A stretch of DNA of 64,000 nt from Polyporus tsugae (Eukaryota > Basidiomycota > Agaricomycetes > Polyporales > Polyporaceae). Location of the stretch: the NCBI GenBank assembly GCA_024305745.1, contig JAHRBS010000014.1, forward strand, positions 7,501 to 71,500, written 5' to 3'. Below, piece by piece: positions 1 through 64,000 of the stretch. The notes below the pieces were generated by a model. It ran no database searches. It saw only the letters and a program-made list of their open reading frames with translations, and was not told where the DNA came from. A program made the translations under genes and the position numbers. How positions within the stretch are numbered: the stretch's first letter is position 1; the number at the start of each line of letters is the position of its first letter.

Positions 1-90
1 AGGAGTGTCATAAGCTCCCGCTGTCGTCAAGTTTCTAGGCTCCTCGGACTCTCATGTGTAACTGAGGGTCTGGCCATGAGGCATATCTGT

Positions 91-474
91 ACAGCGTGGT
101 GTACGTCCTGGACGGTAACATCGGGCACTGTCCCCGACTGTTGAACATTTATCCACCGTTGAGTATTGTCCTCGTGTGATAGATACCTCTAAGCTTATGT
201 TCAACGCGGCAGACACGAGGCAAAGTGCGTGCGTCCCACCGCAGCTGTCCGTCCAGGACGGACACATCCGCCACCGCCCAGTACAGCGTGGTGTACGTCC
301 TGGACGGTAACGTCGGGCACTGTCCCCGACTGTTGAACATTTATCCACCGTTGAGTATTGTCCTCGTGTGATAGATACCTCTAAGCTTACGTTCAACGCG
401 GCAGACACGAGGCAAAGTGCGTGCGTCCCACCGCAGCTGTCCGTCCTGGACGGACACATCCGCCACCGCCCAGG
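91..474. repeat. 192-bp tandem repeat x2 containing the palindrome
   Basis: Two nearly identical 192-bp units (91-282 and 283-474). Each holds one full copy of the 17-bp palindrome (247-263 and 439-455) and begins with a degenerate half copy (around 105 and 296). The units differ at the palindrome centre (A in the first, T in the second) and at a few other bases. No coding frame is convincing: the long minus-strand frames here are by-products of the repeat. Confidence 0.9.
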
Positions 475-695
475 GAGGTTCAACTGTTTCCCGCTCGCGG
501 CCCATCGTCCTCATGTTGCACATTGGTCCTGAATTCGACACATGTTGAGTCCTCGAGGCCGCCTTAGCAACGGACACTGTATTCCACCTATTGTATCACT
601 CCAGTCGCAACGACGAGCCTCTCGTCACCGCGTGTCGGGGCCCAGCGGCCCAGCGGGCACCCACCCGCAAAGTCGACAGGTGTCCTGTCCTCCGT

Positions 696-712
696 GTCCG
701 TCCAGGACGGAC
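696..712. repeat. Single 17-bp palindrome upstream of the first gene
   Basis: A full copy of GTCCGTCC-A-GGACGGAC that ends 27 bp before a TATA box and 66 bp before the ATG of the downstream gene. It belongs to the dispersed family described elsewhere in this block. Its position would allow a regulatory role, but nothing in the sequence separates that from chance insertion. Confidence 0.9.
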
Positions 713-739
713 AGGTCTGTATCCCAGTGCAGGCCTCGG

Positions 740-746
740 TATAAAA
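740..746 (+). promoter_or_regulatory. TATA box of the 1028-aa protein gene
   Basis: TATAAAA, 39 bp upstream of the ATG at 779. The spacing is short but workable for a fungal promoter, and it supports the chosen start codon. Confidence 0.6.
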
Positions 747-778
747 TCACATCGCTCCGTGCAAGTCGATCTGCAACC

Positions 779-3700
779 ATGGCGCCACCGCTGTTCCCTG
801 ATGAGCCTCTCCCTCCTCGAACCATCGGCCTTACGGAGTTCGTACAACTCGCTGAACAGTACTGTAACGACGAGAACATCGACCGTTTCGTCAACCTAGT
901 CCTCGCGGGTCGCGCACCCATAACCCGCCCCAATGCGAACACCAACCAACGCCGTCTTTTCATTAATCCCCGTTACGAATGCGAGTTTCCCGAATGTTAC
1001 ACCATTCTTGGCGACTTTGACTCTGTTATCGGTCTCACTCGTCTCCTTCCATTCAGCAAGTCTATCACCTGGCACTTGTTTCCCCCTTTCTCCGAGACCC
1101 TTACCACTTCCGTCCACATCAAGTGGCCTATCACCAGAAATGTAAGTAAATAACCTACATCAATCGTCACCACTCTCACCCACTCTGTTATTCAGAACGC
1201 CACCCTTCAGGTCCCGCTTCACAAAATTCCGAACTGCCTTTGCTTCAAGTTCAGGACCCGCCACCAGGGTCGTCTCTTCTTCCCAAAGCGATACGACCCG
1301 CACGTCCCTCCCACGCTTAGTAACGAGGTCTTGGCCTCCATCTACGATGATGCCATCCGTCCCGCCCTCGGGGCTGTCGCCCCCGAACTCGCAGTCCAGT
1401 GGCCGGTGAATTTCAGTCACGTCACTCGTCTCGTTCGGAGCCGCACTGGCCAGCTCGGCGCCCTTACCAAGGACATCACCCAGGTCTTTCTTGAGGCCTT
1501 CGCGCGCGAGCTCCTCGATCGCCTGGCCCAGCTCGACGAGAGCTTCGCGGATGCCTTCTTCGAGATCGAGGCCAAAGGCGTGAAGGCTTCCAGCGCTCAC
1601 AACCCCCAGGATTGGTGGGCTCGCAGTGAGGCCCTTGCAGCGGTCTTGGACCCCATCGACCAGCAGCTTATTCCCGACGAGGAGTTGGAGTCACGTTGGT
1701 TTGTCGACGTCGCCCTGGAAGTTCACGCTGAGGGCCGGGTTATGCAATGGCTGACCGAAAGTCACACCCGGCTCATTCGACACATGCTTCCCTCTATCTC
1801 AGAGGACCAGGCCATCGCTTTGAAGCGCAGCAAAGCTTTCAAGGAGGACCTCAGCGGACACCTCACAGCATTGTCCGGCTTCCGCCTCGAGACGGGGACG
1901 AAAGGGCGCGCTGACCATGTCTCCTATATCAACGTCTACACCACCGACAAGTCAGCGACCTATCAGCAGCACGCAGGGACCTATCGGCGTCGCACCGCGC
2001 AGGACCTCTTGCCCAACCCTTTCGAGAAGTTCCTTTCCGACGTCGACACCGTCGCAGAGACCTTCGCCGACTGCGCAGGGGGTTCCGGTGTCCTCCAGAA
2101 CGGTGCAGCTCGTATGGAGGCCCGCGTCGGCCTCTTGTATGCCAAGCAGGCTCTCGCAGACATCCCCGACGACCTCGTCACGGAGTCGATTCTCGCCGTG
2201 GACTCCGCCATCTGGTGGTAAGTCCTCTGTCTATGGTTACCTGTAAGCTTTCTAATAGTTCATTTATAAAGGTACTTCAAGTTCTTCCGCGCATCGGCGC
2301 TCTACCGGCTCTTCAAAGAGTTGGCAAGCTCCCCTCCCGATGCTCGTTCTTGGACACCCAGCCTCATGTTGGGTGCTGTCTGCGTCTACATGTTCAACGC
2401 TGTCATCTACCGCCCTTCCGGGAAGAGGATCGAGGAGGAGCTTGGCAGGCAGTGCGCGTTTTGGACCCATCCCCACGTCCACCCCTACGAGGCAGACTAT
2501 GCGGATGCCGAGTTCGAGAACGTCAACCTCGTCCCTTGCACCCTCGACCGTGGCCTCTACTTCATCGCCGGTCTCGTGCGCGACGAAACTCATGGCGTCT
2601 TCCGTCTCGCCGCTGTCCGTCAGTTAGAACGGGAGGAACTCGCTATCCTCTACAAGAAGCCCAACCTACACGACATCGCGAAGGCCTTCGGCGGGCGTTC
2701 TTTTGGCCTCTCCATCTACAGTCGATCACACAAGGACCGGACCAACACCAGGCGGCCCACCGTCCCCATCCAGGCTGTCAGAGGTCAGCTTACCCTTCAC
2801 AATTTCACCCTCACTCAACACGGCGTCGCGCGCATCCCCACCATGCAAATGACGGGCCCTGACATCGAGAACCTCGACGACCCGGAGGACGAAGAAGTTT
2901 CCTTGGATCGCGCCTTCTCTCTTCTCTGGGCCCAGTTCCCTTCCGACATCATCCAATGCTCCCCGAACCAGAAGAATCGGCACAAGCCTTCGTACATCAA
3001 GCTGAGCCAAGCTGCGCGCGAGGCTGTGACCCACGACTTCTTCCGAGCTGTCGAGCTTCCTTTCGAGGCCGCGTACCTGCGCCTTTGCAATGAGCAGCAA
3101 TGGAGAGAACTCGTCTTCGACAAGTTCTTCCCGCCCAAAGGGACTGTTCTCTCCGATCGCCTTCAGAACTTCCGCAACGCCCGCTATTTCTCGAGCTACA
3201 TTGGCGAGATAGGCCGCCTCTCAGACCACGACGCCACGGTTATCCGCGATGAGCTTTGGATTCTATTCCGAGGGCTGTCCTGGCTCCCGCATCCTTATTC
3301 GGATCGCATGTGGAAGAGCAAGGCCTGGCATCCGCTCCCTGCAGGCTGGAGGGCCCTTCCTCCCGGGCACGACGAACCAGCCGTTCATATCGTCGTCAAC
3401 AGCGCCAAGTGCCCCGATCCTCGCGCCGTCTTTCTGCTCGGCGCGCCTAACCCGCGCGCTCGGGAGGCCGAGCCGGAAGACGAGGAAGACGCCGCGTGGG
3501 TCGAGCTAGCCCAACGCCTCCAAACGATCAACATGACCCACGGAGAGCCTCGCCTCGATCTCGCCCACAGCGTCGGTCCCCTCCTCGACAGCATTCGCAG
3601 CCTCCCAGGTGGTGGGCATGCCCGCGAGCGTGAACGTTCCCCGAGCGTTGCGGGGAGTAGTGCCAGTCAGGCCGGAGGGGCGGGCCGCGGTAACGCTTAT

Positions 3701-3973
3701 CGTCGCGAAGAAGAAGAGGAGTCTAGCAGTGGGGTCGAAGTGGGCCGGGCTCTGAGCGAGCCCCCGGTGGATGTCTTTTCCATCGGACTCACTCGCGGTC
3801 ACGACGACTGGAGCCCGCCGCCCTCGCCCGTACTCATGTTCCCTTCTAGCCCGGAGCTCGTTGAGTGTGCCCTTTTCGACGGACTTGACGCGTCTGACGA
3901 GGAACGGGGCCCGAAGCGCCGCCGCGTGAACTCTGACCGTTTCGTAGATTTCGACGCGTACAGTGATGTTTAG
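779..3973 (+). CDS. Unrecognised 1028-aa protein, partner of the SNF2 gene
   Basis: Three exons (779-1141, 1196-2217, 2272-3973) joined by GTAAGT donors give 1028 aa in one frame, with the stop at 3971-3973. The start was chosen because the ATG follows a TATA box and opens the conserved-looking N-terminus MAPPLFPDEPLPPRT. I do not recognise the family. No transmembrane segment or signal peptide is evident. The body (about residues 1-830) looks globular and rich in Trp, Phe and Arg. The last 170 or so residues are low complexity with acidic runs (EEEEESS), Ser/Pro stretches and a basic GPKRRR motif near the C-terminus that could be a nuclear localisation signal. The SNF2 helicase gene follows on the same strand 1.35 kb downstream, with palindrome repeats on both sides, so the two may belong to one element. 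It could be a structural or DNA-binding partner, but that is inference. Confidence 0.85.
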
Positions 3974-4072
3974 TGTTTCGTGAAAGTACACCGAACGTGT
4001 TTCATACAAATATATGCGTAGTTTGATTCTCAGCTGCGAGTGTTCGTTTCACGCGTGGCTCGGTCGAGACGC

Positions 4073-4758
4073 GTCCGTCCTGGACGGACACAGACAGAGG
4101 CGGGGACGTTCTGCCATAGTTCAACTGGCAAGACCGGCAAATGTGTCCGTCCTGGACGGACACATAGGGAGGGAGCCCTGCACTGTACTTTGCTCCAATG
4201 ATCACATTTCAGGGAGCAGAACTGTCCGTCCTGGACGGACACATGGGGTGTGGGAGCTGTTCGGGCGCTCTCAGGCCTCACCGACTCTTTATCCGTCCTG
4301 GACGGACAAACTGGGCTTATGGCCTGCACTATATTTGACATATCATTTGCATTTGTTAATCCTCAGTCGCTGGGCATTTGTTGATCCCCTGTCAATGGCT
4401 AAGCCACGGAGCAACCTCCTTGGCCGAGCCATTGACAGAGGATCAGCAGCCTCTGGGGCCCAGCACTTGACAGAGGATTAACAAATGATATGTCAAATAT
4501 AGTGCAGGCCATAAGCCCAGTTTGTCCGTCCAGGACGGATAAAGAGTCGGTGAGGCCTGAGAGCGCCCGAACAGCTCCCACACCCCATGTGTCCGTCCAG
4601 GACGGACAGTTCTGCTCCCTGAAATGTGATCATTGGAGCAAAGTACAGTGCAGGGCTCCCTCCCTATGTGTCCGTCCAGGACGGACACATTTGCCGGTCT
4701 TGCCAGTTGAACTATGGCAGAACATCCCCGCCTCTGTCTGTGTCCGTCCAGGACAGAC
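4073..4758. repeat. Near-perfect foldback with eight palindromes
   Basis: An inverted repeat with arms of about 280-330 bp around an axis near 4415. Palindromes at 4073, 4145, 4224 and 4291 in the left arm mirror those at 4742, 4670, 4591 and 4524 in the right arm. Each start/end pair sums to the same value (8831), so the arms carry no net indels in that part. The centre (about 4350-4480) is less regular. The symmetry stops at the outermost palindromes: sequence outside 4073 and 4758 is not mirrored. Some copies differ by a base (ATCC at 4291, GGACAGAC at 4742). A further degenerate palindrome lies at 4853-4869. Confidence 0.93.
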
Positions 4759-5232
4759 TCATCTCGCCCCGCGGTGCGGCGCGGTGAGTGAAGCCATCAG
4801 TCAGCTGAGGTACGGTGACATGCACCAGCGAATGCCAGTTTCCACTGTGCGTGTCCGTCCAGGACGCGCTGTCTCAGCCCGGGAATGGATTGCCAGAGAG
4901 GTGCTTTTGCTTGACCTCCTAGAAGTAAATAACAAGCCCATCAACAAGTGCAGCCCCGCACCCGCGTTGGGTACAAAGAAACATACCGCCCAGAGTATCG
5001 TGGATCTCCGCGAGACTCGGAGTCCGAGGACGTGACAGGCAGGCCACGGAGCATGTGGTCGTTGTGTCCGCGGCCATCACGTCGAGGTTTCTATTTAGGA
5101 AGTCAATTGCAACCTCCACGAGGTTCTTTTCCCGAAAAGGCCATGCAACTTCCTCGAGGGATCGTTGAGGACACCGCGTGTTCAGGGTCGGGCCAGGGCT
5201 CATTGTGGTCGCCGCCGCCTCATGTTGGGCGG

Positions 5233-5239
5233 TATATAT
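5233..5239 (+). promoter_or_regulatory. TATA box of the SNF2 gene
   Basis: TATATAT, 92 bp upstream of the ATG at 5325. The interval is pyrimidine-rich (CTCCCTCCAACCCCC), as is usual near fungal transcription starts. Confidence 0.6.
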
Positions 5240-5324
5240 CAGACAGAGTTCGATGCGCCCGCTCCCTCCAACCCCCTTTCTCCCCACCACCTTCAAGCTC
5301 ACCAGCACCCACCAACTCGACAGC

Positions 5325-8300
5325 ATGCCCTCCCTCGACAACGTCAGCCACCTCCTCACCATCTGCGCGGACACGCCGGAGTCGTTCACGTGGAACGTTT
5401 GGCAAGACCGTACCGGCCTCCTCGCGATGCCGTTCGGCCCAGAGGCGACTTACAAGACGGCCGGCATGAACAAAAAGGAATACAAATTAGCAAAGGTTTT
5501 TTATCGGCGCTGGTTGGAGGAAGTGGGGTCCGCCAAACGGTTGCAGTTTGTTCGCGGGCGGACCGACGCGCACCAGGAGGGGCGCGTGATCGTGAAGAAG
5601 TGGGCGGCTGACAAGTGGGCGGAATGGGAGATCTCGGAGTTGGTCGCTTCGACTCTCGATACCTGCAGCTTCAAGACGTTCGACGTCCCCAAGGCCCTCA
5701 AGCGCGACCAAGTAGTTTATTTAGTGTAGTTGTTTATTATACGGTTTACTGACTTATGTGCACAGTGGCCGAATGCGACGGACCTCGGTATCCGTGACGT
5801 AGTCGCCCCCAACCTCGCCCTTGCGATGTTCGGCCCCGACTGCGTCACGGGGGTGGGGTCGATCCAGGTCGTCCACATCCCCCTCATGCCGGTCGTTGGG
5901 GGTCTCATCGTTTCGGCGTGGGACTCGAGGGGGCGGGCGTGGAAGCGGGCGCGTGCGGGCGCGGTCAAGAACGAGGATAAGTTGGCGCGGGACGTTGCAG
6001 GTAAGCCCCAAGTCCCATTTCGCAGCTTGCAGGCTGACCTTTGTTTGTAGCACTCGAGTCCCCCGACGCAGTGCCCACCCCCTCCGAGATCGCTCGGATC
6101 ATCCAGCGTATCAAGCGGACGGTCACCAAGTCGGAATTGTTCGGCGACGCGGCCATGGTGGAGCTCGTCGCTGCGTGGAAGACCAGGCTCGAGCAGATGT
6201 ACGAGGTGGCGGCGAAAGTCAAGGAGGCGAAGCACGACCGTAAACACCTTTTGTTACTGTTCTTACATTTGTGTTACTGACGCGTTTGATTTACAGGCAT
6301 TCCCGCCGGCCTCCTGAAGGCCCTCAAGGCCCTCGCGGACACGCCAACGGTGCACATCGTCCTGTGCGAGCTCGAGCAAGCGATGGACGACCTCCCCGAA
6401 CACTACCTCGACGCGGTCGCCGAAGCTGCCGACGAGTTCGACTTCTCGGACTGGCTGACGGGCGTCGAGGACCTCCAGGACAAGGACCCGCAGGAGCTTT
6501 GGGCCGGCCTTGGGCTGAACAACGAGCAGATCCCTGGGTTCAACGAGGTCGAGGATCCGCGTGGCGAGGTCAACCCCTGGGACCCGACGCAGTGGGCTAA
6601 GTTCGTCAACACCGACAAGGCGCTCGCTTTCGGTCCCCGGTGGCATCAGCTCGTCGGGATCACGAAGATGTGCGAGCTCATCATCAAGGGCAAACCCCTC
6701 CTCCTCATGGACCAAGTCGGCGTCGGCAAGACGCTCCAGATCGTCGGCGCCATAGTCATGTACCCGATGCTTCGCGCGTACTACCAGAGGAACAAAAGGT
6801 TCCCCCCGCAATTCAGTAAGTCTTTGCCTTTTCTGCTCGTTACTTGCATTTACTAACAGTGTGTATTACAGAGGGCCTGAAGTGCGACACGCCGGACGGG
6901 AACTTGCCCGACCGTCCCCACCTCATCATCGTCCCGGTCCCGCTATTCGACCAATGGATGTTCGAGTTCAAGCGGTACGTCAAGTTCGGCTCTGTCGACA
7001 TCTACCCGTACAAGCACCAGTGGGCCCAGTCCGGGAGGATGGCGATCTGGGACGAAGTGTTCCACCTCAAGGACGACAAGCAGACGCTGAGCCACAAGGT
7101 TCTGCTCGTCGCGTACACGGTAAGCAGCCCAGCTTTGTTTATTAACTTCTGAATATGCATGCTAACGTCTGTAGGCCGCCGAGTCCGATTGTTCGCAGCG
7201 GTTCACGAACACGAAGAAGATCGCTCCCCAGCGGCCCGAACGTGACTCCGCGCTGCCCATGAGGTCGATGCTGTACGATTACCAGTTCGGCATCACCACC
7301 ATCGACGAGGCGGCCAAGATGCGCAACCCCAGCCACCACTGGACGACAATGAACGAGCTCTCCCTCCTCTCCCACTGCACCATCGCGGCGACGGCGACGC
7401 CCATCACGAACTCGCCCTTGGTAAGTACGTTTCTTATGCTGGTTGTGGGACCATACTGACTGCCCTTTAACAGGACTTGGTGTACATCGGCCGGTGTATC
7501 GGGATCCCCGCCTGCGAGGAGGAAACACTCTTGGTCGACATGAAGAAGAAGCTCATGGCCGCCGCGCGCAAGTCCAACATCGAGTTCCGCAACGCTCGCG
7601 AGGACGGCGACTTCGTACAGGGGATCCTCAACGGCGAGATCGACCTCCCGGCCAAGAAGGAGCAGGTCAAGCAAATGACCTCGTACACCGTCGCGCTTCG
7701 CAAGATGTTCAACGGCCACACCATCCGCCGCACCCTGGACGCCGTCGACTGGGAGGGGCGTCCCATCTCGGGGCTGAGCCCTTACGTCGCCCAACAAATA
7801 ATGCTCACGCCGTTGGACGAGGAGTCGGAGGTGTTGGAGGCGACAGCAGCCGCGATCGTCGCTGAGCACGACACCGCGCGCACTGCCGCGATGGTTGCGC
7901 AGGCTGAAGGACACGTAAGTCTTCTCGTTCTCGTTGATACTCAAGACACACAGGGCGGACGCTTCGAGACACGACCGGGTCTCGAAGTGTCCGTCCTGGA
8001 CGGACACACAGGGGCACAGTGCCGCGTCCCAACATGCGGCAGGCTGGAGTGTCAGAGGTGTCCGTCCAGGACGGACACATAGCGCGCCGATGCCTGTTCA
8101 CGGTTTCGCACTGGTGGCAATCGTGATGCAAGCACGGTGGCTGCAGGTGTCCGTCCGGGACGGACACTTCTGCGCTGACTCCTGTCTATGGGCCGGATGC
8201 CGCCAAGAGTGTCGTGGATCTCCGCGAGACCACTGGCAGGCGGGCCCCTCCCTCTCACCTGTCCGTCCGGGACGGATACCATTGGCGCGTGGGGAGACGA

Positions 8301-10788
8301 GAAGACATCGGGCAGGCCCCTCGCTCTCCTTGTCCGTCCTGGACGGATAGATTTCCACTGAGACCTCGTGAAATGCGGCGTGGTGGATTTCACGTCGATT
8401 TGTTATTGAACCGCAGGGGCCCATCCCCCGGTGTCCGTCCGGGACGGACACACTTTGTTCATCTCCACTGTTGCTCACACACTGTTCATCCAGGCTTTCT
8501 ACGGTCGTTTCCGCCGCAGCCACCTCCACTACAAGCTCCTTGATGACCCGCTCTGGGCGCCGAAAGATATGGAGGAGTGGGAGGCCACCACCTCTACGAA
8601 GCTCCAGAACCTCATCGACATCCTCCTCCATCACCTCGCCGACGACAACGCCCCGCTCCTTCGCCGCCCCTCGCAAGACAGCAACGACTTGGAGGCGGAT
8701 CCCGAATGGAAAATGCAGGAGCGCGACGACGAAACCGACTATCCCGACCGCATCATCGTCTACGTCGCCTTCCCTTCCAACAACCACCTCATCACGAAGG
8801 CAATTAACACTTTTCTTCTGTCGTTATCATTACTTATACACTTTGATTTCGCAGGTCTTGAGCTTCTACGGCATCAAGTACATCGAGGTCAACGGCTCCA
8901 AGCGCATGTCCGTGCGCTCAAAGGACATAGCCAAGTTCCGCAACTCCGACCGCGACGGACCCCGTGTTTGCCTGTTGTCGAACGTTGGCACGATGGGCCT
9001 CAACCTCCCCCAGGCCAACATCCTCGTCGCCTTGGTAAGGTTCTATGTCTTACTGTTGTTATTTCTTACCTAACATCCAAACAGGATCAAATGTGGTCGC
9101 ACCAGGACTTGCTTCAACTGATCGGTCGCATTTGGCGCCACCCCCAGAAGAAGCAGGTGTTGGTTTACCAGCCTTGCCTCGAGCACGCCACGGACATGTT
9201 CCTGAGCGTTCTCTCGTTCTCGAAGAACGCGCTCCTCGCCGCCTTCACCAAGTCGTCAAAGCAGACAAGTAAGTTTTTAATTATTATCTTTATGACTCTA
9301 ACAGCTGTTTACTAATGTACTGTAGAATCCATCTTCCGTCATCTCCTTCCGGCCGGGCTCCGGGATGACAGTGACGAGGATGACGAGCCCGAGCCGGAGC
9401 CCGCGACGAAGACCAAGGCCAAGCCTGCGGCCAAGGCAGCCACCCGGGCATCCACCCGTGCATCCACCCAGGCGTCCACCCGGGCGTCCACGTCCAAGGC
9501 CAAGGCCAAGTCGCCCGCCGTCGCTGACGAGGACAAGGAGAGCTCGGAGAGCGAGGACAAGGAGAGCGAGGACGAGGAGGGCGAGGACGAGCAGCCGAAA
9601 GGCAAGGCCAAGCCTGCGGCCAAGGCAGCCCCCCCCGCGTCCAAGCCCAAGCCCAAGCCCAAGCCCAAGCCCAAGTCGCCCGCCGTCGTCGCTGACGAAG
9701 ACGAGGAGAGCAAGGAGAGCGACGACGAGGAGAGCGAGGACGAGCAGCCGAAAGGCAAGGCTAAGGGTAAGGCCAAGGCAGCCCCCCCCGCCTCCACCCG
9801 TGCATCCACGCCCAAGCCCAAGCCCAAGCCCAAGCCCAAGCCCAAGCCCAAGCCCAAGTCGCCCGCCGTCGTCGCTGACGAGGGCGAGGAGGCCGAGCAA
9901 CCGAGAGCCAAGGGCAAGAGCAAGGTCGCCGCCACCGCAAGGGTCGCTCCCGAGGATGACAACGACCAGCAGCCTGAGCCTGCCCCAACCCAGCCCTCCA
10001 AGCGCGACCGCAGGAAGCTCTTGCCAGAAGTGGTGCTCGAATCGCGCCAGTCCCAGTCTGCGCCGGCGGGGAAGAACAGCAAGAAGGACAAGAAGAAGCA
10101 CCCCGCGCCCGAGCCCGCGCCCGAGCCCGTGCCCGAGCCCGTGCCCGAGCTAGCCCCCCAGCCCAAGGTGTCCAAGCCCAAGGTTAGGCCTACACCGAGG
10201 GCACCAGCGGCCTCATCGTCGGCGCGCACCGAGGACACACGCGCGGAGCCCGGGCCCTCGCGTCAGACCCGTCCCGACGCCCCCGCCACCCCCAACGCTC
10301 CCCCCTTGAAGCGCACGGCCAACGTGTCAGGGCATCGCGATGAAGAGGTGGACGACGAGCAGAAGGCCAAGCGGCAGAAGAAGAAGGAGAAGAAGGAGAG
10401 GCAGGCCCTAAAGCGCAAACGCGAGGAAGCCGAGAGAGAGCAACTGGCCCAGGCAGTCACCCTCCCCCAGAACTTTCATTTCGACTTCGACGTGGACCCG
10501 GCGCCCGAAGGTCGCAGCCCACCGGCGAAGAGGGTTGCAGGAGAGGGCGCGGGTGCCTCTGGGAGCGGCGCGGGTGCCTCTGGGAGCGGCGCGGGTGCCT
10601 CTGGGAGCGGCGCGGGTGCCTCTGGCTCTTCTCCCGCCGGCGGTCGTGGTGGTGGGGCTTCTGGCGGCCGCGCATCTAGGCGCGACGATAGCGACAGCGA
10701 TCGGCCAATGGAGGCCAAGGACATTTTTCTGAAGCGGGTCGCGGGGAGCGGCCGGCCTGGTAAGGCGAGTCAGCTCGGCCGCAAGTAG
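5325..10788 (+). CDS. SNF2-type helicase/ATPase (1465 aa)
   Basis: Eleven exons keep one frame: 5325-5711, 5766-6000, 6051-6239, 6297-6815, 6872-7119, 7175-7420, 7474-7914, 8494-8799, 8855-9034, 9085-9268, 9326-10788. Helicase motifs are clear: Walker A DQVGVGKT (about residues 409-416), motif II DEAAK (570-574), a motif III-like TATPITN (near 600), motif V GTMGLNL (near 900) and motif VI QLIGRIWR (928-935). The WRHPQ ending of motif VI resembles Rad5/Rad16-type SNF2 proteins. SNF2 enzymes move along DNA or remodel chromatin using ATP; the substrate here is unknown. About 490 C-terminal residues are low complexity: KPKPKP runs, acidic SED-rich blocks and GASGSGA repeats. Intron 7 (7915-8493) is 579 bp against 50-60 bp for the others and is filled with palindromes. 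The intron at 8800-8854 has a GC donor. No RING or chromodomain was seen. Some splice choices are unverified. Confidence 0.92.
7915..8493 (+). repeat. 579-bp intron holding six palindromes
   Basis: GTAAGT donor and CAG acceptor with flanking exons in phase 0. Palindromes lie at 7989, 8060, 8149, 8261, 8332 and 8433, spaced 71-112 bp apart, with centres T, A, G, G, T and G; those at 8261 and 8332 end in GGAT. The spacer at 8200-8230 shares 29 of 31 bases with 4986-5016 upstream of the same gene. It looks like a palindrome array that grew within or entered an ordinary short intron. Confidence 0.85.
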
Positions 10789-11184
10789 ACTTGTTATTCT
10801 TCGCATATCGCTCTCGTTTGACTCGGACAACTGTACTATAGCATTCTGGATACGACGCACGGCTGAGATTGTTTGTTGGACTGTCGATAGGACTGTATCT
10901 TCCCATATGTTTACCTTATCCATACCTCTTAATCTCAATCTGTGACCCCCCCTTCAACAGAACAGCACGGGTTGAATTGCGCGGTACAATAAATGGATGT
11001 AGGGCTTACCTGCCTTGTCCATGACGGATTCCAAACCTTTTGACGAACAGGCCTGACCAGATCCCCTCCCGACCAGCTCATCTACATTCCTCTCCCCGAC
11101 GAACTGTCGCGTGTATCAATCCTCAAGGCTGTGCTCACGCGGAATATCACAGGTGTGTGCTGCTGGCGCTGTGCACCCAGAAGA
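10789..11184. other. 3' flank of the SNF2 gene
   Basis: No gene seen. An AATAAA lies near 10,988, about 200 bp after the stop codon, and may be the poly(A) signal. Confidence 0.4.
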
Positions 11185-11258
11185 GCCCGTCCTGGACGGA
11201 CACGGCTGCACGGGCACCCACACACCCCTCGCACGACACCTGTCCGTCCAGGACGGAC
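11185..11258. repeat. Pair of palindromes
   Basis: Copies at 11185-11201 (first half GCCCGTCC, one mismatch) and 11242-11258 (perfect), 57 bp apart with unrelated sequence between them. Confidence 0.85.
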
Positions 11259-11469
11259 GGCCACGCACCCATGCCTGTCTGGCCCATGTCCAGCCACGTG
11301 TGAAAGCAGCCGTTCGTGCGTGTTCAAGTTCTATGGGTCGTTGTTCAGCGTGCCACTTGTTATTAGCGCAACTTCTCGTTATCCAATAACTATTACTTGC
11401 CGAATTTCATTATGACGAATCACACTCGCAATTGTACAGATGTAAATGGCAGCAGGTGACAGAGCAGTG

Positions 11470-11770
11470 GTATCCGTCCTGCACATGCAGTGTGGCAGGT
11501 GTCCGTCCAGGACGGACGGCTGGGGATCGGGGGACGCACGCGCAGTGCGGCAGGTGTCCGTCCAGGACGGACGGCTGGGGATCGGGGGACGCACGCGCAG
11601 TGCGGCAGGTGTCCGTCCAGGACGGACAGGACGGGTGCTCACACCCCAGTGGTATCCGTCCTGCACATGCAGTGTAGCAGGTGTCCGTCCAGGACGGACG
11701 GCCGAGGATGGTGGGACGCACATGCAGTGCGGCAGGTGTCCGTCCAGGACGGACAGGACGGGTGCTCACA
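11470..11770. repeat. 55-bp palindrome-bearing tandem array
   Basis: Five perfect palindromes at 11501, 11556, 11611, 11683 and 11738. Three steps are exactly 55 bp; the 72-bp step contains a segment that also begins the array (degenerate ATCCGTCCTG at 11472 and 11654), giving a larger period of 182 bp. The spacers are near-identical GC-rich sequence, so the open frames through the array are repeat artefacts. Confidence 0.9.
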
Positions 11771-13468
11771 CCACAATGCTATACCGACTGGCATTACTAT
11801 GTATTGCTTTGTTCTCATTCAATGCTGCTATTAAACATTGCATCAATAGACGCATTAACATCAAGTCTTGACACCCTGTGTGTTATTATTGGTACACTGG
11901 TGTAGAGTGTATCTGCTCCGTCTTTATCTAGTAAAAAGTTGATGACTAACTCACTACTTCGCCATCAAGTTCTACGTCTACGTGGTGTTCACATAAGCAG
12001 CTCATTAGCTACAGCCACCTCAGGGCGTTAAGCTCCAGACAGATCATCACATTATACACAATATTCGCCTAACACAAATCAATGTAACTCCCAACTTGTA
12101 ACCCACAGGCCGTCCTACTAATCCTCACAAGCCAAGATAAGCTGTAGCAGTTTTTGCCTACTGGAAACAGCATCCATCATACCAAGGTTTCTTATTCACT
12201 TCGCGCTTGAAAGAAATAGCCCTCGACGGTCCACCACTGTCAAAGCTAGATTCCGGTAAGCAAACGCCTCTAGAAACAGACAACTTGGGCTTACGGTGGG
12301 GTGCTTACGTCCCTCAGGCGAGTAGTGGGGCGAACGGGACTGTAAGCCCTTGCAAGACGCCAGGGAGAAGAGTCGACAATGCCCATAGGCTGAGCAGGAG
12401 GTGGAGCCTCGCTGAAGCGCACAGGAGGCAGAGGCTGAATAGGAGGGGGTGGTAATGGGCCTAGAGGAGGAGGGCGGCACGGAGGGAGCTAGCAAACCAT
12501 ATTCATCAGAGGGGTTGGCATCCTGACAAACATGTGGATCTGACCTTTTCAAGTGAGCGTATTCTAACCCCACGATGCTGTGTTGCATTGTAGTTGGCGA
12601 GTTCAATTTCGTCGTCAAGCTCCCGCCCAGATACCAAGCAATCGACCCCGAGGTTGTTGGTGAGAACAATGGAGCACTGCCCGGAGTCATTGGTGCCAGA
12701 CTCCGTAGAAGTGAGACTCCCATCCTCTCCATGTTCGTCAGCATCCTCCGCAGAGAGCGGGTGAAGGCTCTGAGCATCCACGTCCCGCGGACGCACGGGG
12801 GGGCGGACAGTCTCGTCGGTACTGGTGCTGGTGCGTGACGCTACGGGGAGGGGGCGCATCGTGACTCAATGCGGGGTCAGTGAGGTCGGGACTGGATTAA
12901 ATATCCCGAAAGTGTGAGAGTCGTGCCTTCCTTACGGCAAGGGCTAGGACGACAAAGTAAGGCCGAAGTCCGGAAGCTGGCCTAGGGGGAAAATAGTTAG
13001 CCCACAAGCGAAGGTATGCGAAGCTACCGTTTACGGTAAGGTTCCAGCCAAACCACAGCCGAGGAAAGGTCGATGTCAGCCAGTTCTCGGACTTCGACCT
13101 TACGTCATTATATCACTGCCGCGGAGTGCGCATGACGGAGTAGAGGTTCGAGATATCCGTCGAAGCTATACTGCGGTTCTGGGACTAAGTCCAACAGGGC
13201 AGGCCTCTCCATTGAGGAAGAACATTGACTACGGTTCAATGTCAGCACCTTCGTGCATGGTATCCGTACTTGAGGAATGTGTCGGCCACCACCGTCGTTC
13301 GCGCAGTGCCCGCAGACTCTTGCCCTATAAGTTGCTCATGACGCAATGTGATAACGAAATTGAAGCCTTGACAGCGAAGTACACCCTTAGTTTGTTGTTA
13401 ATATTCACTCCAACTGCTGAGGTTAAGCCCCGCACGCATATGTGGTGGACAGGGCCAGTGCAGCAGGT
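11771..13468. other. Gene-poor stretch, possible decayed ORF
   Basis: Mostly non-coding. Minus-strand frames at about 12,859-12,506 and 12,777-12,196 read through polar sequence but match nothing I recognise. They have no clear start context, so I treat them as decay or chance. A small MITE-like foldback lies at 12,950-13,108 and is listed separately. Confidence 0.4.
12950..13108. repeat. Small MITE-like foldback
   Basis: Inverted ends of about 28 bp: GTAAGGCCGAAGTCCGG near 12,956 pairs with the reverse complement of sequence ending near 13,105 (GTAAGGTCGAAGTCCGAG), both continuing into a CTGGC-type motif. The element is about 155 bp. I found no obvious target-site duplication. Confidence 0.5.
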
Positions 13469-14020
13469 GTCCGTCCAGGACGGACAGGTCGGATGTAAGG
13501 CCCTATGCAAACTGGCCTGTAGAGTTATCATTCGACGCTACTATTAAGTGGTGGATTAATGAATGCATCAATGCCTTTACCTGGCCGAGTTATTAGCACA
13601 CCAGTGCGCATTTATTGGGTTCTACTGGTGTTAGTTAATGATTAATAAAGAGGTGAGTGCGATGCTATGGCATTAACGGACGCCAGTCATTAGTTCACGA
13701 TCAGTGGTGGGAGCACAGTCAGGCGCCACGCTAGTGGTGTCCGTCCAGGACGGACACCTCTAGCATGGCGCCCGACCGTGTTCCCACCACTGACCGTGAA
13801 CTTACCACTGGCTTCCGTTAATGCCTTAGAGTAGTGTCGCATTCACCTTTTATTAATCATTAGCTAACACCAGTAGAACCCAATAAATGCGCACTGGTGT
13901 GCTAATAACTCGGCCAGGTAAAGGCATTGATGCATTCATTAATCCACCACTTAATAGTAGCGTCGAATGATAACCTTGCAGGCCAGTCTGCATAGGGCCT
14001 TACATCCGACCTGTCCGTCC
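13469..14020. repeat. Foldback with a palindrome at each edge and at its axis
   Basis: Arms 13,486-13,738 (253 bp) and 13,756-14,012 (257 bp) are inverted copies around a perfect palindrome at 13,739-13,755. A perfect palindrome forms the left edge (13,469-13,485). The right edge is a half palindrome, GTCCGTCC at 14,013-14,020, which is cut by the next element. The arms are AT-richer than the flanks and have no convincing coding frame. Confidence 0.92.
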
Positions 14021-14256
14021 ACTTCATGCACTAGTCATCTCCAAGACAGGCCATGACATTATGTTACAAAACAATATGCGATATGACAACGTATCAACCA
14101 ACTCCATGCGCAAAATACAGACACCCCCGCCAAACATCGCTGTCGCCGACCCAACCATCACGCGTGCACCCTCCTCCCGCCTTCTCCGTCCTCTTCGCCT
14201 GCTTTCTCGCCCACTGGAGGGTATCGAGGACGGCCGCCGGAGGACGACATCAACGC

Positions 14257-15003
14257 TCACGGCGCGGCTGTCGAGCCCCAGAACACACCGTGCGTGACAA
14301 CGGTGGTCACTGCAGAGAAACAGTTAGCAACTCTACACCGCGAATAGATCGGGTAATACGCACGCTCGCGGAGACTGGTAACGTCTTGTTTGAGGTACAC
14401 CAACAGTTGCACCCTCGCGTCCACGACCTCCGCATCCGCCATTTGCAGCGCGAACTCTGCCCCGTTGGTCACCTCCTGGGCATACTGAGCTGCGGCTTTC
14501 TCGGCCTTCCTGCGTGCTTGCAAGTACGAGTGCATCGCGTTGCTGAAGTTGTCTTGCGCCGCGTTCATCTGCCTCACCCGCGTAATGATGGAGTATTCTT
14601 CACCAAACTCCCTCAGCGCCCGACTGCTAGGCCGCTCGTGATACGGCAGGCTGGCGAGGTGGCTGTACAGCGTGCTGAACTCGCTATCCACATTCACCAA
14701 CGGAGGCAGCGCGCGCACTAGCATTAGGAATGCTGACATCGCATACGACGCGCTGAACCTAACAGGCTGCGGCCTCGGGCCTGGGATGGGGGTCGATGGT
14801 GGGGATAGGTTACTGGTGACAATGCGGCCGACGAAGGCCTTGAGCTCATAGGACACAAACTGGTCGACAGAGTTCATAGCGGTGAGAATGACAGTGATGC
14901 GATGGCTGCTCTCCCAACTTGCGGTCCCTTTATATTCATCGCCAGGCGGGCTCATCCATGCGGCCAGCACCTCCACGGCCTTCCTTTTCACTTCACCGTC
15001 CGT
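14257..15003 (-). pseudogene. Left-arm copy of the foldback gene, start codon lost
   Basis: Homologous along its length to the right-arm gene (16,119-16,873) in inverted orientation. The codon matching that gene's ATG is ACG (15,003-15,001), so translation would need another start. The rest of the frame is open, and the single intron near 14,360-14,303 keeps a GT donor (GTGCGT) and AG acceptor, followed by a second exon ending in a similar STAAP tail. The product (about 230 aa) has an Ala/Glu-rich, coiled-coil-like C-terminal third. Similarity to the other copy is patchy: blocks of about 40 and 36 identical codons alternate with clearly diverged blocks, which suggests gene conversion between the arms. 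Function unknown. Confidence 0.7.
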
Positions 15004-15570
15004 CCCATAAGTCCTCCCTTCTTGCCGGGGTCTCCATCAACACTCCTTAGTACATTCAAGTCCATCAGGTTCATTCTATACATAGACAGTCATGTTCCTC
15101 GGTACCGCGGAACATCCCTTCCCTTCCTTCCTTCTACAACAGAACACGTAATTCCTATATCAGGCCACTTCGTGTCCGCTTCAGAAGCCAATGTGGGCGT
15201 GAACCTACTATATTGTTAATTGACAGAATATGACGTCCTCCCACACTGTGCTATATGTTTTCTACTCTTTGTGTTTCACCTACACATATGTTCTCACTCA
15301 ATTGTAAATGGGATTGAACTCCTGTGAGAAGTGTGTGACGAGACGGTTGTCGAAGTCCTCACCAGCCGAGTGAGTGTCTCTAGCAGCAGTCCTCCAAACC
15401 TATTCTCGGTTCTACCATCAGTGAAGTTTGTACTCGCAACTGGTGCACATTTATTGTGTTCTACCCGTCTTAGCCAACAATTAAAGAGGTGAATGCGACG
15501 CTACTTTACGGCATTAAAGGAAGCTGATTGTAAGACTAAGGGCAGTATGGTCAGGCGTCATGACAGCGGT

Positions 15571-15587
15571 GTCCGTCCGGGACGGAC
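15571..15587. repeat. Palindrome at the axis of the 3-kb foldback
   Basis: GTCCGTCC-G-GGACGGAC. It lies at the symmetry axis of the 14,021-17,006 element and is flanked by GT and AC, so the symmetry extends to 21 bp. Confidence 0.92.
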
Positions 15588-16118
15588 ACTCTGCACGGGT
15601 TGGGACCAAGTGCGGTACTCGCTGAGCCGCCAAAACAGCAAACGTCTCCAACTGACGTACTGCCACTAATAGATACTGTCCCTTGCGAGTGCAAACTTCA
15701 CTGATGGTAGAACCGAGAATAGGTTTGGAGGACTGCTGCTAGAGACACTCACTCGGCTGGTGAGGACTTCGACAACCGTCTCGTCACACACTTCTCACAG
15801 GAGTTCAATCCCATTTACAATTGAGTGAGAACATATGTGTAGGTGAAACACAAAGAGTAGAAAACATATAGCACAGTGTGGGAGGACGTCATATTCTGTC
15901 AATTAACAATATAGTAGGTTCACGCCCACATTGGCTTCTGAAGCGGACACGAAGTGGCCTGATATAGGAATTACGTGTTCTGTTGTAGAAGGAAGGAAGG
16001 GAAGGGATGTTCCGCGGTACCGAGGAACATGACTGTCTATGTATAGAATGAACCTGATGGACTTGAATGTACTAAGGAGTGTTGATGGAGACCCCGGCAA
16101 GAAGGGAGGACTTATGGG

Positions 16119-16873
16119 ATGGACGGTGAAGTGAAAAGGAAGGCCGTGGAGGTGCTGGCCGCATGGATGAGCCCGCCTGGCGATGAATATAAAGGGACCG
16201 CAAGTTGGGAGAGCAGCCATCGCATCACTGTCATTCTCACCGCTATGAGCTTCATCGACGACTTTGTGCACCAGGAGGTCATCAACTACGTCACCCGGAC
16301 TGTCTCCCGCCACCCATCCACACTTACACAATCGACCCCCATCACAGGCGCGACGCTGCAGCCTGCTAGTTTGAACGCGTCGTACACGATGTCGGCGTTC
16401 CTAATGCTAGTGCGCGCGCTGCCTCCGTTGGTGAATGTGGATAGCGAGTTCAGCACGCTGTACAGCCACCTCGCCAGCCTGCCGTATCACGAGCGGCCTG
16501 GCCTTCGGGATCTGCGGGAGTTTGGTGAGGAATACTCCATCATTACGCGGGTCAGGCGGATGAAGGCGACGCAAGACAACTTCTGCGCAGCGATGCACAC
16601 GTACTTGCAAGCACGCGGAAAGGCCGAGGAAGCCGCCGCTGAGTACGCCGAGGAGATGAACCAGAGGACGGAGGGCAAGCTGCACATGGCGGATGCGGAG
16701 GTCACGGAGGCGAAGGCGCGTCTTTTGGCGCACCTCAAAGAAGACATCACGAGTCGCAACGAGTGTGAGTATCAACCCGATCTGTTCGCGGTATAGAGTT
16801 ACTAACTGTTTTCTCTGCAGTGACCACTGTTGTCAGGCACGGTGTCTACTGGGACACAGCAGCGGCACCGTGA
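16119..16873 (+). CDS. Unrecognised 232-aa coiled-coil protein of the foldback element
   Basis: Two exons (16,119-16,764 and 16,821-16,873, GTGAGT donor, CTGCAG acceptor) encode 232 aa. The ATG at 16,119 is the only start that keeps the frame; the upstream ATG at 16,114 meets a stop within a few codons. The N-terminus MDGEVKRKAVEVLAAW is followed by a hydrophobic helix-like middle (MSAFLMLVRALPPLV). From about residue 145 to 215 there is an Ala/Glu/Lys-rich stretch that probably forms a coiled coil. There is no signal peptide, zinc finger or transposase triad that I can see. It mirrors the decayed copy in the left arm. Its presence in a mobile foldback suggests a role in the element or a captured host gene, but neither can be shown. 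Confidence 0.7.
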
Positions 16874-17006
16874 GCGCCGATGTCTTGGGTGAGAAAGTAG
16901 GACGGTGTCTGTACTGCGTGTATTGCTTAATATGTTGTCGCATTGCATATTGTAACTCAATGTCATGGCCTGTCTTGGTCTAGGAGATGGACTTAGTCAA
17001 TGAAGT

Positions 17007-17491
17007 GGACGGACAGCTCAGATGCTTGTCCTGCCTCCCGCTGCAAACTGGCTTGCAAGGTTATTATATCAGTATTGCTTCGTTCAATGCCACTATTAAG
17101 TGGTCAATTGATCAATGCATCAATGTCTTTACCCCGCCGTGTTATTAGCATACGGGACAGTATTCATTAGTAGCAGTATATCAGCTAAGTACTGCACTTG
17201 GTCGCACCCCATGCACAGTGTGTCCGTGCAGGATGGAGACCTATGGCCCGACGCCTGACCGCACACGCACTACCGATGGGCAGAACAACAAGATATGGGC
17301 ACTAGTCTACCAATAATTCAGCCGAATAAAGACTTAAAGATCAGTTAATGTTAATGCATCAATGCACCGCATAATAGGGGCATTGAACGAAGCAAAAGAG
17401 ATAGGTGCTTTGTAATGACCATGCAGGCCAGTTGGCACATCATTGCAATATGAGCCAGGTCTAACACCGGACCTGTCCGTCCTGGACGGAC
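17007..17491. repeat. Diverged foldback with a degenerate central palindrome
   Basis: Left arm 17,015-17,221 and right arm about 17,239-17,474 are inverted relatives: both contain TTGCTTCGTTCAATGCC and an ATTGATGCAT-type segment in mirror orientation. The axis is a decayed palindrome (17,222-17,238, three mismatches). The edges are the half palindrome at 17,007-17,014 and a full one at 17,475-17,491. Part of the core (GGGACAGTAT, GCACTTGGTC) also occurs next to the axis of the 3-kb foldback. Confidence 0.75.
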
Positions 17492-18025
17492 ACCTGCGGG
17501 ACTGCCCTTGCCCCACCACATGTGCGTGGTCCTATACTCGGCTGTCCGTCCAGGACGGATACCCCTGCTCTGCCCCCTGCTCTCCTTTATTCTCAATAGT
17601 GGCATTGAACGAAGCAAAAGGGATAAGTACTATGTAATGACCATGCAGGTTGGCACATCATTGCAATATGAGCCAGGTCTAACACCGGACCTGTCCGTCC
17701 TGGACGGACACCTGCGGGACTGCCCTTGCCCCACCACATGTGCGTGGTCCTATACTCGGCTGTCCGTCCAGGACGGATACCCCTGCTCTGCCCCCTGCTC
17801 TCCTTTATTCTCAATAGTGGCATTGAACGAAGCAAAAGGGATAAGTACTATGTAATGACCATGCAGGTTGGCACATCATTGCAATATGAGCCAGGTCTAA
17901 CACCGGACCTGTCCGTCCTGGACGGACACCTGCGGGACTGCCCTTGCCCCACCACATGTGCGTGGTCCTATACTCAGCTGTCCGTCCAGGACGGATACCC
18001 CTGCTCTGCCCCCTGCTCTCCTCTA
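17387..18025. repeat. 218-bp tandem repeat x3 with two palindromes per unit
   Basis: Units start near 17,387, 17,605 and 17,823, the last truncated. Palindromes lie at 17,475, 17,544, 17,693, 17,762, 17,911 and 17,980: a 69-bp step inside each unit and a 218-bp period. In each pair the first copy has centre T and the second centre A with a GGAT end. The first unit overlaps the right arm of the preceding foldback. These are the last palindromes in the window. Confidence 0.92.
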
Positions 18026-18324
18026 TCTTCCCACCCTTATCCTCTTTATATCCTCCTTGCTCACTCCATCAATGTGGATGTAAGTCCACTTACCACTCCG
18101 ATTCTCAGTTGCTAATACCGGACTCCTTACTCCCTTATCACATCCGACTTACTGTTCTCTTTGTACGGTGCTGGCGCTAATGGTCCCTCGCTTAGGAGCC
18201 AAGCGCTTAGCGCTGGCTAGGCAGGCGCTTAGTGCGGTTTAGCCGGTCGCTTAGGAGGGCTAAACCCTACCCTAGGGGTTATTTCATCCCTAGGGATAGA
18301 GGGCTGAGATGTTCCCATAACCCT
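18026..18324. repeat. 299-bp direct repeat, left copy
   Basis: Nearly identical to 22,121-22,419 in the same orientation and with the same length. It starts TCTTCCCACCC and ends CCATAACCCT, and contains several CGCTTAG motifs and a CCCTAGGGG-type inverted motif. It abuts the palindrome tandem array on its left. The last codons of the OrsD-like gene lie inside it. No TG...CA ends and no target-site duplication, so a simple LTR is unlikely. Confidence 0.9.
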
Positions 18325-20262
18325 GACATTGTGAGGGTCTTTGATTGACCCATCGTGGTTGGCCTGGGTGCAGACAAGGAAACGGATGGTGGGATCAGGA
18401 ACAGGGTTGTCCTTCTTCTCACCATCTAGCTGATACGGAGATGGGATCCAGGCCTGTGTCCAGAGAGCAAAGAAAAGAGCGTGGAGGGCTTTGAGAATAA
18501 GTTGAATAACCTCCAGCTCAGCCACACTATCTGTCTCTCCTAGGATAGGATTGGCATTGAGGAGTGCGTTCTTGAGAGTGGTGAGTAGTGGTGTGATGCA
18601 GTCAGGGAGAGGAAGGTGGTAGAGAGGACTGTCAAATGTGCGGAGTAGGAAAACCACAAGCTGAGAGAGGAGGCGTTGGCAGTTGATGAAGGAGGTCCGG
18701 TCTTGATGCTTGTGAAATGGTGTGTGATTGAGCTCACTGAATTTATTTATTAGCTGCTGCTGTACAAGAAATAACAGTACAAGTGTTTACACTCACCCAG
18801 TTAGACTGTCGGTATTCAAGATCTGGCGGCAGATCTCTGGGGTCTGTGAAAGCTGGTCATACGGCCCCTCCAAATAGCGATACACAAAGGTCTTGACATA
18901 GCGGAGATTGTCATTATGCTGGTTGGCCTGTGGAACCTCAAGCAGGCGAGGCTGGGCATAAGAGGGATAAAGGCCGGCATAGACTTGCCAGCCAGTGGTG
19001 ATGAGCCATGGGTTGATGTGACGAACATCTATCTTGTCGGAGGGGAGAGCTAGACGCTCGTTGAGCTGTTCGCGGAGGTTGACGAGGTACTGTGGCGGAG
19101 GAGTGAAGGTGGCCGCATCGACAGGGTGGACCTGGAACCAAGTCTTAGCCTGGGGATTCTGCGAAAAGCGCTGCATCCAAGGATGGTCGAGCTTGATGTG
19201 CCAGATTTGTGCACCATGCTTTTCAGTGCTATGTTTACAAACCTGTTTGGGCTTGCTGGCCATATACGGACAGGTAGGACATAGGAAGCCTTGGGCCATC
19301 TCGAGACCAGCGAAGGATGGAGGGATTTCAGTGGGGACCACTGGCCAGTCCCTCACTAAACACTCTTGAATGATGATCTCCTCCAAACGATCCCGGTTGA
19401 TCTGGATATGGGCTGCCTTATGAGCATATGTCAGGTGAGGCTGGACACTTTGTGGTTGGATGACGGCATGACAGGTGGTGCAAATTAGAGCGCAAAGACG
19501 GCGGTTGATGCGCAGACCCCAACGAGCTAAGGTGCCATCTTTGACATCGTATAGCTACATTCAAAGTCAGTACATTATAGAACAGAAAATAATTCAAATA
19601 CTAACCTCGGAACCAGCAGGAGCAGGCTGCACATCATTGTCCAAAGGAGCAATATCCATGTTGTCGTCAGGTTCATCGACGTAGCTGAGACCTGGGCTTG
19701 GCAGATTCTCCTGCCCAGCAGGAGCAGAGGATAGAGGGGCTAGAGATGGAGATGGAGTGTCCTGAGTAGTGTCCATCTAATAGTCAGGTAACTAAGCGAT
19801 AACACTCAAAGAGATACAAAAAGAACTCACCAGCTGCACAGAAGCACTGGTTGATGGCTCAGAGTCTACAGCCATCTGGTCGACTGGAAGAGGAGGAGGC
19901 ATCTCTGGCTCAGCAGCAAGGGCCACAGTAAGTGCATCTGGAGCCTAAGGCCAGTATCAGCAAGGAGATGCATATATTTTGCTCAATATACTTACCACCC
20001 AGTAGATAGGCTTGACCTTTGCCAAGTGCTTCTCCAGTGCCGACCGATTACTGAAGACCTTGTCACAAATACCGTATTGAGTTGAGACACACTTGCAAGG
20101 AATATTGCTGTGATTGTCACGGATGACTTTGATCATAGGACCTCTTTTCTCTGCAAAGAAATGAGGAATATCCCAAGTATGGTGGAGGCAGATACGGAAA
20201 TGATTGGACTGAGCACCAGTATAGTTGCCTTTACAAAAAGAGCACAGCTTAGAAGAGGCCAT
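18229..20262 (-). CDS. OrsD-like zinc-finger protein, C-terminus altered by a repeat
   Basis: Five exons on the minus strand (20,262-19,996; 19,944-19,831; 19,776-19,606; 19,554-18,797; 18,736-18,229) give an open frame of 605 aa. Cys/His motifs are visible: CSFC...H...C near the N-terminus and two C2H2-like fingers, CTTC-x12-H-x4-H and CPTC-x12-H-x4-H, in exon 4. Two C2H2-like fingers around a PP..GL..G(F/L).C segment are typical of the fungal OrsD/DUF3505 family, common in repeat-rich and transposon-associated regions; the assignment is by memory of the pattern. The last 32 or so codons come from the 299-bp repeat, so the natural C-terminus has probably been replaced or lost. Intact relatives are usually longer. 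The alternative upstream ATG at 20,358 is less likely. Confidence 0.6.
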
Positions 20263-20740
20263 AAGGATGAAGAGTGAAGAGGCAGTGATAAAGGTGATTA
20301 ATAGATGATGGTGGTTCAGGTTCAAGAGAGGGTGGGAAAAAATATGCACTGCCAGCATTCCATAATAGGAAGGCTTGTCTTATCTTATCATAGTTAATCA
20401 GACTGTCAGTCATGTGTTATTGTAATAGCTATGACTAATGTTGTATAGCCACATCAAAAGTCATTTCGACTTTTCAGTGCTTATATAAGCCAAAAAAGCG
20501 CCCAAAAAGTCGTTTCGACTTTTTCAGTGCTTAGATAAGCAAAAAGCGCTCAAAATTACTTATCTGTGTATACATAAGTGATCAAAGAGAGATTAGAAAT
20601 GAACCAAGATAGGTGCTTGCTTCAAGCCACTTGAACACTATGAGGAATGTTATTACGTGTCTTAAAAACCACCTTGTCCCACCTCACCCCAGTTTTGAAT
20701 AACTCTACACAATATGCAGTGGTAGTTGAAAAGTCAAACA
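20263..20740. other. Non-coding stretch with twin hairpins
   Basis: No gene. Two related units of about 55-60 bp near 20,459-20,565 each carry the palindrome-like AAAGTCRTTTCGACTTT followed by CAGTGCTTA and an AAAAAGCGC run. Confidence 0.6.
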
Positions 20741-21480
20741 GCCGGCAAGCACCAACCAGGAAAGCAATGACCCCGAAACAAAGGGCAACACACAGACACA
20801 GTCCATGGCCATCCAGAAATCCACCTCGCCCCAGCTCGCCCCGGCCCTGGACGCTGCTGCGCACTTGGTCGATAATGCAGGGTGGGCAGATAATCAAACA
20901 GCCGGCAAGCACCAACCAGGAAAGCAATGACCCCGAAACAAAGGGCAACGCACAGACACAGTCCATGGCCATCCAGAAATCCACCTCGCCCCAGCTCGCC
21001 CCGGCCCTGGACGCTGCTGCGCACTTGGTCGATAATGCAGGGTGGGCAGATAATCAAACAGCCGGCAAGCACCAACCAGGAAAGCAATGACCCCGAAACA
21101 AAGGGCAACACACAGACACAGTCCATGGCCATCCAGAAATCCACCTCGCCCCAGCTCGCCCCGGCCCTGGACGCTGCTGCGCACTTGGTCAATAATGCAG
21201 GGTGGGCAGATAATCAAACAGCCGGCAAGCACCAACCAGGAAAGCAATGACCCCGAAACAAAGGGCAACACACAGACACAGTCCATGGCCATCCAGAAAT
21301 CCACCTCGCCCCAGCTCGCCCCGGCCCTGGACGCTGCTGCGCACTTGGTCGATAATGCAGGGTGGGCAGATAATCAAACAGCCGGCAAGCACCAACCAGG
21401 AAAGCAATGACCCTGAAACAAAGGGCAGCGCACAGACACAGTCCACGGCCATCCAGAAATCCACCTCGCCCCAGCTCGCC
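20741..21480. repeat. 160-bp minisatellite, about 4.6 units
   Basis: Units begin at 20,741, 20,901, 21,061, 21,221 and 21,381 (GCCGGCAAGCACC) with only scattered point differences. The last unit is cut after CCACCTCGCCCCAGC near 21,480. Because 160 is not a multiple of three, the open frames through the array are coincidental. Diverged CCACCTCGCCCC segments recur near 21,640 and 21,812. Confidence 0.93.
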
Positions 21481-22120
21481 CTCCCCCATTGTAGCTCACC
21501 GGGCCATATATCCCTAAATTGCACAAAATATTACACCAGAAGCCACTACTCATAGGGCCGGCACACAATAGCCAACACAGATAATGACTAGCAACTACTT
21601 GGAGGTCATAGAGGACAGCCCTAGACACCTTAAAACCCACCTCGCCCCACCTCGCCCTAGCCTGTTGTAGCCCACGAGCCTAGATACACCTACAATTTGA
21701 GGATTTTTTGTAGTTCTTTTTTAAATAAAGTGCTGGTGAGCAGAAACCAAGGTAGTGACAGCCTTCCAAACACCTAGAAAGGGTGCCCATGGTCTTCAGG
21801 CACCTAAAAATCCACCTCGCCCCACATCGCCCCGGGCCGTTGTGGCATCAGGAGCCATATACCGAAAAAACCCTGGCCCTAAGTACTTAGGGCCAGGATT
21901 ATAGAGATAGGGTGCGAGAACGCAGTTGCCCTGCTACCTCGCACCTTATGTGCATTCCTTGCGAGAACGCAGTTCTCCTGCAATCTCGCAGTCACCCGCT
22001 TGATGCACTCGTGTAAACGCTGCGAGGTTGCAGTCGCCCTGCATTCTCGCAGGTTTTCGGGATTCGTGTGGCCATAACCTAGGTCTAACCATAATCCCCC
22101 CCAACTTTGCACCCTTTAAA
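21481..22120. other. Non-coding stretch with hairpin motifs
   Basis: No gene seen. Repeated TGCGAGAACGCAGT / CTCGCA motifs (21,909-22,055) in both orientations could form hairpins. A GGCCCTAAGTACTTAGGGCC palindrome lies at about 21,874-21,893. Confidence 0.6.
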
Positions 22121-22419
22121 TCTTCCCACCCTTATCCTCTTTATATCCTCCTTGCTCACTCCATCAATGTGGATGTAAGTCCACTTACCACTCTGATTCT
22201 TAGTTGCTAATACCGGACTCCTTACTCCCTTATCACATCTGACTTACTGTTCTCTTTGTACGGTGCTGGCACTAATGGTCCCTCGCTTAGGAGCCAAGCG
22301 CTTAGTGCTGGCTAGGCAGGCGCTTAGTGCTGTTTAGCCGGTCGCTTAGGAGGGCTAAACCCTACCCTAGGGGTTATTTCATCCCTAGGGATAGAGGGCT
22401 GAGATGTTCCCATAACCCT
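22121..22419. repeat. 299-bp direct repeat, right copy
   Basis: Partner of 18,026-18,324, 4,095 bp away and in direct orientation, with a handful of substitutions. A more diverged relative of its right half (GGGGCTATTTTCATCCC ... CAATAACCCTAAG) follows at about 22,500-22,592. Confidence 0.9.
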
Positions 22420-22660
22420 AAGTGTGCCTAGCCAGGACCCGGACCCGGCCACCGCGCCCTGGCTAGTAACCCCAGCCTCGGGGTCAATCAGCGTCTATAG
22501 GCTGTAACCCTAGTGTAGGGGTGCGTAACCCTATGGTAGGGGCTATTTTCATCCCTGGGATGGCTCACCAAACAGTATCCAATAACCCTAAGCTCATTGT
22601 GAGTCACCCGGGCAAGTCACCGACATGCGCCGACTGTTGACTATCTATTTCGTTGGTCAG

Positions 22661-22906
22661 GTGATGTACCCGACGGTCATAATCGTGCTCGTCGCGCTGA
22701 ACAAGTCAGTTGTCAAGAACGGCGTGAAGCGCACCATCGCAGGCCTGGCCGGGGTCGCCGTCGCCGTCGAGATGGTCGTGAGCGTGCACAGTGACGTCCA
22801 TCCTGAGGACGGTTTGCGTTCGCCATTGGACACGGCAGATAGTGGATCCAACTTTGGTCGCTCCGAAAAGTGGCCCCAGGGGGAGAATGAGATGCCAATG
22901 AACTGA
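22661..22906 (+). pseudogene. Orphan last exon of a seven-helix membrane protein gene
   Basis: Reads VMYPTVIIVLVALNKS and then a polar tail to the stop. This matches the final exon of the membrane-protein family found elsewhere in this window (AIYPTIIIVLVALNRSH). An AG acceptor precedes it at 22,659-22,660, but none of the upstream exons is present: the sequence to the left is the 299-bp repeat zone. It is a 5'-truncated remnant. Confidence 0.7.
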
Positions 22907-23250
22907 TTTGAGTTCGCCCGCTCACCGCAGGGGAGAACGCGGCAGACAGTGGAGGTAAGTAGAGTATATTTTTCAGCATCTTGTTTATCTGTACAAATAC
23001 ATTATTTCTGATGGCGGACGTCAACCGAAGTGACCATGTATCCCGAGCCTTCCTCCCTGCGACTGAACACCGACGAACAGAGAGGCGTGTAGGTTCCAGA
23101 CCGAAACAATGTACAAAATGATAGAGTCCCCGATACACACCCATGAGCCTGAGTGTTCTTCTTTTCTCCCTCCATACAACTCTCACCCATAGCGCCGTTG
23201 TCCCGCTCGTGCGCCGCATTGTGGCACACCGTCCCACCTCCGCGCGCACC

Positions 23251-24849
23251 TCAGTATTGCTGGTGCTGCACCATGAACGGCCCGGGCTGCTGTTGGTATT
23301 GCGCCACGTACTGGCTATGTATCAGCGTCTCGGGCTGGTACGCGAAGACCGCGGGCGGCGGCGCCGTCTCGGCGATGCAGAACTCGATGGGGGATGTGCC
23401 GCGCACGAGGAGCCAGACGAGGAATGTCGCTTGGAGTGCCTGCGACCGGGCGCCAGAGCCAGTCAACATCATGCGTAGAACGGAGGACGAAAGTATGAAC
23501 TTGAACATGGGGGACGCACCACGAGCGGGACGAGCGCGGCGTTGACGAGGACGTCGAAGATGTCCCAGAAGCCGTTCTGGTAGTAGGTCCATGCGATCGC
23601 CTGCGTGTTCATGCCTGCCGCCCAAGCTACAACGACGACCTACGGATGGAGGAAGGGCCAAGCACGGACGGACAGCGTGAGTAGGCGCGGAGGTCCGACA
23701 TGCGGGGCTGTTTGGCTTACCCAGAGCGCGCAGTAGGGTGCGCCAGATTCGAAGACCAAAGTCAGCACGTTCTTGAATGCGGATCCCTGCGCCATGTATT
23801 TCTTGAGCGCCTCCTTCGACTGCCTGCGTTCGAGCGATTGAGTCCGAGTCCAAATCAGTACCACGAATGCTGGCAGAACAGATCACACGTCGGTACACTT
23901 ACAGAACCTTGATGATGTACAGCATCATCGCCAGCAGGTTTGTCGCGAAAGTCAGAACGGCGGCTGCGACGCCTGCAAGATACCCTGCGTACATGTTCCC
24001 AGTGCCCACGGTGTCGGTACCTGGGCCGTACGTGGCCCATGGCCAGCACGCCCACCTCGTGTCGGCAGTCCCGGCGGCTTCAAGTCATGACGGTAGAGAC
24101 TGGTTTATGAGCACGCGAGGAGTGGGGGATGGGTTGAAGAACGAGCACGCACCGAGTGTTGCCGACAGCATGAAACCGCACATAATCCAAACGATGATAA
24201 TGCTCCGCCGCCAAAGTAGGGCCGCTCGCCAGCAGATGATCGTGTTCGCAAAGAGAATCTGGAAACGGTCGCTGGAATCAGGACGGAGCGAATGCAAACA
24301 GGAGAACGATGGACTGACGTTCAAAGTGAGCGTCGCAGTCCCCGCACATTGGGCGATGGTGTAGTAATGCGACAGGGAGTCTTCGATCCGGTTCCGCTCC
24401 GCGTTAACGTTCAGGATACCATAGAGAGCACCAGGTGACTCCAGTATGGCTTGCAGGATGTACGCCTTCACGCTCAGGACGTTGGTCACGAAGTAGACCC
24501 ACGTCGAGATGTAGAGGGCGAGCAGGTTGAAGGCAAGCCCGAAACTCGACGGGCCGATCTTCCTCGATTGCCTGCGATGCGCGATGATGAGCCGATGAGC
24601 GAAAAAGGTCGGGCGTATAGGCGAGGACTGACGAGAATAGCATAATGAAGGATGGGAAGAATAGCATGGAAAGGAGCACTGCAGACCGGGTGGGCCGAGT
24701 GAGTGGACATGCATTGGCAAGATCGAAGACAATGAGACGATCGTACTTTGCAATGCGGCCGGGAGTGCGGAGAAGGTGATCATGACCTCTATTCCGTGGA
24801 CCATGGACTCCCATACCACCTTGTTGAGTGTGGTCGTGAGGCCGCTCAT
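23251..24849 (-). CDS. Seven-helix membrane protein, diverged family member
   Basis: A multi-exon minus-strand gene from MSGLTTTLNKVVWESM (start 24,849) to a QQPGPFMVQHQQY tail (stop 23,251). Spliced segments show the family landmarks in order: a TIAQCAGTATLTLNV segment, ILFANTIICWRAALLW, a GNMYAGYLAGVAAAVLTFATNL helix region, SAFKNVLTLVFESGAPYCALW, VVVVAWAAG, and FWDIFDVLVNAALVPLV. The last exon lacks the usual YPTIIIVLVALN segment and reads ALQATFLVWLLVRGTSPIEF instead. About seven membrane helices are predicted by eye. Neighbours are relatives of the same family, which in this window recurs beside P450 genes. Function unknown; exon borders near the 5' end are uncertain. Confidence 0.7.
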
Positions 24850-25596
24850 GATGACGATGTTTGTGGGTGGAAAACGAGGACTGGCGGGGATGGGATTAGC
24901 GAGGAAAGTCGGGGGGATGAATGGCGATCCAAGTCCCTGCCTCATGATGCATGAAACATTACAATATATCTGCGTGGAGACGTCGACTGGGATTAACCGA
25001 AGCCTTGTAATTGCGGACGCATCGCGATTCGCACATCAGGAGGGACGTCAACTTTCTGTCCAGATTTGACATCGCGATTAGACTAACCGTTGCAACGCAT
25101 TCGCATTCGTATTTGCCAGCTCGCTTATGATCGGACAATCCTTTGCGACATCCTGCATCCCGCGGCCGCCTCAAATGGAAGCTGAAGAGCACAGGTTTGT
25201 CAAGCCGCGTCCGTGCAAGGCAGCCGTAAGCACGTACCCAGTAACTTGGCCCGTAACGCATCTTGTTTCAAGGCCCCGGGCTGATTAGTACTTTTCATGA
25301 CAGATGCACGTGCACGAGTCACGACAGAGAGAGATCATTCCGAGAGGAGATCAAAGGAGAACGATGGGCGGTGCGAGCAGGCAGTGGTGGCGCGGCACTA
25401 CGCGCAATACCGATCCTTTTATCTGCCACAACAACAGCAAACAACACTAGTTCTGACGCTAAACATCACCCGCCGGCCCAACAGACAGCGCCACGAAGAC
25501 GAAGGGATTCGAGTAAAAAAGATGCAACCGTACTTACAAAGAATTCGGAGTTGTCACGGCCCACTGGTACTAACTACAACGGGAACGATACAGTAT
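24850..25596. other. Intergenic between two membrane-protein genes
   Basis: No gene seen. It holds the promoter of the gene starting at 24,849 and the 3' flank of the gene ending at 25,597. Confidence 0.5.
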
Positions 25597-27337
25597 TCAA
25601 AGCATAAGGCTCTCCTTCCCCGGACTATCGCCGCCATGCACCGTATCTTCGCTCATGTGCGTGGAAACCTCCGAAGGCATCCTCTTGGCGAACGGATCAG
25701 GAGGCAGTGGACGCTGTGAACGGCGGCGCGCGCGGCTGGCAATAGTGCTCGAGTCCGCACTCCACGCAGAGCGCGTAAGATCCGCGTCTCTGAGGGGTGT
25801 GAGCGGGGAGAGAGGGAACGCGCCACCGGGCGTGGGGAGCGAGTATCCCGAGCATTGGTTCTTGACGCGGGACTTGTTCATTGCGACGAGCGCGATGATG
25901 AGGGTCGGGTAGATGCCCTGCGTTTGACATCGTCAATGCACGAAGTCGTACGCGAGGAATTGGGGAGGCGACGTACGACGAACGCTATGAGACATCCCTG
26001 CGTGAAGTAGACGATACCAGTCGACCAACTGGAGGCTCCGAGATTTGACGGAGATGCGATCCATGCAATTTGGGAGCCGAGGATAAAGGTCTGGTATTGT
26101 TTCCCTCAGATCTGTTTTCGCATGGATCGACGGAGCAGAAAAGACATACCCAAAGCACGCAGTACGCTACGCCGGACTCGATGAGGAGCGTTAAGAGCCC
26201 CTCGACCTTAGTTGCGCCTAGGACGCGTGTGTCTCGTCTATGTTTCCTGTTCGATATGAGTTAGCGGGGTACCGTGACGGATGGTTCGAGGGAAACTCGC
26301 CATGCTCTATATCCCACCAACGACGTCGATGCGGTGTTCGAGAGTAAAGAAAGGCAGATGGCGATGAACCCGAACCCGCTGTTGGTGAACAGCGAGCCCA
26401 CGGCGGTGACAGTCGTGGACCCGTAACTCGGACCGAGGATCCGAAAAGAAGACAACGCTCCACTGCAGGTATACGAAGCATCTGTGATCCCAAAACCTGG
26501 CAGTACAAAGTCAGTTTCCGCTGGTAACGTGCATGAAGTAGGACACGGAGACGAACTCAGCGTAGCGAGGAGGAGAACGGCGACGAGCACGAGCATGAGC
26601 CGGTTCCTGTTCCACAGGACCCAGACTCTCCACCATACGATCGCGTCCCCGAGCGTCACCTGTCGAGTCGTCAGTCCCACTCCATGCAACATCTCGACAA
26701 CGCTCACGTTGAGAGCCAACGCCACCGTCCCGGCGCACTCCTGGGTGAAGTCCCACGTCGGCTCGATGCTAATGAACTGGGTCACGTCCGGGATGGTCGA
26801 ACAATGCGCAGGGAGTTGCACCGACGCTTTCTCAGAGAGGATGAGGAAGCAGTCTAGGGGCGAGACGAGGGAAGATGTGGTCGACAAGTTGTCCGCGAGC
26901 TTGTGGACCGTCCGGAACTGCCCCGCGAGGACGGTGGCCCAGTACACGAACGCTCCGATGTACATCACGACTATGACAGCGAGGAGCGTCATCGCGACAG
27001 TCTTGAGCCCTTTTGCTCTGGGGGAGTTGTGAGCATGATGGGTATGCGCGGGATAGGAAGCTCAGACTTACATCAGTGCTTTTGCGGCGGCGACAGCGCA
27101 CACCGTGTATACCGCTGTAGTTCGACCTCAGGAAGAGTGCGGTGAAACGATTACGGTTGGAGACTCACCCGTGGAGACCGTAGTTAGCATCGTTGCGACC
27201 AATTGAGTTTCCAGCCTTGGGAAGCCCAGCTTCAAGAGGGTAGCGAGCTCGTTCGAGAGGTCATACCACGTGTTGTACGGGATCGTGAAGTTCGACGAGG
27301 GGTCGTGGAAGGCGGAGACGTTGACCGGGAAGGACAT
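25597..27337 (-). CDS. Seven-helix membrane protein
   Basis: Minus-strand gene. The first exon (27,337-27,169) starts MSFPVNVSAFHDPS; the second encodes AVYTVCAVAAAKALI; the third begins with AKGLKTVAMTLLAVIVVMYIG. Later exons show QECAGTVALALNV, VTLGDAIVWWRVWVLWNR, a SNTASTSLVGYRAW segment, GLLTLLIESGVAYCVLW and finally GIYPTLIIALVAMNKS with a long Ser/Pro/Arg-rich cytosolic tail. These are the same landmarks as the other family members, and about seven helices are expected. GT-AG introns keep the frame where I checked. It is tandem and co-directional with the gene at 23,251-24,849, so the pair probably arose by duplication, now well diverged. Function unknown. Confidence 0.8.
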
Positions 27338-29312
27338 GACGGAGTGGCGCGATGGGTGAAGGAATCTAAGTCAGGGAGGCGCCATAGGGTCGACGGGAAG
27401 TGCATCCTTCAGACACCGGTCTTGTGTGGTGGAACAAGGCACGTACGGAGATCCGTTGTCGACATGCGAAACACTGACGCAAAATGTTACACAAGACGTA
27501 CCCTCCGAGTCGCCTGAACCTGCACAGCCACTTTCTATTCTTCCAGTGACCAACGCCTCGTGATCGACGCACGGACGTGTCTGTCAACTTGGATCGATAC
27601 GTTGGGACCTGTAGCCTCATCAGACAATTGGTCGAGGAACTTACCAACACGCAAAGGGAACTCGCGATGGCAGTATGAGTCAAACGCTGCAGGGGGCGAT
27701 AGGCTGTCAGAGCTTCTTGCGGGACGGTGGTATAGTATACAAATGACACGGTGAAAGAGACAGGTCATTGGGATAGTTTACGCAGACCTCTACGGCACTA
27801 GGTAGTACGCATGTTCTGGCCAACGCCCCGAGATTTCATTCCTCGCTTGTACACCGCTTCGGACGCTACGTTCTGCACATTGCCCTAAGGTCGGCAAGGC
27901 GACAGCACGATTGTCGTATTAGATGCTATAAGCCTCAACTCGTTCGCTCTACAGACGTGTGCATGAGACACAGCGGCGAACATATGTGGTGACACAACAC
28001 CGTTTCCACCTGGACGAACCTCAAGCTTGAGACCGCAGCGATCGGCGGGACGTGGGGATGGCGACGTAGACTTGAGTCACCTAGAGGCGCTTTGTCCAAT
28101 CGCACAGGGGTCCCCGCCCTTATCCCACTGACGAAGAACTACTCGCTCTGCTCACAGCTTTGAAACACGACAGAAGACGACATACCGATGGGTGCGACAT
28201 CCCCACACTGTCCACGAAGGGACTTAATGTACCGGTATTGGAAACCAGGGATGCGGGTGAACGCTCGCCAGACCTTGCGATTTTGCATCTGACCGGTGGC
28301 GCGCGAGAAGACAAACAGGATGAATGACGGACAAAGCGAACGTGGAGAGATATGTCGCGAGTTGACGAAGAGAGCGGTGCGCCAAGGGGGATCAGCAAGG
28401 ATTGTGAGGCGCGTGCCACAGTCACTGCGAACTCGCGGATGGATGCGCGTGGCAAATCCTGTCGGCCTTTAAAAGGTGATCAAAGCGTCAAGCTCGAGAC
28501 TGAACAGAGTCGGAGGATGGGGATGATTGCTGCAGCGGGCGAGGGCGGAGACGCGGACTTGGCTTGCGATGAGGAAGGACGGAGGACGTCGGACGAGGAC
28601 GAGCCTGTTGCCTTGGCGCCGGATCTCGGTAGCGCACGGCCCGGCAGAGGCAGGGAGTCGAAGTTCGAACCTTAGAATCTCATCCGGGCCATCCGGCGAC
28701 TTTGCGGAGTACAAGTGGGTCGCTCTTCTTGAAATCACGGATTGGGAATCTTACCTTAGGCTGTCCCACAGCGACGAGTCCGTGTGTAGCTCGGCGAGGT
28801 TCTCTGACGAGTGCGAGCGAGACTTTCCTTACGCCTACCCCGGGGCCCTGGGACTTTTGGCACCACCCGTTCGAACGCATCTCACCCTCGTCTCTCTCTC
28901 TTGACATTCCCGGTCGTTCACACTCGTAGAATGGATCCCAGGTTCAAGATGCATTTCTTTACTTCGCCTGGCTTCGTCAGTGGCCTGCGTTCCACTGATG
29001 CTCTTATGCATGGTGCGAAGAAATAATCAGTACACCTCCAAAGTTCAAAACACGCGACTCGCTCCGTTTTGCATCACGGGCAATTCATGCAACAGGCAAA
29101 ATTATAATTATGGGGGTATTTACTATTCCTAAGCGCACTCCGCACGCGGATCTATCGGGCGGCAAGAAGTTGAACGACTCGTTGTCTACCCACTCAAGAC
29201 GTCAACTGGCACCGCACGCAGGAAACAAGAACGAAAGCGAACGCACCGTAACGCACTATTCGGCACTCTCCCACTCCCACTCCCCCTCCCAAGACAAAGA
29301 CGACCTACCGCA
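27338..29312. other. Intergenic
   Basis: About 2 kb with no recognisable gene. From about 28,830 it is the start of the direct duplication that contains the first P450 gene (counterpart near 37,190). Confidence 0.5.
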
Positions 29313-32300
29313 CTACCGCACCTCGAGCACAACCGGCAACTCCGGCCGCTGCGCCGTGAAGTAGTCGCGGTAATTCCCCTCGTACGCCCTCGCTTCCCAC
29401 CCCTCCTTCGCCCTCATCCTGAACTTCTGCAGGAACACACACAGCACCATCCGCATCTCCTGCATCGCGAGCGACTTGCCCACGCAGTTCATCGGCCCGC
29501 TCGAGAACGGGATGAACCCCGCCTCCTCGTGCCGGAACTCGGGGGACGACGGCGACACGCCCCGCGCGGACGGGTCGGAGGGAGAGAGGTCGCCCGACGC
29601 GAGGAGCCAGCGCTCGGGCCAGAACTCGGCGGTGTACGGGGCGAAGTTGCGCGCGTCGAGGTGGTGCGAGTAGACGTGCGGCCAGACGCTCGTTCCCGGG
29701 GGCAGCACGCTGCAGGCGGCGGGTTAGGAACAGCGCATACGACGGAGGGATGGGACTCACATGTTTCCGGCGACGACCGTTTTCGCGTCGTGCGGGACGT
29801 AGCGCTGGCTTCCTCCTGGGACGGGCGGGAAGACACGCAGTGTCTCGTTACTGTCGGGGTCTCCTTGTCAGTCATTCCTGTCTCCACGTCTCGCAATAGG
29901 GAAGCTTACATGACAGCAGTCAGATACGGCATGTCCCGATGGTGCTTCGTATCGAGCGCGTTCTCCCCCGCGGGGTAGAACTTGTCGATCTCGGCCTGCA
30001 GTCGCTCGTACACGTCCGGGTGCGTCAGTAGACAGTACGCGATGCTCGTGAACGCGATGGAGGTGGTGTCTGCCCCTGCGATGATTGCGAGGATACCGTC
30101 ATTGACAAGATCCTGCACCGGCGGCGGAGCCTTGTCCGGAAGGTCTTCGTTGTTCTGTCGTACACCCATCAGACGAGAAGACCAAGTAGAACACAGCCGA
30201 CGTACGAGGTAGTGGAACAAGTCCTTCTTCTCCGAACCGCGCTTCAGGCGTGCGGTCGTGCACTCGGCGCAGCTGTTGAGGAGAACCACGAGGTTCCCGG
30301 TCGCGGCCGGGATCTTCCCGAAGTACATCCCGAGCCATGGCATGTGTCCGAAGAATGTCGCGATGCTGTGCGAAGGTCAGCACGATGTTTGCTGTCGAGA
30401 ACCGACGCCGAAGGGTACGCACAACATGGCTTCTTCAAGCAACGCCCAGACATTGCCCCGGTCGTGACCCGCCTCGAGCAGCTCCGATCCGCCCCCGAAC
30501 GCCATATCGCTCATAAAGTCGTACCTATCTCGCGCGTCAGGATCCGGTTCAGGTTCGCGGTACAGACGACAAACGCACGAGAAATAGTTGAACCAATTCC
30601 CGATATTAACCACGCCCTTGTGCTCCTCGAGCCTCTCGACGAGCTGGCGCGCGCGCCTCGCGATAAAGTGTTCGTACTCTCTGACCGCTGCGGGGCCCAT
30701 GGCGCGGTTCCAGTTCTTGCGCCGTCGGAGGTGCGTCTCCGTGTCCTGGATCGCGACCATGGGCAGATCGCTGTCAGTGAGCAGTCGCCCAACGAAGTCT
30801 GGACTCGGCGTGGTCAGGAGAACGAGGAAGGTGTAGAAGAATGGCGCGTGGACGTACGGGGGCCCTTGGGGAGACCGGAGGTACCAAGAAGGACGTTGAG
30901 AACAGTGCTGTCGCGAATAGAGAGCTCGTTGGGGCCTGGATTTAAGACGGTCAGAGGGTGAACAGCGGGCGCGTTGAAGTGAAAACACAGGGCATGCGCC
31001 CCGGATGCGCCCAATGATCTGTGGAGAATCCTCAATGCAGCGGGCTCACGCTCATCCCGCTACTCGCAATACGTTATTTTTGGACCTCTGCTCTACTCTT
31101 CGCCACGACGCGCGCACAAGGACGGCCATATTGTCGTCGCTGTGAGTTTCCCTGTTCGCGTACTGTCATGGGGCTTTCCTCTGGAACCTAAACCTTGCGA
31201 GCTGTGGCGCAGTCGCTCATCACCGTCGTGGCATCCGCAATGCCGCCCGTGGACACGAAAGGTCACTAGAGGATACCGGGCAGGTGCACACGTCTCCCGA
31301 GAGGTTATATGAGGGTCTGCGTGCGATGCCAGAGGGGGATTTGGAATCGGATCAGTGCGAGCTTCAGAATGAAGCCTCTCGCGAGCCAAGTGGCGTGACA
31401 GGTGAATGGTAGCGTGAGGTCTTCCATCACGGAGAACTATCAAGCCGGACGCTATACTGGATAGGGTTGGGATTGAGAAGCGCGTTCCCCAGTCGCACAT
31501 TGTTCACACCGTTGGCACGCAATGGATATCCACACCCCAACCATGAATGATGAAACACAACGCACCGATGCGTACAACATCGCCATACCGTTCATGGAGA
31601 GACTTGATGTACCGATGCTGGAAGCCAGGGATGCAGACGAATCCAAGCCAGAACTTGGAAATCTTGCATCCGATCGGTCCTGGGTAGCGAGCCAGGGGGT
31701 GGATGGGCGAGATACGATAGATAAGCACAGACAAAGCGAGCGTGGTCAGATAAGTTGCCAAGTTCAGAAAGAGTGCATGGAGGAGGGTGCGTTGAGTGGC
31801 ACCAGTGACGAGGGTGAGGAGGATGGGGGGCGCAAAAAGAATGGTGGCGTGGACGTTGATGTTATACGTCTCGTACTTCCTGAAAACCTGGTGCGCTGCC
31901 TGCGAGTATTTGGGGAAGAGTGCTCATTATCAGCAGCGGAAGACGGAAAGGAAAGGCATGGACTGTGACGTACCAACGCGAGCGCAACGGTGATGCCAAA
32001 CACCGACGAGGAGCTGCTACCGTTTGCTGTCATGGACGATGCACCGGTGTTGGAGGAATGAGGGTGACGCACTAAGGACGAGGTCAAAGCTGCTGGCTTT
32101 TGAGGGCATCCCGATGGAATGTTCCTGTCGGAACGGTCGTAAAGCGGGCTCTGAGCAGCTCTGAGCCGCAGTGCGAGGCTGGGCGTGATCACTGCAGATC
32201 GTGACATCACTTCCCTGGATAGGTGAAATTAAACCTCAGATCGCCGCGATCTCGGCAAGCCTTCCAATTTCATCGACCTTCTCAGCAACTTGGGACCGTT

Positions 32301-32482
32301 CACCAATGTCGTAAACGTCTATGAAGGAGGAGATCAGCTAACCATCATACCAGATGCCACCTCGGGAAAGGGACAAGGAATGCTTACCAGTGCGTAGACT
32401 GCACAGCCGTGAGGGTAGAAGTAGTATACCAAGACGGGCGTTCTAACGAAGTTTGTGTCCGACGTTCTTTTCGAAACCCATC
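28830..32482. repeat. P450-bearing direct duplication, copy A
   Basis: Similar in the same orientation to 37,190-40,860, including non-coding flanks (for example a GCAATTCATGCAACAGGC segment near 29,080 and 37,407) and the upstream region ending near AACGAAGTTTGTG. Between the two copies lies one arm of the inverted membrane-protein duplication. Edges are approximate. Confidence 0.8.
29313..32033 (-). CDS. Cytochrome P450, copy A
   Basis: A multi-exon minus-strand gene. The start MTANGSSSSSVFGITVALAL (32,033) is followed by a membrane-anchor region and the proline-rich hinge HPLARYPGP. The I-helix reads AGADTTS, the K-helix ETLR (the ExxR motif), and the haem-binding loop is FIPFSSGPMNCVGK with the cysteine ligand. 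The end is PVVLEVR at 29,313. P450s of this kind are ER-anchored monooxygenases using NADPH reductase; the substrate is unknown. Intron 2 (31,565-30,936) is 630 bp, whereas the same intron in the third P450 of this window is 84 bp; flanking phases still match (G|GP). No frameshift was seen. The near-identical copy B lies 8 kb away. Confidence 0.88.
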
Positions 32483-35155
32483 GACCTATGGTTCACCGTT
32501 CCCGCGCACGTCCCACTCCCCCAATATATATGGTGAACCACGCTGAACCGTGAGCTCTCAGTCGTCGGCCTGACGTGCCCGGCCCGTCACGTCGAGATTG
32601 GGCTCACGCCGCCGAGCGAGGGCACGGACGCGGCGCAGAAGGTGTTGGCGGACGCTACTTCGCCTCGGACGATCGCGAGTTGAGCCCTTTTCACGTCCCA
32701 CGGCATCATGTCTCCGGCCACTCAGGCTGTCGATTCTCCGTATGACCGTAACTGAAAGGGAAAATGAGTGCCTTCCTAGTAAGATGTGCGATTAATGAGG
32801 ACGCACTTGATGTACAGTAGCCGCGACGCGAGGTTTTGTATGAGGGTGTGTATGACCGACCGTCTGGATCTTCTGAAGCGGAGGTCCTAAGTTCTCAAAT
32901 CAATCGAGACGAAAGGTTCCTCGGGAGTGACCAAGTAGACTCTGCTAGCCGGTAGTCGTGCCTCCATGACTTTGTGTTCCAAAGCGGTCAGTCAACGCTT
33001 GGGCGAGATGCATGAATCGCCGCGATGGGTCTACCCGTTACTCCAGTGCTCGCGGCCGAGTTCCTGGCTTGTCATCTGCTGAAGGGAACGAACGTGCGTC
33101 AGCGACACAAGTAGAACAGAGAGAGGCAGAGGAAAACACGAGGACGGACTGGAGATACCGAACTTGTTTCGCATGCGGAAGGGAAGGGGATGGGCGGTAT
33201 TTTGCCTTGCGGCGTCTTGAGACTGAGCCTTGGGTCAGAGTCAGCCCACGCGCGCTGCAAGACAGACCACGAGCAGCTCCTCATGATGCGCCGGTAAAGG
33301 AGAGGGCGACTTCCACGTGAACGAATGCAGATGCGGAGCATGTCGCCGGTGAGTGCCTACATGTACATGCCCGTCACCAGACTGTCGATAAAAACAAGCG
33401 AAAATTGAGACCTACCGTAGACGATGTGAAGACCGCCAAGGGCCTGTCGTTGGAGTATTTGGCGAGGGATGCCATTTCTGCCTACTTCAAATGCCTGTGC
33501 GCCGACCCGTAAGCGCATATACCTGCTTATTTCCAGCACGTGAACGCACCTGGACATCGAGAACTCGCCCAAGGAACTTCAGGGTCGAATGTACGCTTGT
33601 CATTTGCTGGATGGGATGGTGCATGAGCAAACGGCAAATATCACCATCCGTAACCTATCTGCCAACAAGAATGCGGGCGACGGCAAATTGACTTGACGCA
33701 CCGATGAAAAGTTGCTGGTCTCCAACGTCCGATGCGCCGTGGAGAATCGAGTATCTGCCACGCGGGATGTACATAGTTTGCAATCGGTTCGTAATCGCCG
33801 CCACTACGGTGTAACCAAGGTCCGTCAGAGCATATCCTCGGCCCAAAACGCCGGACTTGAGCAGAAGTCACGGATACATACCTGCCAGGCCAGTGGTCCG
33901 CGCCGTTGCGGAGGTTTTGCGCGTCTACAGAGGGTCCGACCGCCAGCAGTAGGTTGAAACAGAGGGAAATGTCAAGGGGTTATGGATATAACCTCCGAGT
34001 CGTCAGAAAGGAAATGCAGAGATTGAATAGACCACGTACGGATATGCTCCAGAGCCTGTACGTAGAGTGTCGAATGGAATGCATGTTGAACCGTTGATCG
34101 ATGACTACGTTGAAAGCGCAAATGCTTGAAAGTTGACTCGGAGAGTCGGAGCAGCTCAAGAAGAGAGCGCCGGTGACCATTGTGGCACATCGGAGTCTGA
34201 AACGCCACATCGTCCACATCGACAGTACCTGGCACATCCGACTCAGGCTCGGAGCGTGCGCAGTCCTCGAGGCTCACTATTCACTATACAGGTTGCCTCA
34301 AGGGAATCGCTCACCCGCTCAGTGTTCACCGGTCAGCTCCGACGTGTACGGCCGACTTGCGACTCGGACAACTCCAAGTTCTTTCTCAGCAGGTCACCTT
34401 TCGCCGCGTGTGGTCCTTCCGGACCAAAGCAGTTGAAACTTTTTTTTTGGCTTGCTCATCGAGGCTGTTTCAGGCTTCCATTGACCTTTGTCCATGCGGT
34501 ATGTATCTACAGTACTTTTTCCGTGGCCGGTGACCGGTGACAGATGTCATCGGATATACACCGTTTGGACAGTCTCGAACGGAAGCTGGAGGTGCTCGCG
34601 ACTTGTGGCCACTGGTGAGTGCCCGCTGATTCGATTCAACGGATGGCAGTGCGAAGCTAGCTGATGACCCCGTCTTCGAAGTTCGAATACCGTCCGGCAA
34701 GAACAGGGCTGCTCCCCTCGCTCAAGGTGGCTCAATATCTGTGTCAAACGGTGCGAATTTTTTTTTTTCATTTTCAACATATCAGAAAGTCGTCTTCTTC
34801 GGAGGCCCGGAGAGTGCGCGATAGACGCATTCAAATGAAACGAGTGCAAGAAGTGAGATCGGACATTTTCCATTCATGGGAGGCTAGCCCTTCAACCGCC
34901 TCCGAACGCGACCAGTGGCCAGCGACCACATGGATTGAGCACACGTGGTACCAAATCTAGGGTGTTTCGCATCGGGGAGACGATGTTTCTGACAGCTTGT
35001 TGAACTGTCAATGACTCGGACATGTATCCAGGCAATGCGTCGAGGTGCACTGCGAGTGCAGCGCTCGAGTACATATATGAGAGCTTGCCCGAGTCCCATC
35101 TGACACGCACAATATCCCACCTAGATTCTGTCCTCTTGCTTAACATTCTTACCAG
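32034..35155. other. Intergenic, mostly duplicated spacer
   Basis: No intact gene. From about 32,570 this is the left arm of the inverted duplication. It contains a short F-box gene fragment at its outer end and homopolymer T runs at about 34,440 and 34,757 that are also found, in reverse, in the right arm. Confidence 0.6.
32574..32690 (+). pseudogene. F-box/LRR-like gene fragment, left copy
   Basis: A frame containing HVEIGL, PPSEGT and QKVLADATSPRTIAS matches the C-terminal half of the intact gene at 47.7-50.1 kb (LEIGALTPPSEGTEEARAVQKVLADA). Only about 40 codons remain. A longer fragment of the same gene sits at the matching end of the right arm. Confidence 0.65.
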
Positions 35156-36824
35156 ATGTCTCAGACGGCGGGTGCTCAGCGCCCGGGACCATCAATGACG
35201 TTTGACGAATATCAATATTCAGCTAATGCCCACGATATTCAGGAGACCTTCGTCACACTTGGCTTACTCGGGGGGTTGTATGGTATGTGACATCCGTGAT
35301 CAGCCGTTGATCCAGACTACTGAAGTCTGCGGGTAGGCGTGCTCACGGTTCTCTCGCTCTTATCAGTTCTCGCTCTTACGCAGTACGTCCTATCTAAATG
35401 CGTCTACATTCAATCTGTTTATTTGGTATCATCATGAACACTCCGGCCGCAGACGCGGTACTAGGAGGACACAGCCTACCGCAATCATCCTCTGTCTGAC
35501 AATTCTTACGCTTTTCACCTCCACGACGATATACGTCGTCGCCTACTCTCTTTATTCTCAATTTGACTTCCTGGAAACTTACATATCCTCCGTGAATGAC
35601 CTGTAGGACGCTGGTACTAGTGTGTCAATCGACTACACTAGCATGCATGCGGCTCTGGGGTTGGTCAAAGACTACTCAGGGCTGCTATTTTGTGCCTCCA
35701 CTGCATCACTCACAATCAACGTTGGCCTCCCCCTGATTTCACTGACATCCATTGCTTTTCTAACTCGGTCTTTCCACACAGATCACACTGGGAGACGCAA
35801 TTGTATGCTGGAGAGTGTGCACCATCTGGCACAAAAACCGTGTTGTAAGAGCTGTCTGCGGTCTTTTCTTGCTCGCGACATTCGGTAAGCTTCAACTCCG
35901 GTCATCTACTCCATATCCAAGTTGTGTGATGCTTGCCACACAGTTCTCGGAGTTATCGACACCACTTGGACCTATCAGCTGGCAGCAGATGTCCCATTTC
36001 CTGCACAGTCCGCACCCATGTATCTGGGTATTCCAGTTGGAATTGCTACCTGCGTGCTCTCTCTCAGCACGAACCTATTGACAACGCTTCTCGTGGGATA
36101 CAAGGCGTGGTATGTTACGGGCCCTATCAAGTCTGATCTCGCGGCTGACAGCAATTCTCCTCAGGAGGTTAAGGAGACGTCTCCGTGGATACCTTGTAGC
36201 CGGATCTCAGGTGGAGAAACTGTTTGCTCTGCTCGTCGAGTCTGGTGCAGTCTATTGCGCCATCTGGGTGAGTCGTCTTCATCGTACTACTCACTAGTAT
36301 CACATAGCCTACATCATCGTTCATAAAAAGCAAGCACTAACCAGTACAATCAGGGCGTCGTTTTAGCTTACCAGATCACCATTTGTGACGTGGTCATGTC
36401 TCTACCTCTCCCAGAATTATCTGCCATAGAAGTCAGCTTCTTCGACATTTTCAGCGTCATTTTCAATGGCGCGCTAGTACCTGTGATTGTACGTCCATTC
36501 ACACTAAGGCGTCAAGCTCCATCCCAACCCTCCGTAATGCGGCCGTTACGCTTCCCATAGGCCATCTACCCCACGATCATCATCGTCCTCGTCGAGCTTA
36601 ACAGGTCGCACATGGAGAAAGGGCTCTCGCAGCACCTCTCATCTCTGCCGACTCCCCACATCACCTTTGCGGTCAACACAATCATGACCAGCGAGAGCAC
36701 ACCGCGTCAGAGGTCGGAGGTGTTGGTGATCGACTCGGACGGACACGGCGCGGGATGTGGAGACGGCGTGGAGGATGCGAGCACGCGTACAAGCAAGGAA
36801 TGGAACGCGGACCCGCCCGTCTAA
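35156..36824 (+). pseudogene. Seven-helix membrane protein gene with in-frame stop
   Basis: Eight exons can be aligned one-to-one with the copy at 52,256-53,932. It starts MSQTAGAQRPGP and includes TAIILCLTILTLFTSTT, ITLGDAIVCWRVCTIW and the final exon AIYPTIIIVLVELNRSHMEKG. In exon 3 the codon matching Trp in the other copy (NDPWDTG) is TAG at 35,604-35,606 (NDL*DAG). Everything after it remains open and spliceable, so the loss looks recent, or the site may be a sequencing error. A TATATA motif lies about 80 bp upstream of the ATG. It sits between P450 copies A and B. Function of the family unknown. Confidence 0.8.
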
Positions 36825-37582
36825 CCACTAGTCACGGTATATCTGCCACTGTACAGTATGTCCACGTATGTACGAAGGGCCCTCGGAAAGTAGAGACTCG
36901 CCTGTATTCCAGTTCCTCGTCGTTCCAGTCGCCTATACGAGTCGCACGTTGAACATGATCCCTGGTTAAATTCGGCGCCGTGTACATCATTATTGCACGC
37001 CGTCCGATAGTGCGCCGTACGCATACCCAGACGAAATGGACGCCAAAACGACGCTCCCTCCCCGCTCACGTCCTCGAGTACTCAAGTCAGACCTTCCAGC
37101 CCCCGCCGTTCCCCACGACCGCCTCCACTGCCCCTGATTCGCGTATAGCTACAAGCTAGCTCTGGCTGCTCTGCGACGTGACTCAGACGTTTCAAGGTCC
37201 TCTGCTTGTCCTCGCCCCGGAATGGGGCGTCATCGATTCACCACCCGTTCGAACGGCGTGGCATCTCACCCGATTGACACTCGGATCCCAGGTCCAAGAT
37301 GCATTTATTCCTGCGTTCCACGGATGCTCTTATGCATGGTGCGAAGAAATAATCAGCACACCTCCCAAGTTCAAAACACGCGACTCGCTCCGTTTTGCAT
37401 CATGGGCAATTCATGCAACAGGCAAAATTATAATTATGGGGGTATTTACTATTCCTAAGCGCATTCCGCACGCGGCTCTATCGGGCGGTAAGAAGTTGAA
37501 CGACTTATTGCCTGCCAACTCAATTGCAAGACGTCAACCACCGACGTTCCACACTCTCCCCCCATCCGCCTCCCAAGACGAC
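36825..37582. other. Intergenic at the junction of two duplications
   Basis: No gene. The end of the inverted-duplication arm (near 37,075) is followed by the start of P450 duplication copy B (near 37,190). Confidence 0.5.
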
Positions 37583-40500
37583 CTACCGCACCTCCAGCAC
37601 GACCGGCAGCTCCGGCCGCTGCGCCGTGAAGTAGTCGCGGTAGTTCCCCTCGTACGTCCTCGCGTCCCACCCCTCCTCCGCCCTCATCCTGAACTTCTGC
37701 AGGAACGAGCACAGCACCATCCGCATCTCCTGCATCGCGAGCGACTTGCCCACGCAGTTCATCGGCCCGCTCGAGAACGGGATGAACCCCGCCTCGTCGT
37801 GCCGGAACTCGCGCGACGACGACGGCGACACGCCGCGCGCGGACGGGTCGGAGGGAGAGAGGTCGCCCGTCGCGAGGAGCCAGCGCTCGGGCCAGAACTC
37901 GGCGGTGTACGGGGCGAAGTTGCGCGCGTCGAGGTGGTGCGAGTAGACGTGCGGCCAGACGCTCGTTCCCGGGGGCAGCACGCTGCAGGCGGCGGGTGAG
38001 GTGAGGGAGAGCGGGGATGACGGAGGGATGGCACGGGACTCACATGTTTCCGGCGACGACCGTTTTCGCGTCGTGCGGGACGTAGCGCTGGCTTCCTCCT
38101 GGGACGGGCGGGAAGACACGCAGTGTCTCGTTACTGTCGCGCTCTCCTTGTCAGCAATCCAGATCTCCGTGCATCGCAATAGGGAAGCTTACATGACAGC
38201 AGTCAGATACGGCATGTCCCGATGGTGCTTCGTGTCGAGCGCGTTCTCCCCCGCGGGGTAGAACTTGTCGATCTCGGCCTGCAGTCGCCCGTACACGTCC
38301 GGGTGCGTCAGCAGACAGTACGCGATGCTCGTCAGCGCGATGGAGGTGGTGTCTGCCCCTGCGATGATCGCGAGGACGCCGTCGCCGACAAGATCTTGCA
38401 CCGGGGGTGGAGCCTTGTCAGGAAGGTCTTCGTTGTTCTATGGTACACCCAACGGACATCAGACAAGACGGCCAAGTCAAGCACACCCGACGTACGAGGT
38501 AGTGGAAGAGGTCCTTCTTCTCTGAACCGCGCTTCAGGCGTGCCGTCGTGCGCTCGGCGCAATTGTTCAGGAGAATCACGAGGTTCCCGGTCGCGGCCGG
38601 GATCTTCCCGAAGTACATGCCGAGCCATGGCATCTGCGAGAAGAATGTCGCGATGCTGTGCGAAGGTCAGCACGATGCTCGCTGTCCACGACTGAAGTCG
38701 AAGAACACGCACAACATGGCGTCCTCAAGCAGCGCCCAGACGTTGCCCCGGTCGTGTCCCGCCTCGAGGAGCTCCGATCCGCCCCCGAACGCCATATCGC
38801 TCATGAAGTCGTATCTATCTCGCGCGTCAGGATCAGCTTCAGGTTCGCGGTACAGACGACAAACGCACGAGAAGTAGTTGAACCAATCGCCAATGTTCAC
38901 CACGCCCTTGTGCTCCTCGAGCCTCTCGACGAGCTGGCGCGCGCGCCTCGCGACAAAGTGTTCGTACTCTCTGACCGCTGCGGGGCCCATGGCGCGGTTC
39001 CAGTTCTTCCGCCGCCGGAGGTGCGTCTCCGTGTCCTGGATTGCGACCATGGGCATATCCCTGTCAGTGAGCAGCCTCCCGACGAAATCTAGACTCGGCG
39101 TGGTCAGTAGAAGAACGAAGGTGTAGAAGAACGGCGCGTGGACGTACGGGGACCCTTGGGGAGACCGGAAGTACCGAGGAGGGCATTGAGAACGGTGCTG
39201 TCACGGATAGAAAGCTCATTGGGGCCTAGATTTAAGGGGGTCAGCGGCTGAACAGCGGGAGCATTGACGTCAGAACACAGGGTATGCGCGCAAAGATCTA
39301 ATAAAATTCGTCAACGCAGCGGAAAGCTTGACTCGGCATCACGCTGCTATGGGCGTAATACTTTAGGTTTGGATGGCTGCCGCTCTGCTCTTCACCACGA
39401 GGCGTGCACAAGGACGGCCATCATTATTGCCGTGAGTTTCGCTATTCGCGTACTGTCATGTGGCTTTCCTCTGGAACACTAGACCTTGGGACTTCCGGCC
39501 GGGTGCAGTCGCCCGTCGCTCTCATGACGTCCGCAACACCGCTCGCGGACACGGAATGTCACCAGAGGATACCGGACAGGTGCATCTCCCGAGAGTAAAA
39601 TATGAGGCTCGTGCGATAGCAGGGAGGGATGTGGCAGTGGAGTGGTGCGAGCTGGGGAATGAAGCCTGTCGCGAGGGTGCAAGATAATACACCGCAGAAT
39701 GGCCTGGGATACACCAAGTGACAGGTAAACGGTGGCTCGAGGCCTTCCATCATGGAGAATCGTCAAGCCGGAGGCTAGAGCTCGTAATAGTGGATAGGGT
39801 TGGGATTGAGAAGCGCGTTCCCCAGTCGCACAAAGTTGTCCATACCGTTGCAGACCACACCGCTGCTGAACCCACGCGATGGATATCCACGTCCCACCGA
39901 GAATATGAATAATGAAACACGACGCACCGATGCGCACGACATCGCCATACTGTTCATGAAGGGACTTGATGTACCGATGCTGGAAGCCAGGGATGGAGAC
40001 GAATCCAAGCCAGAACTTGGAAATCTTGCATCCGATCGGTCCTGGGTAGCGAGCCAGGGGGTGGATGGGGGAGATACGATAGATAAGCACAGACAAAGCG
40101 AGCGTGGTCAGATAAGTTCCGAAGTTCAGAAAGAGTGCATGGAGGAGGGTGCGTTGAGTGGCACCAGTGACGAGGGTGAGGAGGATGGGGGGCGCAAAAA
40201 GAATGGCGGCGTGGACGTTGATGTTATACGTCTCGTACTTCCTGAAAACTTGGTGCGCTGCCTGCGAGTGTTCGGGGAAGAGGGCTCATTATCAGCAGCG
40301 GAAGGGCGGAAAGAAAGACATGGACTGTGACGTACCAACGCGAGCGCAACGGTGATGCCAAACACCGACGAGGAGCTGCTACCGTTTACTGTCATGGACG
40401 ATGCACTGGTGTTAGAGGAACGAGCGGGACGCACTTAAGTGGATGAGGCAAAAGCTGCTGGCTTTTGAGGGCATCCCGATGGAACGTTCCTGTCGGAACG

Positions 40501-40860
40501 GTCGTAAAGCGCCTCCAGTGAGCCGTGCGCAGTGGGCGTGATCACTGCAAATCACATCACTTCCCTGGATACGCAAAATTACACTTCAGATCGCCGCGAT
40601 CTCGGCAAGCCTTCCAATTTCATCGACCTTCTCAGCAACTTGGGACCGTTCACGAATGTCGTCAACGTCTATGAATTCGAGGAGAATCAGCTAACCATCA
40701 TACGAATGCCACCTCGGGAAAGAGATATTAGATAATGAATGTTCACTGCGTATACTGCACAGCCGTGACGGTACTACAAGTACTGTAGTATACTTGCAAC
40801 TTGACGGGCGTTCTAACGAAGTTTGTGGAGTCCGACGTCCTTTTCGAAACCCGTCGACAA
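37190..40860. repeat. P450-bearing direct duplication, copy B
   Basis: Counterpart of 28,830-32,482 in the same orientation. It includes both flanks and all exons; small indels are mostly in introns and in the upstream region. Edges are approximate. Confidence 0.8.
37583..40395 (-). CDS. Cytochrome P450, copy B
   Basis: Same gene structure as copy A: start MTVNGSSSSSVFGITVALAL, hinge HPLARYPGP, I-helix AGADTTS, K-helix ETLR, haem loop FIPFSSGPMNCVGK, and C-terminus PVVLEVR. Differences from copy A are scattered substitutions (for example SSSREFRHDEAG against SSPEFRHEEAG, one codon longer here). No stop or frameshift was seen. Intron 2 (39,926-39,226) is 701 bp and related to the 630-bp intron of copy A, so the enlargement came before the duplication. 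It is an ER-anchored monooxygenase of unknown substrate. It is divergent from the next P450 (41,367), with about 970 bp between the start codons. Confidence 0.88.
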
Positions 40861-41366
40861 AGATATATATGATCGTGAGCCCTCCTTCGTGCTTACCAAT
40901 ACTTACTTACTACGTTGTTGTGCGGTTTGAAGGTGTTAAACCGCAATTACTTATTCCCTAGGCCTGTAGGGCGATTACAGTAAGTAGCGAGAGAGAGAGA
41001 GAAAGCGCTAGGTTCGACAGAGCGCGGCCAGCGCGCCCCGTCCGGAGCGAGTTCCCACGGTCATGACCTAACTTACCAGCGTCGGAAAGGGGCAACAAGT
41101 TGCAACCTTGGGATCTTCTCTCTACATCATCATCCTACCCTCTCGGGGGTGTGGTCTGACTGAAGTGAGTTTGACGTTATTTGTGGATCGGCGGTGCTAG
41201 CACTCAGTACTCAGCCTCCAAGTCGGCGGCTCGTGCGCGTCATCTTCCAAGCGATTTATCTCCTTCAGACAACCTTCACCATTTGACATTCATCGTACTT
41301 TCCGGTCTCTAACCGTCCACCTATTTACTAACCCGGACGTCCTGACTCCTCGTCCCCCGGGCCAGC
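40396..41366. other. Bidirectional promoter region between P450 B and P450 C
   Basis: No gene. It holds a small hairpin (GCGGTTTGAAGGTGTTAAACCGC as two arms of seven bases, near 40,922-40,944), a GAGAGAGAGAGA run near 40,990 and pyrimidine-rich DNA upstream of 41,367. Confidence 0.5.
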
Positions 41367-43575
41367 ATGTTACTCTCCACCAGCAATGTCTCCTCGGATC
41401 ACAAGATTGCGATCTTTACCATTGTATCCGCTCTTGTAACACATCCCATACCCTCTTGCTAGCGCGCCGCACCTGTTACTGATGGGGTTTTTCATCTTTC
41501 ACCCAGCTTATGCACCAGCTGTTCCGCCGCTACGAGACGTTCTCCTTCCTGGTACACGCGGCTCTCCTCCTCGGTCCCCCCGCACTCATAGCTGCGTCTA
41601 CCGTTTCGGATGTCTCTGCACACATGGAATCATTTCAAGATGCATTCCGGTCCTCCGCCTTGATCTACCTAGCTACACTGGCACTTTCCATCGCCATCTA
41701 CCGCATATCCCCGTTCCACCCCCTGGCGCGCTATCCCGGCCCGTGGTCGTCCAAGGTCTCCATGCTTGGACCTGCATTGCACTCGACGACCGGCCAGCGA
41801 AACAAATACATCAAGAGGTTGCATGACCTTCATGGCGACGTCCTCAGGATCGGTGCGTGTCCGGTTTGACGGCGGAGCGGAGGGACCTTCCGTTCGACTG
41901 ACGCAACGTTTGATTCGGTTCCGGTTGGAATCACAGGTCCTAACGAATTATCAATACGCGACCCGTCAGTGGCCTTGACGATCCTTGGCGTCTCGGGGCT
42001 CCCGAAGGGAACGGGTAAGCTTTTGGCCACCTACCCGCCGCGTGAAGTGTCCCTGACCTAGTGATTCGTGGACAGATTGGGTCGGAGGCATGCTCCGGGA
42101 CCACAACCTCCCGGTCGTGGGGATCCGCGACATTGGCGAACATCTTCGTCGGAGGCGCGCCTGGAACCGTGGGCTCGGGCCCGCTGCTCTGCGCGAGTAC
42201 GAGCACGTCCTCGCTCGGCGCGCACAGCTCCTCGTCCGCAGACTGGAGGAGCAAGAGGGCGAGGTCAACCTGGGCCAATGGTTAAACTATTTCGCATACG
42301 ACTTCATGTCGGATATGGCGTCAGTGGCCCTCTCTTCATTGCCGAGGTGTACACCTTGACTAATTGCCCGACGGTGCGTAGGTTCGGTGGAGGTTCGGAA
42401 TTGCTTAACGAGGGGGACAGAAATAACGTTTGGGCGGTCCTGGACAAAGGGATGGCGTGAGTGCCATTGGCATGCTTGGGTTGTTTTCGTTGACGCGGGC
42501 TGGCGTTAGGCTAGCGACATTCTTCGGACATGTCCCTTGGCTCGGAGTCTACGTCGGCCACATCCCGGGTGCCGCGTGGCCCCTCAACTCCCTGCACCGC
42601 CATGGCGAGAAGTGTGCCGCGAAGCGCCTCGCGCAAGGTTCGACGACATCGGACCTCTTCCATTACCTCGTCAGTCTCTCTCTTTTCTTGTCATCTCTTC
42701 GGCGCGATCTACACCAACGCTCCGAATAGAACAACGAAGATCTCCCAGACAGAAAACCGCCTCCCGCTCGTCAGCTCTGTGACGATGGCGTGCTCGCTGT
42801 CGTCGCCGGCTCGGACACCGTCTCAAGCGCAATGACAAGCGTCTTCAACTGTTTGCTCACTCACCCGGAGACGTACGCGAAGCTCCAGGAGGAGGTGGAT
42901 CGGTTCTACCCTGCCGGCGAGGATGCGTTCAACACGAAGCACCATCGGGACATGCACTACCTCCAGGCTGTCATGTGAGTCCGTCAGCCTCCCTCGTGTT
43001 CGTCTATGGCTCAACGCGCTCGCGCAGTCACGAGGCTCTCAGGGTGTTCCCGCCCATCGCGAGTGCCAGTCAGCGGCGGCTCCCGCGCACTGCGCAAGGG
43101 ATCACCGTAGGCTCCATGTACGCGTCACGTCCCCTCTTTCTTCGCAACGCTCGCTGATCGTGTGTATGCACCTAGCTATATCCCTCCTGGGACGGCGATC
43201 CGCCTCCCACCTTGGTCCATCCAGCGCGACGCGCGCAACTTCACCTTCCCCGACGCCTTCTGGCCCGAGCGCTGGCTGATCGCCGCGGGCCACATCGCCC
43301 TCGCAGACGCCCCTCTCCCGCCCCTCTCGTCCGTGGACGAGAAGACGCTTGTGCACAACGAGCAGGCGTTCCTGCCGTTCTCGCACGGGCCGATGAACTG
43401 CCCGGGCAAGGCGCTCGCGATGCAGGAGATGCGGACGGTCGTGATCGCGCTCGTGCAGAAGTTCAGGATCAGGCTGCGCGAGGGGTGGGACCCGGCGTTC
43501 TACGAGCGGGAGATTAAGGACTACTTTAACTCGACGCGGCCGCGCGTGCCGGTCGTGCTCGAGGCGAGGTGGTGA
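41367..43575 (+). CDS. Cytochrome P450, third gene
   Basis: Plus-strand gene. Exon 1 (41,367-41,435) encodes MLLSTSNVSSDHKIAIFTIV; exon 2 (41,507-41,852) carries the membrane anchor and HPLARYPGP hinge; exon 3 starts at 41,937 (GPNELSIRDPS). The I-helix reads AGSDTVSS where copies A and B have AGADTTSI, so the usual second Thr is Val. The K-helix is EALR. The haem loop is FLPFSHGPMNCPGK and the C-terminus PVVLEARW. Overall order and intron positions match A and B, so all three derive from one ancestor, with this one older. Introns are of normal size. The I-helix change may alter proton delivery, but many active fungal P450s vary there. Substrate unknown. Confidence 0.9.
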
Positions 43576-45277
43576 GTCGGCGACGCGCCTTGAATCTAAC
43601 AAGTGGCATGGTCGGAACCACCCGGCGTTGTTTGGAACTATCTTTCCCTCAGATCCGGTTAAACTCGGATTCATCTTCGTAATTCACATGGTCTTTTTAA
43701 GAGACGGATGGGGCACTGCGACTTGCCGCTTCTGTGCAAGGTGACACCGGTCCATGGTGCTGGTGAGCTTTGACCGACTTCAACAGTGCGTCATCGTCAA
43801 GCATGTCGGTTCCAACGTGACAGTGCGTATCTTGTACCGCGTTCCCTGCGATCCGGATACTGAATCAACGTTGCTTCATTCTTTAGGCAATACAACTTAC
43901 TCATGTCGCGCTCGACAGGTCGCAGCCAGAGGCCTGTGTGAGGCGCGAAGACGTTTCCCGCGCGTCGTTCCACACGCTCGCTATCATCGCCGAGTCGGCC
44001 GCAAAGCGCACGTCGTGACAGCAGAAGCACGTGTCTGCGATCAGAAACACGCCCGCGCCAACTTTGTGCATGCTCCCGAGGACCGCAAGCCCGAGATGCA
44101 TGCTCGCTGAGGCTTTGCCTGTCACGTCGTCGAAATCGTATGGTAAACCGCTCTCCGTGCGAACTCGATTAAATAGGTCCTACGAACACTCCAAAGTGTT
44201 CCTCAATGTACAGTGCGTGCTTTCCCACTTGTGTTCAGCCAAATTCAAAACCCAAGTCTTGAACTCAGCTCATTTTTGGCCCCCCGATTGCCAGGGTTCA
44301 ACTCCAAGCCGCCGCGAAGCACGGAGGACCCGAGCAGCCCGCCCAGATCGTTCACCCAACGGCGCGTCTTCGCTTCTACCGCCGCATTCCAAACCCTTCT
44401 TGACAGCATCCACACGTTATCGCTCGGTTTGCTAGCGTCCTCCCCTTCCGGGCTGGGAAGTGGTTTTCTAGGACTCGTCAAGTACGTGTGCACCATCATG
44501 AGCTCAGCTCGGACGCTTTCAGCAGCGGCGCTTCCGTTCCCATGCAGGTGCGTCACGCCCATTGAATGACACGCACAGCCCCCTGATATATGGCCTCGTC
44601 CCGAGACCGCACCACTGTCTTCCATGTCATTCATGACATGTTCTCTTCGCACACGAGGAGATGCGAACCTTGCGCGCTGTGAAACACAAGTTTCACAGCG
44701 CGCCACCACCACCGCGTGGAGAAAGGGAATGGTCAGCTGAATATGACAACTCTTACCCGACCTGTTACCTCGGCCAGCATCCGATTGGATGGCCTGCGTA
44801 GCTCAGCTGGCGCACTGGTGAGGGTCGCTTTCACGGATCTAGCGGAATTGTCTCCGGTGCCTTCCAGGGGTCTACTGTTCTCGCTGCAGCGTTCTGCTCA
44901 TCGAGATTTGTTGCACGCTGTCAAATGCTCTGTGAAACAGGCTGTGCAGCGTCGTTGGAAGGAGGGTATGGCTGCGCTAATACTCGGTAGGTATAAAACC
45001 TCGGATGGTCCGAAGCTCTATCGCTAGCCATAGAAGTGATATGTTGACAATCCACGCAAGCGGAAGAGGTAGGATCGACAGGCCGTTCGACAAATGTGGT
45101 TGTTTCCACCCAACGAACTGCCATCCCCGCTGATAAGCTTTCGAACAGAACCCGGTTGTTTGAGGCCGACGGCATTCCCCAGTTAGGTACGGGTATATAG
45201 CTTTGGACCGTAAGGCGCGTGGTACCGTTCGGCTGACTACCCACGCCCAGACGTCGAGCGGGCCCCGGATACGCTCC
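43576..45277. other. Intergenic
   Basis: About 1.7 kb with no recognisable gene. A tRNA-like box A at about 44,800 has no matching box B and was rejected. Confidence 0.5.
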
Positions 45278-46942
45278 ATGTCCCAGATGAATAGTGGCCA
45301 GTGTCCGTCGCCTACACCCGCGCCCTTCAACCAGAAATTCTGGAATTATCAAGCTCATGCCCTCCAAGAATCCCTCGTGTTGGCCTCCTTGCCAGCCGCT
45401 CTGTACGGTGCGTGTGAATCCATGTGTTTCTATTCTCCGCCGTCTTGACGTGTTTAATCTAGGCGTATTCACGCTCTTGTGCGCCGCCTCCATCTACGCC
45501 CTAACACAGTGCGTCAGAAGTGTGTCTATTCGACAACGTTGACTGATGGATGCTGCACATAGACGTAGTGGACGTGGTGGAAAAATCCGGATTCCAGCGA
45601 TCGTTCTCGCTCTGGCTCTGCTCACGCTATTCACCTCGACAACAGTGTACGTGGTCTACACGATCCTGTCCGTACAGACCACCATCTTGAACTATCTACT
45701 GTACTCGGCAAATGCTCTGTGGTCGCTCCCTCCATATGAGGCCCTAGAGTTTCCGAGAGCGTCGGAGCTCTACAAAGACTACAGTATGGCTCAAGAGTGT
45801 GCGGGTACCGCTGCACTGACCATCAATGTTCGTCTCTCGCCTTCTCGTCGTGTATATCGACTTCCACATCACTAACACGGTACGCACGCAGATTTTACTG
45901 GGGGACGCAATCGTGTGCTGGAGAGCTTGCGTCCTTTGGCACAGAAGTCGCATAGTCAAGGGCATATGCATAGCGTTCCTTTTGACTACCTTTGGTAAGC
46001 CAGTCACGTCCGACACCCGGGTTCTCTGGCTACCTAATGTATGATTGAACGTCACGATACAGGTTTAGGCATCGTGGACATGACGTTCACTTGTCAGCAG
46101 TCCCTCAAATGGACGCCCGACCGCCATGCCGTCGGGACGGGATCCATGTACTCTGGATTCTCATACGGTGTTGCAGCATCCGTCCTGTCATTCAGCACCA
46201 ACCTTTGTGCGACCGTACTCGTTGGGTACAAGGCATGGTACGTCGCTTCAAGGGGCCCGCATCCGCCCAAACCCGTGTCGCCCACTGACAGGTCCATAAA
46301 AGGGAAGCGAGAAGACGTCTGCGCCAGTACATCGTTGCGGGGCCCGTGGCGTCCCAGGTGGAGAAGGTGTTCGCGCTGCTCTTGGAGTCAGGAGCGGCCT
46401 ACTGCGCTCTCTGGGTGCGCTCTTCATCCTCTCTGCCACATGTTGACCCTGCGAGCGTGAGGTGTGTTGACTACGTCTAGGCCGTCGTCGTCGCCTGGCA
46501 AATAGGCGACTATCAGAAAGAGGTGGAGACGAACGCCGGTAACAACACCTTCTGGGACATCTTCAGCGTCATCATCAACGGCGCCCTCGTGCCGCTCATA
46601 GTACGTCCCATTCGCGCTCCAGTAGCTGATTATGGCTGGATCTCGTCCTCCGCACAGGCTATTTATCCGGCGATCATCATCGTGCTCGTCGCGCTGAACA
46701 GGTCGCACGTCGAGAACGGCATGGCGTCGACCGGCCAAACCAGCTCCAGCGGGGCCTCCATCCGCCTGACCACCGTCCGAGGGGACACGACCCTCGGAAG
46801 CCACTATGACCACCAACCGCCACGGATACCAGAAGTCTTGATAATCGGCGAGCGAGAGTTCGGACTGGGGAGCATCCCTGCCTCTGAGGTGGCGAGCGCG
46901 CATGATGCGAACGACGAGCGGAAGCTGGATGGGGTTATTTAG
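45278..46942 (+). CDS. Seven-helix membrane protein, intact
   Basis: Eight exons on the plus strand. The start MSQMNSGQCPSPTPAPF parallels the MSQT start of the duplicated relatives. Further landmarks: GVFTLLCAASIYALTQCV, IPAIVLALALLTLFTSTTVY, QECAGTAALTINV, ILLGDAIVCWRACVLWHR, SFSTNLCATVLVGYKAW, EKVFALLLESGAAYCALW, VVVAWQIGDY, FWDIFSVIINGALVPLI, and last exon AIYPAIIIVLVALNRSH with a polar tail ending DERKLDGVI. About seven helices with a cytosolic C-terminus are expected. All joins keep frame. It is a different subfamily from the inverted-duplication copies. It lies downstream of and co-directional with the third P450. The recurrence of this family beside P450s is notable, but functional linkage is inference. 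Confidence 0.87.
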
Positions 46943-47711
46943 AGGCTATAGTGGGGGGCAGGCTGCTCTCGCGTTCATGCTACGCTAATGACTATAGGCT
47001 GAAGGCATAGCCCGATTCAACTTGGTCGACGTGTAATATTCGGCCCCTAGACTCACGCATGCACTGTAACATTGAAGAGCCGCGTGCTCTGTACTATACT
47101 ATACTAGGTGTCGTTCACTGCTACTTGAAACTTATAAAGGCGTCGGATCTGGCAGGAGATGTAGAGGTTGGGCAGGCGATACTCCCGTCACGGTAGGGTC
47201 TTACTTGCCATGGTTCGTGTCCTCACGTATACAGCAGGGACGCGGCCGGTTCATGACCCAACTCTCTCATCCCTACACTTAAGCTGCGCGAGAAGATGGT
47301 TGTACATCAACGAAGCGGTTGGAAGGAATGGCACGGTCGCCCTGAGTGCGCTACGTCCCATGGGTGGATTCAACATCCAATGGGCTGGTGACGGGCATGA
47401 ATGCATGATGCATGAGCGTGCTCGATGAACGGCAATGCACACTGACAAAGTTTTCAGCTTCACAGCACGCAACAAGCCGGACAGCGCGCCGTCCCTCTCA
47501 TACCATGGGGCGCACAAAGGCAAAGCGTGTATTCAAAGCCCCGCAATTGCAAAGTCTCTCGTTGGCAACATCGCAACGACTCCCCCAAATCAAGCAAGCA
47601 AGCCTACACCCAAAAATGTACAGTACACAACGTACAACACACCTTTTCTCGGTCCATAAGCCCTCGAAGTCCACAAGCACTATGTAGCACTCAACTCAGT
47701 TCAGTAACTTA
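46943..47711. other. Intergenic between convergent genes
   Basis: No gene seen; small frames here have no support. Confidence 0.5.
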
Positions 47712-50062
47712 TTAATATCGCACGCGATCCGCAAAGCTCAGCCCCTCCGCCGCCATCACCTTCTCCGCCACGCCCGCCGGCAGCGTGTCAAGACAGAGCC
47801 AGCCCTGTGAGCGCTCGATGCGGAAGAACCGGCTCTCGCAGAGCGGCGCACGAAGCTGATAGGTCGGTCCCGGTCCATGTCCGGGGGTAGGGGTGGGCGG
47901 CGGCGGCGGCGGCATGCAAGCAGACCCAGCCGTTGCGAGCGCGTTGGCTGTGGGGGAGAATAGCGGCCGGCCGGGGTCGTCGTGCATGATTTTGAAGAGG
48001 GCGTAGCGGAGCGAGGGGTTCTGCTCGCCGATGCGGCGCGCGAACGCCTCGGCTCGGGAGAGCGTGACGGCGCAGCTGATGTCGCCGTCTGGGTCTTCGT
48101 ACCCGTCGTCGTAGGGTATGCGGTCGAAGGGCACCGACGTCCTGTCCCAATGGAGGACGAACGTCGTGAGCGTGCTCGTGAGCGGGAGGAGCATGGAGAG
48201 GATATCGCGCTAGAAACGCAGTCAGCACGAACGAACGCGCGGGGCATCGCAGTATCAACGACACTCACCGTGACGTATTTCCAGTGACCCGGCTCCTCGA
48301 TTCTCAGCACCAAGTCCGTCACCCCGGCCCACACCTCGTCGTCCGCCATACTGCCTCCAAAGATAGACGTCAGCGCACCCCGCGCCGTCTCCGTCTCCGT
48401 CTCCCGCCTCTTCCGACTCGCGCTGCACGCCGCCACCCTCCCGTCCTTCTCCTTCTCCCTCTCCCGCACCGTCATCCTCCCCTCCGCCCACCACCCCCTC
48501 CCCAGCCCGAGCGTCACGCTCGTCGGCTTCGCGTCCGCCAACACCTTCTGCACAGCGCGCGCCTCCTCCGTGCCCTCGCTCGGCGGCGTGAGCGCCCCGA
48601 TCTCGAGCAGGCGCACCCCGCACGTCAGGCCGAGCGCATACAGCCCCGGGACGAACCCGCGCACGCACGCGAGCGGAGGAAACGAGCTGTACAGCTGGCT
48701 CGTGCGGTTCGCCGCGCGCGTCGCGTGGATGGACGGCATCGGCGGGCGCAGGTCCCGCTTGGGCAGCCCCGAGTCCGTCGAGTCGGAGTCTGGGTCTGGG
48801 TCTGCGGGCATGCACGGGGCGACGGGGGCGCGCACGCCGCAGCCGTCGAACGGGGTGTATACGTAGAGCTCGGTGAGGGCCGGGAACGCGTGCACGAGCG
48901 GGGTCACGGTGGGGACGCTGGCGAGGCGCAGCGCGAGGGTCTTGACGCGCGGGTAGCGGAGCTTGTCTGCGACGGTGACGATGATCGCGTTGCTCGCGCG
49001 CAGCGTCCGGAGAGTGTCCATGCTGTTCGCAAGGAGCGAGATGGGGTCGGGCAGCGCTAAGACGTCTCCTCCCGCCCCGGCGGAACTCATGGCGGGCGTG
49101 GCAGTCGGGGTGGGGAGGCCGTTGAAGAGGCCGGGGACCAGTGCGTTGTTTCCCGCGGGAGTGTCGAGGGGGGCACAAATGACGGAGAACACCCAGTCGT
49201 CGTCGAACTCGATCTCGACGTCCTCAAGGGGCGCTTTGAGGTTTTTGAGGAATGCGCAGCCGCGTGGACCGACGGAATGGATGACGAGGGAGGTCAGATG
49301 GGAGAGGGAAGCAAGACCGTGGTAAATCCGCTTGTCGTGAGTGAGGAGATGTTCGGCGTGTGTTATTCGGAGATGGGTGAGGGTCGAGGCGCAGAGATGG
49401 AGTATTTTCAAGAGCGATGTCGAGGAGGACAGTTGGTGTAGATGGAGCGCAAGGTGTCGCGGTCGTAAGGAGGGGCTCGCGTCCGCCGGCCTTGCGGAGA
49501 GCCTGACCGCTGCGTCCTCGCCCCCGCCATCCTGGAATCTCTCCGTCGCATCCGCCAAGGTCTCTACTTCGTCTTTCTCCATGCGTCCTTCGTCTGGTCG
49601 TCCTCCCTCTTGTCCAACACACCACCTCTCAACGAACCTGGCAAAGCTGTCCACTGCGCTCACCGAGTACAACCGAACACCCTGCCCATCTCGCGGCGGA
49701 GGGATAACAGAAACAGACCTCACCAGAGCTCGGTCGCTTGCGTCCTTCAAGGCACGACATGTCCGGGCGAGGACGGCGATATCGGGGAGGGACAGAGAGG
49801 AAGCGAGGGGCTGAGCGAGAAGAAGAGAGATTGCGGCGACAGCGAGGGATGATCTGCGTGGCCTGGGGAATCGAATGCTTTGTGGTGTGATGGGCTGGTC
49901 GGGTGGGATCCATCTGTGCATGAGAAGGCAGAAACGTGGGCAGGCTGTAGATGGAGCGCCGAGAGCGAGACGACAACGTCCGAGAACGTAAAGGCGAAGA
50001 GGGAAGGAGAGCAGGGCGGAGGCAGAGGGTCGGAGGGAGGGTCGGAAGATAAGTACGAGCAC
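47712..50062 (-). CDS. F-box/LRR-like protein (about 763 or 716 aa)
   Basis: Two exons on the minus strand: 50,062-48,269 and 48,209-47,712, with a 59-bp phase-0 intron (GTGAGT donor). The ATG at 50,062 gives 763 aa; the ATG at 49,921 (MHRWIPPDQP) gives 716 aa and looks more natural because the preceding residues are not protein-like. An N-terminal segment LPDIAVLARTCRALKDAS resembles an F-box, and the following repeats of hydrophobic and Leu-rich strands (LKILHLCASTLTHLRI, HLTSLVIHSVGP) suggest irregular leucine-rich repeats. F-box proteins bring substrates to SCF ubiquitin ligases. Pro-rich and Asp/Ser-rich linkers lie near residues 480 and 700. Fragments of this gene survive at 32.6 and 57.0-57.4 kb, at the ends of the inverted duplication. 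The F-box call is tentative. Confidence 0.75.
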
Positions 50063-50984
50063 AAAGGTGGCAATCGACGCAGCCCAAGCTCCGAGTCCCC
50101 GCTCAGCGCGCGCAACGGCGCTCGATAATCCTTTCCGTCCAGCTCCGCCGTCGACATCGCCTCCATGATCCCCCCTCTTCCTTCACGGCACCAAAGTACT
50201 CGAGAACGCTACTCTATAAGTACTACTTAGTGCTCGGGAAGCACCATCGTCGTCGCTCAAAACCGACGAGAATGCAGAACGGCGGACGGTTCCAATCCGG
50301 AGTCGGCGTATCACTCAGCGACGAAGGGCGGCGGCGACAGCGGCAGCGTACGTACCCTACTGGTCTTAAGTTGCTTGAACTATCCGTCTCAGTCGACAGC
50401 TCTGTACTTCCCACCCCGGGCCGGCTTGATTCTCCTCAGCCGCAGGAATATCACTGCCGATTTTCGACGACGCTTCTCTCGACCAAAGCACTGTAGTTGT
50501 CACAGGTCCTCCTTGATCTACCGTCTTCACCTCGAGTCAGTCTGCGACTGGATGTTCTTGACGGTTCACCGACACTGCGCTCTGTGCGACTAGAGGAAAC
50601 CTGCCAACTCTTTCGTTCAACACCGACTCGGGAATGGATCCTCGGCGCGGAGCGTACTGCGTGCAACATGACATTCTCAATGGATGTTCGGCCTCTGGGG
50701 AAGGTTAGATGGGATCGTGGGTGCTACGCTGTTGCGTATTGCATTGTATGGTGCCTTTCTTTCTTGTTCGTGGGATTGTTTTATTCAGTACGATCTTGAT
50801 TTCACCACTAACTCAGGTCATTATAGTTTGTTCCCTCCGGCCTTACCGCCATCTCCCTCCTCTCGCCTCCAAAGCTCTAATATATTCCTTTCGTCGCAAA
50901 TTTATTTATTTACGCCCTTCAGCATACGCACGCGTGACTGTCCGGCTTCAGAGGCTGCTCCTATCACTCGATCTGTCCGTCGTA
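50063..50984. other. Intergenic
   Basis: Promoter region of the F-box-like gene and upstream flank of the Hsp70 remnant. No gene recognised; a possible 5' exon of the F-box-like gene starting near 50,166 cannot be excluded. Confidence 0.4.
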
Positions 50985-51710
50985 GGATGCCTGACCGTTT
51001 CATCAACGGGCTCAAGCAACGTGCGTTAGCCGCCTCACCTCTGGTTCACTGCGAGCATGCTAACTGCACCCTCTCCTAGTGAAGGACCATCAAGATTGAC
51101 CCCCTTGTCGACGGCGGTCTCCGCTCCGAGGAGCTCTGCGAGAACAATCCATGCTCGAGCCCCTCGAAAAGGTGCCCCGAGACGCGAAGATCGCAGGCCT
51201 AAGTGCACGAGATCGTCGTCGTTGGTTACTCCACACGGACCCTCTTTACCAGCCTCCTCTACGGCTTCTTCAATGGTAAGCAGCCAACTACGCTCCAGCG
51301 CATCAACCCCAACTCGGCCGGTGCATACAGGACGGCCCTCAGATCCTCCACTCTCCCAAGGAATGCGTCCGACAAACCACAACAGCAAGATGTCCCCCTT
51401 CTCGACATGGCCCGCCTCTCTCGGAATCGATATCGTCAGCGGAGCCGTTACATCCGTCCTGAACAGTCACATCACGATCCCGACAAGGAACACTCAGACG
51501 CCTTCCGATAGCCATCCCGGATTGCTCACCGACGTCTACGAGGGCAACCGCGCGCGCACGAAGGACAACCCCCGCCTCGGCCGTCTCGTACTCGCCAACA
51601 TTTCCTTCCACGAGGCATACTTCAGATCGAAGCCACCTTCGGCATGTACGCAGACCAGCACGTCACCGTGTTCGGTGAAAGAATAGCGGGCCTAGGCGAT
51701 ACTACCGCCG
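50985..51710 (+). pseudogene. Hsp70 pseudogene fragment
   Basis: Pieces in all three plus frames follow the Hsp70 order: a CEHANCTLS segment (cf. the ACERAKRTLS region), IDPLVDGGLRSEELC, VHEIVVVGYSTRTLF then FFNGK, INPNSAGAY, ASLGIDIVSGAVTSVLNSHI, a VYEGNRARTKDNPRLG segment and IEATFGMYAD. These correspond to the second half of the nucleotide-binding domain and the start of the substrate-binding domain. The frame changes several times and stops occur between pieces. A possible intron starts after FFNG. The N-terminal ATPase half is absent. It ends near a 13-base G run at about 51,719. Confidence 0.75.
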
Positions 51711-52255
51711 CACGCTGGGGGGGGGGGGGACCGTCGCGACCGTCACTCCCCTGTACGTTTCGCTATCCTGTGGTTTTGCGGGCTGAATGATGGCGCTCGA
51801 AATGCGGCCAAGGAAGTGCGCGTGACTTTGCGCAGGGACTGGCCCCGAGCCTGGGATGCTGATGGTTCTCGTTCTGTGTTGGGAAAACGTGACAGGGAAG
51901 CTCGTTTGAGCAGGACGGGCGGCCTTGTGGCGGCGAGGTGGACACGTCGGTGGGCAGAGGAGGGCCGAGGCGGCCATGGGGGAGCGCGGGCGCTGGAAGG
52001 TCCGACTCGAGTAGTCGAGGCCCGGGAAGTGGGTGGGGCCCGGGAGGGATCCAGCGTCGGTTTGGCGTCCATTTCGTCTGGGTGTGCACACTCTCGCTTG
52101 CGCCATGCGATATATAATGATGTACACGGCACCGAATTGACCCAGGGATCACGTTCAACGTGCGATTCGTATCGGCGACTGGAACGACGAGGAACCGGAA
52201 TACAGGCGAGGCTCTACTTTCGGTGGGCTCTGCGTACGGTACGGCAGATATAGAG
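51711..52255. other. Intergenic, G-homopolymer and start of right arm
   Basis: A run of about 13 G at 51,719-51,731. From about 52,040 the sequence matches the inner end of the inverted duplication (near 36,960-37,075). Confidence 0.6.
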
Positions 52256-53932
52256 CTAGGCGATCTCGTCCGCCTTCCATTCCTTGCTTGTACGCGTGCT
52301 CGCATCCTCCACGCCGTCTCCGCATCTTGGGCCCTGTCCGTCTGAGTCGATCACCAACACCTCTGACATCCGACGTGATGTGCTCTCGCTGGTCATCGTC
52401 GTGTTGACCGCAAAGGTGATGTGGGGAGTCGGCAGAGACGAGAGGTGCTGCGAGAGCCCTTTCTCCATGTGCGACCTGTTAAGTGCGACGAGCACGATGA
52501 TGATCGTGGGGTAGATGGCCTATGAGAAGCGTAATGACCCCGACCGGGCCCCAAGAAGGAGAAAGTTGAATGAGTCATGGCAGGCTCACGACTGACTTGG
52601 TGCTCGGACTGGACGTACGATCACAGGTACTAGCGCCCCATTGAAAAGGACGCCAAAAACGTCGAAGAAGCTGACCTCTACGCCGGTAGTCACATTTGAG
52701 GGAATATCTGGGATGATCTGGTAAGCCACGACGACGCCCTGATTGTACTACTGGTTAGTGCTCGCTTTTTACGAACGATGATGTAGTAGGCTGTGTGATA
52801 GTAAGTAGTACGATGAAGACGACTCACCCAGATGGCACAATAGAATGCGCCAGATTCGATGAGCAGAGCAAACAGTTTCTCCACCTGAGATCCGGCTACA
52901 AGGTATCCACGGAGACGTCTCCTTGACTTCCTGGAAAGAATTACTGTCAGCCGCGAGATCGGACTTGATAGGGCCCATAACATACCATGCCTTGTATCCC
53001 ACGAGAAGTGTTGCCAATATGTTTGTGCTGAGAGAGAGCACGCAGGTAGCAATTCCAATCGGAACGCCCACATACATGGATCCATACTGTTCAAGATTTT
53101 GACAGGTCCCAGTGGTGTCAATAACTCCGAGAACTGCGTGGCAAGCATCACACAACGTGAGAATATTGGATATGGAGTGAATGACCGGAGAAGCTGACCA
53201 AATGTCGCGAGCAAGAAGACACCACAGACGACTTTTACAATATGATTTTTGTGCCAGATGGTGCACACTCTCCAGCATACAATTGCGTCTCCCAGTGTGA
53301 TCTGTGGAGAAAGACCGAGTTGGAAAAAGCGATGGATGTCAGTCAAATCAAAGGGAGACCAACGTTGATTGTGAGTGAGGCAGTGGAGGCACAAGTTTGC
53401 AGCAGTGTGTAGTCTTTGACCAACCCCAGAGCCGCAGCCGTGGGATAGTCGATGGAAACACTAGTACCAGTGTCCCACGGGTCATTCACGGACCATATGT
53501 AGGTTTCCAGAATGATAGATCGAGAATAAAGAGCGTAGGCGACGACGTATATCGTCGTGGAGGTGAAAAGCGTAAGAATTGTCAGACAGAGGATGATTGC
53601 GATAGGCTGTGTCCTCCTAGTACCGCGGCGTCTGCGGCCGGAGTGTGCATGATGATACCAAATAAACAGATTGAATGCAGATGCATTTAAATAGATAGGA
53701 CGTACTGCTTAAGAGCGAGAACTGAAAACAGCGAGAGAACTGTGAGCACGCCTAGTTGCAGACTTCAGTAGGCTGGATCAACGATTGATCATGGATGTTA
53801 CATACCATACAACCCCCCGAGCAAGCCAAATGTGACAAAGATCTCTTCAATATAGGCGGCGTTAGATGAATATGCATCTTGGTCAAACGTCACAGATGGA
53901 GCCGGGCACTGGGCAGCCTTCGTCTGAGACAT
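52256..53932 (-). CDS. Seven-helix membrane protein, intact duplicate
   Basis: Eight minus-strand exons starting MSQTKAAQCPAPSVTFDQDA at 53,932. Landmarks in order: GVLTVLSLFSVLALKQYV, AIILCLTILTLFTSTTIY, the intact WDTG codon that is a stop in the left copy, TCASTASLTINV, ITLGDAIVCWRVCTIWHKN, VLSLSTNILATLLVGYKAW, QVEKLFALLIESGAFYCAIW, GVVVAYQI, FFDVFGVLFNGALVPVI, and AIYPTIIIVLVALNRSHMEKG with a tail ending KEWKADEIA (stop at 52,256). All joins keep frame. About seven helices are expected. It is probably the functional member of the duplicated pair; function unknown. Confidence 0.87.
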
Positions 53933-56900
53933 GTAAGGATGTTGAGCGAGAGAGAACGAACAATCTAGGGGGGGATATCGTGAGTGTTAGGACTCGGGCA
54001 AGCTCTCGTATATGTACTCGAATGGTGCACTCACCCAGCCGCTGCACTTATCATGGCAGTGAATTGCCTCCGGACGCGACTAGCGGCGAGTGATCGTAAG
54101 AGTTGACCGGCAAGCACGATGTTCCTGATAACTCGTTGAACTGCCAGTGACTCTGACACTCAGAAGAATGCGCCGGGAGATGCACGGAAGGTGATATGAT
54201 ATCGATGGGCTCGCTGAGCCTCGCGTAAATGAAAAGCGACCATTGGCGTGCATCTATCGCGCTCTCCAGACCTTTGAAGAAGACGACTTTCGAATACGTT
54301 GAAAAAAATGATAATGTTTCGCACCGTTTGAGACCGATATTGGGCGACCTTGAGCGAGGGGAGCAGCCCTATTCTTGCCGGACGGTATTCGAACTTTGAA
54401 GACGGGATCGTTGACTAGCGTTGCACTGCCATTTGTCGAATCGAATCAGCGGGCACTCACCAGTGGCCACAAGTCGCGAGCACCTCCAGCTTCTGTTCGA
54501 GACTGTCCAAACGGTGCATCTCCGATGACATCTGTCACCGGTCACCGGCCACGGAAAAAGTACTGTAGATACATACCACATGGACAAAGGTCAATGGAAG
54601 CCTGAAACAGCCTCGATGAGCAAGCGAAAAGGAAATGTTTCAACTGCTTTGGTCCGGAAGGACCACACGCAGGGAAAGGTGACCTGCTGAGAAAGAACTT
54701 GGGGTTGTCCGAGTCGCAAGTCGGCCGTACACGTCGGATCCGACCGGCGAGCGGCGAGGTGGTGAGCGATTCCCTTGACTCGGTAACCTGTATAATGCAC
54801 AGTGAGCCCACGCAGTACGTATAGTATCACTAGTACCATGGCAGACCTCCGGGCGCGGACGTGAGGTATGGGCCGCCAATATGGTTCTGTTGGTAGGACA
54901 GAGGTACACCTAGATCTATGGTGAAGACAATGATGCTAATAGCAGTCCGGACGGGATAGATCAGACGAACGAGGACTGCACTCCGAGTCGGATGTACCAC
55001 CGTCAATGTGCCAGTGGACGATGTGGCGTTTCAGACTCCGATGTGCCACAATGGTCCCCGACGCTCTCTGAGTCTTGAGCTACTCCGACTCTCAAGCATT
55101 ACCTGTAATTGCGCCTTCAACGTAGTCATCGATCAACGTTTCAACATACATTCCATTCGACGCTTTAGAGGCTCTGGAGCATATCCGTACGTGGTCTATT
55201 CAATCTCTGCATTTCCCCTCTGACGACTCGTGTCGGTGTCAGTTTTACGCCGGGTCTATTACCGAAATGATTACCGACTTGGTAGTCCACTGACCTAAGG
55301 GGAACGACTATGAATCGGATGTCAGGGTTTTGAAGAAGATTTAGGTGAGGGGGCCACTAAGATGGAGAACGAAACTTCCAGGAAATCACGTCCGAGCGAG
55401 TGCCAATGTCCTCTGTCATTCCGCCTGCAGGGACCCTATCGCCGCCCCAAGGTCACAACGCGCCAAGCCGTCCGCGGTCTGCCGGCTGTGGTATTCTAGA
55501 CAGTTTTCGTCACTGAAAAAAGTCGCTGATGGTCATGGTCGGTCTTTGTCCTGGCGGACCTACCCTCGGACCTGGACTTCGGGCACGTACAAGGCAACGT
55601 ATCACATCCACACCGGGTTTGGTTTGGGAGCTGAGGCGATATCCATATCCTTTTGACAATTCCCTGTGTTGCAGACCCTCCGTAGACACGCACGACCTGC
55701 GCGACGGCGCGGACCACTGGCAGGTATGTATCCGCGACTTCTGCCCAAGTCAGGTGCTTCACTGATGGGCAGAGGATATGCTCTGACGGACCTTGGTTGC
55801 ACCGTAGTGGCGGCGATTACGAACTGATTGCGAGCTATGTACATCCCGCGTGGCAGATACCCGATTCTCCGCGGCGCATCGGACGTTGGAGACCATCAAG
55901 TTTTCATCGGTGCGTCAAGTCAATGCCGTCACCCCCATTCTTGCTGGCAGATAGATTATGGGTGGAGATATTTGCCGTTTACTCATGCTCCATCCCATCC
56001 AGCAATTGTCAAGCATATATTCGACCCTACAGTTCCTTGGGCGAGTTCTCGATGTCTAGGTGCGTTCACGTGCTGGAAATAAGCAGGTATATGCGCTTAC
56101 GGGCGGGCGCACAGGCATTCGAAGTAGGCGGAAATGGCATCCCTCGCTAAATACTCCAACAACAGGCCCTTGGCGACCTTCACATCGTCCACGGTAGTCC
56201 TCATTTTTCGCTTGTTTTTAACGTTGGTCTGGTGATGACCATGTACACGTAGGCACATGCTCCATATTTGAACTCATTCACTTGGGAGTCGCCTTCTTCT
56301 TTACCTGCCGCATCATGGGGAGCTGCTCGTGGTCTGTCTTGCAGCACGCATAGACTGACTTTGACCTCAGGCTCGGTCCCAGGACCCGGTAATGCAAAAT
56401 ACCCCTCATCCCCTTCCTTCCGCACGCCCAACAAGTGTAGCATGATCTCCAGTCCATTCTCCCGTTTTCCTCTACCTCTCTCTGCTCTACTTGCGTCGCT
56501 GACGCGCACATTTTTGTTTCCTTGAGCGGACGACAAGCCAGGAACCCGGCCGCGAGCACTGGAGTGACGGGTACGCCCATCGCCGCGTTTCATGTGGCAT
56601 CGTGCCTGAGCGTCGACTGACCGCTTTGGAACACAAACTCATGGAGGCACGACTGCCGGCTGGCGGAGTCAACTTGCTCACTCCCGAGGAACTCGTACAC
56701 GACATTCATCCCGCCCAGCCACCGCGGTCTCGATTGCGTTATGAACTTAGGACCTCCACCTCGGAAGATCCAGCCGGTCGGTCATACACGCGCTCATGCA
56801 GAACCTCGAGTTGCGGCTACTGTACATGTACATCAAGTGCGTCCTCATTAATCGCACATATTTAGGAAGACACTCATTTTCCCCCTCAGTTGCAGTCACA

Positions 56901-56967
56901 CGGACGATCGACAGCCCGAGTGGTCAGATACATGATGCCGTAAATCCGATCCGGACGTGAAAGCGGC
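53933..56967. other. Duplicated non-coding spacer
   Basis: About 3 kb without a recognised gene. It is the inverted counterpart of 32.7-35.1 kb, and the small frames on both strands are not conserved between the two copies. Confidence 0.6.
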
Positions 56968-57440
56968 TCAACTCGCGATCGTCCGAGGTGAATTTACGTC
57001 CGCCAACACCTTCTGCACCGCGCGCGCCCCCTCCGTGCCCTCGCTCAGCGGCGGGAGCCCAATCTCGACATAGCGCGCCGCGCAAGTCAGGCCGAGCGTG
57101 TACAGCCCGCGCACGAACCTGCGGGGCGGGAAGGATCTGTACCGTTCGTTTGTGCGGCTCGCCTCGCGCGCGAGGACGAGCACGGTGATCTGAGAAACCC
57201 TCATCCTGGCGCGGATGGGCCTACACCTAGAGCTTTGCCATGTCGAACTTAACGCGCGTACGAGCGGAGTGACGGTGGGCACGCCGGCAAGGCAGAGTGC
57301 CAGGGTTTTGACGCGCGGGTAACGGAGCTTGTCCGCGCCGGGGACGATGATCGTGTTGCTCGCGCGGAGCCTCCAGATGGTCGCCGTGCTGTTCGCGAGG
57401 AGCGAGAGGCGGTAAGAACACTCCTCGGACTCGGAGTGGG
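56968..57440 (-). pseudogene. F-box/LRR-like gene fragment, right copy
   Basis: A minus-strand frame with LRASNTIIVPGADKLRYPRV, TLALCLAGVPTVTPLV, FVRGLYTLGLTC and EGTEGARAVQKVLADV aligns with the middle of the intact gene (LRASNAIIVTVADKLRYPRV, RGFVPGLYALGLTC). The beginning and end of the gene are missing, and a block between VTPLV and RSFPP is rearranged. It is a truncated pseudogene at the outer end of the inverted duplication. Confidence 0.8.
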
Positions 57441-57803
57441 ACCGTTTTCTATTGTTCCCCAAATAAGGAACCCTATTGTGTAATTGGCTGCACAAGCTTA
57501 TAACTTGCGCGCTTGCAGGTCCAACTGGATTTATCACCTCTCTCTGACCACGACGGAAGCTTGAGGTTGACTCTCCGAGTCGGTACACTGTCCAGCTCAC
57601 TGCTTACCACTTCCTTTACATCCCGGTCACTACCGTCTGTCCTTGTGCCATCATCGATGATCCTAGCTCCAACATTCACACTAAATTCAACAGGTTCAAC
57701 TTGATTTTTTGAAGAGTTGATCTTCGGACTCCCCCGCCGTCTCGACCACCTCAAGCAGTGGTCCCCAATTCCATATAACCCGCTCGCCGTACCCTCAAGA
57801 GCC

Positions 57804-58974
57804 ATGGGACAGTATTGGGAAGTGTGAGTCTCCACGTCCGTAAAACCGACGTGATCTCTTCCCTCCTGATTTTCTTCGCAGGCTCAACATCGACCGCAAG
57901 GAGTCCGGGCTCTCAGACTGCACCACATTTAACGGACTCATCTTCAATGACAAGATGGGCGCGAGGCTCTACTTAGCCCTCCAGATGCCCAGCCTACCAC
58001 CGTGAGCATCCGCTCTCCAGCCCTTCCCATGCCCTGATCTTTAACTACCTCTAGGGATGTCGACATGTGGCTGACCCTCGGCACTTTCATCTCGCAGCCC
58101 GGACCGATAGGAAATCTTTCGGCAGAGGTTCAGGACATGATCTTCGAGACCATCACGAGCAACCCCGAGCAGGAACCCGCGAATCTCCTCGACTGCATAT
58201 TCTTCGCCGTCACCTGCAAGCGGCTCCTCGCAGCCGCCAAACCCCACATCCTGCGCGCCCTCGTCTCGCGGTACTCTCGCGCCGCAGACTGCCGCATCGT
58301 CTGCCTCGGAGCCTGCGCGGACATGGACGACTACGCCCCTCCCGGAATGCTCACCGCCTCCGAAGCGAAGGAGGTCGAAAGTGCGGGCGAACCGCTGTTC
58401 AGCTTCGCCCTGCGCCATTACACACCCTACCGCACGGTGGTGAGGACTCTCCACCAGCCCGTACAGGATCTTCTCTGGGAGCTCGAGGTGTGCAATGCGC
58501 GCCCGGCGCCGGCACCACCGGCGGAGAACAAGAACCCCGGACCCGCCGCTGCCACGGGCCCTCGAGCTCAACATGATCACTACGCTCGCGCGCGTCGCGG
58601 CCGCGCCTGGCCCGAACGTGCTCTGCAACGTGACGAAGGGCGAGTACGTCCGCGAGGACGCGCTCGTCACGCTCGGGCGGGGCTCGGGGCGCGTGACGAT
58701 GACGGTGGTCGCCGCGCTGATATCGCGCATTTGCTACTCAATCGACGACAGCATCGAGTTCATGTGCGGGGAAGAGTATACAGGCAAGCTGTCGAAGGGA
58801 CCCTGGGCGGGTGACCGATTCTGCATCAGGAGCGCGCAAGATATGGCCGTGGAGAGGCCGGGGGCAGGGTGCACATGGACCGAGTGGAAAGACGTGACGG
58901 AGGAGGTGAATGGGCTGTTGTGCCAGCTTTGGAACTTCATGATGGGTTACGATTCTTCGGACGATGAGGATTAG
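57804..58974 (+). CDS. MGQYW-type F-box-like protein (326 aa)
   Basis: Four exons (57,804-57,823; 57,882-58,001; 58,055-58,487; 58,567-58,974) encode 326 aa. The N-terminus MGQYWEVLNIDRKE is a hallmark of a common, uncharacterised Agaricomycete family. Exon 3 holds an F-box-like segment, LSAEVQDMIFETI ... CKRLLAAAKPHI. The C-terminal part contains a W-rich segment and ends in an acidic YDSSDDED tail. All introns are 53-79 bp with GT-AG ends; the third was placed where the frame changes (E|LNM) and is the least certain. The stop overlaps the 3' end of the convergent gene by four bases. By analogy such proteins may act in ubiquitin-ligase complexes, but this is not shown. Confidence 0.82.
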
Positions 58975-60426
58975 TGGGGAAGGCGACGACCGAGGAGCGT
59001 GAGGGTCGCTAGGACAGAGATACGTACTGTACGATCGCCGTGTGTGCGACATGATCCTTCTGCGTCGTCCCCGGAGCCATTCCTGAACGCATATGTAGCT
59101 GTTTTATAAGATGAGTTCTGCCGCATCGCCATCGCGCTCAGCACGCTCCTCAGCCCAGCGAGCTCCTCCCGAAATACCTGCACCGCTCCCGGACTCAGTC
59201 TCTCCGACGCATCCGACGACCCCCATTCCTGCTCAGGCTGCTGGGGCGACGACGGCATTATCGCACCCACCATCTCGCGCTGAAGCATCTCGATCCTATA
59301 CCTGAGCTCCGCCTCACGCCTGAACTCGAACTTCGTTTGCGACCACCGGCTCGATGGCGAAGCGATCATTGTAGACTCGGATCCAGGCGACGGGCCTGTC
59401 CGGATGAAAGCCGGCAGCCGGTCAGCGAACAGCAGAGTGGGAGAGCGTGACAGCCATCTACTCGCCTGCGACGGTTGCAACATTCGAGAACATGCTCACG
59501 CTGACAGGCCGGATGGACGACGCGGAAGTGGCTATCGAGGGTGTCATCGCGTCCGCGGATGTGATAGTGAAGTCCGAGTAGCGCTTGGTGAGCGGACCGG
59601 TCTGGCTGCGACGGCGACGGGGTCGGTAGAAGACCAGGAAGAGCAGTGCAGCTACTAGAAGTAGCAGAGCAACACCTCCTACCACTCCACCCACGATTGC
59701 CGCCGTTAGCGGGCGGGCGGACGAGGAGGCGGACGAGGCAGTGGGTGTGGGAGACGAAATACTAAACGTGGCGGCAGCGCTTGCTGAAGCCGCCGCCTCG
59801 CTCTCGGTGGTGTAGAGCAAGTAGTCGAAGAAAATCAGCGATCGCTCGTTGCCCGACGCGCTCATGACCAGCGTGTGGAGCGAGTCGGACAAGTTCGTAT
59901 TCGCGTACACCAGTTGGTTGTACAGGATCTCAGAGCTGGAGTCGGGGACGTGCGAGTAGTGTCCAACGGTCTCGCTGTTCGTGAACGAGATGTTGACAAG
60001 CGTGATCGCGCCGGTCGGGAGGGAGTTCGGAACGACGTTGTACACGTAGGCCGCAGTCCCGGGAAAGTGACCTGAACCCGTATGGGGATGCCAATGAAGT
60101 ACGTCGCGTGATGCCACGACTGGTCGACGATCTGGCTCGTGTCGAGCTCGGAGGGCTTGACGGTGCAGATGTCGCACTGTTCGGTTGGGGAGCCAACGTG
60201 CCAGGTGTCGTTGGCGGGGAGATACGTTGGTATCACGGTCCCGTCGCTGTTTCTGAACGTGTCGTCGACCGTGACGTTGACGGAAACAGCAGGGGCAGGT
60301 GGAATGAAGAATACGAAGAGCAAAATAAGGGTATAGTGGAGTATTGAGCCCAGCCCTAGCCTTCTGTGAACGAGCTAACTTGCATAAATCGGCGGAGGAA
60401 CACGTACCACGAACGAACGAGCTCAT
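58971..60426 (-). CDS. Single-pass sensor-like membrane protein, apparent frameshift
   Basis: Minus-strand gene. A short first exon MSSFVR (60,426) leads to a hydrophobic signal segment (ILHYTLILLFVFFIPP). An ectodomain with CDIC and N-glycosylation sites follows, then a Ser/Thr/Ala-rich stalk, one transmembrane helix (AIVGGVVGGVALLLLVAALL) and a basic RPRRRR stop-transfer. The cytosolic tail probably continues through a GC-AG intron (59,465-59,396) into an exon with a Glu/Arg-rich coiled coil (REAELRYRIEML); without splicing it stops at 59,458. The layout resembles the many Mid2/WSC-like surface proteins of basidiomycetes. Near 60,055 the frame shifts by one base between VTFPG and TAAYVYN with no plausible intron, so the gene is either damaged or carries a sequencing error. 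Confidence 0.7.
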
Positions 60427-63029
60427 GACTAGTCAAAAGGAAGTGGCGGGTCGCTGCTGACCCATAGGCTGCTGCGATAGGATACAACGCGTTCGTCTCG
60501 GCTCTGTAGGGCAGTCGATTAACAACTAACCGCTACCGGAAGGACATGGAGCACTCACACAGAGAGTCCAGCTCGACGACTGTTGAGGACGTTGAGGTGA
60601 GGGACCGGGGAACAAGGATATCTTCTCGGTTTTCACCTCCGCCACGCCGCGTTATGAGGAGGCCGGCTGCGAGAATGGAGGTCAACCCCGAGTACAGGGA
60701 ACTCGAGCAGGGCTGCACTCACCGACCGGATCGCCACAACAACTTGGAAGGAGTTCTCTTCGTACATGGCCACCGGCAGAGGTGATATGCCTTCCGACTT
60801 GACTCGAAAGTTTGCCAATGGGTGTAATACCCTGCTTCCGGAGATGCTGATGGTACGCATACACGAACACCTAGCGGTATACAGCGACTTCGCCGTGGTG
60901 CCGATCCCAGGAACCCGCTGCGTCCAGCAATCGAACTCGGATCGACTGTATTGTACGCAAGCTGCAAGATCGATCAACGATATCCGCGTCGAAACGAGAT
61001 TGAGGTCGCAAATGGTGCGAGGGAATGACGAGTTTCTCTGATCTCCGCATGGTGTGAGAACGAGACCACTTCCCGTGTCCGTCTCATGCCATCATACTGC
61101 CCCTACAAAGATATGTCAGGAACACTCAAATTCAGCAAGAAGCAGAGATCTACGCACCGGTTCATGAGTTCGGAAAGATATCTGCGCCTCGTCCGAGACT
61201 GTGCTTAAGACATGCCACTCAGGGAACAAACGAGGCGAGGGAGAGCTCTGTGAATATCGGCATCTCGGTTGACTGGGGGGGTCCTTCGCCTGTCGTGACT
61301 GCCAGCTGGGGGGAGTGGGGACATGGATGCGTCAGCAGAGCTAGCAAGCTGCGACATATATGCGCTGCTTCACGAGGTGTCGCCCTCACGTCGCCTCGTT
61401 CGGTATCATATTCGCGTTCCTCTAGTTTCTTCACGTGAACACAATAGCATCGAAGGGTACATGCTTCGAAAGCAACCCGCAGCTCGATTGCTTCCCGAAG
61501 CGACGCATATTTGTTACTACAATTCAACGCGAAATAGACTTGTGCAAGAAAGGCAAGTTCGGCCGGGACGAACCACCGAATACATTCACGAGACGCACTG
61601 CCGACTCACCCAGGGCGCACACATGCTCCTTGCACGAACCGAAGGTATCACCGGTCTCCACGGGGTACGGGGCGATTCGACAGCGTGCGTTCTCCGGGCC
61701 TATGCGTAGCTTGAAGTCACCAAGTTGACTTTCTGGCTTGATAGAGTGAGACGATGCGAGGTCTTGCGCAACGGGGGTCGGGTGGTTTCGTGATCCTTCA
61801 AACCAGAAGAAACCCAGAAGTTGAGATTGAGTGACAATCCTTGAAGGTGCGGCGGTGGGCAGGTTTAGAGGGCACACGGATCTGCATGTACATATAAGCA
61901 GCTGAGTTCATAGCATAGAACAGACGAGGCGCAGTTGGTTTCAACCGACAGGTCGGCAGACGGCATCTGGGTATGTGGGTGCGAGTCAAGTGCGTGCAAG
62001 GAGGGAGTGTGGGCCTTGTGTGGCTTGACGCTCTTATTTGCCTCTATTTGGTTCGTGGCACCATGCGACGGCTCCAAGTCGCAACGTTCCGACCTCTTCC
62101 TGACCCGTACCACCGGGGCATGTTCTCGCATCTTTCGCAACTCACTTCGATCCCATCATGGCCTGGTGGATGGAACGACCCGATGGCTTTCACCATCTTG
62201 CAAAGGCTCAAACACCTCGTAAGTGATATCGGGACCGTCATTACCATGACGCTAACTCGCAGCTTATCCCGGTTCAAGTTCAGGACATGATGACTCAATC
62301 GTCCAGCGAAACGTAGGAGGGCACAAGGTACGCAACCCGCATTGTCGGTGCAGAACACGAGCTGAGCCGACGAATATACCACGCCTGCTCTAGATGATGG
62401 TGGGACCGACAGCATCCCGAAGTTACCGTCACCATTGACTTGTGTGTAACACGTACATCCGCGTCTAGTGAGTACATTCGAACAACTTGCGCAACCACTT
62501 GGTTAGAATATGCACTGGCTGCGTACTCATCTCATGCTGGCGCTGTTGCAGAGGTGGCTGACCATTTTTTCTCTTCTCGACGTTGCGAAATCCCTTTGAC
62601 GTAACTCTGGGGAGGAGCTGCGGATGTTTGTTTACAGGGCGATGACATTGGGGATGGTCCAGGGCGTCATGACGGTGCGCGGTCGCGGTCGACTTCGACG
62701 TCGGCCCTGGGGATCAACGAAAGGAAGACTCGAGCCCTCGAACAAGGTACGTCTTCGTGGATACGCCGATGGCTTGATATTAGTACTAATGTCAATATAA
62801 CTTCAGCTCACTCTATGTTGGAGGACCGTCAGCTGGAAGCTCATCCGAGCCGGAATGGAGAGAGTGTGGCGGCGACTTCGGACGTGGACATGCCATCAGT
62901 GTCCGGTGGAGGTGGCCATGGAGGACGTGCGCGCTGGACGATCCGATTTGCATGAGCGGGAAAGGGGGTAGGGAGGGAGCGTCATTTTGACAGCGTGTCG
63001 GCCAACAATTCGGACGTTTGCACCACGGA
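60427..63029. other. Intergenic
   Basis: About 2.6 kb without a recognised gene. Frames at 60.5-61.0, 61.2-61.5, 61.9-62.4 and 62.6-62.95 kb have no family features; the last pair could be joined by a GTACGT-CAG intron but has no start or match. Confidence 0.5.
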
Positions 63030-64000
63030 ATAATTTACATGTACACGGCGCCGAGTTGAACGTTGACCATGGCCAGGGATTACGTTCGATGCGGGACTCG
63101 TAAGTGCTAGTACAGGGAACTTGAAGAAGGGACGAGAGATGAAGAAAGTCTGATAGGATACAGCCCAGTCTCGGATTATGGTGGGGCCACTGTACATACG
63201 TCGACATATGGCACTGGATACACCAGCGATTAGGCAATCGCATCCGCCTTCCATTCCTTGCTTGTACGTGTGCTCGCATCCTCCACGCCATCTCCGCATC
63301 CTGGGCCCTGTCCGTCCGAGTCAATCACCAACACCTCTGACCTCTGATGCGGTGTGCTCTCGCTGGTCATGATCGTGTTGACCGTAACAGGGATGTGGGG
63401 AGTTGGCAGAGATGAGAGGTGCTGCGAGAGCCCTTTCTCCATGTGCGACCTGTTAAGCGCGACGAGGACGATGATGATCGTGGGGTAGATGGCCTATGGG
63501 AAGGGTAACGGCCCAGCCGCACGACAGCGAAAGTTGAATGAGTCACGGCCTCATGACCGGCTTAGAGTGATTGGACCGTGACTTACGATCACAGGTACTA
63601 GCGCACCATCGACAAAGACATTGAAGGTGTCGAAGAAGCTGTCCTCTATCGCATTTGCATATACTAGTTGAGACCGTAGTATGTATGCCATGATCTGGTA
63701 AGCCACAACGATGCCCTGATTGTACTGGTTAGTGCTCGTTTTTTGCAAAGTATGATAGTAAGTACTAGTACGATGAAGACGACTCACCCAGATGGCACAA
63801 TAGAATGCGCCGGATTCGATGAGTAGAGCAAACAGTTTCTCCACCTGAGATCCGCCGGCTACAAGGTATCCACGGAGACGTCTCCTTAACCTCCTGAAGA
63901 GACTTTGCTGTCAGCCGCGAGATCAGACTTGATTTGGCCCATAACATACCATGCCTTGTATCCCACGAGAAGAGTTGCTAAAAGGTTCGTGCTAAGAGAT
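63030..64000 (-). repeat. Third, partial copy of the membrane-protein segment
   Basis: From about 63,030 the sequence matches the inner end of the inverted duplication (ACACGGCGCCGA near 63,041; cf. 36,975 and 52,120) and then its gene. It has the same orientation as the right arm and continues past the window edge. Confidence 0.8.
63230..64000 (-). CDS. Seven-helix membrane protein, 3' part only
   Basis: The last three and a half exons of the family on the minus strand: the end of a LLVGYKAW exon at the window edge, QVEKLFALLIESGAFYCAIW, GIVVAYQIM ... FFDTFNVFVDGALVPVI, and YPTIIIVLVALNRSHMEKG with a tail ending KEWKADAIA (stop at 63,230). It is closest to the duplicates at 35.2 and 52.3 kb. 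The exon before FFDTFNV differs most from them. The N-terminal exons lie outside the window, so integrity is unknown. No stop or frameshift was seen in the part present. Confidence 0.8.

What the first reader, a model, noticed from the sequence alone, without database searches (positions are those of the whole stretch)
247..17996. Dispersed 17-bp perfect palindrome family, about 34 copies
GTCCGTCC-N-GGACGGAC (often flanked by T/A or GT/AC) occurs about 34 times with at most one or two mismatches. It lies in at least five contexts: tandem arrays, foldback edges, foldback axes, an intron and a promoter region. Surrounding sequences are mostly unrelated, so the palindrome itself is the conserved unit. 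The centre base is free (A, T or G) while the arms are constrained, which is what a dimeric protein site or a hairpin-forming recombination site would show. I know of no named fungal element with this signature.
Basis: seen in the sequence. Interest (0 to 1): 0.92.

Follow-up and report, generated by a model that had tools for sequence, protein, structure and literature searches.

The report
Helicase-linked palindrome arrays near telomeres
A 17-letter DNA palindrome is repeated along a helicase-carrying block near the chromosome ends of a fungus, and two distant relatives of that helicase gene have palindromes of the same layout but different spelling in what looks like the same intron, as if each block keeps its own address label.

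Summary
In detail: 34 copies in the window (chance 0.05) and 236 exact copies in the 43.2-Mb genome. Of the 224 listed singly, 223 lie within about 41 kb of a contig end. The block encodes an SNF2-type helicase (11-exon model, 1465 aa, no stop) and an unknown gene; 0 of 34 palindromes lie in their modelled exons. Six sit in one 579-nt helicase intron; the other nine introns are 50-57 nt.

The palindrome is not the whole unit: T/A usually flank it, and a CAGG box recurs exactly 19 bp out (13 of 57 non-redundant half-flanks; shift null mean 0.68, maximum 5 in 20,000).

New here: two diverged helicase loci (35-54% aa) carry other 8-N-8 palindromes, ACCCGACC-N-GGTCGGGT (C5) and GGCC(C/T)TCC-N-GGA(G/A)GGCC (C2), with 5 and 3 sites in the gap matching that intron.

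Best explanation: site arrays for a dimeric DNA-binding protein of a subtelomeric element, whose specificity changed together with its sites. The protein is unidentified. Rivals: hairpin-driven recombination with conversion, micro-element spread, decayed satellite.

The parts
247..712 (+). Palindromes 247, 439, 696 upstream of gene 1; the last lies just upstream of a TATAAAA box and the gene-1 start codon; 192-bp tandem unit 89-473
779..3973 (+). Gene 1, unknown protein family (approximate exons 779-1090, ~1221-2218, 2321-3973)
   Evidence: no Pfam match in the two pieces scanned; homologue at C2 with 46-57% aa identity
4062..4769 (.). Foldback with four palindromes per arm (4073, 4145, 4224, 4291 / 4524, 4591, 4670, 4742) between gene 1 and the helicase gene; its asymmetric centre has the opposite orientation in C13-L, C14-R, C16-L and one of two C16-R copies
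   Evidence: orientation read against the helicase strand
4853..4869 (+). Palindrome with 2 mismatches, outside the foldback
5325..10788 (+). SNF2-type helicase gene, 11 exons, 1465 aa, no stop (my model)
   Evidence: Pfam PF00176 7.4e-16 and PF00271 5.1e-12 on the first 989 aa
7915..8493 (+). 579-nt helicase intron (other nine 50-57 nt) holding palindromes 7989, 8060, 8149, 8261, 8332, 8433
11185..11754 (+). Array of seven palindromes downstream of the helicase gene, partly a 55-bp tandem repeat
13469..14020 (.). Foldback with a palindrome at its axis (13739) and one at its left edge (13469); the right edge ends in a half palindrome
14246..16884 (.). Large foldback with inverted copies of an open frame; palindrome 15571 lies 14-18 bp from its axis
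17424..18077 (+). 218-bp tandem repeat, two palindromes per unit (17475/17544, 17693/17762, 17911/17980)

Best explanation
The palindromes are arrays of binding sites for a dimeric, sequence-specific DNA-binding protein that belongs to a subtelomeric element carrying gene 1 and an SNF2-type helicase. One site is 8-N-8 bp, usually flanked by T and A, with a weaker outer half-site about two helical turns out. In the window block the sites lie upstream of, between and downstream of the two genes and inside one helicase intron. Each diverged helicase locus has its own version of the dyad (A: GTCCGTCC-N-GGACGGAC; B: ACCCGACC-N-GGTCGGGT; C: GGCC(C/T)TCC-N-GGA(G/A)GGCC), so protein and sites have changed together. 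Shown here: motif, outer box, absence from the modelled exons, link to the block, three dyad versions, sites in the gap at the same intron position. Inferred: that a protein binds, that it is element-encoded (gene 1 is my first guess), that the SNF2 ATPase is recruited, and that the purpose is control, silencing or spread of the element among chromosome ends.
For: 34 copies against 0.05 expected; 223 of the 224 exact sites listed singly are near contig ends. CAGG at offset -19 in 13 of 57 non-redundant half-flanks, shift null mean 0.68, maximum 5 of 20,000 (word and offset were noticed first, then tested on the same sites); arm centre to box centre is about 21 bp. 0 of 34 sites in modelled exons of gene 1 and the helicase, 7349 of 18,100 bases. 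Helicase paralogues at C2 and C5 (35-54% aa) have gaps of 574 and 673 bp at the place of the window's 579-nt intron; 5 exact B sites lie in the C5 gap and 3 C sites, one mismatch each, in the C2 gap. Families segregate: L007 has A0 B1 C19, the window A39 B0 C1, L023 A5 B11 C0 at up to 3 mismatches; the four A sites of L023 with up to 2 mismatches lie in a fragment 99.6% identical to the window block. C sites have T at -1 in 18 of 19 half-flanks.
Against: No protein identified: no Pfam match in two gene-1 pieces, both structure predictions failed (mean pLDDT 31.0 and 36.7). Family B lacks the T/A flank and the -19 box. Only 13 of 29 non-redundant A palindromes have CAGG at 19 bp on either side. 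The three arms share 4 of 8 positions, only modestly unlikely (p 0.02 to 0.07). Site density in the C2 gap is not significant alone (p 0.09). Block copies are too alike to test selection, and palindrome arms are not spared: 2 differences in 544 bases against 1 in 3358 nearby outside the foldback, 2 in 640 against 11 in 2284 inside it. 5 of 18 spacers fold better than shuffles (z below -2), which a pure binding array does not predict. The match to C5 exon 7 stops 14 residues short, so some of that gap may be exon. Most A copies come from nine near-identical block copies and are not independent.
Confidence: 0.5

Rival explanations
1. The palindromes are hairpin-forming recombination or replication hotspots. 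Single-stranded hairpins provoke tandem and inverted duplications, and conversion among chromosome ends keeps the arms alike. No binding protein is needed.
For: The 19-mer folds alone at -7.5 kcal/mol as DNA. Palindromes lie at or near two of three foldback axes and at a foldback edge, in each unit of the four non-coding tandem arrays seen in the block (55, 70/71, 192, 218 bp), and bound a 68-bp indel between C3 and C8. Block copies are 98.0 to 99.97% identical. One C site has both arms changed in step (C2:14643), and 5 of 18 spacers fold with z below -2.
Against: Does not predict a box at a fixed 19 bp, the absence from modelled exons, or three dyads of one length at the same intron position. 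The foldback inversions are explained by the long arms. The 68-bp indel needs only ordinary recombination or slippage.
Confidence: 0.22
2. A very short mobile element: the palindrome, with or without flanks, was copied into many places inside the subtelomeric block.
For: 17 of 33 sites compared have no alignable flank with another, and lone copies of A and B lie inside contigs (C4, C13).
Against: No empty site or target duplication was found. Copies are almost confined to contig ends, often 55 to 112 bp apart in arrays, and absent from the modelled exons.
Confidence: 0.1
3. Decayed subtelomeric satellite: the motif is what is left of old tandem repeats and has no function.
For: A spacing near 70 bp recurs in several arrays, and the 70/71-bp array shows an intermediate state with identical palindromes and diverged spacers.
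Against: Neutral decay would not spare one dyad and one box in many contexts, nor give the same layout with another spelling at the paralogous loci.
Confidence: 0.1
4. A transcribed RNA structure (hairpin RNAs of about 70 nt).
For: One spacer (L012:9439) is a strong hairpin, z -6.1, and four more have z between -2.0 and -3.0 (5 of 18 in all). On one strand the common GGAT variant still leaves a G-U pair.
Against: The 18 spacers average z -0.86, and 13 of them are unremarkable; no Rfam hit at gathering score in the window.
Confidence: 0.05

Closest known systems
Subtelomeric RecQ-like helicase genes of fungi (Agaricus bisporus var. burnettii; PMC7473861, passages read; Ustilago, Magnaporthe and Metarhizium seen only as entries in its reference list)
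   Same: Helicase-bearing sequences near many chromosome ends in near-identical copies
   Different: Here the helicase is SNF2-type by Pfam, with a partner gene of unknown family and dyad arrays; 'palindrom' occurs 0 times in that paper's main text. A separate OrsD-domain frame in this window may belong to the RecQ-linked kind (recalled link).
ParB-parS and ParB/Noc specificity divergence in bacteria (PMC7383237, seen in search listing and start of abstract only)
   Same: Related proteins with different DNA preferences
   Different: Bacterial; no ParB-like gene found in the Pfam scans; no binding shown
CENP-B box of alpha satellite (recalled)
   Same: 17-bp protein site kept in otherwise diverging repeats
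   Different: Not an 8-N-8 palindrome; centromeric, whereas these are near chromosome ends
PstI palindromes and GC clusters of fungal mitochondria (recalled; search listing, no paper read)
   Same: Short GC-rich palindromes dispersed with unrelated flanks
   Different: Nuclear here, with an outer box and a linked helicase gene
Zn2Cys6 transcription-factor sites (recalled)
   Same: A and B both contain everted CCG-N7-CGG
   Different: C has CCC or CCT instead; no such factor was found in the block

Membership tests
Subtelomeric helicase elements | Helicase gene in near-identical copies at several chromosome ends | tested here: met
   Exon 7 at 99% identity at 9 places, each within about 32 kb of an end of C3, C6, C8, C13, C14 or C16
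Subtelomeric helicase elements | RecQ-type helicase | tested here: not met
   Pfam hits are SNF2-rel_dom and Helicase_C, with a weak ERCC3_RAD25_C below cut-off
Dimeric-protein operator array | Symmetric half-sites, free centre, many clustered copies, mostly non-coding | tested here: met
Dimeric-protein operator array | A protein that binds it | not testable with these tools
   No binding data; homologue search switched off
MITE or other transposon | Target duplications or empty sites | tested here: inconclusive
   One 68-bp presence/absence between palindromes, equally a deletion between repeats; no systematic search for target duplications was possible
Structured RNA | Compensatory changes or consistent folding | tested here: inconclusive
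   No matched arm changes among the 10 inexact A sites (9 have one change only), one in family C; 5 of 18 spacers with z below -2; Rfam 0 hits at gathering score
ParB-parS-like partition system | ParB or ParA homologue | tested here: inconclusive
   None among the Pfam hits, but gene 1 is unassigned and parts of some blocks read N

The most novel reading that the evidence does not exclude
A nuclear 'address' system. Diverged subtelomeric elements each encode a DNA-binding factor and keep arrays of its private 17-bp dyad in their promoters and in one helicase intron, with specificity switched between lineages so that coexisting elements do not cross-react, like incompatibility groups of plasmids. 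Lone internal sites, including an A and a B dyad 249 bp apart on C4, would be host or relic targets.
Probability: 0.3. Interest if true: 0.93.

Novelty: new variant of a known kind. Interest (0 to 1): 0.8.

Why it matters
Subtelomeric helicase elements are known from several fungi, but how they persist and spread is unclear. A helicase element with its own site arrays, and relatives whose sites were re-spelled at the same intron position, would give a ready experiment on how subtelomeric DNA of this kind is recognised and how DNA-binding specificity changes together with dozens of sites.

Tried and rejected
Rejected: chance; one longer alignable repeat (33 sites compared, foldback duplicates left out beforehand; 17 stay singletons and 16 fall into six small groups); a general telomere sequence (13 of 18 first stretches and 11 of 13 last stretches of contigs have no A site at up to 2 mismatches, but these are only 5-10 kb long, some partly N, and C13-R has copies deeper in); viral origin (4 viral contigs with one site each, not followed up).

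Led nowhere: structure predictions of gene-1 pieces; Pfam on gene-1 pieces and on ten frames around the C4 sites (0 hits); selection test among block copies (too similar); sequence model R1 could not be run on this genome; paper searches showed no description of these dyads in the rows listed, from a partial open-access library. AAAGTCGA-N-TCGACTTT (4 sites) is part of a longer hairpin and was set aside.

Full report
OBSERVATION. The motif GTCCGTCC-N-GGACGGAC occurs 34 times (up to 2 mismatches) in window 247-17996, against 0.05 expected. The window is bases 7501-71500 of contig C3 of a 43.2-Mb, 18-contig genome. Many contig ends carry CCCTAA/TTAGGG repeats. Genome-wide there are 236 exact copies and 0 for the reversed control. 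Three complementary patterns add up to all 236 (39 + 112 + 85). Of these, 224 were listed singly (39, 100 and 85); 223 lie within about 41 kb of a contig end, and one is internal (C4:276365). The 12 unlisted follow C16:2908749 in the tool's order. Of the contig-end stretches that I fetched, 13 of 18 first stretches and 11 of 13 last stretches (5-10 kb, some partly N) have no A site at up to 2 mismatches.

THE BLOCK. The sites belong mainly to a subtelomeric block whose helicase exon 7 is found in nine copies at 99% (C3, C6, C8, C13 twice, C14, C16 three times). The block carries gene 1 (about 779-3973, no Pfam match in the two pieces scanned) and a helicase gene (5325-10788). My joined-exon model has 11 exons, 1465 aa and no stop, with SNF2-rel_dom 7.4e-16 and Helicase_C 5.1e-12. 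Nine of its ten introns are 50-57 nt; the tenth is 579 nt (7915-8493) and contains six palindromes. None of the 34 palindromes lies in the modelled exons of these two genes, which cover 7349 of 18,100 bases; other open frames were not modelled. The last upstream site (696-712) lies just upstream of TATAAAA and the gene-1 start codon.

ANATOMY OF A SITE. Flanks are often unalignable between sites: with neighbouring palindromes masked, 16 of 2145 half-flank pairs exceed the 99.9% null against about 2 expected, and 17 of 33 sites stay singletons. But the unit is larger than 17 bp. T precedes in 48 of 58 non-redundant half-flanks. A C(A/G)GG box stands 19 bp from the edge: CAGG at exactly -19 in 13 of 57, circular-shift null mean 0.68, maximum 5 in 20,000 trials; the next offset has 4. 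Word and offset were noticed before they were tested on the same sites. Of 29 non-redundant palindromes 13 have it on at least one side. Arm changes are little help: of the 10 inexact sites, 9 have one change and the tenth (4853) has two on one arm. Neighbours in arrays are often 55-112 bp apart, with 67-72 recurring. Of 18 spacers, 5 fold with z below -2 and one of these is a strong hairpin; the mean is -0.86.

REARRANGEMENTS. C8 has 68 bp more than C3: one palindrome plus a 51-bp hairpin spacer between two palindromes. By spacing and by the centre-C palindrome, this form is in C6, C8 and C13-L, and the shorter one in the other six copies. The asymmetric centre of foldback 4062-4769 lies the other way round in C13-L, C14-R, C16-L and one of two C16-R copies (read against the helicase strands). 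Palindromes lie at the axis of foldback 13478-14020 and 14-18 bp from that of 14246-16884. Ordinary homologous recombination suffices for these. Among block copies the palindromes are not spared: arms differ at 2 of 544 bases against 1 of 3358 nearby outside the foldback, and at 2 of 640 against 11 of 2284 inside it; two of the four come from the 68-bp indel.

THE DECISIVE COMPARISON. A protein search found two diverged helicase loci, at C2:10755-12108 and C5:22362-23760 (35-54% identity). Both show a gap, of 574 and 673 bp, where the window gene has its 579-nt intron; the C5 exon-7 match stops 14 residues short, so that gap may include some exon. A de novo scan of the fetched loci for 8-N-8 palindromes returned, besides family A, ACCCGACC-N-GGTCGGGT in L023 (C5) and L024 (C4), GGCCCTCC-N-GGAGGGCC in L007 (C2), AAAGTCGA-N-TCGACTTT (4 sites, set aside), one pair and six singles. 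Genome-wide, B has 35 exact sites: 30 at C5:15385-31413, 3 near the C17 right end, 1 internal on C4 and 1 internal on C13; control 0. C has 6 exact sites, all on C2, control 0. With T/A flanks, Y/R at one position (chosen after seeing the variants of L007) and up to 2 mismatches, C has 32: 26 at C2:2918-16762, 2 near the C13 right end and 4 elsewhere, against 4 for the control. Five B sites (C5:22770-23217) lie in the C5 gap; three C sites (C2:11211, 11362, 11515, one mismatch each) lie in the C2 gap. Under uniform placement over the span of each family these densities have p 0.008 (B), 0.09 (C) and 0.0007 (A). Further B and C arrays lie on both sides of those helicase matches. C2 also has a gene-1 homologue (46-57% aa) with C sites on both sides. 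A gene 1 at the C5 locus was not sought. C sites have T at -1 (18 of 19 half-flanks) and their own outer G run near -16 (14 of 19 at -16); B sites keep neither T nor CAGG. One C site (C2:14643) has both arms changed in step. The three arms share C3, C4, C7 and C8, only modestly unlikely by chance (p 0.02-0.07).

INTERNAL SITES. The one internal A site (C4:276365) lies 249 bp from an exact B site (C4:276614). This is hard to credit to chance (inference). The 25 best alignments of the 10 kb around it to the other loci are the motifs with short flanks only (up to 39 bp), the 151 bp around the A site are single-copy, and ten frames have no Pfam match. It may be a host target or a relic.

INTERPRETATION. 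Dyads of one layout, re-spelled at each locus and present at the same intron position after the helicases diverged to 35-54%, are best explained by a dimeric DNA-binding protein whose specificity and sites changed together. Which protein, and to what end, is not shown. Against it stand the lack of a binder, the failed structure predictions, the weaker flank conservation in B, the modest arm similarity, the folding of some spacers and the unread C2 and C5 introns. Structure-driven recombination with gene conversion is the main rival. It explains foldbacks and tandem units, but not the outer box or the placement outside exons.

KNOWN SYSTEMS. As a subtelomeric helicase element it resembles RecQ-like elements (PMC7473861, passages), but the helicase is SNF2-type. 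It would work like operator or parS arrays with diverging specificity (PMC7383237, listing and start of abstract only), without evidence of membership. Paper searches listed no description of these dyads; the library is partial and, apart from PMC7473861, no paper was opened.

Noticed in passing
G000 C4:276365 and C4:276614 (L024:4966 and 5215): Lone internal A and B dyads 249 bp apart, far from either end of the contig, in a stretch whose ten scanned frames have no Pfam match
   Followed up: partly
G000 C13:1521124: Lone internal exact B dyad
   Followed up: no
window 4983-5016 and 8197-8230: A second shared box of 34 bp at 91% identity (ending TCGTGGATCTCCGCGAGAC) in two different palindrome-bearing non-coding stretches
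   Followed up: no
window 8261-8277 versus L012:9439-9523: 68-bp presence/absence: palindrome plus 51-bp hairpin spacer; present in 3 of 9 block copies
   Followed up: partly
window 4350-4480: Asymmetric centre of the foldback in opposite orientation among block copies
   Followed up: partly
window 18796-19554 (-): OrsD-domain open frame in a stretch with 85-89% homologues at C7-L, C13-L, C5 (about 35 kb in) and C3-R; possibly the subtelomeric RecQ-linked gene family (recalled)
   Followed up: no
window 20457, 20506; L011, L015: Another palindrome, AAAGTCGA-N-TCGACTTT (imperfect in the window), inside a longer hairpin
   Followed up: no
window 20734-21481: 160-bp tandem repeat, 4.7 copies, also near the C1 left end
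   Followed up: no
window 8800-8854: Helicase intron with GC-AG rather than GT-AG ends in the model
   Followed up: no
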